Of a stretch of DNA of 64,000 nucleotides, positions 1 to 64,000 are shown piece after piece. The notes under the pieces are model-generated. The model was not told the origin of the DNA, did no database searches, and saw only the letters and a list, made by a program, of their open reading frames with translations. The first letter of the stretch is position 1. The number at the start of each line of letters is the position of its first letter. The DNA comes from Myxococcus stipitatus DSM 14675 (GTDB lineage Bacteria; Myxococcota; Myxococcia; Myxococcales; Myxococcaceae), in contig NC_020126.1 of assembly GCF_000331735.1 (NCBI RefSeq), positions 3,038,001 to 3,102,000 of the forward strand. The letters run 5' to 3'. Position numbers and translations under genes: made by a program.

Positions 1-1
1 C

Positions 2-325
2 GCGGGGGAGGTGCGCTTCCTGAATGTGCCCGTGAAGCGGCCGGACAACGTGAACATGCCCGCGCTCAAGGGCGTGCTCACCACCTCGTCCGGCGCCAAG
101 GTGTTCGTGGAGATGGCGGGGGTCTCGCTGCTGCGCGCCGTCGACGCGGCGCGGGTCTGCACCGCCTCCGTTCTGTTCCGCAGCGCGAACGCGGACTTCG
201 CCTGGCTGAACAACGCCTTCGGACTGATGGAAGGCGTGCTGGATGCCTCCAATACGGCACGGGGCCGCATCTTTCTCTGCGAGAACACCGTGGGCCTGGA
301 CGACAGCCCCGCCCACGGTCGCTAG
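2..325 (+). CDS. 3' end of a DUF3237-like protein (5' end outside the window)
   Basis: The frame is already open at base 2 and the codons before the first possible start (GTG at 11) read sensibly, so this is the C-terminal part of a gene beginning left of the window. The end of the protein has a run resembling DUF3237 proteins, where an 'RF..(A)..(Y/F)AWLN' stretch is followed by a short hydrophobic strand; here it reads SANADFAWLNN. DUF3237 proteins are small beta-barrel proteins without an established activity. The gene ends 10 bp before the stop of the convergent decarboxylase. The family name is an inference from one motif, but the coding status is secure. Confidence 0.5.
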   Translation, partial: AGEVRFLNVPVKRPDNVNMPALKGVLTTSSGAKVFVEMAGVSLLRAVDAARVCTASVLFRSANADFAWLNNAFGLMEGVLDASNTARGRIFLCENTVGLDDSPAHGR

Positions 326-335
326 TCCCGGAGGC

Positions 336-1859
336 TCAGGCGGCCTCCCGGCCGGGTCGCAGCTCCGCGTCCACCTCGGCCCCCAGCCGAGACACCCACC
401 CTGGCAGGCTCTCGACGTCCGCTTGTGTGGTGTTGTTGTTCACGATGCAGACGCGGAGGACGGTCATCCCTTCCACCTCCGTGTGAGAGGGATACGCGAG
501 GCCACCGCGCTGCAATCGCAGGAGGACCTGCTTGTTCAGCGTGTTGAGGTAGTCGCGATGGGCGGCTGTGTCCGCCGCGAGGTCCTCCGGCACATAGCGG
601 AACGTGGTGATGCTCAGGTTCTGCGTCAGGGCCTGGAGCCGAGGCTCGGCGCCGACCCGGGCATGCAGATGGCGTGCGAGCCGGATGTCGTCGCCAATCA
701 TCCGCGCGTAGCCGGACTTGCCCTCGCGTTGCAGGCACAGGCGGACCTTGAGCGCGCGCAGGCCCCGCGTCGTCTGCGGGCCCAGGTCCCGGAGCTGGAG
801 CGTCTCCGGTCCACCGAGGAGCGTCTGCTCATCGCTGGTCGCGTAATAGGCCGCGCCCTGGTGGAACGTGTCGTAGAGCACGCGTCGGTCCCGCGTCAGC
901 AGACACCCGACATCCGCGGGGATGTACATCCACTTGTGCGGGTCGATGACCACCGAGTCCGCGAAGCGCAGCGCCAGCAGCTCCGAGGGCGCGTCCGGTG
1001 ACAGCACGGCGAAGCCACCGTAGGCCCCGTCGACATGGAACCAGAGCCCGTGACGCTCGCAGAGGGCGGCAATCTCGGGCAGCGCATCCACCGCGCCCGT
1101 GCCCGTCGTCCCCGCCGTCGCGACGACCATGAAGGGCTTGTGGCCGGCCCTCAGGTCCGCCTGGATTCGCTCCTCCAGCTCCGCGACCCGCATGCGCCCA
1201 TCCCGGTCCGTGCCCACCTTCCGGAGGGCCCGGGAGCCGAGCCCGCAGATGTTGACCGCGGAGAGGATGCTCGTGTGCGACTCGCCACTGGCATACAGGC
1301 ACAGCCGCTCCCCGGCTCCTCCCGTCACGCCCTCGCCGCGCACGTCCCAGCCCGCGCGGGCGTGCAGCGCGGCGCGCACCGCGACCAGGTTCGCCAGGGA
1401 GCCACCGCCCAGGAACAACCCACCACAGTCCGTGGGAAAGCCCACCAGCCGCGCGAGCCAGCGCACCGTCTGTGCTTCCATCGACACGGTGATGGCGCAG
1501 GTGGGGTAGCTGGTGACGGGCGGGTTGACGACCGCGGCGAGCAGGTCCGCCAGGGCCCCCATGGGACTGGGGGAGCCCATGATGTACGCCCAGAAGCGAG
1601 GGTGCGCCGTGGAGACGGCGTTCTGCGTCAGCAGCGAGAAGGCCCGCCCCAGCACGTGCTCGGACGGCGAGCCCTCCTCCGGGAACGGGTCCTCCGCCAG
1701 CAGGTCCTTGATGCGTGAGGCCGACTGCTCGGAGCGGATGGGCTGCTCGCGCAGTCCCTCCAGATAGTCCCCGAGCTGGTCGATGAGCTGATGCCCCAGC
1801 GTCCGGAACTCGGTGGCGGACAAGGCGGCACTGTCGGAGCGCCCCCGGGGGTCTGTCAC
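336..1859 (-). CDS. Group II PLP-dependent amino acid decarboxylase (aromatic/glutamate type)
   Basis: A 507-residue fold-type I PLP enzyme of the aromatic-L-amino-acid/glutamate decarboxylase group, which removes CO2 from an amino acid to give an amine. Visible signatures are the cofactor-stacking His in SHTS (about 195), the Asp that contacts the pyridine nitrogen in HVDGAYGG (277), and the Schiff-base Lys in DPHKW (309). The length is normal for the group. It is the last gene of a five-gene leftward operon. Its GTG start overlaps the upstream stop as GTGA and carries a GGAGG box 7 nt away. Substrate cannot be read from the sequence; an aromatic amino acid is one possibility. Confidence 0.85.
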   Translation of the reverse strand: MTDPRGRSDSAALSATEFRTLGHQLIDQLGDYLEGLREQPIRSEQSASRIKDLLAEDPFPEEGSPSEHVLGRAFSLLTQNAVSTAHPRFWAYIMGSPSPMGALADLLAAVVNPPVTSYPTCAITVSMEAQTVRWLARLVGFPTDCGGLFLGGGSLANLVAVRAALHARAGWDVRGEGVTGGAGERLCLYASGESHTSILSAVNICGLGSRALRKVGTDRDGRMRVAELEERIQADLRAGHKPFMVVATAGTTGTGAVDALPEIAALCERHGLWFHVDGAYGGFAVLSPDAPSELLALRFADSVVIDPHKWMYIPADVGCLLTRDRRVLYDTFHQGAAYYATSDEQTLLGGPETLQLRDLGPQTTRGLRALKVRLCLQREGKSGYARMIGDDIRLARHLHARVGAEPRLQALTQNLSITTFRYVPEDLAADTAAHRDYLNTLNKQVLLRLQRGGLAYPSHTEVEGMTVLRVCIVNNNTTQADVESLPGWVSRLGAEVDAELRPGREAA

Positions 1860-2740
1860 GGGCTCGCCTCCGCGGCCTTGGCCAGCTCCGCGGCGACCGC
1901 GTTGGCGCCGGCGGTGATGAACGCCTCCAGGTAGTCGGTGGCCAGGTGGGCCTTCATCAGCCGGACGAGCTCCGCCTTCGCCGCGTCATCCAGGGTGGGG
2001 CGCCCCTTGGCGAGCTTGCGCACCGCGTCCCGGTAGGCGTGCAGGTAGCGGCGCTGGGTCTCCAGCCCCTCCCGAGTGGCCGCCGCCTCTCCGTGCCCGG
2101 AGTAGAGCGTCTTGCACGCGGACAGCTTCTTCTCGAGGAGGTCCAGGTTCTTCAGCCACAGGGCGGAGTGGCCATCGTTCATGAACGAGTGCACGCCGTT
2201 GAAGAGGATGTCGCCCACGAAGGCCACGGGAGAGGTCGCGCCCACCACCCAATAGCTGTCCCAATGGGACTCGCCCTCGCCCACCTCTCCCACGGTGAAG
2301 GGCACGCCGTCGAAGGTCAGCGTCTCGCCTTCCTTGACGATGCGGTTGGGAAAGCGCCGCTTGGCGGGCCAATCCTCGCCAAACACAGGCTTCCACTGCT
2401 TCTCCTTGGCGTCGTCGATGCGGTGGATGACCTGGTCCACGCCCCGGGTCGCGACCATCGGCACGTCCAGGCCCGCGGTGACCTCGAACCCGCCGTTGTA
2501 GTGGTCCGGGTGTCCATGGGTGATGAGCAGGGCGACCAGCGGCTTGCCAATGGAGTCGATCTTGGCCCGGAGCGCCCGCGCGTCGGAGACCCGCATCATC
2601 GCGTCGATGGCGACGACCGAGCGCGCCGTCTCGACGGCGAAGGCATTGGTGAACAACCCCTCACAGCCCGAGTTGACGACGTGGACCTTGAACGTGGCGG
2701 GGGCGGGGGGCTTGCTGCTCTCGGGTTGCATGGAAGTCAC
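1856..2740 (-). CDS. Metallo-beta-lactamase-fold hydrolase
   Basis: A 294-residue protein with the metal-binding motif THGHPDH (HxHxDH, residues 75-80) and a later SGHGE segment supplying another ligand, both typical of the metallo-beta-lactamase superfamily. No convincing signal peptide is visible, so a cytoplasmic location is likely. It sits between the desaturase and the decarboxylase and overlaps both genes by GTGA junctions. The stretch just upstream of the GTG start is pyrimidine-rich with no Shine-Dalgarno box, so translation probably depends on ribosomes finishing the upstream gene; an in-frame ATG lies at codon 4. The substrate is unknown; hydrolysis of an ester, lactone or thioester in the operon's pathway is an inference. 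Confidence 0.85.
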   Translation of the reverse strand: MTSMQPESSKPPAPATFKVHVVNSGCEGLFTNAFAVETARSVVAIDAMMRVSDARALRAKIDSIGKPLVALLITHGHPDHYNGGFEVTAGLDVPMVATRGVDQVIHRIDDAKEKQWKPVFGEDWPAKRRFPNRIVKEGETLTFDGVPFTVGEVGEGESHWDSYWVVGATSPVAFVGDILFNGVHSFMNDGHSALWLKNLDLLEKKLSACKTLYSGHGEAAATREGLETQRRYLHAYRDAVRKLAKGRPTLDDAAKAELVRLMKAHLATDYLEAFITAGANAVAAELAKAAEASP

Positions 2741-3873
2741 CGGGGGGAGGAGGGCTCGGGGAGCGCGGCGGCGGGCGGGGGCGCGGTGTCAGGAGGCGGG
2801 GTCGCATTCGAGGCCATCTCGGAGAGCTCCCGGTAGAGAGCCCTCAGCCCCCTGGCGGGCTCGGGAGAGAGCCCGGACTTGCACAAGAGCGCACTCAGCA
2901 GGGGCAGGTCCACCGCGACCACGCCCGGAAACACGTGGTGCTCGCGGTGCAGCGTGCGTGGCAGGGTGCTGATGAAGATGCGGGGAAGCAATCCCAGCCG
3001 GGTGGAGCGCGCGTTGACGTTGAGGTCGTCCGACTCCAACGTCCAGCGGTGCTCGGTCAGGTCCATGAGCGTGAGAATCATGGGGTACACGGTGTACATG
3101 GGCAGCACCCACAGCAGCAGGAAGGGGCGCCACAGATTGAAGTAGGCCACGCCGGCCAGCGCGACGGCGAAGAAGAGCAGCTTGATGCGCCGCTCCCGCT
3201 CCATCTCCGGGTCATCCCGGAACGGGAGGAACAGGGCCCGCAGGTGGTTGTCCCGCCACTTGACGGTGGTGTCTCCCTTCGGGGGCACGTAGTCCTGACG
3301 GCTGCGGAAGAAGTCGAGCCCGCTCAGGAGCCCCGCCTTGAGGCAGGTCCACACCAGGCGGCCCGGGGCGTAGGGGCGCGTGGTGTCCCCGCGCAGTTGC
3401 CGCCCCAGCCAGTTGGGGTCCTCCTTCGTGAACAGGTTGCGGTGGTGCAGGAGGTGCACCCGCCGCCACTGGACGAAGGACCAGGCCTCCGGGTGATGGA
3501 ACATCACCAGGTTGGACAGCACCGTGCCGACGGTGACGTTGGCCTTGTGCGAGCGGAAGAGGCCGAAGTGGCTCGCGTCGTGGTTCAGGATGTAGAGCGA
3601 GTGCTGCCGCCCCGCGATGAAGATGATGGCGAGGAGCGTCACCAGGGGATGGTGGAAGTACGCCTCCGCCGCGAAGGCGAGCGCGATGGCCCCATAGACG
3701 ATCGCGTAGAGCCAGGCACTGCGCCAGGGCCGGACCTTGTGCAGCGTGCGGACCTCCTGCCAGGCCTCCTTGGGAAGCAGGTGACTGGACTGGGTGCCGA
3801 GCACCGGCCATTCGCGCCCATCCTGGGGCGCGCGCTCCACCGCGCTGGATTCTGATTGTGTCATTCCATCCAT
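2737..3873 (-). CDS. Membrane fatty-acid desaturase-type diiron enzyme
   Basis: An integral-membrane, histidine-box diiron protein. With numbering from the longest open frame, the boxes are HDASH (105-109), HLLHH (147-151) and HREHH (316-320), separated by hydrophobic spans near residues 60-95 and in the middle of the protein. This is the layout of desaturases, hydroxylases and the alkene-forming UndB group, which use O2 to desaturate, hydroxylate or oxidatively cleave acyl chains. The tail is Pro/Ala-rich. The start is uncertain: ATG at 3873 is given, ATG at 3864 and GTG at 3894 are alternatives and none has a strong ribosome binding site. The stop overlaps the next start (GTGA). Confidence 0.83.
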   Translation of the reverse strand: MDGMTQSESSAVERAPQDGREWPVLGTQSSHLLPKEAWQEVRTLHKVRPWRSAWLYAIVYGAIALAFAAEAYFHHPLVTLLAIIFIAGRQHSLYILNHDASHFGLFRSHKANVTVGTVLSNLVMFHHPEAWSFVQWRRVHLLHHRNLFTKEDPNWLGRQLRGDTTRPYAPGRLVWTCLKAGLLSGLDFFRSRQDYVPPKGDTTVKWRDNHLRALFLPFRDDPEMERERRIKLLFFAVALAGVAYFNLWRPFLLLWVLPMYTVYPMILTLMDLTEHRWTLESDDLNVNARSTRLGLLPRIFISTLPRTLHREHHVFPGVVAVDLPLLSALLCKSGLSPEPARGLRALYRELSEMASNATPPPDTAPPPAAALPEPSSPR

Positions 3874-3905
3874 CCGTTGCCAGGATGCCCCCACCGCAGG
3901 CCTGG

Positions 3906-4124
3906 TTAGACTTTCTCACCCCGGGCCCGCGCCGCGCGCCGCAACGCCACGCTGGTCCCGTGGACGCCCCAGTTCTCGGGCTCGATCTCCTGGATGACGA
4001 TGAAGGTGTGGCCCGGGTCCTTCTGCAGCACGTCCACGAAGACCTGGGTGATGCGCTGGATGAGCTCCAGCTTCTTCTCGGTGGCGAGTTTGTCCCCGGT
4101 GAGCTGGACGTTGATGTAGGGCAC
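3906..4124 (-). CDS. 4-oxalocrotonate tautomerase-family protein
   Basis: A 72-residue protein of the tautomerase superfamily, whose members use an N-terminal proline as catalytic base after methionine removal. A longer open frame exists, but the GTG at 4124 is clearly the start: it is preceded by GAGGA about 8 nt away and gives Met-Pro-Tyr-Ile-Asn-Val, placing Pro at position 1 of the mature protein. The C-terminal half contains a WGVHG segment like other family members. It lies between the diiron protein and the desaturase in the same leftward operon, so a keto-enol isomerisation of a pathway intermediate is plausible. Confidence 0.8.
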   Translation of the reverse strand: MPYINVQLTGDKLATEKKLELIQRITQVFVDVLQKDPGHTFIVIQEIEPENWGVHGTSVALRRAARARGEKV

Positions 4125-4259
4125 GGTTCGTTCCTCGGACAAGAGATGAGAGGGCAAGACTCGCGAGAGCGCCTGACCCAGGCGGAAGGCGGACCTGTGA
4201 CGGACGCGCCTCCGCCAGGGCTCACGCGAGGTGATATCGGGAGGGAGCGACGTCCCCGT

Positions 4260-5330
4260 TCAAGGGACCTTGTGCGTGCCGACGTAGGGGCCGAGGGAGG
4301 ACTCCCGCAGACCCTTCACGTGGTCATAGAGGCGGTCGACGACGGCACCCGCGGTGTCCAGACGGAGCATGATGCCCAGGACGAGCTCCGGCATGGCGGC
4401 CGGGTTGCGCGCGAGCAGCGGGACGATGATTTCGTCCATCCAGGCGTTGGCGTGCTCCACATCCACCGTGGTGTGCTCCAGGTGGTACGCCAGCGGCTTG
4501 TCGCCCATGCCCACGCGGCGCCAGCCTTGAATCTGCCAGTCGAAGCGGCCGGGAATCATGGTCTCGGTCGCCAGGAGCGCGCCGAGGATTTCCGTCATCC
4601 GGGAGCGGTTCGTCGCCATGCTCATGTACATGTTGACGAGCGCGAGCTCCTCCCGCATGAACAAGTCCATGCGCTCCGTATAGATATCCCGGGGCAGGCC
4701 CAGGTAGTCCATGAGGTCGAAGCGCATGTTGCGGTGGACGCGCGGGTCTTGCGCATGGCCCACCTCATCCCAGAAGTTCTTGGCCAGCTCCAGCTTGATG
4801 CCGCCATAGACGCCCGGGAGCATCAACGCGATGATGTCCCCGAAGAGCACCTCGAGCGGCGTCTCCTGGAGGAAGAACTCCCGGAGCTGCTCGAAGGTGG
4901 CCTTGTCCCGCAGGAAGGCGAAGATGGGGTGCGAGATGTTGGACGGGTGGGCGCGCACCGTCTGGGTCACCCACTCCTTGAACGAGGCGGCCGGCGGCAG
5001 CGATTCGAGGACGGGGGCGTACTTCTTCAGGGAGGCCTGATGCCAACACTTCTCCAGGATTCCCTTGAGCTGGGCAAATAGCGGATCACCCACGTTGAGG
5101 CGCTTCACCTCCCAGGGGGCGGTGAGCTGGGCCATGTTGATGACGTAGAGCACCCGGTGCGCCTCGGTGAGCGCGGTCTCGTCGCCTCCCTGGAAGGCAT
5201 TCCGAGCCAGGAGGTCCACCTGCTCCCTCAACTGATTGCGCGCTCCCACGGGGATGCTCTCGAGGTCCCGGGAGTAGATCCACGCCTTCACTTCCGCGTG
5301 GAGACTTTGAGGATTGCTTTGCGTCGACAT
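4260..5330 (-). CDS. Heme-oxygenase-like diiron oxidase/oxygenase (iron-containing redox enzyme family)
   Basis: A 356-residue, largely alpha-helical protein resembling heme-oxygenase-like diiron oxidases (the UndA, BesC and CADD fold). Candidate iron ligands are an ExxH in DEVGHAQ (about 189-192), a Glu in LLATET (about 256) and a DxxH in VDVEHAN (about 290-293), in the order expected for the fold. The ATG at 5330 is chosen because GAGGGA lies 8 nt upstream; an in-frame ATG at 5375 is less likely. It is the first gene of the operon. Members of the fold activate O2 to fragment or hydroxylate amino acids or fatty acids; the actual substrate here is not known. Family assignment is moderately secure. 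Confidence 0.7.
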   Translation of the reverse strand: MSTQSNPQSLHAEVKAWIYSRDLESIPVGARNQLREQVDLLARNAFQGGDETALTEAHRVLYVINMAQLTAPWEVKRLNVGDPLFAQLKGILEKCWHQASLKKYAPVLESLPPAASFKEWVTQTVRAHPSNISHPIFAFLRDKATFEQLREFFLQETPLEVLFGDIIALMLPGVYGGIKLELAKNFWDEVGHAQDPRVHRNMRFDLMDYLGLPRDIYTERMDLFMREELALVNMYMSMATNRSRMTEILGALLATETMIPGRFDWQIQGWRRVGMGDKPLAYHLEHTTVDVEHANAWMDEIIVPLLARNPAAMPELVLGIMLRLDTAGAVVDRLYDHVKGLRESSLGPYVGTHKVP

Positions 5331-5535
5331 TCGACTTCCCTCGCGCGGAGGAGGTCCGAAGATGAGTGTTTGCATGGCGCGCCGCCCCCCTCCATGTATC
5401 GGTCGCGACGCGCGCTCTATATCAAATCAGACTCAGTCGAGAAAAGCGCGAATAACATTATGGTCGAGGCAGAATCGGATGTGGCCGGGGGCGCGACAGC
5501 CATCTCGCGAGAGGAGAAAGTGCCTCGGAAGTGAA

Positions 5536-5563
5536 AGTCACATCAACGGTGACTAACCGGTTA
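5536..5563. promoter_or_regulatory. Adjacent inverted repeats in the divergent promoter region (5331-5884)
   Basis: The 554-bp gap between the leftward operon and hrpA contains no convincing gene. It holds an A/T-richer stretch near 5400-5470, probably the operon promoter. It also holds two touching dyads: AGTCAC(5536-5541)-7 nt-GTGACT(5549-5554) and the palindrome TAACCGGTTA (5554-5563). They look like operator sites for an unlinked regulator. No regulator gene lies in the operon itself. Confidence 0.4.
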
Positions 5564-5884
5564 CTTCGCTGAAAAGAGCCTTCAGGATGTTGCGTCACGG
5601 ATACGCCAGGGTGCGTCAATTGTAACGCGACTGCTGGCCTGATGAGTCAATGGCACACCTCCCACCCGCGTGAGCGGGGCCCACCGCGGCGCCCTCCCGT
5701 GCCGAGCGGGTCGAGGTCGAGGCGCGACAGCGGCCCTTGTGCCTGACGGGCGGGATGGGGCACGCTGCGCGCCCCCACGGCGTCCGCCCGCTCCCTGTCC
5801 CGCCGCCGGAAAACGCCAGGCGGGCAGGCGCCCATACGATGGGTCAGGGGCACCACGCACGTATCAGTGATAGGGCAGGAAGCC

Positions 5885-8800
5885 ATGTCCGGCGACTCAC
5901 CCGTCCCCACCTCCGACGGCCTGCCCACCCTGCGCTTCCCCCCTGAGCTCCCCATCTCGAGCCGGGTGGAGGACATCACCGCGGCCATCACCGCCCATCA
6001 GGTGGTCATCGTCGCGGGAGCCACCGGCTCGGGGAAGACGACCCAGCTGCCGAAGGTCCTGCTCGCCATGGGTCGCGGCCGCCCTCGCCAGATTGGCGTC
6101 ACCCAGCCCCGGCGCATCGCCGCGACGAGCGTGGCGGCGCGCGTGGCGCGGGAGCTGGGCACGGAGCTGGGCACGGACGTCGGCTACCAGATTCGCTTCG
6201 AGGACCGCTCGTCCCGCGGCACGGCCGTGAAGTTCATGACCGATGGCGTCCTGCTCGCGCAGATTCACAGCGACCCGCTGCTGCGCCGCTATGACACCAT
6301 CGTGCTCGACGAAGCCCACGAGCGCAGCCTCACCATCGACTTCCTGCTCGGGTGGCTCAAGCGCATCCTCCCCCGGCGCCCCGACCTCAAGGTGGTCGTG
6401 AGCTCCGCCACCATCGAGACCGAGCGCTTCTCGCAGTTCTTCGGAGGCGCTCCGGTCATCCAGGTGGAGGGCCGCACCTTTCCGGTGGACGTGCTCTACG
6501 AGCCGCCCCCCGAGGACGACGAACTCGCGGACTCCGTCGCCGACTCGGTGGCGAACATCCTCTCGCTCGACCCGAACGGGGACGTGCTGGTGTTCCTCCC
6601 CGGGGAGCGGGAGATTCGCGAGGCCGAGAACGCCCTGAACGCGCGCAACCTCCGGGGCACGGTGGTGCAGCCCCTGTACTCGCGCCTGTCGGCCTCCGAG
6701 CAGTCGCGGGTCTTCGCCTCCATCCCCGAGCGCCGGGTCATCCTCGCCACCAACGTCGCGGAGACGTCGGTCACCATCCCGGGAATCGTGTACGTCGTGG
6801 ACACGGGCGTGGCGCGCCTGTCGCGCTACGACTCCCGCTCGGGCGTCACGCGCCTGCACGTCGAGCCGGTCTCCCAGGCCAGCGCCGACCAGCGCAAGGG
6901 GCGCTGCGGCCGCGTGCGCGAGGGCATCTGCGTGCGGCTCTACGACGAGGCGAGCTTCACGTCGCGGCCCGCCTTCACGGACCCGGAGATCAAGCGCACG
7001 GGGCTCGCGGGGGTCATCCTGCGGATGAAGTCCCTGGGCCTCGGCGACGTCGAGGACTTCCCCTTCCTCGACCCGCCGCAGCCCAAGGCCATCGCCGAGG
7101 GCTGGCGGGTGCTCGAGGAGCTCGGGGCCATCGAGGGCAAGGAGCGCACGCTGACGCCGATGGGGCACCAGCTCGCGCGCTTCCCGGTGGACCCACGCAT
7201 CGCGCGGATGATTCTCGCCGGCGCCGAGTACGGGTGCCTGGACGAGGTGCTCATCATCGCCGCGGCGCTCAACCTCCAGGACCCGCGCGAGCGGCCCCGG
7301 GAGCACGCGCAGAAGGCGGACGAGCTGCACAAGCGCTTCCGGGACGAGCACTCGGACTTCACGGGGCTCCTCAAGCTGTGGGCCTTCGTGCGCGAGGCCG
7401 ACAGCCGGGGCACGTCCCATCTGCGGCGCGTGTGTCGGGACAACTTCCTGTCCTTCTTGCGGGTGCGCGAGTGGCGGGACGTGCAGCGCCAGCTCGAGGA
7501 GACCGTCCGCGAGCTGCGCCTGCCGCGCAAGGGGCAGGGCGCTCCGGTGCGCGGCGACGTCCTGCACCAGGCGCTCCTCACCGGGCTGCTGTCCCGCATC
7601 GGCCAGTGGAACCCGGAGCAGCGCGCCTACACGGGCGCGAAGCAGACGCGCTTCCTGGTCCACCCCTCGTCCGCGCTCGCGAAGAAGCCCCCGGCCTGGG
7701 GGATGGCGTTCGAGCTCGTGGAGACGTCCCAGTTGTTCGCGCGCACCGTGGCGAAGCTCGACCCGGAGTGGCTCGCGGCGGCGGCCCCCCACTTGCTCAA
7801 GCGCAGCTACTCCGACCCGCATTGGTCGGAGAAGTCCGCGCGCGCCGTCGTGAAGGAGAGCGCGACCCTCTTCGGGCTCACGGTCTTCAAGGAGCGCCCC
7901 GTGGCCCTGGCCAGCATGGACCCGGAGCGCGCGCGGCTGATGTTCCTCGAGCACGCCCTGGTGCGCGGCGAGTACCGCACCCGCGGGGCGTTCCAGGAGA
8001 AGAACCTCCAGGTGCTCGAGCGCGTGGCGCGCCTCCGGGACAAGGCCCGGAAGAGCGAGCTGCTCGACAGCGAGGCGCTGCTGACGTTCTTCGACCAGCG
8101 TGTTCCCGCGGACGTGACGGACGGAGCGGGCTTCGAGGTCTGGCGCCGCAAGGCCGAGGCGGCCGACCCTGGCGTGCTCGTCCTCTCGATGGAGGATGCC
8201 CTCGCGTACGACCCGGGCCTGTCCCCGGCGAGCTACCCGGATGCCATCAGCTTGCACGGGGTGAGCGTGCCGGTGACGTACATCTTCGACCCCTCGGCCG
8301 CGGACGACGGCATCACCTTGAGCGTGCCGCTGCTGCTGCTCGCCCAGCTGGTCCCCGGGGAGCTCGACTGGACCATCCCCGGGTGGCATCGGGAGAAGCT
8401 CACCGCCCTGCTCGAGCAGCTCCCTCGCGCCCAGCGCAAGTCCTTGGGGCCTCTGCCGGAGTTGGTCGAGCGTCTCGCGAAGGAGCTGGTGCCCTTCCGC
8501 GGGCCGTTGATTCCGGCGCTCGCGCGCGCGGTGTCTCGCCTGTGCGACGTGGACGTGTCCGAGGAGTCCTTCCGGGCGGAGGCCGTGCTGCCGTACCTGC
8601 GGACCACGCTCCGGGTGCTCGACGAGCGGGGAAAGGAGCTGGCGCGGAGCCGCGACGCCGACGCGCTGCTGGAGCAGCACGGAGGACATGCGCGCTCCGT
8701 GCTGCGCAGCGCGGCGCCGGCTTCGGATTGGGAGCGCAAGGGGCTGACGGCCTGGACCTTCGGCGAGCTGCCCCCCGTGGTCACCCGGCGGGTCGGAGGG

Positions 8801-9595
8801 CTCGAGGTCCGCGGCTATCCCGCGCTCGTCGACCGGGGCGCCACCGCGGACCTGGTGCTGCTCGAGACGGCCGCCGCCGCCGAAGCGGCCACCCGCACGG
8901 GAGTCCGCCGGCTCCTGATGCTCGCGGCGCGTGGGCACGTGGCTGTCAGCGCCGCGCGCATGCCGCAGCCCTTCCCGTCCCTGGACGGCGCTCCGCCCGC
9001 GAAGGGGCAGGGGGAGGCTTTCCGCGCGCAGGTCCTCGCACGCGCCGTCGATGATGCGTTCAAGCTCGCACCGGGCACGCCGCTGCCTCGCACGAAGGGG
9101 GCCTTCGAGGCGCTGCTCCAAGAGGGCTCACCGCGAATCGAGCAGACCGCGCGGGAGTGGGCGAACGCCATCGTGGTCACCTCGGGGGAGCTCGCGCAGC
9201 TGCTCGCCGCGCTCAAGGCGGCATCCAAGGGGCAGAGCGGCGCGGCGGCCGTGCGGGACATCCGCTCGCAGCTTGCGCAGCTGTTCTCCGCGAAGCTCCT
9301 GGAGTCGCTCCCCTTCGCGCGGCTGGTTCACTACCCCCGCTATCTGCGCGCGGCCCAGGCGCGGCTGTCGCGTGCGGTGGCGAACCCCGCGAAGGACACG
9401 GGAAAGGCCGCGCCGTTCACGCCCCTGTGGGAGACCTTCCTCACGAAGTGCGCCACCGTGCGCGACCAGGAGGCGGCACAGGAGCTGCGGTGGACCTTCG
9501 AGGAGCTCCGCGTTTCCATCTTTGCCCCGGAGGTGACGACCCCCGTGTCGGTGACGGTGGCGAAGGTCAGCGCGGCGCTCGCGGCCCTGCGATAG
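5885..9595 (+). CDS. hrpA: ATP-dependent RNA helicase HrpA (DEAH box)
   Basis: A 1236-residue DEAH-box helicase, close to the roughly 1300 residues of Escherichia coli HrpA. Motif I GATGSGKT (45-52), motif II DEAH (142-145), motif III SAT (near 176) and motif VI QRKGRCGR (near 340) are all intact. They are followed by the helicase-associated region and a long C-terminal part with the length and character of the DUF3418 region seen in HrpA. E. coli HrpA acts in RNA processing and in rescue of stalled or collided ribosomes. ATG at 5885 is preferred over GTG at 5867 because AGGA lies just upstream. It is monocistronic and ends at a strong hairpin shared with the convergent gene. Confidence 0.95.
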   Translation: MSGDSPVPTSDGLPTLRFPPELPISSRVEDITAAITAHQVVIVAGATGSGKTTQLPKVLLAMGRGRPRQIGVTQPRRIAATSVAARVARELGTELGTDVGYQIRFEDRSSRGTAVKFMTDGVLLAQIHSDPLLRRYDTIVLDEAHERSLTIDFLLGWLKRILPRRPDLKVVVSSATIETERFSQFFGGAPVIQVEGRTFPVDVLYEPPPEDDELADSVADSVANILSLDPNGDVLVFLPGEREIREAENALNARNLRGTVVQPLYSRLSASEQSRVFASIPERRVILATNVAETSVTIPGIVYVVDTGVARLSRYDSRSGVTRLHVEPVSQASADQRKGRCGRVREGICVRLYDEASFTSRPAFTDPEIKRTGLAGVILRMKSLGLGDVEDFPFLDPPQPKAIAEGWRVLEELGAIEGKERTLTPMGHQLARFPVDPRIARMILAGAEYGCLDEVLIIAAALNLQDPRERPREHAQKADELHKRFRDEHSDFTGLLKLWAFVREADSRGTSHLRRVCRDNFLSFLRVREWRDVQRQLEETVRELRLPRKGQGAPVRGDVLHQALLTGLLSRIGQWNPEQRAYTGAKQTRFLVHPSSALAKKPPAWGMAFELVETSQLFARTVAKLDPEWLAAAAPHLLKRSYSDPHWSEKSARAVVKESATLFGLTVFKERPVALASMDPERARLMFLEHALVRGEYRTRGAFQEKNLQVLERVARLRDKARKSELLDSEALLTFFDQRVPADVTDGAGFEVWRRKAEAADPGVLVLSMEDALAYDPGLSPASYPDAISLHGVSVPVTYIFDPSAADDGITLSVPLLLLAQLVPGELDWTIPGWHREKLTALLEQLPRAQRKSLGPLPELVERLAKELVPFRGPLIPALARAVSRLCDVDVSEESFRAEAVLPYLRTTLRVLDERGKELARSRDADALLEQHGGHARSVLRSAAPASDWERKGLTAWTFGELPPVVTRRVGGLEVRGYPALVDRGATADLVLLETAAAAEAATRTGVRRLLMLAARGHVAVSAARMPQPFPSLDGAPPAKGQGEAFRAQVLARAVDDAFKLAPGTPLPRTKGAFEALLQEGSPRIEQTAREWANAIVVTSGELAQLLAALKAASKGQSGAAAVRDIRSQLAQLFSAKLLESLPFARLVHYPRYLRAAQARLSRAVANPAKDTGKAAPFTPLWETFLTKCATVRDQEAAQELRWTFEELRVSIFAPEVTTPVSVTVAKVSAALAALR

Positions 9596-9615
9596 GGCTG
9601 TCGGAGCGGCGTCGT

Positions 9616-9645
9616 GGCTGCTCGGCCAGGGAAGGCCGAGCAGCC
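9616..9645. terminator. Bidirectional hairpin terminator between hrpA and the convergent gene
   Basis: A perfect 12-bp stem, GGCTGCTCGGCC (9616-9627) and GGCCGAGCAGCC (9634-9645), with a 6-nt loop, 20 bp after the hrpA stop and 40 bp from the convergent stop. There is no clear U-tract on either strand, which is common for terminators in GC-rich genomes. Confidence 0.8.
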
Positions 9646-9685
9646 GTGCGAGTCTTCCAGCGAGCCCCCTGACGGGGGCTGGATG

Positions 9686-11560
9686 TCAGGCCAGCTGCCC
9701 CGGGAGCGGCTTTTCATCCGTCTGCATGACGAGGCTGCAGAGTTCGTCCGCCAGGCCCGTCTCGCCGTAGAGGCCCCGGGCCATGTTGAGCATGGACGCC
9801 CCTTGGCCCTTCGGCGTGGTGCCGTCGAACAGCAGCGGCTTCAGGTCCGTGGTCGACCCCGTTGCCGCGACCCGATTCTGCAGCTCCTGGATGTCGCTCG
9901 CCGAGAGCGTGAGCGTCAGGGGCTCATCGCTGTCCCGAGCGGCCTTCGCCGCGGCATGGTCGCCCGTGAAGGCGAACGTCAGGCGCTCCCTCGCGTTGTC
10001 ATCCTTCGTGTCGAACACGAGCGACATCTTCTCGGTGTCCGACAGGAGCGTCCCGTCCTTGTTGTAGTCGGCGACGTAGGTCAGCTCGGGCTGGTCGCCT
10101 CCGAAGACGGCGCTGACCGCGAGCGTCTTCGTCCCGTCCGGATTGTGGGTGAGGAGGAACTCACTGGAGTCGGTGATGCCTTCCGTCTCGAAGTTGAAGG
10201 GCCCCACCTGCGCCCCGAGCTTCCCGCGCACGCCTTCCCACGAGAGCTTGTCCATCCGAATCGTGTTGCTCACGCCGGGACCGACCTTGTCGGGGAGGGT
10301 CCCGTCCTTCGCGAAGGTCTCGAAGGCCTGCTTGCCGCCTTCGTCGGAGAGGTCGAACTCCGCGGTGCGCAGGCTGTACTCCTTCAGCGACGTGCTGCTG
10401 CTCGTGTTCACCGAGAGCCAATCCGTCCCCAGCGATAGCTCCGCGTGGGTGTCGACGAACTCCGTGGGGCCCGCGGTCACCTTCAAGGAGTCTCCCTTGC
10501 GGCTCACCTCCACGGAGTTTCCCTTGCCCACCGTCACCGAGTTGGCCGTGTCCAGGGAGACGCCGCGGTACTCCAGCCCCATGCTGGTGACCACGCCCGC
10601 GAAAGCGCCCTCTTCCATCTCGAGGGTCGCCCCGTCCGGAATGGTCTCCGCCTTCAGCGGATGCGGCGGCGGAATCTCTCCGCGCTCCAGCTTCGCGAAG
10701 TCCTCCTCCGTCATCTTCACTTCGTAGGACAGGGTGGTGCCCGCGGTGGCGCCCGCGTTCGCGGAGAAACCCACCCGGGCCTTCGTCAGCTTCCACTCGT
10801 TCGTCGCGGTGGCGGACATCTCCGCTTCGACGTTGACCGTGACGAACCCGTCTTCGCGCTTCACGTCCTTGGAGAGCGAGGAGCTGAGCTCCACGGTCAC
10901 CGAGCCCTTCTGGCCCGGAACCGTGACGTCGTGCTCGATGACATTCGTCGGGTCCACCGACCCGTCGATGGGGGCGTTGTCCGCGAGCATCATCTTCTGG
11001 AGCGCGGGGGACACCTTCGCCTGGGACAACACCTGCGCGCGCTCGGCGGAGCCCGGCTCCGTGGCGAACAGCTTCGCGGCCGTGTTGCCGGACAGCGTGC
11101 CCACTTCGCGATACTGCGACTGCTCCTTCAGATAGGACTGCATGTCCGAGTAGCTCTTGCCGCTGCTCGGATCGAACACTCGTTCACCTTGGCGGACCAC
11201 CACGTGCCCGGCCTGTCCTTCGGCCCCCGAGCGCGTGTCCGCGAGGAACACCAACTCCGAGCGCCCACGCAGCTCGGGAGACGTCTTGCTCACCCAATCC
11301 GCGGCCTTGTCCAGGCAGTTGACGCGGGTGTCCCGCGCATCCTCCGTGAGGAGGGACGAAGCGGGGGGCGTTGCTTGTCCATCCAGGCGCCCGCCTGGCT
11401 TCGTGGCCTTCGCGTCGAACGTGGACCGCGCGCTGAAGCCCTGTGTGGACCGGGCCGTGCGTGCGTCCTCTTGCCGTGTTTCTGCCCCGCGCTGCACCGA
11501 CTCCGCTTGACGACGCCGGACGTGTGCCGCGCCCCCATCCCCGAGACCTCTCATGCTCAT
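9686..11560 (-). CDS. Uncharacterised protein with a possible N-terminal Cys-His-Asp (transglutaminase/NlpC-like) site
   Basis: A 624-residue protein without signal peptide or membrane segment. The first 60 residues are Arg/Gln/Ala-rich and look disordered. Then NCLDKAADW (Cys82), GHVVVRQG (His119) and VFDPSSGKSY (Asp130) follow with the order and local context of cysteine peptidase or transglutaminase-like folds. This is an inference from spacing only. The remainder is rich in beta-strand and Thr/Ser segments (for example repeated 'SVTVELSS' and 'VTVGKGNSVEVS' type runs), suggesting stacked strands. The start at 11560 has GGGGGAG 9 nt upstream; the frame is open to 11680. It could be a secreted effector-like or structural protein; no firm family is recognised. 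Confidence 0.65.
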   Translation of the reverse strand: MSMRGLGDGGAAHVRRRQAESVQRGAETRQEDARTARSTQGFSARSTFDAKATKPGGRLDGQATPPASSLLTEDARDTRVNCLDKAADWVSKTSPELRGRSELVFLADTRSGAEGQAGHVVVRQGERVFDPSSGKSYSDMQSYLKEQSQYREVGTLSGNTAAKLFATEPGSAERAQVLSQAKVSPALQKMMLADNAPIDGSVDPTNVIEHDVTVPGQKGSVTVELSSSLSKDVKREDGFVTVNVEAEMSATATNEWKLTKARVGFSANAGATAGTTLSYEVKMTEEDFAKLERGEIPPPHPLKAETIPDGATLEMEEGAFAGVVTSMGLEYRGVSLDTANSVTVGKGNSVEVSRKGDSLKVTAGPTEFVDTHAELSLGTDWLSVNTSSSTSLKEYSLRTAEFDLSDEGGKQAFETFAKDGTLPDKVGPGVSNTIRMDKLSWEGVRGKLGAQVGPFNFETEGITDSSEFLLTHNPDGTKTLAVSAVFGGDQPELTYVADYNKDGTLLSDTEKMSLVFDTKDDNARERLTFAFTGDHAAAKAARDSDEPLTLTLSASDIQELQNRVAATGSTTDLKPLLFDGTTPKGQGASMLNMARGLYGETGLADELCSLVMQTDEKPLPGQLA

Positions 11561-11730
11561 CGGCTTGAACTCCCCCTCGAAACGCTCCGCCTTGGAGCGA
11601 CGCCTGATTCTCGACGGGGAGCTCTCGAGGTTGCGTGGATTCTTGGAGGATTGGAGGCGCGATTTCTTCGTGCGCGGCACCGAAGGAGTTCACGTCCGTT
11701 CGTTGCGCGTCATCCACGTGTGGCGTGGCG

Positions 11731-12207
11731 CTACCGCTGTCGCGGTGGTGCGTTCGCGTTGTCCATGTCCGAGACGATCAACCACGGCCCACCGGGTGTG
11801 CGACGCAGGGTGAGGGTGAACTTTCCCGTGTCGGTGGCGTTCTTGCCGTAACCGTAGGCGCCGATGATGTAGCCACTCGTCTCTTCGGCGGCGAACGCGA
11901 GCGCGCGGAGCTGCAAGAGGCTGCCTCCTTGGCCCTCATAGGCGGCTCGGATGGCTGCTCGACCGCGGACAGGGGGGCGGTTGCTCTGGAGGACGAACCC
12001 ATCTTCCGCGAACAGCGCGGCCAGCGCGGCCGCATCGCCCGCGCGCCAGGCCCGCTCGTAGTCGCGCAGCACGCGGTCCAACGCGGGAGGCAAGGTGACA
12101 TCGGGGAGTCGCACGGGGGCGGCGGGGGCCGGCGGGCTCTGGGCGAGAACGGGCTCGGTCAACAGCATCAAGCCGAGGACGATGGACGGCAGGGGAGGGC
12201 GGCTCAT
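11731..12207 (-). CDS. Secreted NTF2-like (SnoaL/DUF4440-type) protein
   Basis: A 158-residue protein beginning with a signal peptide (MSRPPLPSIVLGLMLLTEPVLA, cleavage expected after the Ala-Gln region). A small alpha+beta domain of the NTF2-like superfamily follows. The typical opening helix is DRVLRDYERAWRAGD, followed by ALAALFAEDGFV and the GRAAIRAAYEG segment, as in SgcJ/EcaC and DUF4440 proteins. Such domains bind small hydrophobic ligands or act as simple hydrolases or isomerases; no role can be assigned. The ATG at 12207 is chosen because it opens the signal peptide, although a longer frame extends to 12369. No clear ribosome binding site is visible. Confidence 0.72.
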   Translation of the reverse strand: MSRPPLPSIVLGLMLLTEPVLAQSPPAPAAPVRLPDVTLPPALDRVLRDYERAWRAGDAAALAALFAEDGFVLQSNRPPVRGRAAIRAAYEGQGGSLLQLRALAFAAEETSGYIIGAYGYGKNATDTGKFTLTLRRTPGGPWLIVSDMDNANAPPRQR

Positions 12208-12448
12208 GGAGTTCGAGTCCAGGTGGGGGTGGGTGAATCGCTGAATGAGTATCGCAGTGTTTCGCGGCCAGGCCCTGTCTGATGGAAGCGCCGACGCCGG
12301 TTGTTGTCCTCCGGAGGGAGGGAGGCCCCGTCCCCCTTCGCGCGCTCCTGCCCAGCCGCTCGGACCCACCTCGCCTCGCGCGCCGCCCCTTCTATCGGGA
12401 CGACGCGCTGGGGCGGCCGCCAGGCGACGCGGGTCCAGGTCCGCCCCT

Positions 12449-13312
12449 TCAGGCCGCGGAGTCGCGGGCCCCGGAGAACGGCACCACCGATGCGCGCGCG
12501 TAGCGCTCCAGCTCCACCGCGCAGTGCGCGGAGAACACGCTCACCTCGCCCGGATGCTCTTTCACCAGGGCCCGCAGACGCGCCTGGTTCTCGAGGCGTG
12601 CGGCGTTGTCGGTGGAGCGCAGCCGCTGGAAGAGCGCGAGTCCCCACGGGCTGCGCGGAGACACGGGGTCCATCTCCTTGTGGCTGAAGTACGCATCCCC
12701 CGCGTGCAGCAGCCACCGTCCCTCCGTCCTCACGGCGACGCCGCAGTGTCCCTCCGAGTGCCCCACCAGGGGCACCATCACGAGCTCGGAGGACAGCTCC
12801 GGAATCGCGCGCACGGAGGCGAACCCGAACCAGCGCTCCCCCGCGACGTCATAGGGCCTCCACAGTGGCTGGTGGGCCCACTGGGCGGCGCGGTAGCCGA
12901 ACTTCGCGCTGCGCCCCACCGGGGCCATCGCCGCGGCGTACTCGTCCCGGAAGACGTGCACCTTCGCGCGTGGGAAGTCCGCGAGCCCACCGACGTGGTC
13001 CAGGTCCAGGTGCGTGGGGATGATGTGCCGCACGTCCTCGCGCCGGAACCCCAGCCGCTCCACCTGCTCCGCCGCCGTCTCCTCCCTCGACAGCCGGGGC
13101 GCGTTGCGACGCAGGAACCGCTGGCCCAACCTTCCCGGGTCCTGGATGTCCGCGAGCCCCAGGCCCGTGTCGACCAGCACCAGGCCGTCGTCCGACTCGA
13201 TGAGCAGGCAATGGCAGACCATCCGCGCCCGCGTGAACAGGCCCCCTTCGCCCAGGACGAAGCGCGCGCTGGCGGGGCACAGGGTGCCGCAGTTGAGATG
13301 ATGGACTCGCAT
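12449..13312 (-). CDS. Metallo-beta-lactamase-fold hydrolase, N-acyl-homoserine-lactonase-like
   Basis: A 287-residue protein with the dinuclear-metal motif THLDLDHVGGL (HxDxDH), an early VDTGLG strand-turn, and later HSEGHCG and HAGDAYFS segments that supply further ligands. This arrangement resembles the lactonase branch of the superfamily, which hydrolyses lactones such as acyl-homoserine lactones. The protein has no signal peptide. It is divergently transcribed from an AraC-type regulator 116 bp away, so regulation by that neighbour is likely. The lactone substrate is an inference; other esters are possible. Confidence 0.83.
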   Translation of the reverse strand: MRVHHLNCGTLCPASARFVLGEGGLFTRARMVCHCLLIESDDGLVLVDTGLGLADIQDPGRLGQRFLRRNAPRLSREETAAEQVERLGFRREDVRHIIPTHLDLDHVGGLADFPRAKVHVFRDEYAAAMAPVGRSAKFGYRAAQWAHQPLWRPYDVAGERWFGFASVRAIPELSSELVMVPLVGHSEGHCGVAVRTEGRWLLHAGDAYFSHKEMDPVSPRSPWGLALFQRLRSTDNAARLENQARLRALVKEHPGEVSVFSAHCAVELERYARASVVPFSGARDSAA

Positions 13313-13428
13313 GGGGACTCACTCCTTCGAGGGAACGGCGAGAGGTGTCCCCAAGGTAGGGAGGCCGGGAGGAGGGCGATTGGAGAAATCGGCCATCCGC
13401 GTCCGCGTGGATTGAATCCCCGGCCACC

Positions 13429-14220
13429 GTGCCCCATGCTTTCCGGGTGACCTCTCCGTCGCTTCAGGTCGCTCCTCGGGGGCTGCTCGCGAGCTTCGTG
13501 CGCGGCTTTCGCGCGGTCACCCGCGGCGAGCAGGCGCCGTCCTACGTCCGCCTCCCCGATGGCGAGTCCGAGCTCGTCATCCGACTCGACGACACCCACG
13601 GCGACGCCTACGTCATCGGCACCCGCCTGATGCCCCTCCAGAAGGGAGGCGCGGACGTGCCGCCCCTGGCCATCGCCGTGCGCTTCAAGGTCGCGGGGGC
13701 CTATCCCTTCTTCGGCGTCCCCATGGGGGAGCTCACCAACCGCGTCATCCCTCTCGACACGCTGTGGGGGCCGGAAGGTGGCCGGATGCGGGAGCAACTG
13801 CACGAGCGTCCAGGGCTGGAGGCGAAGCTCGGTGTGCTCCAGGACACGCTCGAGGCGCGCCTGCGTGGAGGCGACGTGTTCGAGCCGTCCTCCGCCCACG
13901 TCGTCCGCCGTGCCGTGCGCGTCATCGCCCAGGCGCGTGAGTTGCCCCGCGTGGACGCACTGGCGAAGGCCCTGGGCGTCAGCGAACGCCAGCTCCGCCG
14001 GGCCTTCGAGGACGTGGTGGGACTGGGGCCCAAGGCCTACGCGCGCGTGGTGCGCCTGCAGCGTGCCCTCCGGGCCTCTCGGCGAGTGGTCACACCGGAC
14101 TGGGGCGCCATCGCCGCCGCCACGGGCTACTACGACCAGGCCCACCTCATCTCCGACTTCCGCGGCCTGACAGGACACACCCCGGGCGCCCTGTTGCGAC
14201 GCTCACCTCCCTGGCCGTGA
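13429..14220 (+). CDS. AraC-family transcriptional regulator
   Basis: A 263-residue regulator. The C-terminal third holds two helix-turn-helix units: LAKALGVSERQLRRAFEDVV and the second around DWGAIAAATGYYDQAHLISD, followed by the FRGLTGHTPG signature typical of AraC proteins. The N-terminal 150 residues form a presumed effector domain of the type often found in short-chain-signal AraC regulators. It is divergent from the lactonase-like gene and probably controls it. The start is a GTG at 13429 without an obvious ribosome binding site. Its last codons and stop lie inside the left copy of a 20-bp direct repeat (14210-14229). Confidence 0.82.
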   Translation: MPHAFRVTSPSLQVAPRGLLASFVRGFRAVTRGEQAPSYVRLPDGESELVIRLDDTHGDAYVIGTRLMPLQKGGADVPPLAIAVRFKVAGAYPFFGVPMGELTNRVIPLDTLWGPEGGRMREQLHERPGLEAKLGVLQDTLEARLRGGDVFEPSSAHVVRRAVRVIAQARELPRVDALAKALGVSERQLRRAFEDVVGLGPKAYARVVRLQRALRASRRVVTPDWGAIAAATGYYDQAHLISDFRGLTGHTPGALLRRSPPWP

Positions 14221-14229
14221 CGGACATGG
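14210..14229 (+). repeat. Left copy of an exact 20-bp direct repeat flanking the nitrilase cassette
   Basis: CCTGGCCGTGACGGACATGG, identical to 15934-15953. This copy covers the last residues and stop codon of the AraC gene. A repeat lying over a gene's 3' end is the usual layout of site-specific integration. Confidence 0.75.
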
Positions 14230-15933
14230 GAGGGACAGGACCACGGCCCTGGAACTCGGTCCGTGCCCGTCCTGGTGTCCAGGTCGAAGGCCGCGCTACC
14301 GGGCTGCCCTGGAATGTGTCGGAGCGGGCGAGCTCACGAGGTTGTCGAGTCAATGGAACAACCCTCAGTGCGGGAGCGCCACGGGAACCGTGCTCCTCTC
14401 TGGAACGGTGCTGGCCACGGGCGACGGCGTCACGCGCGTTCGAAGGGGGGGATTGGGCTCGCTCCGCATCCCGTCCCAGTGGATTGGAGATGCGTACTCC
14501 AAGTGATGGCGGAGCGCGCCCGATGTGGCACCCCGAGTGTTTCCTTTCCACGGACTGAGCCCGTCGCCGAAGGACCCGTCGTGATGCGTGTCGCCGCTCT
14601 CAACGCCTCCGGTCCTTCCCTTCGATTCACACTCTCGACTTGAATGCGCCCGCGCGTGGCGGAGGAGCCGAGGATGCCTTCAGTAATGATTCATGTGGTC
14701 TTTGTCAGAGAGACCTCTCCGATGTTCCAGAGCGACCTTGCGGGGGGCACTGGGGAAGAGCCTCGCTTCAGTGAGTCCGCGGCGAAGAACAACCGGAAAC
14801 TGGCCGTCATCGAGCAGTGGACAAAGAACATCATGCGCGAGCTGCCCATCGGTGATGTGGGACTCGTGGTTGCGCCTGAGTACTTCTTTCGGGGCTGCGA
14901 CGACAAGACGGCGCCGCAATTCGCGCTACCTGCTGACGAAAAGAATCGGATCTGTCATCGACTCAAAGTCATCGCGAGCCGTGCTCCTCGCGTGATTCTG
15001 GTTCCGGGGACAATCCCCTGGAGGGACGCTGCAACCAGATTCGAGAGCGGGGATTTGAACTATGACTACTGGCGCCCTGCATCCGCGCCCAAGGCACCCT
15101 CGGTCAGTCGATATGCAAACGCTGAGGCGTATCTTGAGTTCCTGAAGGCCAATGGCGGGATCGACGCTTCAGATGATGACACGTCTGAAGACGACGATGA
15201 CGAGGTGGGAGAGAAAGAAAAACGGAAGGCGGCGGCCGAAAAAAGGGGTGACGCTGTCTTCAATACAGCGCCCATTCTCTACGGCTCTCTCCTGTGTGAG
15301 GTGGACAAGCTCAGGGCGTTCGAGGAAGTCCCTCGAGGATGTACGTGGGGCTGTCGGTCTCGGGCCCGGAGTATTCCACTGAGCGTCCACGGGAGCAGGT
15401 TGCTTCTGGGGGTGGATATCTGCTTGGACCATAACGAGGGCGAACTCATGCGTCAGTTCAAGGGCCGGCCCCAGCTGCCGGATGTCCATGTGATTCTCTC
15501 GGACAGCACCCCCAATGTCCGTGCGCACTTCTGCGTCAGGGCCGGTGGGGTGGTCGTTCACGCTTCGACACAGATTCGCGAGGAAGAGTCCACGCGGGAC
15601 TTTGACTCCGCCCAGAACCTGGCGCCGGGGATGTTTCGGGTCAGCCGCTTGGGGCATCAGGAAACCCTTCACCGGAGTGTTCACACTGGCTCGGGTGGCA
15701 CGGTGGATACATCCAGGGCCAAGCACATCATTCGGGCTTCGAATCCCTACGGGGGAGTTCGAGTTGCTCGCAACAGGCGCGTGAGCAATGTGTTCCTACG
15801 GAATGGGCTTGGGAAGCCAGAGGGCTTCGGCTTCCAGAGCCAAAGATTGCCACCCGACGCCGAGTATGTGCGTGTGCCGATCGAACTATGAGGAACTGGC
15901 AGAATATTTCGTTGGACCCGTTGGCTGTCCACT
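14230..15933. other. Putative 1.7-kb inserted cassette between direct repeats
   Basis: The segment between the two 20-bp repeats is visibly less GC-rich than the surrounding DNA in its coding part and carries one gene, a divergent nitrilase. No integrase or transposase lies inside. The first 440 bp (14230-14673) show no convincing gene. One frame ends near 14505 with protein-like composition but lacks a start, and could be the tail of a lost gene. Calling this a cassette is an inference from repeats plus composition. Confidence 0.5.
14674..15891 (+). CDS. Divergent nitrilase/carbon-nitrogen hydrolase-superfamily protein
   Basis: A 405-residue protein in which the nitrilase Glu-Lys-Cys triad can be traced: Glu69 in VVAPEYFF, Lys212 in EVDKLRAFEE, and Cys250 in LLLGVDICLDHNEG. 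A PGTIPW loop precedes the Lys as in other members. Between triad Glu and Lys there is a highly acidic, then Lys/Arg-rich insert (about 167-193), which probably forms an exposed loop. Superfamily members hydrolyse nitriles or amides; the substrate here is unknown. ATG at 14674 is chosen over 14644 because GGAGGAG lies 5-7 nt upstream. Base composition is lower in GC than the neighbours and the gene lies between 20-bp direct repeats, so acquisition by transfer is likely. Confidence 0.7.
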   Translation: MPSVMIHVVFVRETSPMFQSDLAGGTGEEPRFSESAAKNNRKLAVIEQWTKNIMRELPIGDVGLVVAPEYFFRGCDDKTAPQFALPADEKNRICHRLKVIASRAPRVILVPGTIPWRDAATRFESGDLNYDYWRPASAPKAPSVSRYANAEAYLEFLKANGGIDASDDDTSEDDDDEVGEKEKRKAAAEKRGDAVFNTAPILYGSLLCEVDKLRAFEEVPRGCTWGCRSRARSIPLSVHGSRLLLGVDICLDHNEGELMRQFKGRPQLPDVHVILSDSTPNVRAHFCVRAGGVVVHASTQIREEESTRDFDSAQNLAPGMFRVSRLGHQETLHRSVHTGSGGTVDTSRAKHIIRASNPYGGVRVARNRRVSNVFLRNGLGKPEGFGFQSQRLPPDAEYVRVPIEL

Positions 15934-15953
15934 CCTGGCCGTGACGGACATGG
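15934..15953 (+). repeat. Right copy of the 20-bp direct repeat
   Basis: Identical over 20 bases to 14210-14229; similarity stops immediately on both sides. It lies 43 bp after the nitrilase stop, in non-coding DNA. The 175-bp stretch 15892-16066 otherwise shows nothing. Confidence 0.75.
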
Positions 15954-16066
15954 CCGTGGACCGCGCCGGCGCGTCGGGACACCCGGTGGGTCGTCCTCGG
16001 GCCGACGGCCTCCGCTCTCACCGGGTCTGACTCGGAAAGAGGCCGGGTGGACTAGAGTCGCTTCTC

Positions 16067-17392
16067 ATGAAGAGGCTCCTCCCGGTCTGCCTTGTGGTCC
16101 TCATGGGTTGTGCCACCACGAAGGGACATCCTCCCGCGCACGCGACGTTCATCCGGAACGACTACGCAGCGGCGCTCGCCCAGGCCCGCGCCGAGCGCAA
16201 GCCGCTCTTCATCGACTTCGGCGCGGTGTGGTGTCCGCCCTGTCGAACGATGGAAGCCCAGGTCTTCGCCGCGCCGGACTTCATCGCGAAGGCGAAGGAC
16301 TATGTCCTGCTCGCGGTGGACGTGGATGACCCCATCAATGAGCCGCTCCTGGAGCGCTTCCCGGTGGACAACCTGCCCACGTTGCTGGTGCTCGACTCCG
16401 AGACGGAGACGCCCGCGCTGCGCTGGATGGGCGGCGCGGGATTGGAGGATGTGCTGGCGCTGCTCGACGATGCCCGGCGCGCGCTGAGTGCCCAGGCGTC
16501 CGGGCCGGAGCTGCTGCTGCTCGAGGGCGACCGCGCCTATGCCCGCAGGGAGCACGAGCTGGCGGCGCGGAAGTATCAGGAGGCGGTGGAGCAGGGCCCC
16601 GGGGATTGGAGCCGTCGCACCCGGGCAGTGGAGTCCGCGCTCAACGCGCTGTGGAACGCCGAGGCCTTCCAGGCCTGCGCCGAGTACGCGGTGAGGACCG
16701 TCCCGAGCCTCGACGAGGAGGGGCGAGCGGGCGCGGCGAGCACCGGCTACTCGTGCGCGCGCTACGCCCAGGAGCCCAAGCCCTGGGCCGCGCCGGCCAT
16801 GAAGGCACTGGAGGTCCACTTCGAGAAGGCCTTCGCGCAGGCCCAGGCGCACGGCTCGAAGCGGCAGACCTGGCTCTACGACTCCATGGCGGATCTGCTC
16901 GAAGCGCGGGGTGACAAGGAAGGTGCCCGGAAGCTCTCCGAGCAGTACTACGCGAAGGTGCTCGCGTACCGCGCCGAGGAGACCACCGCACAGGGCAGGG
17001 CGGCGTGGGACTCCCATCTCTACAGCGCCGCGGAGGCGAGCGGGCACCTGGTGGACACCCTCGCGCTCTTCGTCCAGACGGAGCGCGAGCTCCCGGACGA
17101 CTTCTCCGCTAGCACGCGGGTGGCCGCGACCCTCCGCGAGCTCGGCCGTCATGACGAGGCGCTCGCCGCGATGGACCGTGCCCTGAAGCGGGCCCAGGGC
17201 GGCCGACGGTTGGCGGTGTGGCTGAGTCGGGCGCGGACGCTGGAGCGGGCGGGCCGCGTGGACGAGGCGCGCAAGGACCTGGAGACGGCGCTCGCGGAGG
17301 CGGAGCGACTGCCCCGGATGCAGCGGGAGTTCTCCCAGTACGCGGTGGACGCGGTGCGAGCCGCGCTGGCCGCGCTCCCCGGCGCGAAGTGA
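16067..17392 (+). CDS. Lipoprotein with thioredoxin-like domain and TPR-type repeats
   Basis: A 441-residue protein. The first 16 residues form a lipoprotein signal (lipobox LMGC), so it is exported and lipid-anchored. Residues about 25-140 are a thioredoxin fold with the redox motif WCPPC and the cis-Pro strand in NLPTLLVLD, similar to DsbD-gamma/thiol reductase-type domains. The remaining 300 residues are helical with TPR-like periodicity (for example GDRAYARREHELAARKYQEA and later RELGRHDEALAAMDRAL). A role in periplasmic thiol chemistry or protein quality control is a reasonable inference. It ends before a GCCGCCC hairpin. Confidence 0.85.
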   Translation: MKRLLPVCLVVLMGCATTKGHPPAHATFIRNDYAAALAQARAERKPLFIDFGAVWCPPCRTMEAQVFAAPDFIAKAKDYVLLAVDVDDPINEPLLERFPVDNLPTLLVLDSETETPALRWMGGAGLEDVLALLDDARRALSAQASGPELLLLEGDRAYARREHELAARKYQEAVEQGPGDWSRRTRAVESALNALWNAEAFQACAEYAVRTVPSLDEEGRAGAASTGYSCARYAQEPKPWAAPAMKALEVHFEKAFAQAQAHGSKRQTWLYDSMADLLEARGDKEGARKLSEQYYAKVLAYRAEETTAQGRAAWDSHLYSAAEASGHLVDTLALFVQTERELPDDFSASTRVAATLRELGRHDEALAAMDRALKRAQGGRRLAVWLSRARTLERAGRVDEARKDLETALAEAERLPRMQREFSQYAVDAVRAALAALPGAK

Positions 17393-17397
17393 GCGAA

Positions 17398-17414
17398 GCC
17401 GCCCCCTGGGCGGC
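17398..17414. terminator. Hairpin between convergent genes
   Basis: Perfect 7-bp stem GCCGCCC (17398-17404) and GGGCGGC (17408-17414) with a 3-nt loop, just after the thioredoxin-TPR stop. It is followed by further GC-rich dyads up to 17460. It probably ends transcription of both convergent units. Confidence 0.55.
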
Positions 17415-17465
17415 ACTCCTCGGGCCCCGCGAGGGCTCCCCACGGGGCGGCTCTGGGGGGCTTCC

Positions 17466-18917
17466 TCAGGCCCAGGCCCGGCGGACCTCGGCGTAGTAGT
17501 TGCGGAAGAAGGGCACCATCGTCGCGCGGTTGCTCTCGACGATGGCCAGCAGCTCGGGGGGAAGGACGAACTCCTCCTCACCCAGCTCCGCGTAGAGGGA
17601 GTCGAGCAGCTGTTGATAGAAGCGCGGGAACGAGCGGTGCCAGCCGACCTTCGGCAGTCGGATGCCATGCTCCCACCCCATGGCCACGTAGTGCTTGAGG
17701 GCCTCCTCGCGGGCCTCCTTGAGCGAGTAGAGGGAGAGGGGCTTTCGCTCCGGGAGGAAGTCCTCCTGGATGAGTCCGGGCTGTCGGCACATCCGCCGCG
17801 CCAGGTGCTGGCCGAGCAGCGGCGACTGGAAGAGCCCGTCGCGATAGGTGCCCGTGAGCAGCCACAGCCCCTCCACCGACGTGGGGCCGATGAGGGGACA
17901 GGTGTCGACGGTGACGGGCCGGTTGCCGGTCTGCCACGTGACGAGCTGCGCGGCGCAGAGGTCCTGGTCGATCTGCTCCAACAGACACTCGAGGACGAAG
18001 TACATGTCCGCGGGCGTCGTGCGCAGCAGGGGCTTCGCCGACAGGATGTTCGTCGCGCCGACGTAGACCTGATTGTCCGCGCGAGGAAGCGCATGCAGTC
18101 CACAGGCGAAGGCACGGTTGGGTGTCCGCACGACATGACGGAGCGTCTGCCGAGGCACATGGAGGAGCAGTGACGTGCCACCACCGCAGAAGATGCGAGG
18201 GATGCGGCGGGCCAGTTCCGGCAGCTCGTCGAGGACCGCCTGCGTCCCGACGCCCATCGCGAGCACGACCTGCGGCGCCGACAACGTCGTCCCATCCTCC
18301 AGTCGAACACCCGTGACGCGGCCCTTGTGGATGTCGAGCGCCTTGACCGCTCCGTCCACGAGCGTCACCTTCGGAGACTGCTCCAGCACCCGCGTCAGGC
18401 CGCGCAACAGTCGGCTCGCGTCCACGGTGCCCTCGCGAGGGAGGAACAGCGCCCGCTTGGGACGGCAATCCTCCGCGGGGTTCAAGCCGGGGACCTGGTT
18501 GGGGTCGAGCTCCTCGTGAGGCTCGCCCTCGTCCCGGACCGCCTGCTGGATGGCGAGGAAGTTCTCATCCTCGATGGTGCCCGACTTCGCGTTGCTGAAC
18601 ACGATGGTGCCCGGGTGGATGTGCACCTGCTCGTGGGCGGGGAGCTGGCTGTTGAGCCCTTCGAGCCAGGCGGGCCACAGCTTCGCCGCGAGCACGCTCT
18701 GCGCATGTCGCGCGCGGCCGGCCGGGGTTCGCAGCAGCGGCGCCGTCACCTCGCCGTAGCAGCCCAGCATCGCGCCCGCGGCGGGAGAGGCCCCCGCTGG
18801 CCTGCCGACGGGGCCCACCACGGCGATGCGCAGCTCGGGGTCCTGGAGGGACAGGGCGCGCGCGGTCGCCAGTCCCAGCGCCCCATTGCCCGCTACGAGG
18901 ATGTCATGGGTGCTCAT
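17466..18917 (-). CDS. FAD-dependent amine/amino-acid oxidase (DAO family) of the RiPP operon
   Basis: A 483-residue flavoprotein of the D-amino-acid-oxidase/glycine-oxidase fold: an N-terminal Rossmann segment ILVAGNGALGLATA (GxGxxG), a GAMLGCYGE segment after it, and near residue 360 the NRPVTVDTCPLIG and GLWLLTGTYRDG stretches typical of the second FAD-contact region. Enzymes of this fold oxidise amines to imines. It is the last gene of the HEXXH operon, 124 bp after the candidate precursor, with GAGGAG 10 nt before its ATG. Oxidation of the modified peptide or a released amino acid is an inference. An about 60-residue extension at the C-terminus beyond the usual fold is Glu/Leu-rich. Confidence 0.8.
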   Translation of the reverse strand: MSTHDILVAGNGALGLATARALSLQDPELRIAVVGPVGRPAGASPAAGAMLGCYGEVTAPLLRTPAGRARHAQSVLAAKLWPAWLEGLNSQLPAHEQVHIHPGTIVFSNAKSGTIEDENFLAIQQAVRDEGEPHEELDPNQVPGLNPAEDCRPKRALFLPREGTVDASRLLRGLTRVLEQSPKVTLVDGAVKALDIHKGRVTGVRLEDGTTLSAPQVVLAMGVGTQAVLDELPELARRIPRIFCGGGTSLLLHVPRQTLRHVVRTPNRAFACGLHALPRADNQVYVGATNILSAKPLLRTTPADMYFVLECLLEQIDQDLCAAQLVTWQTGNRPVTVDTCPLIGPTSVEGLWLLTGTYRDGLFQSPLLGQHLARRMCRQPGLIQEDFLPERKPLSLYSLKEAREEALKHYVAMGWEHGIRLPKVGWHRSFPRFYQQLLDSLYAELGEEEFVLPPELLAIVESNRATMVPFFRNYYAEVRRAWA

Positions 18918-19041
18918 TCGCGGGCGGCTCCTCGGTGGGGCGGGTGGCGATGGGGAGAGAGGCCCGCCGGGCCCGGCGCCTGGTTCGCGGAGGCACCGGA
19001 GCGCGGGAACGGCGGGCCAGACAGCGGGATGCGCGAAGCGG

Positions 19042-19197
19042 TCAGTCCTCGTTCCGCTTCGTGTCGTTGACCGTGTACGGCGGCCACCACTGACGCTCGG
19101 CGCTGGAGCCGCACGTCACGCTGGGCGCCTGGAGCTGCTGCTTCTCGGCCACCAGGTTCTTCACCGTCTCCAGCCACTGCGTGTCATTGGGGTTCAT
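19042..19197 (-). CDS. Candidate RiPP precursor peptide (51 residues)
   Basis: A 51-codon gene whose ATG overlaps the stop of the upstream HEXXH gene (ATGA) and has AAGGAG 7 nt upstream, so it is clearly meant to be translated. The N-terminal half (MNPNDTQWLETVKNLVAEKQ) is helical and charged like a leader. The C-terminal half holds a single Cys, then the aromatic/proline cluster RQWWPPYTVNDTK and an acidic end. This composition and its position between a PqqD-like-domain modifying enzyme and an oxidase make it the likely substrate. No known precursor family is recognised. NDT occurs near both ends of the peptide. The core boundary is not evident; the WWPPY region is the best guess. Confidence 0.72.
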   Translation of the reverse strand: MNPNDTQWLETVKNLVAEKQQLQAPSVTCGSSAERQWWPPYTVNDTKRNED

Positions 19198-20654
19198 GTC
19201 GCTTCTCCTTGCTGCCGTGTTGGCTCTACGAGGGTACTGCGTACAAGCGAGTCGAGCCCCGTGCGGAGCTGACGTCGTGCTTCGGCGGCATCGACCCTGC
19301 CGCCCACGACCTCCAGGTACGCTCGCTCCATCTCGGGGAGCGTGCGGCCATCGCTGAGCTCGAAGATGAGCCATGCATTCAAATCGAGCCAATGGATGCG
19401 CGGTGCCTCCGGAGAGAACACCATCAAGCACTCGCCCCGAGGCGAGGCGCGGGCCCGCAGGCCGCGTGTCTTCCGGTACGCCGTGAGGTCCACCGTCGGA
19501 GGAGGGCTCTCGCGGACCGCGTCGCCGTAGACGGCGCGACTGACGGGCTCGAGTGAGTCATTGAGCCAGCGCACGAAGTCGCGCCCCTGGGGCGTGAGCA
19601 GGTGCGACCACTCCGTCGACAACTGCTGACCCAGGAATCGCGTCCGGTCGATGGAGCGGTCATAGCCCGGGGCACCCGGCTTGCGCTCCACCGAGGTCGC
19701 GTGGGCATGGGAGAGATAGGCGGACGGGTCTCCAAACCGTCGGAGCAACACGTCGTCCGCCGAGAGCGCCGCGGCCTTGAACAACGCGAGGTGGACATAC
19801 ACATGGTAGGAGAACACCGCGCGGACGATGGACCAGCGGATGTTCCGCCAGGGGACCTGGATGGTCTCCTCGGGCTGGGCCACGAGCGCGGTGGAGCGCG
19901 TGGCGTCGAAGAGCTTCATGTGGAGCGCTTCATGGAGGATGCAGCCGGCGATGTCCCACGGGTTGCCCAGGTCCCGGATGGCCAGGAAGATGGTGGAGGG
20001 CGTCAGGTCTCCCCCCGCGGCGGACAGGACGGTGCCGCCTTCGAGCCGCGCGCTGAGCAGCGCGATGGCCTCCACATGGGTGAGCGCGCCCACGCCCGAG
20101 TGGGGCAGGAGCGTGGTGAGCAGCTCGATGGCGTCGTTGAGCCGGCGCTGGGCCTCCGCGTCGGGGCTCAGGAGCTTCCCGCTGCTCCCGGGCCTGGCGC
20201 CGAAGACGCCGTCGAACGCGGCCTGGAGCGCCAGCGAGTAGGGGTCCGTGGCCTGGGCCGCGCCCCACAGCCACTTGGGCGTGTCCTGGCCCACGAGCCA
20301 GCGCGACGGCATGCGGGACTCGGACAGGCCCAGGGGCAGCGCCGCGAGGGCGGCCGGGAGGCATTCCTCCAGGGGATGGGGGGATTGCAGCCGCCCCGTT
20401 TCGAGGTCGGAGAAGGCCTGCTCCAGTGCCAGCCGGACCAGGGGGTCGAAGAAGATGCGCCGCGCCTCGCCGTCGTCGAGCGCTTCGATGGCGGTGACGG
20501 TCCGGGCGAGCGAGGGCAGGCGCTCGGCGAACAGCTCCAGTCCGAAGCGGTAGCGGGTGATGACGCGCGCGAGGATGCGGGGCGTGTCCCCGAACGAGGG
20601 GTGGGCGACCAGCGCGCGGTCCGCCTGCTGGATGAGGTCCTTGGGGGTGGTCAT
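19194..20654 (-). CDS. HEXXH-type putative peptide-modification protein with C-terminal PqqD-like domain (second copy)
   Basis: A 486-residue homologue of the upstream gene. The motif HEALH (241-245) is followed about 45 residues later by a YHVYVHLALF segment whose His may be the third metal ligand; the same spacing and residues occur in the paralogue. The last 90 residues, after YRKTRGLRARAS, match the PqqD-like peptide-binding (RRE) pattern: strands around CLMVFSPEAPRIHWLDLNA, then helices AWLIFELSDG and MERAYLEVVGG. Proteins of this HEXXH class occur beside ribosomally made peptides as presumed metal-dependent modifying enzymes. The start has GGAGG 9 nt upstream and overlaps the previous stop by ATGA; its own stop overlaps the precursor ATG in the same way. 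Confidence 0.83.
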   Translation of the reverse strand: MTTPKDLIQQADRALVAHPSFGDTPRILARVITRYRFGLELFAERLPSLARTVTAIEALDDGEARRIFFDPLVRLALEQAFSDLETGRLQSPHPLEECLPAALAALPLGLSESRMPSRWLVGQDTPKWLWGAAQATDPYSLALQAAFDGVFGARPGSSGKLLSPDAEAQRRLNDAIELLTTLLPHSGVGALTHVEAIALLSARLEGGTVLSAAGGDLTPSTIFLAIRDLGNPWDIAGCILHEALHMKLFDATRSTALVAQPEETIQVPWRNIRWSIVRAVFSYHVYVHLALFKAAALSADDVLLRRFGDPSAYLSHAHATSVERKPGAPGYDRSIDRTRFLGQQLSTEWSHLLTPQGRDFVRWLNDSLEPVSRAVYGDAVRESPPPTVDLTAYRKTRGLRARASPRGECLMVFSPEAPRIHWLDLNAWLIFELSDGRTLPEMERAYLEVVGGRVDAAEARRQLRTGLDSLVRSTLVEPTRQQGEAT

Positions 20655-22135
20655 CGCGAGGCGCCTCCGGAGTCGCGGGCTGCTCGGGGAAGTCGCTCCA
20701 CCATGCCGCTCGCCACGAGGCCCTCGAGGGTGGGGGCGAGCTGTGCCCAGGCGCGCTCGGCGCCCAGTCCGAGCGAGGCGGTGTATGCGGAGAGCAGCTC
20801 CTCCTCGGTCTTGTCCTCGCACAGCTCGAACGCGAGCCAGGCCGCGAGGTTGAGGGTGACGATTCGCTGGGTGCGCGGGTCCAGGGCGAACAGCGCCTCG
20901 GACGACGGCGAGCGGCGCAGCGACAGGTGGCGGCCCTTCCGGTAGCGCGCGGAGGAGGGCGGCGCGCGCGGCGAGGCCGTGACGGAAGGGGCGGGGGCGG
21001 TGGAAGCGCGCTCGAAGGGGCGCAGCGTGTCCCAGAGCCACGCGACGAGCTGCCGCCCGTGCGGCGTCAGTCGCGGGGACAAGGGGCCGGAGAGCTGCGC
21101 GTGCAGGAAGTCGAGTCGTTCTTCCGCGCGCGAGTAGGGCACGGCGGTCTCGTTGTTCACCACGGACATCGCGTGGGCGGGGGCCTGGTAGTCGCGAGGG
21201 GCACCGAACTCGGCGTGGCATTCCGGGCCGAGGTGCTCCACCGCGGCGCGGAACACGTGCATGTGAACGTAGGCGTGGAAGGCGAAGAGGGTGTTCGAGA
21301 GCGCCGTCCGGCGGCCCCAGGGGAGGTCGACGGGCTCGTCATCCGTGACGATGGCGCCGGTGCGGATGAGGTCCGAGAGCTTGAGGTGGATGCCCTCGTG
21401 GAGGATGTGGCCGGCGGTGTCCCAGGGATTCTCCAGCTCGTCCGGGTCGATGAAGATCATGCAGGGAGTGCCATCCCCGCCCGAGCCCGTGAGCATGCGT
21501 CCGCGCGCGCCTCGGATATGGGCCACGGCGATGGAGTGCAGGTGGCGGAAGATGCTGTCCGCCATGCGGGGCACCAGGCGGTGGAGCAGGGTGCAGGCGC
21601 GCTCGAGTCCCTGGGCGCCGCGCGGAGTCGGGCGGAGGATGCTCACGCTGCTCTGGGCGCCGGGCATGAAGCCCGTCTGGATGCTCTCCCGGAGGCGGTC
21701 GGCCAGCGGTGTCGACGCGTCGGGGAGGTCCCAGACCCAGGTCCGCGCCGAGGGGCCGACGATGAGCTCGCGCTCCATTCCGCGCCGAGCGAGTCCCGGA
21801 CCGCGCTCCCGAGACGCGGGGCCCAGTGCGTCCTCGAGCAGGGAGGCCAGCTTCTCGCATTCCGCGCCGGAGGGGCCGGAGGACTCGATGCGACTGACTG
21901 CTGACTCCAGCTCCGCGCGGACCAGGAGGTCACCCAGGAGCATGTCCACCGAGCGGGCATCCAGCAGCTCGACGCGGGCCGCCCACTCCTGCAGCCGCGT
22001 GTTGCTTCGCGCGAGGACATCCAGCGCGAACTTGTACCGCTCGAGGACTCTGCCCACGATGCGTGAGGAGTCGCCGAACTGTTCGTGCTGCTGAAGCTGC
22101 CCGTCGACCTGCCGGATCGCATCAATCAGTTGCAC
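20651..22135 (-). CDS. HEXXH-type putative peptide-modification protein with C-terminal PqqD-like domain (first copy)
   Basis: A 494-residue protein with HEGIH (246-250), a FHAYVHMHVF segment about 45 residues later, and a PqqD-like C-terminus (from YRKGRHLSLRRS through ALDPRTQRIVTLNLAAWLAF). It aligns over its whole length with the next gene, including the N-terminal IRQVDGQLQQHEQFGD against IQQADRALVAHPSFGD. The GTG at 22135 is chosen because GGGGAGG lies 5 nt upstream and it matches the paralogue's start. ATG at 22174 is an alternative without a ribosome binding site. First gene of the operon. The function, like that of the family, is inferred from genomic association with small peptides; alpha-ketoglutarate- or metal-dependent chemistry is possible. 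Confidence 0.8.
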   Translation of the reverse strand: MQLIDAIRQVDGQLQQHEQFGDSSRIVGRVLERYKFALDVLARSNTRLQEWAARVELLDARSVDMLLGDLLVRAELESAVSRIESSGPSGAECEKLASLLEDALGPASRERGPGLARRGMERELIVGPSARTWVWDLPDASTPLADRLRESIQTGFMPGAQSSVSILRPTPRGAQGLERACTLLHRLVPRMADSIFRHLHSIAVAHIRGARGRMLTGSGGDGTPCMIFIDPDELENPWDTAGHILHEGIHLKLSDLIRTGAIVTDDEPVDLPWGRRTALSNTLFAFHAYVHMHVFRAAVEHLGPECHAEFGAPRDYQAPAHAMSVVNNETAVPYSRAEERLDFLHAQLSGPLSPRLTPHGRQLVAWLWDTLRPFERASTAPAPSVTASPRAPPSSARYRKGRHLSLRRSPSSEALFALDPRTQRIVTLNLAAWLAFELCEDKTEEELLSAYTASLGLGAERAWAQLAPTLEGLVASGMVERLPRAARDSGGASR

Positions 22136-22256
22136 GCCGTCCTCCCCTTGGCGGATGGAGCCACTCAGCGCCATCAACCCGGTTCAGTCTGGAAGTATTC
22201 CATTTTATGATTAAGCGGACTTTCGCGCCACAAAGACAGGGCACTCACGACCCCGG

Positions 22257-22298
22257 TTGACGAAAGACTCGTCAATGAGAGGGAGAAGGCAGTCATTG
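22257..22298. promoter_or_regulatory. Two inverted repeats upstream of the HEXXH/RiPP operon
   Basis: TTGACGA (22257-22263) and TCGTCAA (22269-22275) form a perfect 7-bp dyad with a 5-nt spacer. Directly beside it, CAATGA (22273-22278) and TCATTG (22293-22298) form a 6-bp dyad. They lie 120-160 bp before the operon start. On the minus strand a weak sigma-70-like pair follows closer to the gene (TTGTGG, 18 nt, CATAAA near 22200). The 404-bp gap 22136-22539 contains no gene besides these elements. Confidence 0.45.
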
Positions 22299-22539
22299 TG
22301 TCTGGATAATTTCACGAGGACCCGAGTTGCCGAGGTCCAGGTGCTCAAGCGGGATGCCGCCTCCCACCCATGGTCAGGGTGTGCGCTCTCGCCTTCCACA
22401 GTGCCCTGGGCTTCGCGAAAGCCAATCGAGGAGGGGCTTCGAGTGCCACCGTCACCCTCTCGAGCGCGCGACGGTGACGGATGGGGTGGGGGGCAACCGT
22501 CCGGAGGCTCACGTCGAACCGTGCCTCCGGTCGAGGGGC

Positions 22540-22830
22540 TCAGCGCACCTCGGGGCAATTCCAGCGGAGGATCGGGCTGCCGGTCGTGCCGTGGTTCTCA
22601 CAGACGCAGAGGTAGTCGGACCAGATGCCGTCCGTGCACTCCATGGTGTTGCCGGCGTTGCCACAGGTCGTCAGGTCCGCCTCCCAGCAGATGGGCGTGG
22701 TGAAGTCCCGCGGAGCCTCCGTCGACTGATTCTCCGCGCCGCGGAGCTGCTCCTCTGCGCTGACATCCTCCGTGGCGCCTGCGAGCAGGGGAAGGGCCAG
22801 CGCCGCGGCGAAAAGCAGGGTCTTCTTCAT
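22540..22830 (-). CDS. Small secreted Cys-rich protein
   Basis: A 96-residue protein with a clear signal peptide (MKKTLLFAAALALPLLAGA). It then has an acidic linker and a mature domain containing six cysteines, in a pattern suggesting three disulfides. GGGAG lies 9 nt before the ATG. It is transcribed in the same direction as, and about 400 bp upstream of, the HEXXH operon, and is divergent from another small secreted protein at 23074. No family is recognised. It could be a periplasmic or extracellular stable small protein; a link to the RiPP operon is possible but the intervening promoter-like elements argue that it is separate. Confidence 0.68.
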   Translation of the reverse strand: MKKTLLFAAALALPLLAGATEDVSAEEQLRGAENQSTEAPRDFTTPICWEADLTTCGNAGNTMECTDGIWSDYLCVCENHGTTGSPILRWNCPEVR

Positions 22831-23073
22831 GTGTGGTGACTCCCGGTGCGAGGTTCCCGTCGAAGTGTCTTTCGGGAGATGTGATTATCTTGTAGGTGCC
22901 ATTGAGTGGCAAGTAAGAGCCATCAGCGCGCGATGGGTGTCGAGCTGGAGGGGGAGGTTGATTGCATTTGTGGGCGACTGTCGGGTGTGTGTCAGTGAGA
23001 GGGAAGTGGCGTGTTTGGCTTGGCTCCGTGGATGGGACATGCTTGGCCTTCCCCTTGTCTTGAAGGAGTCGCC

Positions 23074-23400
23074 ATGAAAGCCAGGCAGCTTGTCGTTTCC
23101 CTGTTCGCGATGTGCAGCCTGTCCCTGGTGGCCTGCGGTGGTGGGGCCGAGTCTGGTGGCGAGGTGCCGGAGAGCGACGCGGTGGCGAGCACGACGCAGG
23201 GCGTGGGCATCCCGCCGGACTGCCCCAACAATGACCTCGTCTACTGGTTCGAGAACATCCGCGCCTGTGTCGTGAAGTGCGGCGCCTCGCGCATCCAGGC
23301 CACTCCCGCCACGCAGTACGCCGGCTGTCAGTCGAACCTGCCCGCCTCGCGCACGCTCATCAACGTGAACTACTGCATCCCCGGCTGCGACCTGCAGTAG
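23074..23400 (+). CDS. Small Cys-containing lipoprotein
   Basis: A 108-residue lipoprotein: signal peptide MKARQLVVSLFAMCSLSLVAC with the lipobox LVAC, a Gly/Glu/Ser-rich linker, then a compact C-terminal domain with six cysteines in a C-x9-11-type spacing and ending CIPGCDLQ. The ATG at 23074 is supported by AAGGAG five nucleotides upstream. Base composition matches the genome. It resembles the many small lipoproteins of unknown function in myxobacteria. It is divergent from the Cys-rich gene at 22540 across a 243-bp gap in which nothing else is seen. Confidence 0.68.
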   Translation: MKARQLVVSLFAMCSLSLVACGGGAESGGEVPESDAVASTTQGVGIPPDCPNNDLVYWFENIRACVVKCGASRIQATPATQYAGCQSNLPASRTLINVNYCIPGCDLQ

Positions 23401-23544
23401 CCGGCGTGTCCGTCGTCCACCTCGCGGAGGTGGAGGTGCGCCTCACGTCGGCAGCCTCCGCGAACACGCGGTGCCAAGGACCCTCCACGCCCTGGCAGTT
23501 CCCCAGGTGCGTGGTGTCGTCCAGCCGCGGGCGATTCATCCGCA

Positions 23545-23991
23545 TCAGCGATTCGGAAGTCCTCGGCTCGTGCCCGTGCCCCGCTCGTCTGCCGGTGGAA
23601 TCGCGTAGGTCCCCACCGCATGGGCCACGAGTTCCGGCAGCCCCTCCGAGTAGAGGGACACCTCACCCACCACGAGCGTCCGCCCCAGCTTCAGCAGCTT
23701 GCACACCCCCAGGATGCGCCGGTCCTTCGAGGGTTTGCGCATGAAGTTGAAGCTCAGGCTCGTCGTCACGGTGAGCGGGACGATGCCAATCTCTCCCAGA
23801 ATCGCGGCGTAGAGCGCCACGTCGGCGGTGGCCATCAGCACCGGGCCGGACACCGTGCCGCCGGGCCGCAGCTCGGCGACACCGACCTCATGCGCGACGG
23901 TGGCGGCGCGGTCCCCGACCTCGAGAATCTTCACTCGTGTCTGCGGAAACTCGGCGGAGATGAAGGCCGCGATTTCTTGCTGGGTCGTCAT
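23545..23991 (-). CDS. PaaI-type hot-dog thioesterase
   Basis: A 148-residue single hot-dog domain. The segment LRPGGTVSGPVLMATADVAL, with the long helix behind it, is the family signature (the GG..SGP turn leading into the central hot-dog helix). LTVTTSLSFNFMRKP and VGEVSLYSEG follow as the later strands. Such enzymes hydrolyse acyl-CoA thioesters, including phenylacetyl-CoA-type aromatic substrates. ATG at 23991 is given; ATG at 24027 is in frame and cannot be excluded. It is convergent with the small lipoprotein at 23074 and divergent from the one at 24096. Confidence 0.8.
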   Translation of the reverse strand: MTTQQEIAAFISAEFPQTRVKILEVGDRAATVAHEVGVAELRPGGTVSGPVLMATADVALYAAILGEIGIVPLTVTTSLSFNFMRKPSKDRRILGVCKLLKLGRTLVVGEVSLYSEGLPELVAHAVGTYAIPPADERGTGTSRGLPNR

Positions 23992-24095
23992 CCCCCGAGT
24001 CTGGGGGAAACCTCCGGTGAGCACCATCTCATCCGGGCTGTGTGGGATTCATGTTAGGACCGTGGCGCACCCGCGGTCCTGCATTGGAACTTCTC

Positions 24096-24374
24096 ATGAA
24101 GCTCTCGCTTGCGGTGGTGGTGGCGTTCTCGTCTTTGTCCTGGATGGGTTGCGGTGAGGCGTCGCCGGACATCGCGTCCGATGCCGTGCTCCAGGCGTCC
24201 GGAGAAGTCTCCCAGTCCGCCTCGTGCAGCGAGCTGCCCTCGTGCAGCCCCTACCATGGGCAGCCGTGTTCGACGCTCTACAGCCGCAAGCCGTGCTGTC
24301 GGGGCACCGACGTCGATGAGCTGGTGTGCTCCCCCCATGGCATCAACCCGGCGTTGACGTGGCAGTTCTGGTGA
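24096..24374 (+). CDS. Small Cys-rich lipoprotein
   Basis: A 92-residue lipoprotein. The signal peptide MKLSLAVVVAFSSLSWMGC ends in a lipobox-like SWMGC. A linker follows, then a short domain with paired cysteines (SCSELPSCSPYHGQPC and RKPCCRG), eight in total after the lipidated one. No family is recognised; such patterns are typical of small disulfide-stabilised secreted proteins. The start at 24096 is chosen because it opens the signal peptide. It is convergent with the DUF1552 gene, with two hairpins in between. Confidence 0.62.
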   Translation: MKLSLAVVVAFSSLSWMGCGEASPDIASDAVLQASGEVSQSASCSELPSCSPYHGQPCSTLYSRKPCCRGTDVDELVCSPHGINPALTWQFW

Positions 24375-24381
24375 GCCGGGG

Positions 24382-24405
24382 CGTCACCTTCGCGTGAGGG
24401 TGACG
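24382..24405. terminator. Hairpin after the small lipoprotein gene
   Basis: CGTCACC (24382-24388) and GGTGACG (24399-24405), a 7-bp stem with 10-nt loop, 8 bp after the stop of the lipoprotein gene. Confidence 0.5.
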
Positions 24406-24468
24406 AGGCTCCTCGTCGAAGCTCACTCCGGTGGAGGCTCACCGCTCCCCGTGGGTCTCGAGGAAGGA

Positions 24469-24500
24469 GAACAGGCTGGTGATGGCCCTCCAGCCTGTTC
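24469..24500. terminator. Hairpin after the DUF1552 gene
   Basis: Perfect 11-bp stem GAACAGGCTGG (24469-24479) and CCAGCCTGTTC (24490-24500) with a 10-nt loop, immediately downstream of the minus-strand stop at 24508. It is the terminator of the DUF1592-DUF1552 operon. Confidence 0.75.
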
Positions 24501-24507
24501 TCGCGGC

Positions 24508-25905
24508 TCAGGCGTACAGCTCGCTCAGCGGGCCCGGTGCGATGCGCGTGCTGCCCTCTTGCCCGAAGGTGTTGAAGTCCGCGTCACCGAACGCGTGGCC
24601 GAGCGTGTTGAAGAGGTTGGAGACCTGCCGGTTCCGGGGGGCGTCGTACTTCGGGTACACGACCGTGCGTCCATCGGTCTTCAGGCCCAGCGCGTTGCCT
24701 CCCACCACGAGCTTCGGCCACTCCCGCGAGGTCGAGTGGTGCTGCTCGCCGTTGTCGGACATGAAGACGATGGCGGTGTGGTCCAGCATGGAGCCGCTCG
24801 CGCCGACCTCGGGCGTGGCGGCCAGCGTCCTCGCCAGGTTCGCCACCAGCTGCACGTGGCGGCGGGTGACCTCGGCGACGCGATCCCAGTTCTGCCCCGC
24901 ATCCAGGCCGTGCTGCAGGCTGTGGCGCGCGACGTCGGCCACATCCGCGCCGTAGGCCACGTCGAAGCCCGAGGTGCCCGTCGCCAGCACCACCGTGTTC
25001 GTCAGCCCGCCCAGGAGGGAGGCGGTGGCAATCTGGAACTGGGCCTCGAACCACTTCAGCGAGTCGGGCGGTGAGCCCGCGCCGGTGATGAGCGGGTTGT
25101 CCTTCGGCGCCGGCGGCAGGTAGGGCCGCACGCGGTCCGCCATGCCCGCGAGCTGATCCTCCCGCGTGCGCAGCGACTCGAGCGAGGTGAGGTAGCGCTC
25201 CAGCTTCAGCCGCTCGTTGGAGTTGCCTCGGAACTCCGCCAGCGCCTTGCGCGAGTCGGCCAGCGCGAAGTCGAAGAGCATCTTGCGGTCTCGCCCCGTC
25301 GTCGAGCCACCGAGCAGCGAGCCGAAGGTGCTGTCGAACGCGAGCGACGGGTTGACGATGATGCCCGCGGGCTTGCGCGGTCCGAGCGCGCAGGTCTCGT
25401 AGACGATGGACACGCGCGCGGAGCTGGTGCCCAGGCGCAGCACGTCGAACGGTGCCCCTCGGCGCAGGCGAGGGGCAATCACCGCGTCGAAGGTCGCGCC
25501 CGCGCCATTCACCGCGCAGCTCAGCCCGCCCGTCCCGCTGGAGTGGCCGCCGCCCGCGATGAGGTTGGAGAGCCCCAGCAGCACGGCGGAGCGCTTCACC
25601 AGGTCGATGCCGCCGGAGGACGCCGCCAGCGGCCCGAGACACAGCGCGCTCGCGAGGTTGTCGCCCTCGCGCACCAGCGGCGTGTCCTTGTACGCGTCCC
25701 AGAAGAGGCGGTCGGAGGTGTTGGCACGTCCACCGAGCGCCGTGCGGGTGCCCGCGCTCAGGAGCGCGCGGGGGTAGACGCCATTGCACTCGAGGACCAG
25801 CACCAGTCGCGCCGGCAGCGCGGACGACTGGGCGTAGACGTCATGGAAGTAGGGCGCGAAGAGGCCGGCGGCCATGCCCTTCAGGACGGTTCGTCGCGAG
25901 AACAT
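24508..25905 (-). CDS. DUF1552 protein with Tat signal
   Basis: A 465-residue protein opening with a twin-arginine signal (MFSRRTVLKGMAAGLFAPYF), so it is probably exported folded. The body matches DUF1552 in its segments AVLLGLSNLIAGGGHSSGTG, the central helix region and the final DHTAIVFMSDNGEQHHSTSR part that recalls the alkaline-phosphatase/sulfatase-like DUF1501 relatives. It partners the upstream DUF1592 protein, as is usual in Planctomycetes and myxobacteria. ATG at 25905 has GGAGAG 8 nt upstream; a GTG at 25914 overlaps the upstream stop. The biochemical role is unknown; oxidation or handling of an extracellular polymer has been suggested by genome context only. Confidence 0.85.
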   Translation of the reverse strand: MFSRRTVLKGMAAGLFAPYFHDVYAQSSALPARLVLVLECNGVYPRALLSAGTRTALGGRANTSDRLFWDAYKDTPLVREGDNLASALCLGPLAASSGGIDLVKRSAVLLGLSNLIAGGGHSSGTGGLSCAVNGAGATFDAVIAPRLRRGAPFDVLRLGTSSARVSIVYETCALGPRKPAGIIVNPSLAFDSTFGSLLGGSTTGRDRKMLFDFALADSRKALAEFRGNSNERLKLERYLTSLESLRTREDQLAGMADRVRPYLPPAPKDNPLITGAGSPPDSLKWFEAQFQIATASLLGGLTNTVVLATGTSGFDVAYGADVADVARHSLQHGLDAGQNWDRVAEVTRRHVQLVANLARTLAATPEVGASGSMLDHTAIVFMSDNGEQHHSTSREWPKLVVGGNALGLKTDGRTVVYPKYDAPRNRQVSNLFNTLGHAFGDADFNTFGQEGSTRIAPGPLSELYA

Positions 25906-25910
25906 GGCGG

Positions 25911-28244
25911 TCACTCTCCAGCCTGCGGCACGCGCCGCGTCTTCCAGGTGTCGCTGGTCATCAGCGTGGTCAGCATCTTGGAGAACGAGCCTTGGTTCTC
26001 ATCGTAGGTCTGCTCCATCCGCGTCAGCGTGCAGGCATCGCTCAGGTTCTCCGGGCGGCCCATGAAGTAGCGGAAGGCCTGTCGCACGAAGCAGCGCTTC
26101 ACGTGCCGCGAGGTCGCCAGTCGCTCGCTCAACTCCACCGCGTCACGCACCGTGCCGTTCAGCGCGGGGTCCGGCATCGACGTCAGCGTGGAGCTTCCAT
26201 CCGGCGTGGTCCAGCCTCCGCTGGGCGAATGGTCGCGCGCGCGCAGGAAGCCCGCGTGGTTGTAGATCTCGAAGGGCAGGCCGAGCGGCTCCATCAGGCG
26301 GTGACAGCCCTGGCACTGCGCTCCGGCGGTCGCCTCCCGCAGGCGGCGTCGTGCGTTCTTGTCCGCGGCGTGGGCGCCGACCTGCGCCGCCACCTGCACG
26401 CTGCTGAGCGGCGGGACGAAGCCACACAGGAGGTTTTCTCGCACCCACTTGCCGCGGTGGACGATGGAGGGGTCGTCCTCGAAGTTGCCGCCGTGCGCGG
26501 CGAGCCACACCGGGTGGGTCAGCACCCCCGCGCGCTCGGAGGCGGGCAGCGTCTTCCAGCGGCCCGCGATGGTCGCCGGGAGGATCTCGCTGACGTTGTA
26601 GGGGTGCGAGAGGCCCTTGTGCGAGTCGTAGGCCGCGTTCGCCATGGAGGGCACGTAGAAGGTGCGCGTGGTGAGCAGGTTCGCCAGCACGTCCTTGTCC
26701 TCGACGACCACCCGGGCAATCAGGTCGTCGAACTGCTGGATGAAGGTCGGCTCCAGCGGATGGAAGTTGGTGAGCAGGTTCTCGTACGAGACCGCGCTGA
26801 TGGAGCCGAGCCCCTCGAGCTCGAAGCGCGAGGTCGCCGCCGGGGACTCCTTGAACACCCCGGCCACGTGTCCGTAGTCGAGCCACTCGCGGAAGAAGCC
26901 CGCGACGCCGTCACCCAGCCAGTACTGCCCGCGCTTGGAGCGCTGCTCCTCGTTGTAGTCCTGCACCAGGTCGAAGCGCGGTGTCCCGTTCTGGAGGGCG
27001 TCGACACCGCCAAAGTGCTTCGCAATCAGGGCGGTGGTCGTCGCATCCTGCGTGAGCGAGCCATCCTTCGCGGCGGTGGCCACGTCCGCCAGGTGCCCCT
27101 CGAGGGGCGCGGAGTAGTGGGGCCACACGAAGCTCGGCGTGGCCGAGGGCGCGCGTCCCCCCAAGGCGTAGGCGAGCTGCGAGCCCAGCTCGAGGCTGGT
27201 CAGCTCCACGCGCCCCCCTGCTGGCTCGCCGCCCATCTCACGGCGAAACATGGCGCCGGTCATCATCCACGCGGCGTTGGAGATTCTCGTGATGGAGTCC
27301 GCGCGGATTTGGGGAGACTTGCTCGGCTCCTGCGCGATGACCTCGGTCGCGAAGGTGGTGAGGCGGGTGAGCTCATCCTCGGTGGGCGGGCGGAAGAAGA
27401 CGCCGAACTCGAGCATCTGGCCGAGGTGGAAGCGCTTGCAGGTGTCGCTCGGGTTCGCGTCGTTGAACATGCAGCCGAAGCGGTTGTTCGTGAAGACGCG
27501 CTCCATCCGGTTGCCGTCCGGGTAGTTCATCGTCCACGGCGAGGCGGCCTCACCGACGACCGGGAGGAAGAGCTCCACCGTGGCCTCGTCCAGGGTCTCG
27601 TCCGTGGCCCAGGAGCTGTACTGCTCGATGGCGCTGGGGTCGAGCGGGTTGTCGTAGAAGCTGAACCCGGTCCAGCTGCGCTCCACCGAGCCACCGACGT
27701 TGCGGGTGAACTCGCGCCGGTTCATGCGGCGGATGCGCGTCGGTGCATCCGAGCGAACGCCCGCGGTGCAGCTGAAGAGCGCGGACGGATCGAGCAGGTT
27801 GGGCTCGGACACCGCGGTCACCGGCGGCCCGCCCGTCTCACTGCAGAGGGGCATCCCCTCTCCCATCCAGGACTCGAGCGCGGAGAGCTCGGCTGCGCTC
27901 GCGCGCTCGTGGGGCACGGGCGGCATCGGAGACGTGTCGTCGCGCATGCGGATGAGCGCGCGCTGGGCGTTGTTGACCCGCCCATCCATCGCGGAGCTCA
28001 CCCGCAGGTCGTGCAGGGTCCGCAGCGGCATCGTCGCGCCCTGGGTCGGCATCGCGCCGTGACAGCTGGAGCAACGAGCGGTGAGCACTGACTGCACCAC
28101 GCACGCGGCGGCCCGATTCTCCCCGGGCCCCCCATCGGGTCCCCCTGGGGTGTCGGGGCCTCCATCGTGGGTGGTTGGCCCGTTCGCGGTGCCCTTGCAC
28201 GCAACGAGGCTCAACAGTCCGGCCAGGAGAAGGACGCGGTTCAT
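25911..28244 (-). CDS. DUF1592/DUF1588/DUF1585 cytochrome-c-like lipoprotein
   Basis: A 777-residue lipoprotein (signal MNRVLLLAGLLSLVAC). Near the N-terminus there is a heme-attachment-type CSSCH in a planctomycete cytochrome-like region. The DUF1592-type central region follows with NRREFTRNVGGS and the long helical part. The end holds the DUF1588/DUF1585-like segments with GAQCQGCHRLMEPLG (a second CxxCH) and KRCFVRQAFRYFMGRPEN. Two heme c sites suggest electron transfer in the periplasm or outer membrane. ATG at 28244 opens the signal peptide; the frame continues to 28310. It is followed immediately by the DUF1552 gene. Confidence 0.85.
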   Translation of the reverse strand: MNRVLLLAGLLSLVACKGTANGPTTHDGGPDTPGGPDGGPGENRAAACVVQSVLTARCSSCHGAMPTQGATMPLRTLHDLRVSSAMDGRVNNAQRALIRMRDDTSPMPPVPHERASAAELSALESWMGEGMPLCSETGGPPVTAVSEPNLLDPSALFSCTAGVRSDAPTRIRRMNRREFTRNVGGSVERSWTGFSFYDNPLDPSAIEQYSSWATDETLDEATVELFLPVVGEAASPWTMNYPDGNRMERVFTNNRFGCMFNDANPSDTCKRFHLGQMLEFGVFFRPPTEDELTRLTTFATEVIAQEPSKSPQIRADSITRISNAAWMMTGAMFRREMGGEPAGGRVELTSLELGSQLAYALGGRAPSATPSFVWPHYSAPLEGHLADVATAAKDGSLTQDATTTALIAKHFGGVDALQNGTPRFDLVQDYNEEQRSKRGQYWLGDGVAGFFREWLDYGHVAGVFKESPAATSRFELEGLGSISAVSYENLLTNFHPLEPTFIQQFDDLIARVVVEDKDVLANLLTTRTFYVPSMANAAYDSHKGLSHPYNVSEILPATIAGRWKTLPASERAGVLTHPVWLAAHGGNFEDDPSIVHRGKWVRENLLCGFVPPLSSVQVAAQVGAHAADKNARRRLREATAGAQCQGCHRLMEPLGLPFEIYNHAGFLRARDHSPSGGWTTPDGSSTLTSMPDPALNGTVRDAVELSERLATSRHVKRCFVRQAFRYFMGRPENLSDACTLTRMEQTYDENQGSFSKMLTTLMTSDTWKTRRVPQAGE

Positions 28245-28361
28245 CCGGCCAGAGTCGCACGGGCTGCCGGGGGGATGGCAAGCAGGCCCTGCCCGGGCGG
28301 GGGTCGACATGCACGAAGGCTTCCTCTCGAACGTTCGGGAGGTCGGGGATGTATGTCTGGG

Positions 28362-29126
28362 TCAGGCCATGCTCACCAGCTTCAGGGACGTCTGGTAAGG
28401 CGCAAGCCTGCGTGAAGGAGGAAGGGGGCGAGAATGTCGTGGTGGTGGCCCAGGCGCACGGTGGTGGTCGTTCGACTTGGCGTCGAATGGGACGGAGAAC
28501 TGGATGTCGGCTCGGGTCCGCTGGGTGGGGCACCCGCTCGCGGATTGCCCGGACATCTCCGCGACGAGCCTCCCTGCTATCGTGGTGTCGTCGTACGTCG
28601 ACAGCTCCAGCGTCCCCGTCACTTCCTGGCGCACGGGGCTGGGGGCTGTGTCACCCGGACCGCAATAGGGCGTGACCCAGACCTGCCGCACGCTCGCGGA
28701 ATGCCCCTCGCGCGGTGAAAAGACGGCCCGGTGTCCGTTGGGGCCAGGGGGCTCGGGGAGCTCTGCCCTTCCGGCGAGCGTGAAGGTCGCGGGCGTGCCG
28801 CGTGGGAGTTGCTTGTCGATGAAGAGGTTGAAGCAGTACGCCCAGTCGACCCGCGGCCCACCGATATTCCCCTCCGGCGAAGTGCCGCAGAGCTGAAGGT
28901 GGTTCACGTTGGGCGGAAGGTCCGCCCTCGAGGAAGTGGCTCGGGTGTACCGGTCGAAGTCGCTGTGGTCCACCCGATGGCCGTCGAAGTCGGACTCGAA
29001 GGTGCCTTCGATCCGGAGGGACGATTCGTCGGAGTCGCCACACGCGGCAAGCGACAGCAAAGAGAGGAGACAGAGTCCCGAGGTCAGGGCTCTGACACGG
29101 GGCATCGGCGAAGATGACAAGTTCAT
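28362..29126 (-). CDS. Lipoprotein of unknown function
   Basis: A 254-residue protein. The N-terminus has a lipoprotein signal ending in LSLLSLAAC (ATG at 29126; 29105 also possible). The mature part has several Cys/Gly/Pro loops and predicted beta-strands (for example GTLELSTYDDTTIAGRLVAEM), suggesting a beta-sandwich. The last 30 residues are rich in Pro/Arg/His, unlike the rest, and may result from loss of an earlier stop. No family recognised. It lies in the same direction as, and just before, the large lipoprotein-encoding gene's end at 29203 (29203-30675 is upstream), so they may be cotranscribed. Confidence 0.62.
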   Translation of the reverse strand: MNLSSSPMPRVRALTSGLCLLSLLSLAACGDSDESSLRIEGTFESDFDGHRVDHSDFDRYTRATSSRADLPPNVNHLQLCGTSPEGNIGGPRVDWAYCFNLFIDKQLPRGTPATFTLAGRAELPEPPGPNGHRAVFSPREGHSASVRQVWVTPYCGPGDTAPSPVRQEVTGTLELSTYDDTTIAGRLVAEMSGQSASGCPTQRTRADIQFSVPFDAKSNDHHRAPGPPPRHSRPLPPSRRLAPYQTSLKLVSMA

Positions 29127-29202
29127 GGTGACGGTGCGGGTGCATAGCATGGGCACGCCGCACGCCGTCGTGTCTCCCCAGCGGAGGTCAGGCTCCCGAG
29201 GG

Positions 29203-30675
29203 TCAGTCTCGTACTCGAGTACCTTCGACCAGCGAGGTGGCGGAGATCTCCGCCCCCACTTTGTAGGCGATCAACCCAGACGGGCGCTCGAGGGGCCGAC
29301 AGCTGGGCGGGTTGTTCCCTCCGAGATTGTTCCCCGTGAAGAGGGGACCCTCGTACTTCGGGCCTGGGTGAAAGGCGCGATATCTCGGAGTCCCATCGAC
29401 AGCGAAGGTGCGCTCGAGGACATAGCGGGACGGAGACGAGAGCACACACCGCGAAGTGGGCTCGAACACCAACGTCAGTGGATGGGTGCACGCGGAATCC
29501 GCGAAGAACGCCCTGAGAGAGGAGAGGTCTGAGTCGGGGAAGCACCGCAGTTTCTGGCTCATGTCCTCCCCGAACTTGCAGTCGGTGCCCAGCTGGGTGT
29601 CATGCAGCACGGAGGGAATCAGGACCGAGCCATCCAGTTGCAGGCCGCGCACCTCGAGCCGGCCATACGACTCGAGGCGGGCCTCCTTTGCCTCCAAGAA
29701 GGTCGACGCGGGAATCTCGACGCCCGGCCCGAAGACGCTCCCGCTCAGGGGGCCGTTCGGACTGGGCCGACAGTTGCCCTCCCCGCCGGAGATGTAGAGC
29801 TGGGTGACCGGTTCCCCGACCTCGTAGACGGTGGCGCTCGGGCCGCAGGACTCCTCTGCGGGGACGACCGCGAAGCGCGGGGTCTTCACACAGACGTCCG
29901 AGAAGGCGGGCTCGGTGCAGGTGTCGTTCGCCGCGAGGTAGCTCGCGAGGCTCCGCACGGTGGTGTTGCCCATGGGCACGCAGCGAGACTTTCCGTCGCT
30001 CGCCTTGACAGGCGTGCACGCGGTGTCCTGGAGCATGTCCTGGAGGTGGGAGAACTGCATCGAGCCATCCTCACCCTCGATGAAATAGGCCGAGATGCGA
30101 GGCCCGGTCTGTCTCTGTTTCAGCGTACCCCGGACGTAGGTTCCGGCCGGCACTTCCTCTCCCACTCGGAACGCGACGAGGCCAGGCGAGAGCTGTGTGG
30201 CGACGCACTTCGTGCCGTCGTGGAAGTATGCGGACGGGGTCGGGACATGCTCTCCCACGACGTGGATGCTCGAGAAGCCGCCACAAGCGTCCTTCTTCTT
30301 CACGAAGAGGGGACCCGAAGGCAGAGGGGAGCGCGCGGCATACATCCCCTCGGTGCAGGCGGCGTCGAAGTAGAAGCCCTGCTCCCTGTTGGGAACCAGC
30401 TCCAGGTCCTGGGGCATGCAGGTGAAGGCACCGTCAGGACCGGACGCCTCCCAGACGCAGCCCTTCTTCAACGTGCTGTCGTGCCACGTGTCGCGCGACT
30501 CCGTCGGCCAGCTCAGCCCCTCCGCCGTGGTCGTCACGTGCGCCTGGAGTCGTGAGCCTCCCCGGTAGAACTCCTTGGGGTCCACGCTCCCGGTCTCGTT
30601 GTCCTCATCGCTCGACGAGGAGCAACCCATGACGAACAGCAGCGCCAACACCCACCCTGAAAAGCGACAACGCAT
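29203..30675 (-). CDS. Large repeat-containing lipoprotein
   Basis: A 490-residue lipoprotein (MRCRFSGWVLALLFVMGCSS). The mature chain contains at least three diverged units of the form '(R)C.P....(F/Y)(F/Y)....C(T)': CMPQDLELVPNREQ..YFDAAC, RCVPMGNTTV..YLAANDTC and RCFPDSDLSS..FFADSAC. Each pairs two cysteines. Between them are repeated 'VGE.V....Y' segments. This suggests a string of small disulfide-stabilised modules exposed at the cell surface. AAGGAAG six nucleotides before the ATG at 30675 supports the start. No named family is recognised. Gap 30676-30972 (297 bp) upstream holds only a small ACGGAG/CTCCGT hairpin at 30781-30796. Confidence 0.72.
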   Translation of the reverse strand: MRCRFSGWVLALLFVMGCSSSSDEDNETGSVDPKEFYRGGSRLQAHVTTTAEGLSWPTESRDTWHDSTLKKGCVWEASGPDGAFTCMPQDLELVPNREQGFYFDAACTEGMYAARSPLPSGPLFVKKKDACGGFSSIHVVGEHVPTPSAYFHDGTKCVATQLSPGLVAFRVGEEVPAGTYVRGTLKQRQTGPRISAYFIEGEDGSMQFSHLQDMLQDTACTPVKASDGKSRCVPMGNTTVRSLASYLAANDTCTEPAFSDVCVKTPRFAVVPAEESCGPSATVYEVGEPVTQLYISGGEGNCRPSPNGPLSGSVFGPGVEIPASTFLEAKEARLESYGRLEVRGLQLDGSVLIPSVLHDTQLGTDCKFGEDMSQKLRCFPDSDLSSLRAFFADSACTHPLTLVFEPTSRCVLSSPSRYVLERTFAVDGTPRYRAFHPGPKYEGPLFTGNNLGGNNPPSCRPLERPSGLIAYKVGAEISATSLVEGTRVRD

Positions 30676-30972
30676 GTTTCTTCCTTCTCGTGACACGAAT
30701 CATGGTCAGACCTCGCACCACGACTCACCGGCCCCTGCTCCTCGACTGTGACATGGTTGTCGATTCGCCGCGGAGCTGAAACGGAGGCTTCTCCGTGGCG
30801 ACCCTGGACCGCGTGTGGCGGCGCGTGAGGACTCTCCGCGAAGAAGCGAGGTGATGCTCCGGGGTCGTGGACCTGCCACGAGGGGACAGCCCGAATGAGC
30901 GGGGGAGCGCCAGCGGAGTGCGGCGGTGCTCCCTCTTCGTCTCCAAGGGTGAGGCGTGCGCGGGGTGGGACG

Positions 30973-31848
30973 TCAGGCCATTCCTGGAGTGGAGGGTGCG
31001 GTTGGCTGTCGTTCCCGCAGTCGTTGGTAGGCGAGCACCAGGGCGGTCTCGTAGAGGGCCAGTGCGGCCATGGTCATCAGGGTGGTGACGAAGCCGGCAG
31101 CGAGGACGAGGGGCGTGGGAAGACCCTGGGTCAGTGTCATGAGGCCATCCCCCACCGTGCTGGCGAGGACCATGGTGACGACCAAGGGGAGCACGACGCC
31201 GAGCATTCGCAGGCGATACCCCTGCATGAGTGTGTAGGAGGCTCGGAGCGAGGCGAGTGGTCCCTTGCCGTCCACGGCGACAGCGACGGGCGCAAGGCTC
31301 GTGCACAGGGCAAGGTAGAGCCCGGGCAGCACGAAGAGGAGCGAGCCTCCCATGATGACGAGGGCGTTCAGCAGGAACATGAAGAACAGCACGGGGATGC
31401 GCGTGAGCACGGACGCCAGGACCCCGGCATCCGAGGGATGGGCTCGAGCTCCCGCGCGGAGCCCCTCGGCGACCTCGCGCATCAGATAGATGGACAAGCC
31501 GAGCTGGATGGCGAGCTGCGACGCGGCGGCCATGAACGAGCCCCCGAGGACGGACACGAGGGCCATGCTCCCCACGAAGGTGGCTGCGTATGTCAGGCAG
31601 ACGCGGACGACGGTCCGCAGGTGTTGGCGGAAGAGCGTGAAGGTGTCCGCGAGGAGTCGCCTGGGCGTCATGGCGGCTGGGTCCTCGCGAAGCCGCCGTA
31701 CGCACGCCTCGCAGTGGGTGGTTTCAGGGCTGCTGCGACACTCGGAGCAGCTGAAGCTCCCGCAGCGGCTGCAGGTGAAGACGGAGTCGACCTGGGAATG
31801 CACGGTGCAGCCCGGCGCGGTTTCAGAGGCAGGGAGGAGGGACGACAT
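30973..31848 (-). CDS. Membrane protein with N-terminal B-box-like zinc finger
   Basis: A 291-residue protein. Residues about 14-50 contain a C-x2-H and C-x2-C-type cluster (CTVH, CSRCG, CSECR, THCEAC) like the B-box or related zinc-binding domains found before membrane regions in myxobacterial proteins. The rest has about six hydrophobic helices, including two long ones around GSLLFVLPGLYLAL and MLGVVLPLVVTMVLA, in the style of DUF975/glycerophosphodiesterase-type membrane domains. It is probably an inner-membrane protein with a cytoplasmic zinc domain. Function unknown. It is monocistronic, transcribed leftward. Confidence 0.73.
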   Translation of the reverse strand: MSSLLPASETAPGCTVHSQVDSVFTCSRCGSFSCSECRSSPETTHCEACVRRLREDPAAMTPRRLLADTFTLFRQHLRTVVRVCLTYAATFVGSMALVSVLGGSFMAAASQLAIQLGLSIYLMREVAEGLRAGARAHPSDAGVLASVLTRIPVLFFMFLLNALVIMGGSLLFVLPGLYLALCTSLAPVAVAVDGKGPLASLRASYTLMQGYRLRMLGVVLPLVVTMVLASTVGDGLMTLTQGLPTPLVLAAGFVTTLMTMAALALYETALVLAYQRLRERQPTAPSTPGMA

Positions 31849-32563
31849 GGGACAGCTCGAGGCAAGAGGACACCCGAGCCGCTCGCGCGTCGTCGGGAGC
31901 CGCCACGCTAGGGAGCGAAGTCGGTCCTCACGGGGCCGTCACGCGCGCCTCATTCCCTGGGGCCACCGCGCCTATCCGCGAGCGGACAAGGCCCGGGTGG
32001 CACCTGTCACCTCGTGGAAAGTCCTCCCCGGTGCGGGCGGGACTTCAGCTCGAGTGCGCACGCCGATGGCAGAGGGGCTGCGTGGCACTGCGTCGTTGGA
32101 CAGCTCCTGGGAGTGGACGCGGTGGTGTTGCGACGCGCTCGTCAGCAAGTGGGGCTGGAGACTTCTGACACCCCATCATCCGCAACGAAGGTAACAGGAG
32201 AGACCAGACCGGGAGAGCGGCGGCGGCGAGGGGCGCCCATGCGCCATTGACGCGCCGGCCCAGGGGGTTCGTCAGCACTCCGCGGTGAATCCACTGCCGA
32301 TGCTCGTCACCTGGATTCAGCATTGTATGTCTTTCCCGCGACTCAGCCGCGGGTCAGTCAATAGGCGGCATGGGGGCAAACGTCTCTACGCTCCCTGCAA
32401 TCGAGTCAGCGGCCCGGGCTCGCTTGATGAGTCCAGGTTGCATCAAGGCAAGCTCCTGAATGGGTCGCCCCCCGATGAGCCCGGGTCCATCGACGCCGCC
32501 CCTGCCCGCGCAAATCGACAACAAGCGGCGAGCGATGTGTCATGGCGTCTTGCGACATGCGCA

Positions 32564-32587
32564 CACATACCACCGCAGAGGTATGTG
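32564..32587. promoter_or_regulatory. Inverted repeat upstream of the DUF3892 gene; description of gap 31849-32645
   Basis: CACATACC (32564-32571) and GGTATGTG (32580-32587) form a perfect 8-bp dyad with an 8-nt spacer, 59 bp before the GTG of the next gene, where an operator would sit. The 797-bp gap contains no convincing gene; from about 32290 onward it is less GC-rich than average, like the following gene. Confidence 0.35.
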
Positions 32588-32645
32588 CAGGGCCTTTAGT
32601 CTGGATTACGAGTCGGGTGCAGACTCAATCTTGAGAGGAGCGACT

Positions 32646-32921
32646 GTGTCAAACGTGCCCGATGTGCAGATTACGTGCATCACGCTGGGGACCGCTGGGA
32701 GCGGTCATGAGTCAATCACTCATGTTGGAGGGGCGTCTTGGAAGTGGCCCGTGGGTGATGTCATCAACGCAATCAACGCCAACACAAAGACCTTCTATAC
32801 GTTGGTGCGAGGGAACCGAGCTGATGTCCTCGTCGCAGAGGGCGCGACTCGCCCCTACCTGCGAACGTTCGCGGACGGCAAGTGGAACGACAACCTGCTG
32901 GCGTTGGGCCAGTGCCCTTGA
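32646..32921 (+). CDS. DUF3892-type small protein
   Basis: A 91-residue protein matching the DUF3892 pattern. An opening VQITCITLG strand is followed by GHESITHVGG (usually 'hexIxxVGG'), then W..GDVINAINANTKTFYTLV, RADVLVAEG, PYLRTFADG and a final NNLL-type turn, here DNLLALGQCP. GTG at 32646 is the start: GAGGAG lies 5 nt upstream, and the longer frame from 32460 has no protein-like character. Function of the family is unknown; members are small, single-domain and often transferred. The lower GC of this gene and its surroundings suggests acquisition. Confidence 0.72.
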   Translation: MSNVPDVQITCITLGTAGSGHESITHVGGASWKWPVGDVINAINANTKTFYTLVRGNRADVLVAEGATRPYLRTFADGKWNDNLLALGQCP

Positions 32922-33027
32922 CCGTGTCGACAATGGAGGGGGCCTTGTCTGGCGCCCCTTCCTTGGGTCACGCGGAGACCGCCGTGGCGAGCAGGGTCCT
33001 CAGGTGCTGAGGTGAGGGGAGTGTGGC

Positions 33028-33615
33028 TCAGTCGTCGTCACCGTCACCTGTGTCGCGCCAGGCGTCCCCGGCCGCGGCGGGGGTCGGGACGTTGAAGGTG
33101 CACGTCAGCTCGTCGCCACTCGCGTAGCGGTAGACAAAGCGGCCCTCCGCGGAGTCGTCGGAGACCTCATCGAGCGTCAACGTGCCGCTGGCCGGAATGC
33201 CCGAGTCATGAGGGAAGCCCGCGATGGCGCCATGCGGGACGGCGTACGACGCCATCCACCTCACCACCGGTGTTCCTTCCTCCGGCGCCAGGCCGACCTC
33301 GACGCCGAGGAGCTGCACCGTGAGGGGCCCGCTGCTCCGCTCGAGGCTCATCCCCCGGGTGAGCTCGACGTCCGCGCCGAAGGCCGTGAGGGTGGCCTGT
33401 CCTCCCGGAAGGTAGTTGAGCCACAACCAAGTCGGGACGAACCCGAAGCGGTCGCGCCCCAGCCGCGAGGACACGCCGTCGATGGGCCAGGCCACCTGTT
33501 CCCCTCGATAGGTGCCACGACATTCCCCCGTCGCCTCCCGGTCAGCCCCACAGGACGTGGTGAGCGGAAGCATGGCGACCCCCGGAACCGCCGTACGACG
33601 AAGCCATTCGTTCAT
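33028..33615 (-). CDS. Hypothetical protein, possibly a lipoprotein
   Basis: A 195-residue protein with a short N-terminal hydrophobic stretch ending in LTTSCG, which could be a lipobox. The body is mostly beta-strand with three Trp in WLWLNYLPGG, and the C-terminus is acidic (TGDGDDD). Two further cysteines occur at CRGT and LTCTF. No family is recognised. It is transcribed away from the TrmJ gene with 217 bp between the starts. Confidence 0.6.
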   Translation of the reverse strand: MNEWLRRTAVPGVAMLPLTTSCGADREATGECRGTYRGEQVAWPIDGVSSRLGRDRFGFVPTWLWLNYLPGGQATLTAFGADVELTRGMSLERSSGPLTVQLLGVEVGLAPEEGTPVVRWMASYAVPHGAIAGFPHDSGIPASGTLTLDEVSDDSAEGRFVYRYASGDELTCTFNVPTPAAAGDAWRDTGDGDDD

Positions 33616-33832
33616 GCGCTCATTCTAGAGAGGTCCTCGTCTTTTCTCCCGGGGAGGAAGCCACCGCTCGTGGCGCGGTGCATCTCGTCGCGGTTGCGAG
33701 AAGAGCCAGAGGTCAGGTCCACCACGAGGATGCCCTGCCTGCCGAGCGGGGCCCTGCTCGGGAGTCGGCGGTCCGGGGGGAGGGGGCATCTTGAGCCGAG
33801 ACGGAGGCGGGCATGGCCGGTAAGGTGGGCTC

Positions 33833-34576
33833 ATGTCTCTCGTTTCCCACCTGCGTGTCGTGCTGCACCAGACGCAGGGCCCGGACAATCTCGGCGCCGT
33901 GGCGCGCCTGGCCGCCAACTTCGGTGTTGCGGAGCTCGTGCTCTCGGACCCCCAACTCCAGGAGATGGACGGCGCGCGACGCATGGCCGTACACGCGGGC
34001 CACGTCCTCGAGTCCGCGCGCATCGTGCCGACCCTGCCCGAGGCGCTCGAGGACGTGGTGCTCGCGGTGGGGACCACCTCTCGACAGAACCTGCGCGGGA
34101 TGCCGACGCTCTCTCCCGAAGAGGCGGTGGAGATGCTGGCCAGGCACGCCCAGCGCGGGAAGGTCGCGCTGGTCCTCGGAGGTGAGAAGCGGGGCATGTC
34201 CGATGAGGACCTGAGCCACTGCCAGCAGGCGCTCGTCATCCCCACGCGGCCCGAGCAGCCCTCGATGAACCTGGCGCAGGCGGCGGCGGTCCTCTTCTAT
34301 CTCTGTTCGCGCGCGCAGGCGGAAGTGCCAGCGCGAGGCGTGGAGGAGGGCGCGCCCCTTCGACTGGTGCAGGCGCTCCAGGCCCGGATGCGCCAGGTGC
34401 TCCTGGACGCGGACTTCCTCAACCGTCAGGGACCGGATGCGGTGCTCTCGGAGATGATCCACTCGCTCACCCGCGCCGCGCTGACGAAGCGGGAGGTGGA
34501 GCTGTGGCTCAACGCCTTCAAGCACCTTGGACGCTGCGTCGCCCGCGCGGTGGCGCCCCCGGAGTCGTCGAAGTAG
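33833..34576 (+). CDS. trmJ: TrmJ-type tRNA/rRNA 2'-O-methyltransferase (SPOUT)
   Basis: A 247-residue SpoU/TrmH-class methyltransferase, the same length as E. coli TrmJ, which methylates the 2'-OH of nucleotide 32 in tRNA. Motif 1 is NLGAVARLAANFG with the conserved Asn and Arg; motif 2 is LVLGGEKRGMSDED with the invariant Glu; motif 3 is IPTRPEQPSMNLAQA with the Ser-x-Asn-x-Ala-type AdoMet knot. The C-terminal 80 residues form the helical extension seen in TrmJ. The gene stands alone and ends 8 bp before the stop of the convergent metallo-hydrolase. Confidence 0.85.
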   Translation: MSLVSHLRVVLHQTQGPDNLGAVARLAANFGVAELVLSDPQLQEMDGARRMAVHAGHVLESARIVPTLPEALEDVVLAVGTTSRQNLRGMPTLSPEEAVEMLARHAQRGKVALVLGGEKRGMSDEDLSHCQQALVIPTRPEQPSMNLAQAAAVLFYLCSRAQAEVPARGVEEGAPLRLVQALQARMRQVLLDADFLNRQGPDAVLSEMIHSLTRAALTKREVELWLNAFKHLGRCVARAVAPPESSK

Positions 34577-34584
34577 GGCGGGCC

Positions 34585-35472
34585 TCAGGGACGCGGGCTC
34601 GGTCCCAGGCTCGTGTAGACCCGCTCCAGCCACTGGTCCGTCTTGACGTGGCCCTCGCCGAAGCTCCGGAACTTCTCCGGAAGGCCCTCGGCCTTCACCT
34701 GCGCCAGCGTCAGGCCCGCGGCCTTCTTGCGCCGCACGAGCGCCGTGGTCTCGCGCAGCATGGCGACGAAGCGCTCCAGCTCCTCACGGCCGCTGAGCGC
34801 GCCATGGCCCGGGATGATGCGCGCCCCGGGAGGCAGCGCCGCGAGCAGCGCCTCCGAGTTGCGCACATAGCCCTCCACGTTGCCGCCCGCCTCCAGGTCG
34901 ATGACGGGGAATCGGTCCGTGAAGAAGAGGTCACCGGTGTGCAAGACGTTGCTGCCCACGAAGAGCACCACGCTGTCGCCGTCGGTGTGGCCCGTGGGCA
35001 GGTGCGTCAGGCGCACCTCTTCGCCGTTGAACCAGAGGCTCATGCCCTGCTGGAACGTGACGACGGGACGAGCGTGCTCGGGCGCGGGAGGCAGCGTCTC
35101 GCCGCGTCGCGTCCTCGGCTTGGACATGCGCTCGCGCACGGCCGTGTGCGAGACGAGGGTCGCCTCGCGTCCGAACGCCACGTTGCCGCCCGTGTGGTCG
35201 CTGTGGACGTGCGTATTGACCACATAGGTCAGTCGCTGCTTCCCGAGCTTCTCGAGGGCCGCGCGCAGCTTGTCGGTCAGCGGCGCGAACTCGGTGTCCA
35301 CCATGAGCAGGCCATCCGGCCCGACGGAGACGGCGATGTTCCCCCCGGCCCCCTGGAGCAGGTGGATGTTGCCCGCCACGGGCGTCGCGCGCACCTCCAC
35401 CTGGGAGAAGTCACGTTCCTGGGCGGACACAAGCCCCGGCAGCAGGACCAGCACGGCGGCGACGGCCTTCAT
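34585..35472 (-). CDS. Secreted metallo-beta-lactamase-fold hydrolase
   Basis: A 295-residue protein with a signal peptide (MKAVAAVLVLLPGLVSAQ). The metal motif is NTHVHSDHTGGN (HxHxDH), with further ligands in HLPTGHTDGD (His), LHTGDLFF (Asp) and IIPGHGAL (His), the full set for the quinoprotein relay/cyclase-like subgroup. It is therefore a likely active periplasmic hydrolase; substrate unknown. The start at 35472 is fixed by GGAGGT seven nucleotides upstream and by the signal peptide. A C-terminal helix region (about residues 240-290) resembles the family's final domain. Confidence 0.85.
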   Translation of the reverse strand: MKAVAAVLVLLPGLVSAQERDFSQVEVRATPVAGNIHLLQGAGGNIAVSVGPDGLLMVDTEFAPLTDKLRAALEKLGKQRLTYVVNTHVHSDHTGGNVAFGREATLVSHTAVRERMSKPRTRRGETLPPAPEHARPVVTFQQGMSLWFNGEEVRLTHLPTGHTDGDSVVLFVGSNVLHTGDLFFTDRFPVIDLEAGGNVEGYVRNSEALLAALPPGARIIPGHGALSGREELERFVAMLRETTALVRRKKAAGLTLAQVKAEGLPEKFRSFGEGHVKTDQWLERVYTSLGPSPRP

Positions 35473-35756
35473 GAGACCTCCAGGTGACGGACGAATCGGC
35501 GCCACGTCATAGCATCTGCCACGCGCCTTCATTCCCCAGGACGAGACCTCGCCCTGCACCGCTCGGAGGGAAGGCCGCGGAGGTGGTGGCCTGGGCCACA
35601 CGCCCGCCCCGGCCGTGGGGTGCCTTGCGCCGCGACTGTCGCAACCCCAGGGGCCGCACTGCTAGCTTGGTGCCCGTGCGCGGGTGCGACGGCACGGGCA
35701 CCAAGAGGCGCCTGACGGTCGACGGGCGCCAGCGCGGAACAGGGGAGGCTGAGCGG

Positions 35757-36632
35757 ATGAAGTCAGCATTCAAGGGTGAGCAGGCGAAGGCAGTCCTGAC
35801 CCGGTGGCATGAGCACTTCCGCGGCCGCCTGCGAGTCCCCACCGAGAGCCGGACGGTGAAGACCCGCATCGGAGACACGCACGTGTTGGTGGGCGGCCCG
35901 GAGACTGGCCCCTCCGTCGTCGTCCTCCACGGCGCGCTCGCGAGCTCCGCACACGTGCTCCACGAGTTGGCGCCGCTGCTGGAGCACTTCCGCGTTCACG
36001 CCGTGGACGTCGTCGGCCAGTCGGTGATGAGCGCGGATGTGCGGCCCTCGGTGTCGAACAACGAGTATGGCGAGTGGCTCCGAGACGTCCTCGATGGCCT
36101 GTCCCTCCAGCGCCCCCATGTGGTGGGCGTGAGCTGGGGTGGCTTCGTGTCCATCCGGCTCGCGGCCCTCTCGCCCGAGCGCATCGACAGGCTCGCCCTC
36201 CTGTTCCCCGCGGGGGTGGTGAATGGCTCGCACTGGGAGGGGCTCACGAAGGTGGCCATCCCGATGATGCTCTACCGGATGTCCCCGTCGGAGCGGCGCC
36301 TGCAGGCGTTCGTCCGTCACCTGCTCACGACGACGGATGATGACTGGGCGCCTTTCCTGGGCGACGCCGTCCGCGCATGCAACATGGACATGCGCATCCC
36401 CGCGCTCGCGAAGCCGGAGGAACTGTCCGGGTTGAAGGCTCCCACCCTCGTGCTCGCGGGGGATGGGGATGTGAGCTTTCCAGGCGAGAAGCTGCTCGCC
36501 CGTGCCCGGACGCTCTTTCCCACGCTCGCCGACCAGGAGCTCATCAAGAACTGTCGCCACTGTCCGCCGACGACGGACGCCTTCCGGCAATGGCTGGCGA
36601 AGCGTATCGGCGACTTCCTGCGCGCGGGCTGA
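35757..36632 (+). CDS. Alpha/beta hydrolase
   Basis: A 291-residue alpha/beta-hydrolase fold protein. The oxyanion strand is VVLHGALASS, the nucleophile elbow is GVSWGGF (Ser), the acid strand is LVLAGDGDVSFP (Asp), and the catalytic His is most likely in NCRHCPPTTD near the C-terminus. This last segment lacks the usual Gly after His. The family acts on esters, lactones or C-C bonds; the substrate is not evident. ATG at 35757 is chosen because GGGGAGG lies 8 nt upstream; 284 bp upstream of it are non-coding (35473-35756). Confidence 0.85.
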   Translation: MKSAFKGEQAKAVLTRWHEHFRGRLRVPTESRTVKTRIGDTHVLVGGPETGPSVVVLHGALASSAHVLHELAPLLEHFRVHAVDVVGQSVMSADVRPSVSNNEYGEWLRDVLDGLSLQRPHVVGVSWGGFVSIRLAALSPERIDRLALLFPAGVVNGSHWEGLTKVAIPMMLYRMSPSERRLQAFVRHLLTTTDDDWAPFLGDAVRACNMDMRIPALAKPEELSGLKAPTLVLAGDGDVSFPGEKLLARARTLFPTLADQELIKNCRHCPPTTDAFRQWLAKRIGDFLRAG

Positions 36633-36639
36633 CGCGCGG

Positions 36640-36661
36640 CTGGGGCCGCCATCAGCCCCAG
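36640..36661. terminator. Hairpin between convergent genes
   Basis: CTGGGGC (36640-36646) and GCCCCAG (36655-36661), a 7-bp stem with an 8-nt loop, 7 bp after the hydrolase stop and 44 bp from the convergent ChaN-like stop. Confidence 0.6.
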
Positions 36662-36704
36662 TCGAGCGTATCCAGGCCTCGAGGCACCCTGAGGGCGTGG
36701 CGAC

Positions 36705-38387
36705 TCAGGGAGGCGTCGTGTTCGCGGCCTTCACCTCTTCGAGGACCTGTGCCAGTGGCGGCAGTCCCCACTTCGCGCGCTCCGCATCCGTCACCGAGGG
36801 GTCCACGGCGTACAGCCGCCACTGCCCATTCGCGCGCTCACGCTGCGTGCCGTAGCGCTGGGGCTTGCCTTGCATCATCAGGACCCGGTCCTCGGCGGTG
36901 GCCGTCAGCATTCGCGCCAGGCCGTCCTTCGGGTCGAGCTCCACGCTCTTGAGCAGCAGCGTGTGGGCGCGCTGGAAGTCGGTGTCTTCGCCGTGGTGGA
37001 GGATGGCGCCCGCGTGGAAGTAGTCCTTGGCGCTCTGGACCTTGCCTGCCTTCAGCAGTTCGTTCACCCGTCCTCGGCGCAGGGCATCCCGAGGCCGGAT
37101 GGCGGCCCGCTCCAGCTCGCGGCCGGCGCGCTCACCCTCACGGTCCTCCTGGTCCTCCAGGAAGAGGGAGAACAGCTCCGTGTTGGAGTGGGGGGCCATC
37201 GTCGCCACGAGGTTGGCCCTCACCCGGGCGACAAACGGCGCCCAGCGCGCATCCGCGCGCAGCGAGGCGAGGTCCGAGTCCCGTCGGATGTGCTGCCAGG
37301 AGGTGTACCCCTTGTCCGCGACAGTCCCGAGGGCGCTGAACGCACCGTCCTTGTCACCCGCCAGCGCGTGACAGCAGGCCTGGTTGTAGCTGTCCGACGC
37401 GCCCTGTGACGGGTCGACGCGTGCCGCCTCGGCGAAGTGCTGGGCGCACGCCGCGAACTGTTTCGCATTGAAAGCCGCGTCCGCCTGCTGTCGCAGCAGC
37501 AGCCCTTGTCCGGCGGGCCCCCGCTTCGACTCCGCGGCGGGCGGCGACGCGGTGAGGCTCCCCACGTGGAAGAAGCCGTGGTAGCCCTTGTCGGACGTCG
37601 CGGACACTTCGACGGAAGGCCGCCGTCCCAGGTCTCGTCGCGGCAGGGTTCGCCCCATGCACGGCTGTTGGCCCATGCACACCCAGGCGCTGCCTCCGGT
37701 GTAGCTGTTGTTCATCGCCACCACGCGGTGCTTCGCCTGGCTCAAGTGCCAGCCCATGGGCAGGAACTCCGGGTCCCATGGCGCCCCTTTGTTGACCAGG
37801 GCATGGAGGTTGCCGGTGAGCACCAGCGTGAGCTCACCGGGGAGCCGCTCCACCGCGGCGCCGATGCGCTTCGCCATCCGCGAATCGCGGCTCTCCGCCA
37901 CCCCCTTGAGCTCGTCGTCGAAGGCGAAGACGACGAGCTTCGCGCCCGCGCGTCGCAGGTCGCGCAGCTGGGCCAACAACTGGAGCATGGCCTGGCTGCT
38001 GCGTCCGTCCTGTATGTCTCGCACCCAGAAGGGACGCAGGAGGAGCTCCTCCTGTGCCCGCGTCGCATCACCCGCCGCGAGGAAGGCGTCCAGCGACACC
38101 TGCTCCTCCTCGGGAATCTCGAGCCCCACCCGGACCGTCATCCCCTTCGCCGCGGCGAGGCACGCGACCTGTCCGGTGAAGCGCGGCACCTCCTGCGTGC
38201 CGTGCATCTCCCCGAGCAGCACGAGCCCACCGGGCGCGAGCAGTGCCTCCGTTCCAGGGAGCGCCGCGTCGCACGTGAGCGGGGCCGGGGTGGGCTGGGG
38301 CGCCACGGCGGCGGTGGAGGCACAGCCCGACAAACCATACATCGACCAGGTGGCAAGACAGACTCCGGCCACGACCCTTCCACGCAT
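36705..38387 (-). CDS. ChaN/Tiki-like (EreA-type) lipoprotein with TPR-like repeats
   Basis: A 560-residue lipoprotein (MRGRVVAGVCLATWSMYGLSGC). The first half resembles the ChaN/EreA/Tiki superfamily of putative heme-binding or protease-like domains: LVLLGEMHGTQEVP, VGLEIPEEEQ, and TLVLTGNLHAL with the conserved Gly-Asn-His. The second half is helical with TPR-like motifs (for example ADAAFNAKQFAACAQHFAEA). A surface role such as heme uptake is inferred from the fold. The start at 38387 has GGGAG six nucleotides upstream and opens the signal; the frame is open upstream to 38549. Confidence 0.75.
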   Translation of the reverse strand: MRGRVVAGVCLATWSMYGLSGCASTAAVAPQPTPAPLTCDAALPGTEALLAPGGLVLLGEMHGTQEVPRFTGQVACLAAAKGMTVRVGLEIPEEEQVSLDAFLAAGDATRAQEELLLRPFWVRDIQDGRSSQAMLQLLAQLRDLRRAGAKLVVFAFDDELKGVAESRDSRMAKRIGAAVERLPGELTLVLTGNLHALVNKGAPWDPEFLPMGWHLSQAKHRVVAMNNSYTGGSAWVCMGQQPCMGRTLPRRDLGRRPSVEVSATSDKGYHGFFHVGSLTASPPAAESKRGPAGQGLLLRQQADAAFNAKQFAACAQHFAEAARVDPSQGASDSYNQACCHALAGDKDGAFSALGTVADKGYTSWQHIRRDSDLASLRADARWAPFVARVRANLVATMAPHSNTELFSLFLEDQEDREGERAGRELERAAIRPRDALRRGRVNELLKAGKVQSAKDYFHAGAILHHGEDTDFQRAHTLLLKSVELDPKDGLARMLTATAEDRVLMMQGKPQRYGTQRERANGQWRLYAVDPSVTDAERAKWGLPPLAQVLEEVKAANTTPP

Positions 38388-38508
38388 GTCGACTCCCAGG
38401 GAACGACGAGGGGATACCCACCTTCGCGACGCAATCCCCGGAATTGGAATCACACTTCCGCCGGACTCGGAACCGCGCAGAAGGACAATCCCCTCAACGA
38501 ACGAGCGC

Positions 38509-39429
38509 TCAGGCCGCCGGGCTCTGGCTCCTCGCAATCCGAGCCACATGCTCTCTCACGAAGCGCAGGGCCTCGTCGTCCTCGGAGGTGGCGCGCCAGA
38601 GCAGCTCCAGCGGCGCACCCTCCACCACGAAGGGGGGCTTCACCGTGCGCAGGGCCGGGCGCAACGCCAGCACATGGCGCGCCACCATCCCCGGCAGCGT
38701 GGCCACCAGCGCGCTCCCTTCCACCAGGTCGCCGACTCCGTGGAACGACGGGATGGACACGCGGACCTTGCGCTGGATTCCCAGCACGTCCTCCACCACG
38801 CCACGCAGGTCGCCGTTGTACGAGACGATGACGTGCTCGTGCTCCAGATAGCGCTCCAGCGTGAAGCGCTTCCCGGGGCGCGCGTGGCGCGGGTCGAAGA
38901 GGCAGACGAAGCCTTCGTGGAAGAGCGGGAGCCTGCGGATGTTCGGCGGCAGCTCGTCCGCCACCGTCATCGCGAGGTCCACGGCGGACGTGCTCAAGAG
39001 CGCCCCCACGTTCCGGAACTGCGCGGGCAGCACCACGAGCCGCATCTTCGGCGCCTCGCGCGCGAGGACCTCCAGCAGTCGGGGCAACAGCCAGGACTCG
39101 CTCGCGTCGGAGAGCCCCAGGCGCACCGTGCGCTCGCTCGAGCGCGGGTCGAACGTCGCGGGGGCCAGCGCCGCCTCCACCAGCGCCTCCAGGTGGGGAC
39201 GCGCCGTGGCGAGCAGCCGCCGCCCTCGTGCGCTCAACTCCAGTCCCCGCCCGCTGCGCACGAACAGCGGTGCCCCCACGGCGGAGGTCAGCCGCCGGAG
39301 CGCCGCGCTCACCGCCGGCTGGGTGAGGTACAGCCGAGCGGCCGCCGCCGTGACGCTGCCCGTCTCCGCCACGACGACGAAGACTCTCAGCAGGTTCAGG
39401 TCGAGCGACTTCTCATAGAGGGCGTTCAT
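38509..39429 (-). CDS. LysR-family transcriptional regulator
   Basis: A 306-residue LysR-type regulator. The N-terminal helix-turn-helix reads LNLLRVFVVVAETGSVTAAA and LTQPAVSAALRRL, followed by a linker helix and the two-lobed effector domain (starting RTVRLGLSDASESWLLP). It is divergent from an aldo/keto reductase whose start lies 81 bp away, which is the usual layout for a regulator and its target. The effector is unknown. The ATG at 39429 is well placed. Confidence 0.88.
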   Translation of the reverse strand: MNALYEKSLDLNLLRVFVVVAETGSVTAAAARLYLTQPAVSAALRRLTSAVGAPLFVRSGRGLELSARGRRLLATARPHLEALVEAALAPATFDPRSSERTVRLGLSDASESWLLPRLLEVLAREAPKMRLVVLPAQFRNVGALLSTSAVDLAMTVADELPPNIRRLPLFHEGFVCLFDPRHARPGKRFTLERYLEHEHVIVSYNGDLRGVVEDVLGIQRKVRVSIPSFHGVGDLVEGSALVATLPGMVARHVLALRPALRTVKPPFVVEGAPLELLWRATSEDDEALRFVREHVARIARSQSPAA

Positions 39430-39435
39430 GTGAGG

Positions 39436-39474
39436 GATGCATCCTATTGATTGGATTCAAGAATGGCGATGCAT
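39436..39474. promoter_or_regulatory. LysR/aldo-keto reductase intergenic repeats
   Basis: The heptamer GATGCAT occurs twice (39436-39442 and 39468-39474), 32 bp apart in the same orientation, around an ATTC-AA-GAAT dyad at 39455-39464. This is where a LysR recognition and activation site would be expected. Confidence 0.4.
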
Positions 39475-39510
39475 GACATTTCCTGGGCCTCGACGAAACG
39501 GGAGATGCAC

Positions 39511-40494
39511 ATGGACACGACGAACGCGGTGAAGCTGGGGAGCACGGGACCGGAGGTCTTCCGGCTCGGGTTGGGTTGCATGGGCATGTCCGGGATGTAT
39601 GGGGCCTCGGATGACGCGGAGAGCGTCCGCACGATTCACGCCGCGATGGAGCGGGGCGTGACGCTGCTCGACACCGGGGACTTCTACGGCATGGGGCACA
39701 ACGAGCTGCTGGTGGGCCGCGCCATCGCCGGACGCCGTGAGCGCGTCCAGCTCTCCGTCAAGTTCGGTGCGATGCGAGCGCCGGATGGCGGCTGGGGCGG
39801 CGTGGACCTGCGCCCCGCGGCCGTGAAGAACTTCGCCGCCTATTCGCTCAAGCGCCTGGGCGTCGACGTCATCGACATCTACCGGCCGGCCCGCTTGGAC
39901 CCGAATGTCCCCATCGAGGACACCATCGGCGCCATCGCCGACCTGGTGAAGGCCGGCTACGTGCGGCACATCGCCCTGTCGGAGGTCAGCGCGGAGACGG
40001 TGCGGCGCGCCCAGCGCATCCACCCCATCGTCGACGTGCAGCTGGAGTACTCGCTCGCCAGCCGAGGCCCGGAGACCCGCCTCTTCCCCGCGCTGCGAGA
40101 GCTCGGCGTCGGTGCCACGCTCTACGGGGTCCTCTCGCGAGGGCTCCTCACCGGAAGCAAGCCCTCGGCTTCAGGGGACTTCCGCGCGTGGCTGCCTCGC
40201 TTCAGTGGTGCGCACCGCGAGACGAACGAGGCCTCGGTGCAGGCGCTGCACCGCTTCGCCCGGGAGCGAGACCTGTCCCCCGCGCAGCTCGCCATCGCCT
40301 GGGTGCTCGCTCGTCAGCCCGGCTTCGTGCCCGTCATCGGCGCTCGCCGCGTCGCGCAGCTCGAGGATGCGCTCACCGCCCTGGCGCGTCCGCTGTCCCA
40401 GGAGGACGTCACCGCCCTCGAGTCCCAGGTGGCCTTCTCGGGGGAGCGGTATGGGGCCGAGCAGATGAACATGCTCGACAGCGAGCGCCCTTGA
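39511..40494 (+). CDS. Aldo/keto reductase
   Basis: A 327-residue TIM-barrel oxidoreductase of the NADPH-dependent aldo/keto reductase superfamily. Asp54 (TLLDTGDFYG), Tyr59 and Lys84 (LSVKFGAM) of the catalytic tetrad are present. The His position after the fourth strand reads DIYRPARLDP, so the usual His is replaced; some members share this 'PARLD' pattern. NADPH-binding segments are at VPVIGARR near the end. ATG at 39511 has GGGAG six nucleotides upstream; a longer frame reaches 39451. It is probably controlled by the divergent LysR regulator. Confidence 0.85.
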   Translation: MDTTNAVKLGSTGPEVFRLGLGCMGMSGMYGASDDAESVRTIHAAMERGVTLLDTGDFYGMGHNELLVGRAIAGRRERVQLSVKFGAMRAPDGGWGGVDLRPAAVKNFAAYSLKRLGVDVIDIYRPARLDPNVPIEDTIGAIADLVKAGYVRHIALSEVSAETVRRAQRIHPIVDVQLEYSLASRGPETRLFPALRELGVGATLYGVLSRGLLTGSKPSASGDFRAWLPRFSGAHRETNEASVQALHRFARERDLSPAQLAIAWVLARQPGFVPVIGARRVAQLEDALTALARPLSQEDVTALESQVAFSGERYGAEQMNMLDSERP

Positions 40495-40532
40495 CCGGAG
40501 CGCCCCAGGGGCTGGCGGGGTGAGCGTCGAGC

Positions 40533-41972
40533 TCATCCCATGTGGCCATGGAGCGCCCCCTCGTCGGTCTCACGCAGCTCGAGGACCCGCCGGTGGGCGA
40601 ACAACCCCGCGACAGCATCGGCGTAGAACATGCCCACGGGCGTCAGGCGCGCGATGCGGTCCTCGAAGGTGATGAGCCGATTCTCCATGAGGAGCTCGAA
40701 GTGCTCGGGGAAGTCCCAGAACGGGTTCGTTCCGAAGAAGCGCTCGTAGGCGGCACAATCAATCTCGAGTCGAGCCAGGTTCCGGGTCAGGTGGAGCAGC
40801 CGCAGGTCCAGGGGCTTGTAGCGGAAGGCGGCGGCGACGGCGCTCCTTCCGCTGCTCACCACCTGGGTGAAGGACTCACTCGTGGCCGCGTTCCGCCACT
40901 TGAGGGCGCTCATCTGGCTGTCCAGCTTGAACGTGGAGAGTGCTCCCGGGCCAAAGCCAATCCCATCCCAGGTGGCGGGGTCGAAGCTCGCGACCTCGTA
41001 GATGAAACGTCGAGGACTCCTGGCAACGTCCGCGCGCTCGAAGTTCGTGAGCGTGGTCTGGACGAAGCCTCGCGTCAGCAACCGCTCCCGCACGGCCAAC
41101 CACGTCTCCAGGGCGGGTCCTCCCTCCGGCATGGCCTGGACCAGGTCCTGCTCCTTGGCCCACTCGGAGTCCAGGTCCTCGGTCAGCACCAGGTTGTACA
41201 TGCAGACCTGGTCGAACCCCAGCTCGATGGCCCGCTCCACGTCCGCCAGGGCGTGTTCGCTGCGCATCCCTGGCAGGTTGAAGAGCAGGTCTCCGGAGAC
41301 CGTGAAGCCTCGCCGATGGGCGGACTCGATGACCCGGCGGACGTCATCGACGTCGCCAAAGGCATCGCGACCCATGCGACGCAGCCAGTCCGGGTCGAAC
41401 GTCTGGATGCCCATGCTGATGCGCCGGTGCCGGATGCGCGTGTCGGCCAGGACATCGAGCAGGGCCTCCTGGCGAAGCAGGAAGTACTTGGGGACTCCCT
41501 CGAGGGAGAGCTCCGCGCCGTTCAGGTCGAAGGCCGCCTCGAGGCGCTCCAGCACGAGCTTCAACTCCGAGGGCGGCGTCAGGTTGGCGGTTCCTCCGCC
41601 CAGATAGACGGCGTCGACGGTGCGCTTCCCCAGCTCCGGCACCCTGTCGAGCGTGCGCTCGATTTCGCGGGCGACCTGGGCGACGACGCGCCGCATCGGC
41701 TCGTTGGCGAAGGACTCGTGCGGAAAGGTACAGAAGCCGCACCCCCTCACCTTGGGATTGCAGAACGTGTGAGGCAGCACTCCGACGATGAGCGGACGGG
41801 AGTGGTCGAACCCGAACATCTGGATGGGGTCGATGCCCCCGAGCCGCGGTTTCAGCAAGGGGGCCATGGGGTAGCCCTCCAGCAAGCGATGGCGCTGGGG
41901 ACGGGACATCCGCCGCTCCAGCTCGCGGTGAAGCACACCCTGGGACTCCTGGGCACGAGGCTCCGAGTGCAC
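40533..41972 (-). CDS. HemN/HemW-like radical SAM protein with atypical cluster motif
   Basis: A 479-residue protein resembling coproporphyrinogen-dehydrogenase-like radical SAM enzymes: VYLGGGTANL (the AdoMet-binding GGGT), a SLEGVPKYF region, and SMGIQTFD / GDLLFNLPG strands. The iron-sulfur ligand motif is CNPKVRGCGFC (Cys71, Cys78, Cys81), C-x6-C-x2-C rather than C-x3-C-x2-C. The GTG start has AGGAGGT 5 nt upstream. It is divergent from a TetR regulator with an operator-like palindrome between. Relation to heme maturation is an inference; the atypical motif could mean another reaction. Confidence 0.83.
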   Translation of the reverse strand: MHSEPRAQESQGVLHRELERRMSRPQRHRLLEGYPMAPLLKPRLGGIDPIQMFGFDHSRPLIVGVLPHTFCNPKVRGCGFCTFPHESFANEPMRRVVAQVAREIERTLDRVPELGKRTVDAVYLGGGTANLTPPSELKLVLERLEAAFDLNGAELSLEGVPKYFLLRQEALLDVLADTRIRHRRISMGIQTFDPDWLRRMGRDAFGDVDDVRRVIESAHRRGFTVSGDLLFNLPGMRSEHALADVERAIELGFDQVCMYNLVLTEDLDSEWAKEQDLVQAMPEGGPALETWLAVRERLLTRGFVQTTLTNFERADVARSPRRFIYEVASFDPATWDGIGFGPGALSTFKLDSQMSALKWRNAATSESFTQVVSSGRSAVAAAFRYKPLDLRLLHLTRNLARLEIDCAAYERFFGTNPFWDFPEHFELLMENRLITFEDRIARLTPVGMFYADAVAGLFAHRRVLELRETDEGALHGHMG

Positions 41973-42006
41973 GTGGCACCTCCTGGATGATGCTGCTGAT
42001 TGGATT

Positions 42007-42036
42007 GACTTACAGAGTAAGTTTATGGCGTAAGTC
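42007..42036. promoter_or_regulatory. TetR operator-like palindromes
   Basis: ACTTAC (42008-42013), 3 nt, GTAAGT (42017-42022) is a perfect 6-bp dyad. The arm GACTTAC (42007-42013) also pairs with GTAAGTC at 42030-42036. It sits in the 79-bp region between the divergent radical SAM and TetR genes, the expected place for a TetR operator controlling both. Confidence 0.62.
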
Positions 42037-42051
42037 TGTCAAGGGAGGCGG

Positions 42052-42714
42052 ATGAAGAAGACCGGCAAGCGCGAAGCACTTTCGAGGACACGCATCCTCC
42101 AGACAGCCCTCGCCCTCGTGGACCGCGAAGGACTGGAGTCGGTGTCGATGCGGCGGGTGGGGGAGGAGCTGGGGGTGGAGGCGATGTCGCTCTACAACCA
42201 TGTGGCCAACAAGGCGGCCATCCTCGACGGCATCTTCGAGGCGGTCCTCGCCGAGCTGCCGCCCCTGGAGCCCGCCTCCACCTGGCAGGGGACGCTGCGA
42301 GAGCGGGCGCACGCCCTGCGCTCCACGCTCCGCGCGCATCCGAATGTGCTGCCGCTCTTCTCCACGCGCCCCGCGGTGACGCCCGCCTCCATCATCCATG
42401 TCGAGCAGGCGCTCGGGTTCTTGATGGAGGCGGGGTTCTCCCTCCGGGATGCGGTGAGCTCGTTCCAGGTCGTCTTCTCGTTCGTGGTCGGACACTCAGT
42501 GACCAGCTACCTGCCGACCCGGCCGGACGAAGACTCGTCCCCCGCATATGAGCGCCTGAGCGAAGCGGACTTCCCTCGGATGCGCGCGCTGGCGCGGCTG
42601 GAGGGGCGCCGCGATGTCGAAGAGGAGTTCCAGTTCGGACTGGAGACGATGTTCGTCGGGCTCACCGCGAGCCTCTCGCCGAAGCGAGGCAAGCCGCGAA
42701 GCCCCGCTCCGTGA
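42052..42714 (+). CDS. TetR/AcrR-family transcriptional regulator
   Basis: A 220-residue regulator. The DNA-binding domain is at residues 12-58: SRTRILQTALALVDREG, SMRRVGEELGVEAMSLYNHV, a typical TetR helix-turn-helix. The C-terminal part is a TetR_C-type ligand domain. GGGAGG lies 6 nt before the ATG. Divergent transcription and the palindrome in between suggest that it represses the radical SAM gene and itself, with an unknown inducer. Confidence 0.86.
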   Translation: MKKTGKREALSRTRILQTALALVDREGLESVSMRRVGEELGVEAMSLYNHVANKAAILDGIFEAVLAELPPLEPASTWQGTLRERAHALRSTLRAHPNVLPLFSTRPAVTPASIIHVEQALGFLMEAGFSLRDAVSSFQVVFSFVVGHSVTSYLPTRPDEDSSPAYERLSEADFPRMRALARLEGRRDVEEEFQFGLETMFVGLTASLSPKRGKPRSPAP

Positions 42715-42806
42715 TGGAACGATGATGGAACCCGGAGCCGCGGGTGCGTCGCGAGGCCCGGGGTGTCTGGATGATGGCCACCTCTCGAAGCTCCGAGGTG
42801 GTCTTC

Positions 42807-44897
42807 ATGAACACAGTCATTGCCCGGCTGTCGTGCGGGCTCCTGGTGTTGCTGGCCTCACAGGCACTCGCTCAGAGCAGCACCCTCCTGGGCACCGTCA
42901 TCGATGTCCAGAGCCGCCAGCCCGTCGCTGATGTGGTGGTCACCGTGACGTCCCCCACTCTCCAGGGGGAGAAGAGCGCCGTCACCGATGCACGGGGCGA
43001 GTACCGCATCCCCCAGCTTCCTCCGGGGGTGTATGTGCTTCGGTTCGAGAAGGAGTCGTACAAGCCCTACGCGCGCTCCGACGTGCAACTGCGGCTCAAC
43101 CGCACCATCCGCGTCAACGTCGAGTTGCTCCCTGAATCGCTGAGCGAGGTGGTGGAGATTGTCGGCGCTCCTGCTCGAATCGGTGTGGGGTCTACGACCA
43201 CGGGCGTCAATGCAGACCAGGAGTTCATCAGGCGGGGACCGAGCGCTCCGCCCCGTTCCTCCTTCGAGGCGCTGACCCGACTGGCGCCGGGCGGCCAGTC
43301 CGATTCGTCCGGTGTGGCCATCGCGGCGGAGAGCATCGTGTCGGTCGCGCCATCCCAGTACAACCTCTCCCCCGCCATGCCTGGCATGTCGATGACGCTG
43401 CGGCTGCACCCGCTCCCCGCGCAGCAGGAGCCCCGTCCGCCTCCGCGCCGCGAGCCGATGACCCGCGAGCGCTTCTCCGCGATGTACTTCAAGGGGTACG
43501 GGGTGAACCCCACGGTGAACCCGAAGGACGAGCGCTTCTCCACGTTCTCGGTGGATACGGATACGGCCTCATACTCGCTCACGCGCGGCTATCTGAATCG
43601 CCAGGTCATGCCCGATGAGCGCGCCGTGCGCGTGGAGGAGTTCGTCAACACCTTCGACTATGGCTATGCCGACTCGAAGGACGCGCCCTTCGGCATCCAT
43701 GTGGAGGGCTTTCCCTCTCCCGTGCGCAAGGGCTTCCAGGTGCTGCGCATCGGCGTGAAGGCGCGCGAGGTGCCCGCGGCCCAGCGCAAGTCCAGTCACC
43801 TGGTCTTCGTCATCGACGTGTCTGGCTCGATGGAGGCGGAGAACCGCTTGGGGCTGGTGAAGCAGGCCCTGCGCCTGCTGGTGATGGAGCTGGACGAGCG
43901 GGACCGGGTGTCGCTCGTCGTGTATGGCTCGGAGGCCCGGCAGGTGCTGCCGCCCACGAGTGCGCTCGAGAAGGGCCGGCTGTTGAGCGCCATCGATGGA
44001 CTCCGCACGGAGGGCTCGACCAATGCCGAGGCGGGGCTGTCGCTGGGATATCGCATCGCCGTCGAGCACCTGCGCGACGGGGGCATCAACCGCGTCATCC
44101 TCTGCTCGGATGGAGTGGCGAACGTGGGGGTCTCCGACGCGGATGGCATCTGGGCCCAGGTGAAGTCCCTCGCGGCCCGAGGCATCACCTTGTCCACGGT
44201 GGGCTTCGGCATGGGCAACTACAATGACGTCCTGATGGAGCGGCTGTCCCATGTGGGCGAGGGGAACTACGCCTATGTGGACGACTTGAAGGAGGCCCAC
44301 CGCGTCTTCGTGCGCGACCTCACGGGGACGCTCCAGGTGGTGGCCAAGGACGTGAAGCTCCAGGTGGAGTTCGACCCGGAAGCGGTCGAGCTGTACCGGC
44401 TGCTCGGCTACGAGAACCGCGCGCTGACGGCGGAGCAGTTCCGTGATGACCAGGTGGACGCGGGCGAGGTGGGGGCGGGCCACTCCGTGACGGCGCTCTA
44501 CGAAGTGAAGCCGCGAGAAGACGCTCGGACGCTGGGCACGCTGCGCATCCGCTACAAGGCGCCGGAGGGGGGCGCCTCGAAGGAGCTGGCGACACCGATG
44601 TCCGCGGCCTCGCTGCGTCCGAGCTTCGCCCAGGCCCGGGAGTCCACGCGACTGGCCTATGTGGCCTCCGCCTTCGCGGAGAAGCTTCGAGGCTCGTACT
44701 GGACGCGGCCTCTGACCTACGACGTCCTGCTCGAGTTGTGGGGCGGCGTGGGCTTGGAGTTGAGGCAGCGTGCGGACGTGAGCGAGCTGGGCGAGCTCAT
44801 CCGCAAGGCCAGCGGCCTGGACCGTCGCGTGGACCCGTTCGAGGACTTTGCTCCCGTGAAGAGCATGGACTTCGACCGGGCACCCTCGGGGGCCTGA
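42807..44897 (+). CDS. Secreted von Willebrand factor A protein with CarboxypepD_reg-like N-terminus (YfbK type)
   Basis: A 696-residue exported protein (signal MNTVIARLSCGLLVLLASQALA). Residues 25-110 form a carboxypeptidase-regulatory-like beta domain (GTVIDVQSRQPVADV, LPPGVYVLRFEKESY), followed by a short TonB-plug-like segment (EVVEIVGAPARIGVGSTT). Residues about 217-330 are the vWF-A-associated N-terminal part, and the vWA domain carries an intact MIDAS DVSGS (337-341). The C-terminal 180 residues match the DUF3520-type region of YfbK proteins. It probably binds metal and protein partners at the cell surface. Start: GAGGTGG about 7 nt upstream. Single gene, ending 53 bp before the IS left end. 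Confidence 0.85.
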   Translation: MNTVIARLSCGLLVLLASQALAQSSTLLGTVIDVQSRQPVADVVVTVTSPTLQGEKSAVTDARGEYRIPQLPPGVYVLRFEKESYKPYARSDVQLRLNRTIRVNVELLPESLSEVVEIVGAPARIGVGSTTTGVNADQEFIRRGPSAPPRSSFEALTRLAPGGQSDSSGVAIAAESIVSVAPSQYNLSPAMPGMSMTLRLHPLPAQQEPRPPPRREPMTRERFSAMYFKGYGVNPTVNPKDERFSTFSVDTDTASYSLTRGYLNRQVMPDERAVRVEEFVNTFDYGYADSKDAPFGIHVEGFPSPVRKGFQVLRIGVKAREVPAAQRKSSHLVFVIDVSGSMEAENRLGLVKQALRLLVMELDERDRVSLVVYGSEARQVLPPTSALEKGRLLSAIDGLRTEGSTNAEAGLSLGYRIAVEHLRDGGINRVILCSDGVANVGVSDADGIWAQVKSLAARGITLSTVGFGMGNYNDVLMERLSHVGEGNYAYVDDLKEAHRVFVRDLTGTLQVVAKDVKLQVEFDPEAVELYRLLGYENRALTAEQFRDDQVDAGEVGAGHSVTALYEVKPREDARTLGTLRIRYKAPEGGASKELATPMSAASLRPSFAQARESTRLAYVASAFAEKLRGSYWTRPLTYDVLLELWGGVGLELRQRADVSELGELIRKASGLDRRVDPFEDFAPVKSMDFDRAPSGA

Positions 44898-44949
44898 GCG
44901 GTCTCGCCACGGGGCCCCAGGGCTCCCGACGCGAATCCTCGATGGCGAG

Positions 44950-44980
44950 CCTCAACCGAGGGTCGTGATTCGCGATCAGG
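44950..44980 (+). repeat. Left terminal inverted repeat of the IS630 element
   Basis: Imperfect match to the reverse complement of 46145-46174, strongest over the shared core TCGTGA near 44963-44968. It overlaps the first codons of the longest transposase frame, so the true protein start is likely further in. Confidence 0.65.
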
Positions 44981-45672
44981 TTGAGGGCAGGCAGGCGCGA
45001 GGGGTGCGGGAAGAGAGAGCAGGGGCACCTCTCGTTCGGCTCTGTGTGCGCAGAAGACCTGAGAGCGAGAAGGCCCTGCCCGAGGGCAAAGGTAGGCAGT
45101 GGTTGAAGAGAAAGCAGCGGCAAGCGCTGCTTCGGTGGGCAGTCCGGAGTGGCTGCCCGCTCACCTACCGCCGATGCATGGCGGTGGCGGCGGTGGGACG
45201 AGGTGCCTCGTGCCACGCCGTCGCCCGGGCCATGGAGTGCGCGACCTCGGCGGTGGTGAGTGCGGTGCGTCGCTACCAGGAGGGAGAGCGACAGGCCCTT
45301 CGGGACAGGCGAGAGAGCAACGGGCGACGCAAGGTAGACAACCGGTTCCGCGAGCGGCTGGTGCGAGTCCTGGAGGGGACGCCCGAGGATTGGGGCTGGT
45401 GTCGTCCGACGTGGACGAGGGAGTTGCTGTGTCAGGAGCTGGCGCGCCGAGGACTGGTGCGCGTGTCGGTGGCCACCATGGGGCGCACCCTCGCCTCGCT
45501 CGGCGCGCGGCTCAAGGCGGCCAAGCCCATCGTCGAGTGTCCCTGGCCCGGGTGGAGGCGACGCCGGCGGCTCCACGAGTTGAAGTGGCTCGAGGTGTAC
45601 GGCCCATCCAGGGAGCCCGTTCTCCACGTGGACGAAGTCGACATTCCATCTCCATCCCAAGGTGGGACGTGA
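44965..45672 (+). CDS. IS630 transposase, N-terminal part (orfA)
   Basis: 235 codons containing the HTH region (VARAMECATSAVVSAVRRY), the Arg-rich linker and the first catalytic Asp of the DDE domain in VLHVDEVDI. It stops right after DEVDI. Comparison with the IS630 consensus (DEVDIH.HPKVG) shows that the next residues continue in the +1 frame, where H-L-H-P-K-V-G is encoded. So a +1 shift (skipping one C near 45650) rebuilds a complete transposase. The upstream start is uncertain because the frame begins in the inverted repeat. Confidence 0.7.
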   Translation: MIRDQVEGRQARGVREERAGAPLVRLCVRRRPESEKALPEGKGRQWLKRKQRQALLRWAVRSGCPLTYRRCMAVAAVGRGASCHAVARAMECATSAVVSAVRRYQEGERQALRDRRESNGRRKVDNRFRERLVRVLEGTPEDWGWCRPTWTRELLCQELARRGLVRVSVATMGRTLASLGARLKAAKPIVECPWPGWRRRRRLHELKWLEVYGPSREPVLHVDEVDIPSPSQGGT

Positions 45673-46375
45673 CGAGTGCCTGCCTGGGCACAGGCGAGTG
45701 GTGGTGGCCCCCGGCAACAACCAGAAGCGCTGCCTGGCTGGAGCTCTCAATGTCCGCACGGGAAGACTGACGTGGGTGGAGGGAAGGAGCAAATCCAGCG
45801 CCCTCTTCATTGAGCTTCTCTGGCGCCTGGCGGGTGCCTATCGACGCGCTCGCCGCATCCACCTCGTCCTCGACAACGCCGCCGTCCACTCCAGCAGGAA
45901 GACGCGCAAGGTGCTCGCGCAGCTCGGCAGGCGATTCGTCCTGCACTTCCTGCCGCCGTACTGCCCTCAGGGCAATCGCATCGAGCAGGTGTGGCTCGAC
46001 CTGCACGCCAACGTCACCCTCAATCATTGCTGCCGCACCAGGGACCGGCTCATGGCTCGGGTGCATGCCTGCCTCGCCGCTCGCTCCGCCGAGTGTTCCT
46101 CCAGTCCATCCGTGCGCCGCGCCGACCTCAGGCTCAGCCTGAGGCCGGACGAGATTCACGATCCTTGGCTTAGGGGCTGCCCCGCGCGCTCTGCTCATGC
46201 ACGCGGGCCTGCTCCTCGTGGTTCAGCGTGCGATGGGCCTGGGCCAGCGCCCGGTGTGCGCGAGGGGTGTCCGCGACGCGCTTCAGGGCTTCCTCGAGTG
46301 AGGGCAGCGCCTCGGCCGCGCGGCCGAGCTCGACGAGGACCTCGCCCAGCTCCAGCCTCGTGTCGCCCGAAGTAG
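45662..46375 (+). CDS. IS630 transposase, C-terminal part (orfB)
   Basis: This frame carries the rest of the DDE domain: the second Asp in IHLVLDNAAVH and the Glu in PPYCPQGNRIEQVWLDLH, the standard IS630 spacing. A GTG at 45662 could start it alone, but its sequence starts in mid-domain. It therefore probably depends on frameshifting from orfA or is a broken transposase. The frame runs past the right inverted repeat to 46375, antisense to the neighbouring gene; the last about 65 codons are therefore unlikely to be part of the original protein. Confidence 0.65.
   Translation: MGRDECLPGHRRVVVAPGNNQKRCLAGALNVRTGRLTWVEGRSKSSALFIELLWRLAGAYRRARRIHLVLDNAAVHSSRKTRKVLAQLGRRFVLHFLPPYCPQGNRIEQVWLDLHANVTLNHCCRTRDRLMARVHACLAARSAECSSSPSVRRADLRLSLRPDEIHDPWLRGCPARSAHARGPAPRGSACDGPGPAPGVREGCPRRASGLPRVRAAPRPRGRARRGPRPAPASCRPK
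46145..46174 (-). repeat. Right terminal inverted repeat of the IS630 element
   Basis: Mate of 44950-44980. It contains the TAA (46172-46170 on the minus strand) that ends the neighbouring membrane-TPR gene. Confidence 0.65.
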
Positions 46376-47999
46376 GGGTCAGGTGTGCCGCCACCTGGAA
46401 GGACGCGAGCGCCGCCTCCTTCTCACCCAGCCGTCTGTGCGCGAGGCCCAGGATGAAGTGGAACCCGGAGGCATCTGGATGCGCGCGCACCGCCGTCATC
46501 ATGAGCTCCCGTGCCTGGGCCGGCCGGCCCGCCTCCACATACGCTCGCGCGAGCTGACTCGCGGCGTTCAGGTGCTCGGGATGGAGCATGCGCGCACGCT
46601 CCAGGGCGAGGATGGCCTCCTCCACCTCGCCCGCACGCAGCAGGGCCTCACCCAACTGGACGAGTGGCGTCACCGCTCCAGGCGAGGACTCCACCGCGTT
46701 CACCCACAGGGTCACGTCGCTCTGCCACGTCTCCATCTGAGCCTCCGTCCGCGCGGTGGCCCCCAGGAACACGACCAGCCCGAGCGTCCACGCGACCGCG
46801 GGGCGCGCAAGCTTCGTCAGCGGGCCCCAGGCGCAAGCCGCGAGCAGACAGAATCCCGCGGAGGGCAAGTACAGGTATCGCTCCGCCACCGCGCTCTCGC
46901 TCAGCGCGCGGAGGTGGAGGGCGGGCAGGAGGGGCAGTGTCAGCCACGCGAGGCCCAGCCACGCGGCTGGTGCTCGCCGGCGGAGCAGGACGAGCCCGGC
47001 GCCCATTCCAATTGCCACCGCGACTCCCGCGAGCACCCGACCGGCGAGCACCGAGGTCGCTGGCTCGAACGGATGGAAGACGCTCAGCACGGCGGGCCAC
47101 GAGAGGAGGCTCACGTGGTGGGCCAGCAGGGGGAAGACATTGAGGAAGGCGATGTCACGCGGGACCGTGTCCCAGCCACTGTTCACGCTGGCCCAGCCCA
47201 CCGCGTTGAGCCGGAGCACGGCGTAGAGCAGCACCGCCGCGCCGAGCGGCCCGAAGCGCAAGGCCCGCTCCCGCCACACGCTCGCGTGTGCCGAGCCCGT
47301 CGCCATCAACTCCCACGCGGCCAGCATGGGCAGGAGCATCACCGCCGGCTCCTTGAAGAGTGCCGCTACCAGCCACAGCGCCGCCCCCGCCATGGCACGG
47401 AGCGGTGTCAGGGGGCGCGTGGTGAGCAGCCACAGCATGCCAAGTCCCGCCGTTGCCGCGGACATGTCCATGAGCGCGCTCACCCACGCCACAGCCTCCA
47501 CGTGGACAGGGTGGACGGCGAAGAGCAGCCCCGCGGCGAGCGCCGTGGCCACCGAGCCCGCGCTCATGCGCCGAGCCAGCGCCCACACCGTCAGCGACGC
47601 CGTGGCGTGCAGCAGGACAGGGGCCAGGTGGTAGGCCCACGTCGCCATGCCCGCGACGCCGTGGATGACCATCAGGAGGACATGCACGAGGGGCCGGTAG
47701 AAGGCCTGGCTTCCCTCGGCGTTCGGGACGAAGCCGAAGAGCTGCTGCGTGAAGATGTCCCCCAGCCACGCGGGAGAGCGAATCCAGGGGTTGGCCTCCA
47801 CGAGTGGGAAGTCGTCATAGACGAAGCCCAGCCCCAGCGCCGGGGCGTACACGGTGAGCGCCGCCAACACGACGAGCGTGGCCTGGATGCTGGGGCGGAG
47901 CGGGGGCGCCTCGGGCTCCACGTCTCCTCCAGTCGAGGTGCCTCCAGGCGGAGTCAGGGGGGCGGAGGGGGACGGGCTGGATGGGGAGGGTGAGGACAT
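46170..47999 (-). CDS. TMTC-like multi-pass membrane protein with C-terminal TPRs
   Basis: A 609-residue protein. After a Pro/Ser-rich cytoplasmic start there are about ten hydrophobic helices in the style of dolichyl/polyprenyl-phosphate-mannose glycosyltransferases. They include the early GFVYDDFPLVEANPWI loop (Asp-Asp as in TMTC/PMT-type enzymes) and AVHPVHVEAVAWV. The last 180 residues are TPRs (for example HLNAASQLARAYVEAGRPAQ, ASGFHFILGLAHRRLGEKEA). A role in O-mannosylation of exported proteins is inferred. The stop codon lies inside the right inverted repeat of the IS630 element, so the original C-terminus may be slightly truncated. No ribosome binding site is visible before the ATG. 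Confidence 0.8.
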   Translation of the reverse strand: MSSPSPSSPSPSAPLTPPGGTSTGGDVEPEAPPLRPSIQATLVVLAALTVYAPALGLGFVYDDFPLVEANPWIRSPAWLGDIFTQQLFGFVPNAEGSQAFYRPLVHVLLMVIHGVAGMATWAYHLAPVLLHATASLTVWALARRMSAGSVATALAAGLLFAVHPVHVEAVAWVSALMDMSAATAGLGMLWLLTTRPLTPLRAMAGAALWLVAALFKEPAVMLLPMLAAWELMATGSAHASVWRERALRFGPLGAAVLLYAVLRLNAVGWASVNSGWDTVPRDIAFLNVFPLLAHHVSLLSWPAVLSVFHPFEPATSVLAGRVLAGVAVAIGMGAGLVLLRRRAPAAWLGLAWLTLPLLPALHLRALSESAVAERYLYLPSAGFCLLAACAWGPLTKLARPAVAWTLGLVVFLGATARTEAQMETWQSDVTLWVNAVESSPGAVTPLVQLGEALLRAGEVEEAILALERARMLHPEHLNAASQLARAYVEAGRPAQARELMMTAVRAHPDASGFHFILGLAHRRLGEKEAALASFQVAAHLTPTSGDTRLELGEVLVELGRAAEALPSLEEALKRVADTPRAHRALAQAHRTLNHEEQARVHEQSARGSP

Positions 48000-48111
48000 G
48001 GCGCGGTGCGAGCATGCCGTGGGATGGCGCCCGAGACCATCCCGCTGGCCAACCCAGCGAACGCCTGCCCTCCTGTCTTGCCCGTGGAGAGGCCAGTACA
48101 GGGACGTGGTG

Positions 48112-48300
48112 GCCCCAAGCGGGCGATCCGCCCCTTCTCCAATGCAATCCAGAGCGCGCCATCCGGGCCCAGCGTCAGACCGCGTGGCTCGGAGGCGGAC
48201 GTCGGAAGCTCATTCAGTTGAATCTCTCCGGTCCCGTGAGGTGGTCCACGCGGTTGCCGCCCCATTCGGTGAACGAGGACGTCCATTCGTCGCCTGTCGT
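48112..48300 (-). pseudogene. Remnant of a virginiamycin-B-lyase-like (Vgb) protein
   Basis: In the minus-strand frame, FTEWGGNRVDHLTG appears and stops. One frame over, the reading continues GEIQLNELPTSASEPRG, LTLGPDGALWIALEKGRIARLG. Together they form a typical Vgb blade pair ('WFTE..GN(R/K)IGR(I/L)...G.I.E...P...P.GI..GPDGALW'). The frameshift and missing ends show a decayed copy. It occupies the 439-bp gap 48000-48438, in which no other gene is seen. Confidence 0.5.
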
Positions 48301-48438
48301 GTTCCCAGCGCGCGGTTCGCCTCCGGGCCTCTGCATGCTGGGCTCGGAATGAGCTCGCCGCAGCGAGGCACGTGCAATGGGGTTCTCATCCACGAGTCGG
48401 ACGTGTCGAAGGGCTGTGCGCACCCGGCTCCCGACGCG

Positions 48439-49782
48439 TCAGGGCTGGGCGGAGAGGACCAGGGAGAAGGGGTGTCGCTCATTGTCCCGGAGGTCCGGGT
48501 CATAGGGGCCGGTGGGCATGACGGTGACGATGAGCGTCCGCGTCGTGCCCCCGGCGAAGCGCAGGAGCGTGGGGCCAGCGGCCAGGTCCAGCGTCTCCCC
48601 ATCCGAGTCAGGTGTCAGCCCCGGCACGGCCTGGACCACGAAGCGGCGTCCCGCGTTGGCCGGAGCCTCCAGCGCCACATAGACGGCGTCTGGAGTCTCC
48701 GCGCCCTTGCGCAGGGAGAGGTAGCTGCTGCCCAGCATCATCGGTGCGTCCCGCGTGACAGCCAGCGTGCCGGGCCGTGCCTCCGCGTCCACGGCCAGCG
48801 CGAGCTTCGCGGCCCGGAGGTTCTCCAGCCCGTCCCGGAAGTGGCGGAAGTGCCGGTCATCGACGTGGTCCCCTGTGTACCAGCGCCAGCGCGAGAACTC
48901 CGGAACGGTGTCGACATAGTGGGAGCCCTGGCTCGCCAGCAGGTCATCGAGTGCGTCCGCGAAGTCCGGCTCGTTCAGCGACGGGTCATTCTCCGCGCTC
49001 GCTGGGTTTCGGGACCCCCGCCACATCCGTGACAGGAATTGTGGCTGCCCGTCGAAGAAGCGGTCCTTCAGGTAGAGCAGGTAGAGGGACGCGCCATACA
49101 TGTACCAGGTCTCGTAGCCGTCGTCGTAGTCGAGCGACCAGTCCGGATGCGCCTGGAACTCGTCGAGGTAGGTCTTGATGTAGCGATTCGCATACACCTG
49201 GTCGGTGAAGACGGCGGACATCTCGAAGGTGTGGGGCGACTCGAACCAGTCGTCCGCCGCTTGCGACGCGTGCGCCATCTCGTGGACCACGGTCTCCTCG
49301 AGCTCCGGGCCGCCATAGGGGCCCCAGGCATCCACGACCATGAAGCCGCGTCTGTCATCCCAGGCGGTGCTGGAGTCACCCGACAGGACGTTCACCAGGC
49401 AACTGCGGTGCCCCTTCCAGACCAAGACGTCGAAGGACTCGTCGGGGCCACACTCACCTTGGTCCAGCAGTGCGGGCCGCATCCCGAGTTGGTGGACGTG
49501 GAAGTCCCAGCCTTTCTCGACCGCGGCCAGCACCCGCAGGGCCGTCTCCCGTTCGACCTCCTGGTAGTAGTGGACCAGGACGGGGAGCCGCTCGGAGCGC
49601 ACGGCATGGGGGAACATCGTGTCGAAGTCCGCGCGCCCGCAGATGGGCGTGCCCTCGGCCAGCGGGTGGGTGTAGTCCGGGGGCGCTGGCTCGTCGGAAG
49701 AGGCGCAGCCCGCGAGGACCCCGCCCAAGGCCGCGAGCAGCACTCCCCGAACCCCGTACGGCGGAAAGCCAGGGCTCCCCAT
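48439..49782 (-). CDS. Zinc metalloprotease-like lipoprotein
   Basis: A 447-residue lipoprotein (signal ending GGVLAGC). The motif VVHEMAHASQ (HEXXH) with a following Glu in the ESPHTFEMSAVF region fits a gluzincin-type zinc peptidase. A WYMYGASLYLLYL helix further on also resembles such enzymes. The C-terminal 130 residues form a beta-rich domain (for example GRRFVVQAVPGLTPDSDG) with features of pre-peptidase C-terminal domains. It is probably an exported peptidase. It is followed upstream at 42 bp by the unassigned 595-residue gene on the same strand, so they may be cotranscribed. Confidence 0.8.
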   Translation of the reverse strand: MGSPGFPPYGVRGVLLAALGGVLAGCASSDEPAPPDYTHPLAEGTPICGRADFDTMFPHAVRSERLPVLVHYYQEVERETALRVLAAVEKGWDFHVHQLGMRPALLDQGECGPDESFDVLVWKGHRSCLVNVLSGDSSTAWDDRRGFMVVDAWGPYGGPELEETVVHEMAHASQAADDWFESPHTFEMSAVFTDQVYANRYIKTYLDEFQAHPDWSLDYDDGYETWYMYGASLYLLYLKDRFFDGQPQFLSRMWRGSRNPASAENDPSLNEPDFADALDDLLASQGSHYVDTVPEFSRWRWYTGDHVDDRHFRHFRDGLENLRAAKLALAVDAEARPGTLAVTRDAPMMLGSSYLSLRKGAETPDAVYVALEAPANAGRRFVVQAVPGLTPDSDGETLDLAAGPTLLRFAGGTTRTLIVTVMPTGPYDPDLRDNERHPFSLVLSAQP

Positions 49783-49824
49783 TCTGTTCCTTTCCGGTAG
49801 CGGACACCTCGGCGCGTGAGCGCG

Positions 49825-51612
49825 TCAGCGGTCCTGGTACACCCGGTCGTTGGCAGTGTGCCCGGGCTGGGCCTCAATCAGACTGCCCAGCCCAATGGCA
49901 AGGTTGATTCCGAACCACCATTGCTCCATCACGAAGAGGATGAGTGCGGTGGCGAACGCCTCGCTGAAGTCCGCCTCATGCGCGGCGCGCATGAGAATGG
50001 CGTGTTGCTCGCAATAGAAGCCATCCATGTGCGAGATGAACTCGGACGGGGTGAGCGCCTTCCTCTCGTAGAGCTTCGGAATGACATACTGGTACTCCAC
50101 GAACGCTCTCGGGAAGAGTCCGCTCTCGACGGCATCGGCGACGACGGTGTGGAGGTCGATGGTTCCGGAGAACGACCTTCCCGCGACGACGACGGAGTAG
50201 GGCAGGGGCCGGCGTCGCACCGTCACGCGCGAGGACCCTTGGGGGAGGGTCGGCTCGAAGTCGCTCGAGTAGCAGTCCGCGAGCTGGCAGGACTTGTAGA
50301 GGTCGCGGTCCCGGGCCTGGGCACAGGCCTCGGCGCCGAGCATGAAGTAGCGCCAGATGTCATGCCGGTGGGCGCACGAGTTCCAGACGTTGATGTCCAT
50401 GATGACGATCATCAGCGCGAACCGCGTGCGCTGGACGCCTGCCTCCGGCGTGAGCAGGGCGTTGAGCATCCACACGGTGCGCTCGTAGCACTCGACGAGC
50501 GCGGCGGTGGAGAGCGAGCCTCGGGTGAGCGTCAGCACGCTCTGGGCGCACTCCCCGTTCCGGAGGTCCGGCCCGATGTCGGCCCAGTCCTGGGTCATCC
50601 CCGTCAGCATCAGGTCATCGCGACCGATGTCGCCCGGGACACACGACAGGTAGTGGCCGAACATGCTCGAGTCGCAGGCCTTGAAGTCTCGCCAGAGGTC
50701 TCGGTCCTTGAACACCCAGGCGCTCAACCCGGTGGTGGGGATGGAGCGAAGAGAGGCCTCGCTCCTGCGCTTCACGTCCACATAGGTCATCTCGGCCAGC
50801 AGGTGGGTCCTCCGGGCGTGCAGCTCCGCGGGGAGGCCGGGCACGTTCCACAGGCAGGAGAGGTCACGGATGAAGTGATTACACTGGGGTGTCCCCAAGG
50901 CATCCAGGTTGTACTCGAGGTAGAAGCCGTAGATCAGCGTGCAGAGGTAGTCCTGCCGCCAGTCACGGAACTCGCCACTGCTGAGCCCGGAGAGCCACAC
51001 GCCCGACCCGAAAATCGGATACGCCGCCGCACCCCGCAGCCCGTACTCGTCCATGACCTGAATCCAGACAGGGTGCGGGCAGCCGGAGAGCTCCGCGGAC
51101 TTGGTGCTCCTCCCCTGGTTGGCGCCTGCCTTTGCCTGATTCAGGACTTCTCTGACAAGTCCATCCTCGCCCGACACGGCCACGAGCCAGGCCGGGCCGT
51201 TTCCGGGCGAGGTGTCAGGCCTGGCGCCCTGAGCCCGCAGTCGATCAATGTGGTCAAGAACCCCGCAGCCGTTCTCAATCATCTCACTGCATTCCCTCGT
51301 CCTCTCCTCGAACTCCTCCCCGAGGGAGCGTGGGTCGTCTCGAATGACACGCCGCGCCCACATCGGGTCGAAGCTCCAGGGGATGGGCTCCCCCGTCGTG
51401 GAGGACTCTCCGTAGAGCCGTTCCCGGAGTCGCGCGATGTGGTCCGCGAAGACGGACCCTTCAATCCTCTTCCTGGAGTGGAGCACATCCACCACGGACT
51501 CATTGAAGGCCGTGTTCGCCTTCTCTCCGAGGAGGAGTGGCTTCGGGTGAACGCGTTCGACGAGTGAAGGCATGCTACCGCCAAAGAGCTCGAAGCCCTT
51601 GTCGTGTGTCAT
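49825..51612 (-). CDS. Large alpha-helical protein of unknown function
   Basis: A 595-residue protein with no signal peptide, membrane segment or repeat. It is helical almost throughout and rich in Trp and aromatic residues. In the middle lies a stretch with two acidic clusters, GDIGRDDLMLTG (328-337) and DWADIGPDLRNGECAQS (342-358), followed by a helix VLTLTRGSLSTAALVECYERT. The spacing vaguely recalls class I terpenoid synthases, but no canonical DDxxD or NSE pattern is present, so this is only a suggestion. No known family recognised. It is followed by the zinc peptidase gene. Confidence 0.68.
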   Translation of the reverse strand: MTHDKGFELFGGSMPSLVERVHPKPLLLGEKANTAFNESVVDVLHSRKRIEGSVFADHIARLRERLYGESSTTGEPIPWSFDPMWARRVIRDDPRSLGEEFEERTRECSEMIENGCGVLDHIDRLRAQGARPDTSPGNGPAWLVAVSGEDGLVREVLNQAKAGANQGRSTKSAELSGCPHPVWIQVMDEYGLRGAAAYPIFGSGVWLSGLSSGEFRDWRQDYLCTLIYGFYLEYNLDALGTPQCNHFIRDLSCLWNVPGLPAELHARRTHLLAEMTYVDVKRRSEASLRSIPTTGLSAWVFKDRDLWRDFKACDSSMFGHYLSCVPGDIGRDDLMLTGMTQDWADIGPDLRNGECAQSVLTLTRGSLSTAALVECYERTVWMLNALLTPEAGVQRTRFALMIVIMDINVWNSCAHRHDIWRYFMLGAEACAQARDRDLYKSCQLADCYSSDFEPTLPQGSSRVTVRRRPLPYSVVVAGRSFSGTIDLHTVVADAVESGLFPRAFVEYQYVIPKLYERKALTPSEFISHMDGFYCEQHAILMRAAHEADFSEAFATALILFVMEQWWFGINLAIGLGSLIEAQPGHTANDRVYQDR

Positions 51613-51681
51613 GGTTCATGCTCCTGCGCCGGCGTGTCTGGTGATGAGTGAGCCCGCCGAGACCCAGACGGGCGGCGGCAT

Positions 51682-51694
51682 GATAGCGACTATC
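51682..51694. promoter_or_regulatory. Short dyad before the unassigned gene; description of gap 51613-52052
   Basis: GATAG (51682-51686), 3 nt, CTATC (51690-51694), about 70 bp before the minus-strand start, with a TATCAT -10-like hexamer overlapping it on that strand. The 440-bp gap is richer in A/T than its surroundings around 51690-51740 and 51990-52030, consistent with two divergent promoters; no gene is seen. Confidence 0.3.
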
Positions 51695-52052
51695 GGGTGG
51701 TTTTGTTTGTCTTCATGGGTGGCGAGCCCGCATTGAAAGTGATTGCGGGGGAGGCCCATGGCTTGCGGGTCGATTCATGGCTGTATCAGCCCGCACCCTG
51801 TCTTCGGTCTCGACACCAGGCATGACGTCGTGAGGACTGCTCACGCACAGGGCTCGGTGGCTCCGGAAGTTACAGATTGTTTCGGATGCCCTGCCGAGGC
51901 GCGTTGCGCTGTCACCCGGACGAGGGCCTGTCGCACGGGCGTTTCTGACTCCTCGCGGCATTCTGTTTCAGGTGCGGGTCAGCATTCTCAACCCGCATAT
52001 CGTGCTATCCTAGAAATGTCGCACAACTCGTAGACTGTCTTGGGAGGCACGA

Positions 52053-52328
52053 ATGCAGGCTGGAAGGTTCATCAGCGGTGCGTTGCTCGCGGCGGGGTTG
52101 GTGATGGTGGGCTGTGGAGGCCCCGTGGAAGAGGGCCTCGAGGGGCAAGAGCTCACCTCTCAGGAGGAGGCCCTCCCCAACTGCAATGGGCTGAATTACG
52201 AGTACACGTATTACAGCGATGCGACGTACACCACGGTCGTGGGCGTGCGCGGCTGTGACTGCTCCTACTGGGCGGCCTGGGGCAAGATCACGTCGTTCCG
52301 CGAGTACGTCAGCGGGACCTGTTGGTAG
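52053..52328 (+). CDS. Small DUF6289-type lipoprotein
   Basis: A 91-residue lipoprotein (signal MQAGRFISGALLAAGLVMVGC). An acidic linker is followed by a short domain YTYYSDATYTTVVGVRGCDC and a Cys-Trp end (SGTCW), which fits the DUF6289 pattern of small exported proteins. GGGAGG lies 6 nt before the ATG. Function unknown. It belongs to the group of small Cys-containing exported proteins scattered in this window. Confidence 0.7.
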   Translation: MQAGRFISGALLAAGLVMVGCGGPVEEGLEGQELTSQEEALPNCNGLNYEYTYYSDATYTTVVGVRGCDCSYWAAWGKITSFREYVSGTCW

Positions 52329-52340
52329 TCCGCTCGCGCG

Positions 52341-53096
52341 TCACGGGCACGGGATGAGGACCATGTCCTCATCCTGCTCCAGGCGATAGAGCCCGTCGGG
52401 GCAGAGGCACCGCTCGGCATGCAGGCGCAGCTTCCGGTCGAGCTCACGCGCGGCATCCGCATCCATGGCCGCGAGCTGCTCCGCGCTGAAGCAGCCCTCG
52501 AGCACGAAGAAGCGGCAGAGCGTGTACATCTCCTCGAAGGTCCGAGCGGCGAAGCCACTCATCGTCGGGAGGACCTCGTGTGCCAGCTGTCTGCCGCGCA
52601 CGGTGTCCAGCATCAGCTCACCGAAGTTGAGGGTGTCCGCGAAGTCGCGGCACAGCTCGAACGTGGGGCCGCGCCCGGCGGCCATGATGAGCAGGCAATA
52701 CCCGCCGGGACGAACGAACGAGAGCAGCCTGTCGATGAACGCGCCCCAGTCGGCGAGGGGCACGTGGTACAGGACGTGTGAGCACAGGACGAGCTCGTGC
52801 TTCTCCGGGGCGTCGTAGCGCTCGAAGGGCTCGATGAGGACCTGGGCCTTGTCGAGCTTCAATCCGGAGATCTGCTCGCGATTGGGCTCCAGCAGCGTGA
52901 GGGAGCCGAAGTGTGGCGCCAGTCGCTCGGCGACCTTGCCGGAGCCCGCGCCCACATCCAGCAGGGAAGGGCGGGGCGCGAGTCCCGGAAGCATGCGCTC
53001 CTCGAAGACTCGCGCGATGTTCTCGGGATGGCGAGCGGTGGCCGCCAGCAGACGAAAGGCCGTGGCGTACTCCTGCGGCGACATCGTGATTCCCAT
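52341..53096 (-). CDS. Class I SAM-dependent methyltransferase
   Basis: A 251-residue methyltransferase. Motif I is LLDVGAGSGKVAERL (45-59), followed by the acidic strand end LTLLEPNREQ, motif HELVLCSHVLYHVP and VRPGGYCLLIM, all typical of the Rossmann-type methyltransferases acting on small molecules. The last 90 residues are Cys-richer and may form a cap. Substrate unknown. It is convergent with the small lipoprotein and lies directly beside the AraC remnant. ATG at 53096 is given; ATG at 53084 is possible. Confidence 0.85.
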   Translation of the reverse strand: MGITMSPQEYATAFRLLAATARHPENIARVFEERMLPGLAPRPSLLDVGAGSGKVAERLAPHFGSLTLLEPNREQISGLKLDKAQVLIEPFERYDAPEKHELVLCSHVLYHVPLADWGAFIDRLLSFVRPGGYCLLIMAAGRGPTFELCRDFADTLNFGELMLDTVRGRQLAHEVLPTMSGFAARTFEEMYTLCRFFVLEGCFSAEQLAAMDADAARELDRKLRLHAERCLCPDGLYRLEQDEDMVLIPCP

Positions 53097-53211
53097 ATCA
53101 GCCCCCTGCTCCTGTCGAGATGTCGGTCCCAGCGTATCCGCTTCTTCTCGTCCAGGGCACCCCTCGCGCGTGGGCTACGGCGTGGAGCGACGGAGCCACT
53201 CCTCGAATCGC

Positions 53212-53454
53212 ATGAGCCCCCGCAGCTTCGCGCGCGTCTACACGCAGAAGACCGGCCGCACTCCGGCGAAGGCCGTCGAGGTGCTGCGGCTGGAAGCCGC
53301 CCGCCGGATGCTGGAGGGCTCGACGCGCGACGTGGACCCGATTGCCCGCCTGTGCGGCTTCGGGAACGAGGAACGGATGAGGGTGACCTTCCAGCGCAAC
53401 CTGGCTGTCTCTCCACGGGATTCCTCGAAGCGTTTCGCGACGTGTGGGTCCTGA
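53212..53454 (+). pseudogene. Truncated AraC/GlxA-type regulator remnant
   Basis: About 80 codons that read as the C-terminal DNA-binding half of a GlxA-type AraC regulator. They include MSPRSFARVYTQKTGRTPA, LRLEAARRMLEGSTRDVD, IARLCGFGNEERMRVTFQRN and a final SPRDSSKRF, where intact relatives have 'SPR(E/D)YRRRF'. The whole N-terminal domain is missing and no start or ribosome binding site precedes it. It is therefore a remnant, perhaps of a regulator of the neighbouring methyltransferase. Confidence 0.6.
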
Positions 53455-53560
53455 AACCGCTCCACCCTCCACCCCAGCGAGCCGCCGACCGAGCGGCCTT
53501 CCAGACAATCCACGACAAGCCCGAGTCGAGCCATGCGTCTGCGAGTCCATCTGGCTTGAC

Positions 53561-53584
53561 TGTTATTATCTCCGGGTAATAACA
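53561..53584. promoter_or_regulatory. Operator/promoter of the TrmB gene
   Basis: TGTTATTA (53561-53568), 8 nt, TAATAACA (53577-53584) is a perfect 8-bp dyad ending 7 bp before the ATG. TTGACT (53556-53561) could be the -35 box and TAATAA (53577-53582) the -10, so a bound repressor would cover the promoter. The A/T content stands out strongly from the surrounding DNA, supporting autoregulation by the TrmB protein. Confidence 0.65.
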
Positions 53585-53591
53585 AGGCCCC

Positions 53592-54425
53592 ATGGACGCG
53601 GATGAAGGGCTCGTGGCCCTGGGATTCACCGAGGTCGAGGCGCGGGTGTACTGCGAGCTGCTGAAGGGCTCGCCCGCCACCGGGTATCGGCTGGCCCAGG
53701 CGCTCGGGAAGGCACCTCCGAGCATCTACCAGGCGCTCGCCTCGCTCGAGCACAAGGGCGCGGTGCTCGTCGAAGAGGGCGAGCCGCGCTCCTTCCGTCC
53801 TGTTCCTCCGGACGAGGTCCTCGCCGCGCTCCAACGTGGCTTCGAGACGCGGAGCCGCGAGGCCGCGGACGCGCTGCGAAAGCTCCACGCCCCGGCGCAG
53901 GACGACCGCATCTATCACCTCAAGAGCACCGCGCAGGTGATGGAGCGCGCTCGCGCGATGATTGCCGGCGCCACCGAGCAGCTGCTCTTCGACTTGTTCC
54001 CGCCGCCCTTCGACACCCTGGCGCCCGTGCTCATCCAGGCGAGTGCGCGTGGCATCTCCATCGCGGGGCTCGTCTACGACGACACACCCAAGATGCCCTT
54101 CGACTGCGTGCGCTCGCCCGACGCGGCGTTCGTGCGGGAGCGCTGGCCGGGCGCGCAGCTCACGCTCGTGGTCGACGCCCGTGAGTTCCTGGTGGCCCTG
54201 CTCACGCCGGATGGCACAGGCGTCAAGCAGGCCATCTGGAGCGACAGCGGCTATCTCGCCTGCTTGCAGCACAGCGGGCTGTCCGCGGAGGTCCGGCTGA
54301 ACGCGCCCCCTTCCGCGCGTGCACGGCTGGCTCGGTCCAGCTCCCTCATCGGCTCCAGCCCCCCGGGCCTGCGCCTCCTGGTGGGAAAGCCCTCTTCCTC
54401 TTCAAAGCGTGGAGATACCCCATGA
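53592..54425 (+). CDS. TrmB-family transcriptional regulator
   Basis: A 277-residue TrmB-type regulator. The winged-helix N-terminus reads LVALGFTEVEARVYCELLKG, then ATGYRLAQALGKAPPSIYQALASLE and the wing GAVLVEEGEPRSFRPV. A coiled-coil linker and an effector domain with the typical RIYHLKS...RARAMIAGATEQLL start follow. The ATG is only 7 bp from a perfect 8-bp dyad. The stop overlaps the start of the aspartyl-protease gene (ATGA), so the two are cotranscribed and translationally linked. The effector is unknown. Confidence 0.82.
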   Translation: MDADEGLVALGFTEVEARVYCELLKGSPATGYRLAQALGKAPPSIYQALASLEHKGAVLVEEGEPRSFRPVPPDEVLAALQRGFETRSREAADALRKLHAPAQDDRIYHLKSTAQVMERARAMIAGATEQLLFDLFPPPFDTLAPVLIQASARGISIAGLVYDDTPKMPFDCVRSPDAAFVRERWPGAQLTLVVDAREFLVALLTPDGTGVKQAIWSDSGYLACLQHSGLSAEVRLNAPPSARARLARSSSLIGSSPPGLRLLVGKPSSSSKRGDTP

Positions 54426-56251
54426 GACTTCTCATCCCCGTCTTGATGGCCCTGGCCCTCATCCTCGTTCCCACCGCGTCCAGGGCGGACGCGCTGGAGT
54501 CACTGCTCGCGCGCCATCTCGCCTGGCGCGGGGGAGATGCTTTCGCCCGCATGGAGAGCCTCCACGGAAAGGGGAAGACCGCCGTCGGTGGACTCCAGGG
54601 ACCCATCGAGGTCTGGAGCCATCGCGATGGGCGCACCCGGAGGGACATCGACTATGGGGTGGTGCGGGATGCGATGGCCATCACCGCCGAGGGCGGCTGG
54701 AAGGTGAACCCCAGCGGCCAGGTCGAGGATGCCTCGCCGACCGACGCCCGTGATGCGCGGCACCGGGTGGCGCTGGACTTCGGGACGGCGCTGCGAGGGG
54801 GCGCTGGCGCGAAGCTCGTCGCGCTGCCCGACGAGCAGCGTGATGGCCGCGCGTGGAAGGTGGTGCGTGTCACCTTCGGCGACGAGGACCTCTACGACCT
54901 GTTCCTCAACGAGGCCGATGGTGCCCTCCAGGGCCTTCGCATCCGGGAGGACAACGTCACGCGCTTCGTGCGCCTGGGAGACTGGCGTCAGGTGCAAGGG
55001 GTCCGCATGCCCTTCCTGGAGGAGGAGTTCACCGACAACGTGGACTCCGACTCGCGCACGGTGGTGGAGTCGCTGGAGCTGAACGTCCCCCTCGCGCCCA
55101 CGGTCTTCGAGCGCCCCGAGGACACCCTCACGGCGACGTTCGCCAAGGGCCGCCGCACCACCGGCTTCATGCCCTTCGAGTTCTTCAATGAGAGTCGCGT
55201 CTACATCCCGGCGCAGGTGAACGGCCGTGCGACGCCGGTGCTGCTCGACAGCGGCGCCGCGATGACTGTGGTCGACGCGGCGTATGCCCGTGAGCTGGGC
55301 CTGAAGGTGCAGGGGCAGATTGCCGCGGTCGGCAGTGGGGGCCAGGCGCCCGCCCAGTTCGCGAACGGCGTGGACATCGCCCTGGGCGACCTGCGGCTGA
55401 AGGGGCTGACGGTCGTCGTCATCGACCTGGCCGACGTCGCGCGACAGATTGGACACCCGCTGCCCGTCATCCTGGGCAAGGAGGCCTTCAACCAGCTGGT
55501 CGTCGACGTGGACTTCCCCAATCGGCGCATCGCCTTCCACGAGGCGGCGAGCTTCAAGGCGCCGCAGCGCGCGGTGCGCCTCCCGCTGGTCGAGTCCACG
55601 GGGGGGCAGCGCGAGGTGCAGCTCTCCATCGAGGGCCGCCCCGCCATCCGCGTGTTGTTCGACGTGGGCAATGGCGGAGCGCTCTCGCTCTTCCCCGCGT
55701 ACTGGCAGCAGGCCGACCTGCTGAAGGGCCGGCGCAGCTCCAAGACGTTGTCCGGCGCCGTGGGCGGACTTCGCGAGCGGGACGTGGCCATCCTCAAGAG
55801 CATCGAGTTCGCGGGCGTCACGCTGCGCAACGTGCCCACGGTGTTCGACGACGCGGGCAACAGCATCTCCACCACGGACCGGCTCGCCGGCAACGTCGGG
55901 CTCGCCATCCTCGCTCGCTTCCGGATGATCACCGACTATGCGACGGACACGCTGATGCTGGTCCCGGATGCCCGCGCGCTGAAGCAGCCGTTCCGCAGGG
56001 ACCGCTCCGGCCTGATTGCCATCCCTTCCGAGGGCCGGCTCGTCGTGAAGATGGTGGCTCCGGGGAGCCCCGCCGCCGCCACGGGCTGGGCGCAGGGGGA
56101 TGAGATCGTCGCCGTGGATGGAAAGGCCATCGCGCCCGACTACTCGAGCTCGAGCCTCTCGCAGTGGCGGTATCGCGCAGCGGGTCAGACAGTGGTGCTC
56201 ACGCTGAAGGATGGCAGCAAGCGCCGGCTCACCCTGAGCGACTACTACTAA
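54422..56251 (+). CDS. Exported aspartyl-protease-like protein with PDZ domain
   Basis: A 609-residue exported protein (signal MRLLIPVLMALALILVPTASRA). Residues 25-230 form a lipoprotein-carrier-like beta domain. A retropepsin-like aspartyl protease unit follows with the active-site VLLDSGAAMTVV (Asp276) and, in a second half, VLFDVGNGGALSLF (Asp414), where the usual Thr/Ser is Val. The C-terminal 100 residues are a PDZ domain (VVKMVAPGSPAAATGWAQGD). It is translationally coupled to the TrmB regulator. Whether the Asp pair forms an active peptidase is uncertain because of the DVG variant; a peptide-binding role is possible. Confidence 0.83.
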   Translation: MRLLIPVLMALALILVPTASRADALESLLARHLAWRGGDAFARMESLHGKGKTAVGGLQGPIEVWSHRDGRTRRDIDYGVVRDAMAITAEGGWKVNPSGQVEDASPTDARDARHRVALDFGTALRGGAGAKLVALPDEQRDGRAWKVVRVTFGDEDLYDLFLNEADGALQGLRIREDNVTRFVRLGDWRQVQGVRMPFLEEEFTDNVDSDSRTVVESLELNVPLAPTVFERPEDTLTATFAKGRRTTGFMPFEFFNESRVYIPAQVNGRATPVLLDSGAAMTVVDAAYARELGLKVQGQIAAVGSGGQAPAQFANGVDIALGDLRLKGLTVVVIDLADVARQIGHPLPVILGKEAFNQLVVDVDFPNRRIAFHEAASFKAPQRAVRLPLVESTGGQREVQLSIEGRPAIRVLFDVGNGGALSLFPAYWQQADLLKGRRSSKTLSGAVGGLRERDVAILKSIEFAGVTLRNVPTVFDDAGNSISTTDRLAGNVGLAILARFRMITDYATDTLMLVPDARALKQPFRRDRSGLIAIPSEGRLVVKMVAPGSPAAATGWAQGDEIVAVDGKAIAPDYSSSSLSQWRYRAAGQTVVLTLKDGSKRRLTLSDYY

Positions 56252-56317
56252 GCGCAGCGGGTCCGCCGGACGATTCGAAGAAAGGCGCCGTGGCTCATGG
56301 GGTAGTGTGGTCACCCC

Positions 56318-57247
56318 ATGAGCAAGTACTTCGCGAAGCTGAAGCCACCCAAGGGATTGACGGCTCCACCGCTGCTGACCCGTTTCGCCAGGTGGGTCGC
56401 GAAACAAGAGGCGGGGGACTTTGGCGCGTTCGAGCTCATGACCTCGAAGGTTCCCGGTGACTTGAAGGATGCGTGGTGCTTCATCGCGCTGCCCGAAGGT
56501 TCGTTGCTCGCGCTCGTCTCCACCGTGACGCCGCAGCCGGTCGTGCTGTTCGACTCGGAGTCGGACGTGCTGAAGGTCGTCGCCCCGAGCCTGGAGGCGT
56601 TCCTGCTCGCGCTCGGCGCGGGCAAGACGCGCTTGGCCGACCTGGACGAAGGGGATGAGCGCGAGGCGCTGCGCGAGTGGCTGGTGAAGGAGAAGGTCAA
56701 GGCGCCGAAGCCCGCGAAGTTCAACGTGAAGGCGTACCAGCGCGAGGCCACGCCCGCGCCGGTGGAGAGCGAGGGCGTGAAGAAGCTGGAGCCGCTTCCG
56801 CGTGGGCTGGTGGGGCTGCTCGGCAGGTCGGTGAAGGACGAGACGCTCCCCGCGGCGCTGAAGAAGCTGAAGCTGCCGACGAAGCCGCTGAAGGCCGGTG
56901 GTGCGCTCAAGGACACGAAGCGCGGCATCACGGTGCGCGTCGGTCGGGGCGGGGTGATCTCCGAGGTGCACCTGGGTGAGAAGTACGAAGGCCCCCTCGC
57001 GTTCAAGCTGCCTCGAGGGGTGAACGACTTCACCGCGAAGAAGTTCCTCGGCGCGCCGACGGGTGTGCTCAAGAAGAAGGGCGGCGGCAAGCTCTGGGAG
57101 AAGGTGCTCGATGCCGACCGGGGCATCTACTTCTCACGGAGCCGAGGGCACTTCGACTGGTGGACGGAGCACCGGTTCTTCCTCAGAAGTGATGAGGGGC
57201 GTCCTCGAGTCCCGCCCACGAGCTTCGCGCAGGCGTCGCGCTCATAG
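56318..57247 (+). CDS. Hypothetical protein, possible SUKH/SMI1-like fold
   Basis: A 309-residue cytoplasmic protein. The N-terminal 130 residues (WCFIALPEGSLLALVSTV, VVLFDSESDVLKVVAPSLEAFLLAL) resemble the strand-helix pattern of SUKH/SMI1 domains, which often act as immunity proteins. A Lys/Pro-rich linker and a basic C-terminal part with ITVRVGRGGVISEVHLGEK follow. No known family is certain. Its 3' end overlaps the end of the convergent gene at 57127-57771 by 121 bp. Confidence 0.6.
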   Translation: MSKYFAKLKPPKGLTAPPLLTRFARWVAKQEAGDFGAFELMTSKVPGDLKDAWCFIALPEGSLLALVSTVTPQPVVLFDSESDVLKVVAPSLEAFLLALGAGKTRLADLDEGDEREALREWLVKEKVKAPKPAKFNVKAYQREATPAPVESEGVKKLEPLPRGLVGLLGRSVKDETLPAALKKLKLPTKPLKAGGALKDTKRGITVRVGRGGVISEVHLGEKYEGPLAFKLPRGVNDFTAKKFLGAPTGVLKKKGGGKLWEKVLDADRGIYFSRSRGHFDWWTEHRFFLRSDEGRPRVPPTSFAQASRS

Positions 57248-57771
57248 GGGAGCCCCGCCTGCCAGAAGTGCGTCCCGGGATTGCCGAAGCGCGGGTCCCA
57301 CAGGTGGGCCGTGTCCACGAGCGCGGCGAGAAAGCGCCGCTGTGCCTCGGAGGTCACGGTGCCATCGCCCGTGGGAAAGGCGCGCGTGAGCAGGAGTCCC
57401 CACTCGAAGTCGACCCAGGCCTTCTTCGTGGTCCTCGCGACGGCGACCGCCGCCTCCGCGAGGGTGTCGAAGTCAGGGACTCGCTCCAGGAGCCGCTGGG
57501 CGACGGTGAAGCGAGGCTGCATCGGGAGCGGCGGCGGCTTCTCGGGGAACCCGTCGTTGAATCCCGCGAGGACGAGCGCGACCTGTGCCGTCGCGGGGTT
57601 GACGGTGCCCTTCGCGTCCTCGGCGAGCAGGGCGCGCAAGTGCCCGGGTGTGTCGAGGCCACGACCGTAGGCGTGGATGAGCCGCGGCCAGTCCGTCGAT
57701 TCGAGTGCGGAGACTCCGGTGCGCATCGACGCGGCTATCACCGAGGCGGGGCTGTGTCTCAATGCACGCAT
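57127..57771 (-). CDS. Hypothetical protein
   Basis: A 214-residue helical protein starting MRALRHSPASV, with GAGGGGA 9 nt upstream (ATG at 57726 is an alternative). It contains LRALLAEDAKGTVNPATAQV and a Trp-rich core KKAWVDFEWGLLL, and ends in an Arg/Lys-rich tail that lies within the convergent overlap. It may be a small immunity- or HEAT-like protein, but nothing firm can be said. It is divergent from the acetyltransferase, with 60 bp between starts. Confidence 0.55.
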   Translation of the reverse strand: MRALRHSPASVIAASMRTGVSALESTDWPRLIHAYGRGLDTPGHLRALLAEDAKGTVNPATAQVALVLAGFNDGFPEKPPPLPMQPRFTVAQRLLERVPDFDTLAEAAVAVARTTKKAWVDFEWGLLLTRAFPTGDGTVTSEAQRRFLAALVDTAHLWDPRFGNPGTHFWQAGLPYERDACAKLVGGTRGRPSSLLRKNRCSVHQSKCPRLREK

Positions 57772-57831
57772 TCGCCCGATTCCCCTCGAATGGACGAGCC
57801 TCGCGCGAGGGAGCTCACTACCTTCCCGGGC

Positions 57832-58437
57832 ATGTCTCTCGACATCGACGTCCAAGAGCTGACGCCCGAGCAGTGGCCCGCGCTCGAGAAGCTGTTCGGG
57901 AAGAACGGCGCCTGCTCGGGCTGCTGGTGCATGTTCTGGCGGTTGGAGGCAGGCGAGCGCTTCCAGGATGTGAAGGGGCCTTCCGCGAAGCGGCGCATGA
58001 AGGCGCTGGTGGAGCAGGGGCGGGCACAGGGCCTCCTGGCTTACGTGGAGGGCGAGCCCGTGGGCTGGCTCACCTTCGGTCCTCGCCGGAGCTTTCCTCG
58101 CCTGGACCGGGCGCCCAGCCTTCGATGTGACGATGCGGACGACGTCTGGTCGCTGCCCTGCTTCTTCATCCACAAGGACTTCCGAGGCCAGGGTGTCGCC
58201 ACGGTGCTGTTGAAGGCCGCGATGGACACGTTGCGCCAGCGCGGGGTGGGCACGCTCGAGGGCTACCCGATGAAGCCCCCCGAGGGGACGACCCGGCTGT
58301 CCAATGCATCCGCGTACACGGGGACCGTGCCGTTCTTCGAGAAGCAGGGCTTCACGCTCGTCGCCGAGCGCCCCCAGGGAAAGCAGCGCGTGCGCAAGTC
58401 GCTCGCGCCGCGCCGCTCCTCGCGGAAGGGAAGCTGA
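57832..58437 (+). CDS. GNAT-family N-acetyltransferase
   Basis: A 201-residue GNAT-fold acetyltransferase. Acetyl-CoA motif A is FFIHKDFRGQGVATVLLKAA with the conserved R/QxxGxG/A (118-123), and motif B is the NASAYTGTVPFFEKQGF strand-helix. An N-terminal Cys-rich segment ACSGCWCMFW (28-36) is unusual and could bind a metal. Acceptor unknown. It overlaps no neighbour and is followed at 24 bp by the convergent AbiEii-type gene. Confidence 0.85.
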   Translation: MSLDIDVQELTPEQWPALEKLFGKNGACSGCWCMFWRLEAGERFQDVKGPSAKRRMKALVEQGRAQGLLAYVEGEPVGWLTFGPRRSFPRLDRAPSLRCDDADDVWSLPCFFIHKDFRGQGVATVLLKAAMDTLRQRGVGTLEGYPMKPPEGTTRLSNASAYTGTVPFFEKQGFTLVAERPQGKQRVRKSLAPRRSSRKGS

Positions 58438-58461
58438 GGGCTACTCGCCGCGGCCCGCTCC

Positions 58462-59376
58462 TCAATCCAGGGTCGTCGCACCCCGAAGCAGGGCACGCTT
58501 CAGCCGCAGCCAGTGCTCATCGGCGCGGCCTTGCGCGAGGGTGGGGGCGTCGAGCGCGAAGTTCTTCCAGTCCACCTCTGGGTCGAGCGGGAACTCGCCC
58601 CGGAGATAGGTGTCGCTCCAGTGGCCGTGCTTCTCCGCGAAGACGCGCCGGAGCAGCTGCGCGGGCAGTCGCACGTCCTCCGCGAGCAGGACCGCGTCGA
58701 AGAGGTCCTTGCCCTGGGGATACGAGTCGTTGGTGAGCCAGAGCAGCTTCGACGCGAGTGACTCCGCGGGCGAGGCGCCGCGCAGCGTGACGTCCTCCAC
58801 CGTCAGCGAGACGGGGGCGTCGCACATCCGCTCGTTGAAGACGATGTCGACCTGGACCGTGTCCCGGAGGTGTCCTCTCCAGGTCCATGGGAAGGTCAGC
58901 CGCCGGCCCTCGGCCCGCTCGTAGGTCCAGATGGCGTCGACGGGAATGGACTCGGGCTCCACGGGGAGGCCTTCGTCTCGCAGGGCCTGGGTCACGGCCT
59001 GGCGCAGCTCGGTGAAGAGGCGCTGTCCGTCGTCCGACTCGGGGCCGATGGTCTCCGGGATGACGACCAGGTCGATGTCCTTCGCGGGCCGGGCGCGTGC
59101 GCCATACCAGAGCTCCAGGGCGATGCTGCCGCGCACCACGAGATGCTCCGCCACGCTCGAGCGCCCGATGCCCGCAAGGGACTTGCGCAAGAGTCTGGAG
59201 CGCGTGGCCCTGAAGGAGGCTTCCTCCTCCTCGTTCTCGAAGCGGGGCGTGGCTTTGACGTAGGCGGCTCCGTAGTGCTTCAGCGCCGGGTCGAACACAT
59301 TGGTTCTTCGCGCATCTTGCGCAAAGCCCTTGGGCAGCCACTTGCGGGGGTATCCGGGGTCATCGGGTCGGGTCAT
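58462..59376 (-). CDS. Solitary AbiEii/AbiGii-type nucleotidyltransferase
   Basis: A 304-residue protein with the nucleotidyltransferase signature VVRGSIALELWYGARARPAKDIDLV: GS at 83-84 and D-x-D at 100-102. The fold then continues through a DTVQVDIVF strand and a KLLWLTNDSYPQGKDLFD segment of the AbiEii family. These enzymes are the toxins of type IV toxin-antitoxin and abortive-infection systems and transfer nucleotides to tRNA or RNA ends. No AbiEi antitoxin gene lies next to it. The start has AGGAGG 8 nt upstream. Confidence 0.78.
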   Translation of the reverse strand: MTRPDDPGYPRKWLPKGFAQDARRTNVFDPALKHYGAAYVKATPRFENEEEEASFRATRSRLLRKSLAGIGRSSVAEHLVVRGSIALELWYGARARPAKDIDLVVIPETIGPESDDGQRLFTELRQAVTQALRDEGLPVEPESIPVDAIWTYERAEGRRLTFPWTWRGHLRDTVQVDIVFNERMCDAPVSLTVEDVTLRGASPAESLASKLLWLTNDSYPQGKDLFDAVLLAEDVRLPAQLLRRVFAEKHGHWSDTYLRGEFPLDPEVDWKNFALDAPTLAQGRADEHWLRLKRALLRGATTLD

Positions 59377-59498
59377 GGGAACGTCCTCCTGGAAGTCCGG
59401 GTTGGCCGACGGTGCCTCGTTCAGGCCGCTGACAAGCCTTGCCTCGCTCACGGCGGGGCGTGATGCTTCCACCCCCCCGCCCTCCGAGGAGAACGCCC

Positions 59499-60908
59499 AT
59501 GAACCGCACGACCCGATTCTCGCTCCTCGCGCTCCTGGCGGGGGCCTCGGCCTGCTCGGAGTCGGAGGACCCCTGTGGTGTCCGCGACTCCCAGCCGGGG
59601 TATGGCGAGCACGCGCCCTTCGATGCCCGCGCCCAGGTGCGGCGCGTGGACTGTGGCTTCCAGAGCAGCGTGAATGACCTGGCCGTGGGCGCGGATGGCT
59701 CCGTGTGGCTTCGGCGGGGAGAGTTCGAGAACCGGGGGGAGGAGAGCTTCTTCGCGCCACCGCTGAAGCGGCTCACGCACGTGGGCGGCGATGGGGCGAT
59801 TCTGGGGGAGCTGGCGCTGCCGGACCATGTGGCCCGCCACGTGGTGCACCCCAGCGGTGAGCTCACCGTCTTCGGCTGGGAGAAGGAGGAGGACGTCGCG
59901 GTCATCCAGGTCCGTCGCCTGCGCCCGGATGGCTCCGTGGTGACGGAGAGACGCTTCACCCAGGACCTGTCCACGGAGCAGCGCCTCGACTTCGTCGCCA
60001 AGGCGGACGGCTCCGTGACGCGGACGACGGTGGGGGAGGCGGAGCGCCGGGCCGTCGTCCTGCTCGCGCGGGCGGACGGAGAAGACACGGTCTTCCTCTG
60101 GGCGCTGAATGGAATCCGCGTTGGACGGCTCGATGCCTCGTTGGCGACGCGCTGGCTCAGCCCCGTGGCGCCGTCGGTCTCGCTGAAGGTCAACACGTGG
60201 GAGGAGATGACGGCGGTGGGGGCGCCCTGGGTGGGCTGGGGGCTGGACGTGGACGAGCAGGGCCGGGCCCATGTCGCCACCCCGCTGACCGGTTACCAGC
60301 GGCGCGCCTATGTGGACGTGTTCGGTCGGGAGCCCGCGGGCGCGAAGGAGCGCGCCTTCCTGCTGTCTTCGTTCTCTCCCACGGGAGAGCCCCTCTCCGC
60401 GCGCGCGGTGGCCGCACAAGCGCCCCAGGAGATTGTCGGCCTGGTGGTGCGCGACGGCGCCTTTGCCTTGGGTGCGAGCGAGCGTGCCGCGGTGGGCGGC
60501 CGTGCCGAGACTCCGGACCTGTACTTCGCTTCGGGGCGGCTCGATGGGGCCATGCAGGACGACGTCGTCCGCGCGCTGGACGTTGACCGGGACGATGAGC
60601 CCACGGCCTTCTTCGCCTGTGGCCAGGGCCGCTACTGCTTCGCGGGCCACACGGCCTTCGAACCTCAGAAGACGGGCCCGGCCTGGTCGGAGGGGAAGGG
60701 GTTCCTGCTGTCCGTGGACGCGCGGGGAGAGCAACAGGGACTGACCTTCCTGGCGGGCCAGCGCGACACGCGAGTGGCAGCCGCGGGCGAGGGGCCGGAG
60801 GGCTCGGTGGTGTTCGCGTTCATCACCAACGAGCCCCCGGACCTGGCTCGGGTGCGGAATCATCTCAAGAACAACGAGACCTGGCTGGGGCGCCTGGACC
60901 ATCCATGA
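59499..60908 (+). CDS. Beta-propeller-like lipoprotein
   Basis: A 469-residue lipoprotein (MNRTTRFSLLALLAGASAC). The body consists of repeated strand units with a 'DG(S)V(W)' or 'DGS.' turn: AVGADGSVWL, VGGDGAILGELAL, RLRPDGSVVTERRF, VAKADGSVTRTTV. This is typical of beta-propellers made of 40-50-residue blades, here with about seven. GAGGAG lies 8 nt before the ATG. The function is unknown; such myxobacterial lipoproteins may be cell-surface binding proteins. Confidence 0.73.
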   Translation: MNRTTRFSLLALLAGASACSESEDPCGVRDSQPGYGEHAPFDARAQVRRVDCGFQSSVNDLAVGADGSVWLRRGEFENRGEESFFAPPLKRLTHVGGDGAILGELALPDHVARHVVHPSGELTVFGWEKEEDVAVIQVRRLRPDGSVVTERRFTQDLSTEQRLDFVAKADGSVTRTTVGEAERRAVVLLARADGEDTVFLWALNGIRVGRLDASLATRWLSPVAPSVSLKVNTWEEMTAVGAPWVGWGLDVDEQGRAHVATPLTGYQRRAYVDVFGREPAGAKERAFLLSSFSPTGEPLSARAVAAQAPQEIVGLVVRDGAFALGASERAAVGGRAETPDLYFASGRLDGAMQDDVVRALDVDRDDEPTAFFACGQGRYCFAGHTAFEPQKTGPAWSEGKGFLLSVDARGEQQGLTFLAGQRDTRVAAAGEGPEGSVVFAFITNEPPDLARVRNHLKNNETWLGRLDHP

Positions 60909-60961
60909 CGGGGCGCGGAGTGCCGCCTCGGCGTCACATGAAGCCGGACCGGCTCGTGGCG

Positions 60962-61453
60962 CTACCACCCCCAGACGAGTGTCAGCGCCACGAGGCCGGA
61001 GCAGCCCCGCAGCGGCGTGCTCGAGCCACCGCCCAGGCCCATCAGCCGATGGACCGACGCCCACTCGGAGACGAAGTCCTGACGCGTCTTCACGTGCTGG
61101 GGGGAGAGGGGCCAGGCTTCCACGGGGTGCGTCAGGGACTCCTTCAGGGACTCGGCGCGCGCTTGCAGCTCGTTGGCGGAGCGGGCGAGGTGCTCGGCTT
61201 GGAGAGGGCACGGTGGGTGCGCCTCCGGGTCTGGTGACGAATGAGCCTCACTGGCGCGTGACAGGAGCTCGCCCAGGGTCTCGACCGTCTCCGCCGAGAA
61301 CGCGACACGGGCATCGGTATTGGGGTCGGTGCAGAGCTCGGAGACGAGCTCGTGAAGCCTCGCGAGCCCCGCCCAGCTGAGCCACATCCCGTGCTCCAGG
61401 GCGGGCCCTTCGAGGTGAACGACCCACTTCGGATGGATGTCCTCGGAATTCAT
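60962..61453 (-). CDS. Hypothetical protein
   Basis: A 163-residue protein of mostly helical character with a long amphipathic stretch (SAETVETLGELLSRASEAHSS, then HLARSANELQARAESLKESL) and a hydrophobic, Cys-containing C-terminus that could be one membrane helix. No family is recognised, and coding status rests mainly on reading-frame length and composition. Confidence 0.5.
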   Translation of the reverse strand: MNSEDIHPKWVVHLEGPALEHGMWLSWAGLARLHELVSELCTDPNTDARVAFSAETVETLGELLSRASEAHSSPDPEAHPPCPLQAEHLARSANELQARAESLKESLTHPVEAWPLSPQHVKTRQDFVSEWASVHRLMGLGGGSSTPLRGCSGLVALTLVWGW

Positions 61454-61597
61454 ACCCCCGGTAGTCTATCCGTGCGCCCGAGCGGGGAGCCCCGTGGACT
61501 TTTCGAGGCGCCGTGTCGATCTGTGTCCTTCAGGTTCGTCGCAGCCCGGGAGGTGCTTCTCGTGCCTCCTCGTTCAACCCATTCCCCGGAGCTTCAC

Positions 61598-61963
61598 ATG
61601 TCCTACATCGATGGTTTCGTTGCAGCCGTGCCGAACGCGAACAAGGAGAAGTTCATCGAGCATGCGCGCAAGGGGGACTCGGTCTTCATCGAACACGGCG
61701 CCCTCCGGGTCATCGAGTGCTGGGGGGACGACGTGCCGAACGGCAAGGTCACCGACTTCCGCCGGGCCGTCCAGGCGAAGGACGATGAGACGGTGGTGTT
61801 CTCGTGGGTGGAGTGGCCCGACAAGGCCGCCCGCGATGCCGGCATGGAGAAGGTGATGAACGACCCCCGCCTCAGCCCGGAGAACACCCCCATGCCGTAT
61901 GACGGCCAGCGGCTCATCTACGGCGGCTTCGTGCCCGTGGTGGAGTTCAGCAAGAACAAGTAG
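61598..61963 (+). CDS. DUF1428 protein
   Basis: A 121-residue protein of the DUF1428 family (ferredoxin-like fold, as in E. coli YbaA). The pattern is clear: MSYIDGFVAAVPNANKE, the ALRVIECWGDDVPNGK segment, ETVVFSWVEWPDKAAR and MPYDGQRLIYGGFVPVV. The family has no known activity. The start at 61598 has GGAG 7 nt upstream; the frame is open far upstream (to 61352). It is divergent from the hypothetical gene at 60962. Confidence 0.82.
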   Translation: MSYIDGFVAAVPNANKEKFIEHARKGDSVFIEHGALRVIECWGDDVPNGKVTDFRRAVQAKDDETVVFSWVEWPDKAARDAGMEKVMNDPRLSPENTPMPYDGQRLIYGGFVPVVEFSKNK

Positions 61964-61982
61964 CGGCAGTCCCGCTGCGAGC

Positions 61983-62390
61983 TCAGCTCATCTTCTCGAG
62001 GAGGGCTCGCAGCTCCGCCTGCTGGGCGGCGCTCAGCCTTCCGAGCTTGAGGGCAAAGGCCTCCGAGAGGAGGGCGTTGCCCTGCTGCATCACCCTGCGG
62101 CCGGCCGAGGTCAGCTCCAGCCGGTGCCGCCGCAGGTCCGCGGTATCAATTTCACGGCGCAGGAAGCCCGCGGCCTCGAGCCGCTTCACGTACAGCGTCA
62201 CCGAGGGCTTGGGGATGCAGAGGGACGCGGCCAGCTCGGCCGGGTAGGGGTGGTCGTCCACCTCCGAGAGCACGAACAGCTCCTTCGTCTCGACGCCCAG
62301 CGCGGTGATGTCGGCGGCGACACTGGCTATCACCGACATCAACAGTCGGTGGTTCAGGCTCCAGATTTTCGCGGGGTCGATTTTCGCCAT
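61983..62390 (-). CDS. MarR-family transcriptional regulator
   Basis: A 135-residue MarR-type regulator. The winged helix is seen in ELAASLCIPKPSVTLYVKRL, followed by the beta-wing RREIDTADLRRHRLELT and a C-terminal dimerisation helix. ATG at 62390 is preferred over 62426, which lies in the operator region. It is divergent from an aldo/keto reductase with a palindrome-rich 92-bp region between, so it probably represses that gene and itself in response to a small molecule. Confidence 0.85.
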   Translation of the reverse strand: MAKIDPAKIWSLNHRLLMSVIASVAADITALGVETKELFVLSEVDDHPYPAELAASLCIPKPSVTLYVKRLEAAGFLRREIDTADLRRHRLELTSAGRRVMQQGNALLSEAFALKLGRLSAAQQAELRALLEKMS

Positions 62391-62407
62391 GGCTCGTTGC
62401 GCGGAAA

Positions 62408-62446
62408 TTGGTTCCACATTAACCAAGTTCCAGATTGAACTAGTTC
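62408..62446. promoter_or_regulatory. Operator cluster between MarR and aldo/keto reductase genes
   Basis: TTGGTT (62408-62413), 7 nt, AACCAA (62421-62426) is a 6-bp dyad. GTTC (62427-62430) pairs with GAAC (62437-62440), and GAACTAGTTC (62437-62446) is a perfect 10-bp palindrome. These are the likely MarR binding sites. Confidence 0.55.
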
Positions 62447-62482
62447 GTCGTCCTCACAATGTAGCACCCCTTGGAGCCCTCC

Positions 62483-63568
62483 ATGCCGCTCAACCACTAC
62501 GTGACGCTGGGCCGCTCCGGCCTGCGCGTGAGTCCCCTCTGTCTCGGTGCCATGACTTTCGGCGAGGACCTCGGCTGGGGCTCGAGCGTCGAGGAGTCGC
62601 AGACCATCATCGACCGCTTCATCGACCTGGGCGGCAACTTCATCGACACGGCGAACTTCTATACGAAGAGCCACTCCGAGAAGATTCTGGGCGACCACGT
62701 CGGGCGCCACCCTGCTCGCAGGGACCGGCTGGTGCTCGCGACGAAGTTCAGCGGGAACCTCTACCCGGGGGACCCGAACGGCGGTGGCTCTGGCCGCAAG
62801 TCCATCCTCGCGGCTTGCGAGAACTCGCTCCGTCGCCTGCAGACGGACTACATCGACCTCTACTGGCTGCACAACTGGGACGTCCACACGCCCATCGACG
62901 AGACGATGGCGGCGCTCGAGGACCTCGTGCGCGCGGGCAAGGTCCGCTACATCGGCGTCTCGGATACGCCCGCGTGGAAGATTGCCCAGGCGAACGTGAT
63001 GGCGCACTTCCGCGGGTGGTCCTCCTTCGTCGGGCTCCAGATTGAGTACTCGCTGCTGGAGCGCAGCGTGGAGCAGGAATTGGTGCCCATGGCGCTCGAG
63101 CTCGGGCTGGGCATCACGCCGTGGTCGCCCCTCAAGAGCGGCGCGCTCAGTGGCAAGTACACGCGCGCGAACGCGGGAACGCAGAAGGGCGACCGCGGTG
63201 CCTTCGTGCAGTCGGCCTTGAGCGAGAAGACCTACGCCGTCGTCGACGCGCTGGAGATCATCGCGCGAGAGCAGGGGACCACGGTGGCGCGCGTGGCGCT
63301 GGCGTGGGTCCAGTCCCAGCCGGGCGTGAGCTCGACCATCATCGGCGCGCGGCGGCTGTCGCAGCTGGAGGACAACGTGGGCGCGCTCGACGTCAGGTTG
63401 ACCGCCGAGCAGCTCGCCCGCCTCGATGCGCTCACGAAGCCCGCCTTCGGGTTCCCGCAGAGCATGCAGCCCATCTTCCCCGCCATCCACAATGGTGGCA
63501 CGACGGTGAACGGGGTCTTCATGGAGGCGTCGCCCTACGGGGTGGTGAAGGGCGAGAAGCCCTACTGA
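62483..63568 (+). CDS. Aldo/keto reductase
   Basis: A 361-residue aldo/keto reductase with the full catalytic tetrad: Asp55 and Tyr60 in NFIDTANFYTK, Lys88 in LATKFSG, His130 in DLYWLHNWD. The NADPH-binding end motif STIIGARR is present. Barrel strands are easy to follow and the length is normal. GGAG lies 7 nt before the ATG. It is controlled presumably by the divergent MarR regulator, with the operator cluster directly upstream. Substrate unknown; carbonyl detoxification is likely. Confidence 0.9.
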   Translation: MPLNHYVTLGRSGLRVSPLCLGAMTFGEDLGWGSSVEESQTIIDRFIDLGGNFIDTANFYTKSHSEKILGDHVGRHPARRDRLVLATKFSGNLYPGDPNGGGSGRKSILAACENSLRRLQTDYIDLYWLHNWDVHTPIDETMAALEDLVRAGKVRYIGVSDTPAWKIAQANVMAHFRGWSSFVGLQIEYSLLERSVEQELVPMALELGLGITPWSPLKSGALSGKYTRANAGTQKGDRGAFVQSALSEKTYAVVDALEIIAREQGTTVARVALAWVQSQPGVSSTIIGARRLSQLEDNVGALDVRLTAEQLARLDALTKPAFGFPQSMQPIFPAIHNGGTTVNGVFMEASPYGVVKGEKPY

Positions 63569-63724
63569 GGCACCCCTCGGGGCGCCGGAGTCGGGTTCCA
63601 CGCACGAATGCACGGTGGCTGGGGCTCTGTCGCGTGTTCGACAGTCCCCCCGGCCTCCCGCCGCATGTGAGGGACGGCTGTCTTCGTCTGGGGTTACACG
63701 ACGAACAGATTGCCCCTGGAGCCC

Positions 63725-64000
63725 ATGAAGACTTCCGAGCTGACGACACGTTTCATCCGAGGCGGAGTGTTGTGCCTGACGCTGGTGGGTGGCGTCTCCC
63801 CAGGCCTGGTGTTGGCGCAGGACTCGAACGCGGTGCAGCCGTATGTGCTGGCCGCGAAGCGCCTCTACAACGACCTCCAATATGAGCAGGCATTGGAGCA
63901 GATCACCCGAGGCAAGCGCATCTCCCATGGGCCGGGGGATGACGCCCTGCTGTCGCTCTATGAAGGCATCATCCAGGCGGACCTCGGAGAGCCGGGCTTG
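63725..64000 (+). CDS. 5' end of an exported helical protein (runs off the window)
   Basis: 92 codons in an open frame that reaches the right edge. It starts MKTSELTTRFIRGGVLCLTL and has a signal peptide with a cleavable VLAQ region. A helical pair with TPR-like character follows: YVLAAKRLYNDLQYEQALEQITRG and DDALLSLYEGIIQADLG. This resembles exported TPR proteins common in myxobacteria. GGAG lies 3 nt before the ATG, a rather short spacing. The 156-bp gap before it shows nothing else. Confidence 0.7.
   Translation, partial: MKTSELTTRFIRGGVLCLTLVGGVSPGLVLAQDSNAVQPYVLAAKRLYNDLQYEQALEQITRGKRISHGPGDDALLSLYEGIIQADLGEPGL

Follow-up and report, generated by a model that had tools for sequence, protein, structure and literature searches.

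What do four genes accomplish together when two of them encode HEXXH proteins, one a peptide of 51 residues and the last a flavoenzyme? The question is raised by a locus within a 64,000-nt stretch of Myxococcus stipitatus DSM 14675 DNA (the window; contig NC_020126.1), where the four genes lie on the minus strand in the order H1, H2, peptide, oxidase. The original prediction took them for a RiPP-type operon with two HEXXH enzymes, each bearing a recognition domain, and a precursor gene, and that outline is supported by sequence models, by fold and by co-occurrence of the genes. We lean towards a RiPP pathway in which the two HEXXH hydroxylases modify the core of the peptide and the flavoenzyme caps a peptide amine with a formimidoyl or iminoacetyl group taken from glycine.

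Gene arrangement, precursor gene and distribution

ATGA overlaps couple H1 to H2 and H2 to the peptide gene, and 124 bp separate the peptide gene from that of the oxidase. The gene coordinates (Table 1) thus bear out what had been described as four leftward, partly coupled genes, with the peptide length and gap as given. The upper bound of 22298 was too generous, as the operon begins near 22174 and about 120 bp of upstream DNA had been included; for H1, the ATG at 22174 is a likelier start than the TTG at 22177. Because 15 Myxococcaceae genomes share this gene order, with overlaps of -4 or -1 bp and a peptide-to-oxidase gap of 112-139 bp, the operon is not a chance arrangement. The gap contains a conserved hairpin, found in 15/15 genomes, in whose alignment 96.4% of cells are paired and two pairs have changed on both sides (three cells).

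Table 1. Features of the operon in the window (positions count from the first nucleotide of the window)
Feature	Position	Strand	Basis or remark
H1, aKG-HExxH-type peptide hydroxylase paralogue 1 (predicted) with C-terminal PqqD-like domain	20651..22174	-	TIGR04267
PqqD-like stretch of H1, residues 431-493 counted from TTG	20699..20887	-	sub-threshold Pfam match; aligns with H2 RRE
H2, aKG-HExxH-type peptide hydroxylase paralogue 2 (predicted)	19194..20654	-	TIGR04267, AF2 model
HExxH catalytic domain of H2, residues 14-372	19539..20615	-	structure comparison of model
HEALH (HExxH) motif of H2, residues 241-245	19920..19934	-	alignment
RiPP recognition element (RRE) of H2, residues 391-481	19212..19484	-	structure comparison of model
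Putative precursor peptide, 51 aa, MNPNDTQWLETVKNLVAEKQQLQAPSVTCGSSAERQWWPPYTVNDTKRNED	19042..19197	-	
Conserved hairpin between precursor and flavoenzyme genes	18962..19017	-	found in 15/15 genomes
FAD enzyme, Orf1 / N-formimidoyl fortimicin A synthase family, 483 aa	17466..18917	-	
Codon of Cys272, equivalent to Orf1 Cys281, the NOS-bridge cysteine	18102..18104	-	NRAFACGLH motif

The 51-codon frame is a genuine gene under selection. Its third positions are strongly GC-rich (GC3 of 0.90-0.98 against GC2 of 0.30-0.43 in the relatives measured), a conserved AAGGAG ribosome-binding site precedes it, and dN lies mostly well under dS. Every one of the 18 Myxococcaceae genomes with this HEXXH subfamily has the gene next to the enzymes, and no clear match was found elsewhere among the Myxococcota genomes searched (195 in all); weak matches (E 0.005-0.1), among them those in G062 and G117, were taken as chance. 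Conservation of the peptide gene beside the enzymes, on which the earlier reading had staked itself, was found by the neighbourhood survey in Myxococcaceae, Lysobacter and Streptomyces, and all close HEXXH homologues found adjoin this peptide gene. Roughly the first 26 residues of the peptide are leader-like. The conserved core that follows, VT-x-GS-x-x-ER-x-W-x-PP-(Y/H), is near-invariant across phyla and includes no conserved Lys.

The operon is patchily distributed within genera (15/96 genomes). The three Lysobacter species found (3/3) retain H1, H2, the precursor and the flavoenzyme; in them the RRE is an ORF of its own and the flavoenzyme gene lies on the opposite strand, convergent with the rest. 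Three myxobacterial genomes (G032-G034) keep the peptide and a single HEXXH gene and lack the flavoenzyme. On seven Streptomyces plasmids an HEXXH/RRE gene stands beside a peptide reduced to the ERxWxPxY core (45 aa, containing ERAWVPAY), again with the flavoenzyme absent from these loci; Streptomyces globosus has an FAD oxidoreductase about 7 kb upstream, which bears no relation to the flavoenzyme of the operon. Occurrence in Myxococcus, Corallococcus, Archangium and Lysobacter, and partly in Streptomyces, points to a peptide family that had gone unrecognised.

A core that is near-invariant, whereas many RiPP cores vary, would also suit a redox-cofactor precursor or a modified regulatory peptide, akin to PQQ or mycofactocin, rather than a natural product, as would the surroundings of the operon: no protease or transporter gene adjoins it and no immunity gene was seen nearby. 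Against this stand the patchy occurrence and the lanthipeptide-cluster context in Streptomyces, both of which resemble secondary metabolism, and we know of no dependent enzyme family, a search for one having been less than systematic. A cofactor or regulatory role is accordingly quite improbable. The missing protease and transporter genes count against the proposed pathway as well, in which leader removal and export would fall to enzymes encoded outside the operon.

The HEXXH proteins and their recognition domains

H1 and H2 score 83.5 and 67.3 bits, respectively, against TIGR04267, the model of aKG-HExxH-type peptide beta-hydroxylases, for which the curated cut-off is 40 bits. An AF2 model of H2 (pLDDT 85) places its catalytic domain close to the ChlB HExxH domain 8s5f (VIA Z 23.9) and to SjiH 22ob (Z 23.2); the ChlB-like fold is thus read from a structure model for H2 and from alignment only for H1. 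Residues H241, E242, H245, K247, H284 and Y286 of H2 are invariant, and H288 is nearly so. The two proteins are ancient paralogues, both kept in Myxococcaceae and Lysobacter. Two further genomes (G059, G021) have tandem HEXXH genes, which fall on a distant branch with GG-leader peptides; these were set aside. Membership of the aKG/Fe peptide-hydroxylase family points to Fe(II)/aKG-dependent hydroxylation as the probable reaction of both. It had been said that few HEXXH proteins have a defined reaction; this can now be refined, as the family is one of aKG/Fe hydroxylases whose reactions are partly defined and include hydroxylation of His, Asp, Phe, Gln and Pro as well as backbone cleavage.

The HEXXH motif is also that of zincin proteases, and PflC, of the same family, can cleave the peptide backbone both oxidatively and hydrolytically (PMC12636437), so that H1 and H2 might instead cut the precursor, as peptidases or as maturation proteins without oxidative chemistry. 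With the curated hydroxylase model exceeded by both and the H2 model so close to ChlB, an aKG oxygenase, such a role is very improbable.

The claim that both proteins end in a PqqD-like domain fared unevenly. The H1 tail scores 18.1 bits against Pfam PqqD, below the cut-off of 23.4 (E 0.0034), and H2 has no Pfam match in this region. On the Pfam score alone the claim would have stayed open; the structure model of H2 confirms the RRE fold, with VIA Z 10.8 to the TbiB1-leader complex 5v1v and 7.8 to PqqD 5sxy. A PDB sequence search using the split RRE returned nothing useful. That the RRE is a separate gene in three Lysobacter and three myxobacterial genomes (G032-G034) offers a natural experiment on how HEXXH enzymes recognise leaders and, taken with the fold, suggests that H1 and H2 bind the precursor leader through their C-terminal RREs.

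The flavoenzyme

The last gene had been assigned to a DAO-family oxidase. The fold is indeed that of DAO (PF01266), with a ThiO-like FAD domain at E 4e-28, but the notion of a generic oxidase did not survive. Against the ThiO model TIGR02352 the protein reaches 98.4 bits, below the equivalog cut-off of 250.8, and ThiO proper is encoded by another gene of this genome, whose product scores 328 bits. Its kinship lies with Orf1, the N-formimidoyl synthase of BD-12, which caps an amine with a glycine fragment. Comparison with Orf1 structures by phmmer gave E values of 1.4e-94 to 8gri and 6.6e-94 to 7xqa; residues 5-482 align to 33-511 of the Orf1 chain at about 39% identity, and the alignment takes in a C-terminal helical domain of about 100 residues that glycine oxidases lack.

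Orf1 residues C281, T298, F316, R342, R368 and E426 are all conserved, among them the arginines of glycine oxidation (R333 and R359, for Orf1 R342 and R368). C272 and E416, the equivalents of C281 and E426, are invariant in six RiPP-linked and seven further Myxococcaceae homologues, and both are lacking in the ThiO-like proteins of the same genome that were aligned, as is the cysteine in its other aligned DAO-family proteins. In Orf1, no product forms once C281 is changed to A or S or E426 to Q, and glycine oxidation is lost in R342A (PMC10156733). On cut-off, residues and domain length, a generic ThiO or amino-acid-oxidase identity was rejected. The enzyme is, by sequence, a homologue of Orf1-type N-formimidoyl/iminoacetyl synthases, from which transfer of a group from free glycine is to be expected, and not a mere oxidation of the peptide.

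An enzyme with this fold and FAD domain might instead oxidise the peptide directly, at an amine or at a hydroxyl installed by the HEXXH proteins, with no glycine transfer in an otherwise identical RiPP pathway, a view close to the original prediction. Such a role would fit the one notable departure from Orf1, where E312 and E313 near the adduct (Glu312 is seen in 7xqa) are replaced by A303 and D304, a change that counts against glycine transfer. Yet Orf1 carrying E312A continues to yield compounds 5 and 6, so E312 is not strictly required (PMC10156733), and a simple peptide oxidase should need neither the NOS cysteine, Glu426 and R342 nor the C-terminal domain, all of which are kept here. Given also the missed ThiO cut-off and the lack of C281 and E426 in the aligned ThiO-like proteins, direct oxidation is fairly unlikely.

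Nor need the flavoenzyme act on the peptide at all: it could share only regulation with the operon and work on free small molecules, the peptide being modified by H1 and H2 alone. The intergenic hairpin, the convergent gene in Lysobacter, and the loss of the enzyme from the three single-HEXXH genomes and the Streptomyces plasmid loci can all be read this way, and they weigh against the proposed pathway too. That said, the flavoenzyme clade tracks H1, H2 and the precursor in 15/15 Myxococcaceae and 3/3 Lysobacter loci, and identity between the Myxococcus and Lysobacter enzymes is 66-68%, against 50-53% to NRPS/PKS-linked paralogues of the family. Being much closer across phyla than to these paralogues, the enzyme travels with the operon, and a purely small-molecule role is unlikely. 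Several inner forks are left open in the tree of the flavoenzyme, which supports no direction of gene transfer, and an AF2 model (seven rows) was too poor for use (pLDDT 42).

A possible pathway and related systems

In the glycine-transfer pathway, the RREs of H1 and H2 would bind the precursor leader and the two enzymes, as aKG/Fe(II) HExxH oxygenases, would hydroxylate residues of the core. The likeliest target is perhaps ER-x-W-x-P, because this element is common to the Streptomyces systems with a single HEXXH protein. Full-length homology to Orf1 and residue conservation suggest that the flavoenzyme would then oxidise free glycine at its FAD site, forming an N-O-S adduct on Cys272, and move a formimidoyl (or iminoacetyl) group onto a primary amine, for which we infer the peptide as acceptor. 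The core offers no conserved Lys as acceptor, a point against the pathway; the amine may be that of the new N-terminus exposed by leader removal, and a guess would be the conserved Gly30, giving a group similar to the N-formimidoylglycine of BD-12. Whether a ribosomal peptide is in fact capped through a cysteine N-O-S adduct, following paired HEXXH hydroxylation, is an even call. The Orf1-family substrates known to us are aminoglycosides and streptothricins, with no ribosomal peptides among them.

No report of RiPP N-formimidoylation or iminoacetylation was found in the literature searched. If true, the pathway would provide a new RiPP modification and carry NOS-bridge chemistry from aminoglycosides to peptides, in a compact four-gene system with a gene-encoded substrate that makes both NOS-bridge transfer and paired HEXXH oxygenation directly testable in E. 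coli. An enzyme of this kind might be of practical use, as amidine caps change charge and, on aminoglycosides, stop acetylating enzymes from acting.

Several known systems share parts of this arrangement. ChlB HExxH (8s5f), PflC/PosC, PesO and BpmH resemble H1 and H2 in TIGR04267 membership, HExxH motif, ChlB-like fold and an adjoining small peptide gene; the present operon differs in pairing two ancient paralogues, each with a C-terminal RRE-like domain, and in lacking a radical SAM, MNIO or nitroreductase partner. Orf1 of BD-12 (N-formimidoyl fortimicin A synthase; 7xqa, 8gri; PMC10156733) agrees with the flavoenzyme over its full length, key residues and C-terminal extension, apart from E312 and E313, but is encoded in aminoglycoside/streptothricin clusters rather than with RiPP precursor and HEXXH genes. 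The Pseudomonas pfl/pos clusters likewise direct an HEXXH oxygenase at a small precursor in a cluster without a protease; they have a nitrile-hydratase type leader, a Gln/ARMD core, an MNIO-nitroreductase fusion and transporters, and no Orf1-type enzyme is described (PMC12636437). The nitrilobacillin pes cluster also combines an HExxH enzyme, which beta-hydroxylates a core Pro, with an unrelated enzyme of nitrogen chemistry; its partners are an MNIO and an asparagine-synthetase-like nitrile synthase, and neither an HEXXH pair nor a flavoenzyme is described (PMC13060819). The Streptomyces FDLD lanthipeptide clusters (L146, L147) have a single HEXXH protein, class I lanthipeptide genes and a sulfotransferase, with no Orf1-type enzyme in the stretch read; the feature in common with the operon is a small ERxWxPxY peptide gene with an HEXXH-RRE homologue encoded immediately downstream.

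The operon and its precursor gene

All four genes of the putative RiPP operon lie where the original prediction placed them, and the predicted ATGA overlaps joining the two HEXXH genes (H1 and H2) and the 51-codon frame are present, with the flavoenzyme gene 124 bp further on. Both HEXXH proteins score above the curated TIGR04267 cut-off, and they are the only two TIGR04267 proteins in the whole 10.35-Mb genome. Close H2 relatives occur in 18 of 96 Myxococcaceae genomes, and the peptide gene, whose conservation beside the enzymes had been proposed as the check, accompanies them in all 18. The strict order H1-H2-peptide-flavoenzyme and the overlaps are conserved in 15 of these; the other three (G032-G034) have one HEXXH gene, the recognition domain as a separate ORF, and the peptide. 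A peptide profile search of 195 Myxococcota genomes gave no match above noise outside those 18. Pairwise dN of the peptide gene is mostly well below dS, the exception being a distant pair (L065/L072) with similar values, and GC3 in the relatives measured is 0.90-0.98. On such comparisons the 51-codon frame is a real gene.

In each of the 15 operons, a GC-rich hairpin sits between the peptide gene and that of the flavoenzyme, with 96.4% of its cells paired, versus 37-51% when the partner is slid. Covariation support is modest, since only two pairs change on both sides, and the hairpin has no clear T-run. The hairpin may reduce flavoenzyme expression relative to the peptide.

Counterparts in Lysobacter and Streptomyces

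Beyond Myxococcota, three Lysobacter species proved to carry this gene set when 84,980 species genomes were scanned; identities to the window proteins are 47-49% (H1), about 60% (H2) and 66-68% (flavoenzyme). Here the recognition domain is its own ORF immediately after the H2 gene, and the L. enzymogenes peptide reads MSNETNLDTLKDLLSNKKALEESEVTTGSADERRWWPPYNVSPAPPSN. The peptide positions that do not vary in either Myxococcaceae or Lysobacter are V27, T28, G30, S31, E34, R35, W37, P39, P40 and a few in the leader. In Lysobacter the peptide gene is separated from the flavoenzyme gene by one for a methyltransferase, absent from the myxobacterial operons, that may add one more modification.

Streptomyces plasmids carry, within FDLD lanthipeptide clusters, a full-length HEXXH-RRE homologue (28-33%; RRE, RiPP recognition element) just 3' of a 45-residue peptide gene whose product ends in AEERAWVPAYWAAPAAA. 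Eight records hold this peptide; the HEXXH gene is present in seven of them and an apparent remnant of it in the eighth. The stretch common to all the peptides, from Myxococcaceae, Lysobacter and Streptomyces, is ER-x-W-x-P.

Features of the window and of compared loci
Locus	Coordinates	Feature
Window	20651-22174 (-)	H1
Window	19194-20654 (-)	H2
Window	19042-19197 (-)	51-aa precursor peptide
Window	17466-18917 (-)	Orf1-family FAD enzyme, 483 aa
Window	22540-22830	Upstream of operon; 96-aa Cys-containing, secreted-looking protein
L060 (G072)	14421-14726	39% homologue of the 96-aa protein, downstream of operon
Window	24508-28310	DUF1552 gene coupled to DUF1588/DUF1585 gene, the latter with weak cytochrome-c match
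L087 (Lysobacter)	7717-8610	Methyltransferase gene (class I SAM) separating the peptide gene from the flavoenzyme gene
L147; L146 (Streptomyces plasmids)	8694-10479; 8722-10440	45-aa ERAWVPAY peptide gene (annotated only as hypothetical protein) directly 5' of HEXXH-RRE gene, FDLD lanthipeptide clusters
L151 (Streptomyces sp. ADI95-16 plasmid)	4001-4548	Peptide gene kept, followed by a hypothetical ORF of 110 aa that is probably what remains of a HEXXH gene
L131-L137 (G005, G002, G021, G017, G016, G069, G019)		Orf1-type flavoenzymes, main catalytic residues retained
L077 (window's genus)	6602-14451	Tandem pair of HEXXH genes, three peptides with GG leaders and GTCGSTY-type cores, aldo-keto-reductase-like gene, C39 peptidase ABC transporter
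L078 (other Myxococcaceae genus, g6)	4645-12058	Tandem HEXXH genes, 51-aa GG-leader peptide, C39 transporter, contig end

The putative modifying enzymes

The structure model of H2 (pLDDT 85) has an HExxH fold, matching ChlB HExxH (Z 23.9 over 297 residues at 3.6 A) and SjiH (Z 23.2). It also has an RRE: its final 90 residues match RREs from lasso-peptide systems with the leader bound (Z 10.8), as well as PqqD (Z 7.8). The H1/H2 split predates the Myxococcus-Lysobacter separation of their versions and both paralogues have been retained, so the two probably have different jobs. The reactions known from characterised relatives are hydroxylation of His, Asp, Phe, Gln or Pro and oxidative cleavage of the backbone (PMC12636437, PMC13060819); by analogy, oxidation of residues in the peptide core is expected of H1 and H2. 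G032-G034 are without H1 and the flavoenzyme, and their peptides have W-L where others have W-W, which hints, as a lead only, that the second Trp or a residue close to it is the target of H1.

Among structures, the flavoenzyme's best sequence matches are entries for Orf1, the N-formimidoyl/iminoacetyl synthase of BD-12 (E about 1e-94, residues 5-482); glycine oxidase reaches only E 4e-10. Orf1 oxidises free glycine, forms a glycine imine-N-O-S-Cys281 adduct and transfers a formimidoyl or iminoacetyl group onto an amine (PMC10156733). Its C281, T298, F316, R342, R368 and E426, corresponding to window C272, T289, F307, R333, R359 and E416, are conserved in all 13 aligned homologues, and its E312/E313 are replaced by A/D in those linked to RiPP genes. 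The DAO proteins of this genome that served as controls, its ThiO among them, have neither C281 nor E426 and do not have the C-terminal domain.

Seven other Myxococcaceae genomes have a 50-53% identical paralogue (L131-L137), in most of them beside NRPS/PKS-like genes, as read from sequence rather than by family search; these loci may specify non-ribosomal products bearing formimidoyl or iminoacetyl groups. One Streptomyces plasmid places a 36% homologue within an NRPS cluster. Such neighbours indicate that the Orf1-type family acts on natural products, with one clade recruited to this peptide operon.

A proposed pathway and other HEXXH loci

The operon, the conservation of its precursor, family membership and the conserved residues are established at the level of sequence. 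In the pathway we propose, the RREs would bind the precursor leader, the ER-x-W-x-PP core would be hydroxylated, and a peptide amine would receive a glycine-derived cap; Gly30 is our guess for the new N-terminus and acceptor, and a protease and exporter would be supplied from elsewhere. HExxH oxygenases are already known from RiPP clusters; what is new here is their pairing with RREs, together with a conserved family of peptides and an enzyme of the Orf1 type. Our literature search did not find formimidoylation combined with RiPPs; peptide N-formimidoylation, as predicted from homology and conserved catalytic residues, would be genuinely new if true.

Two further genomes (G059 and G021) carry HEXXH genes in tandem, from a distant branch, beside GG-leader peptides and C39 transporters, and the L077 locus is a separate HEXXH RiPP family.
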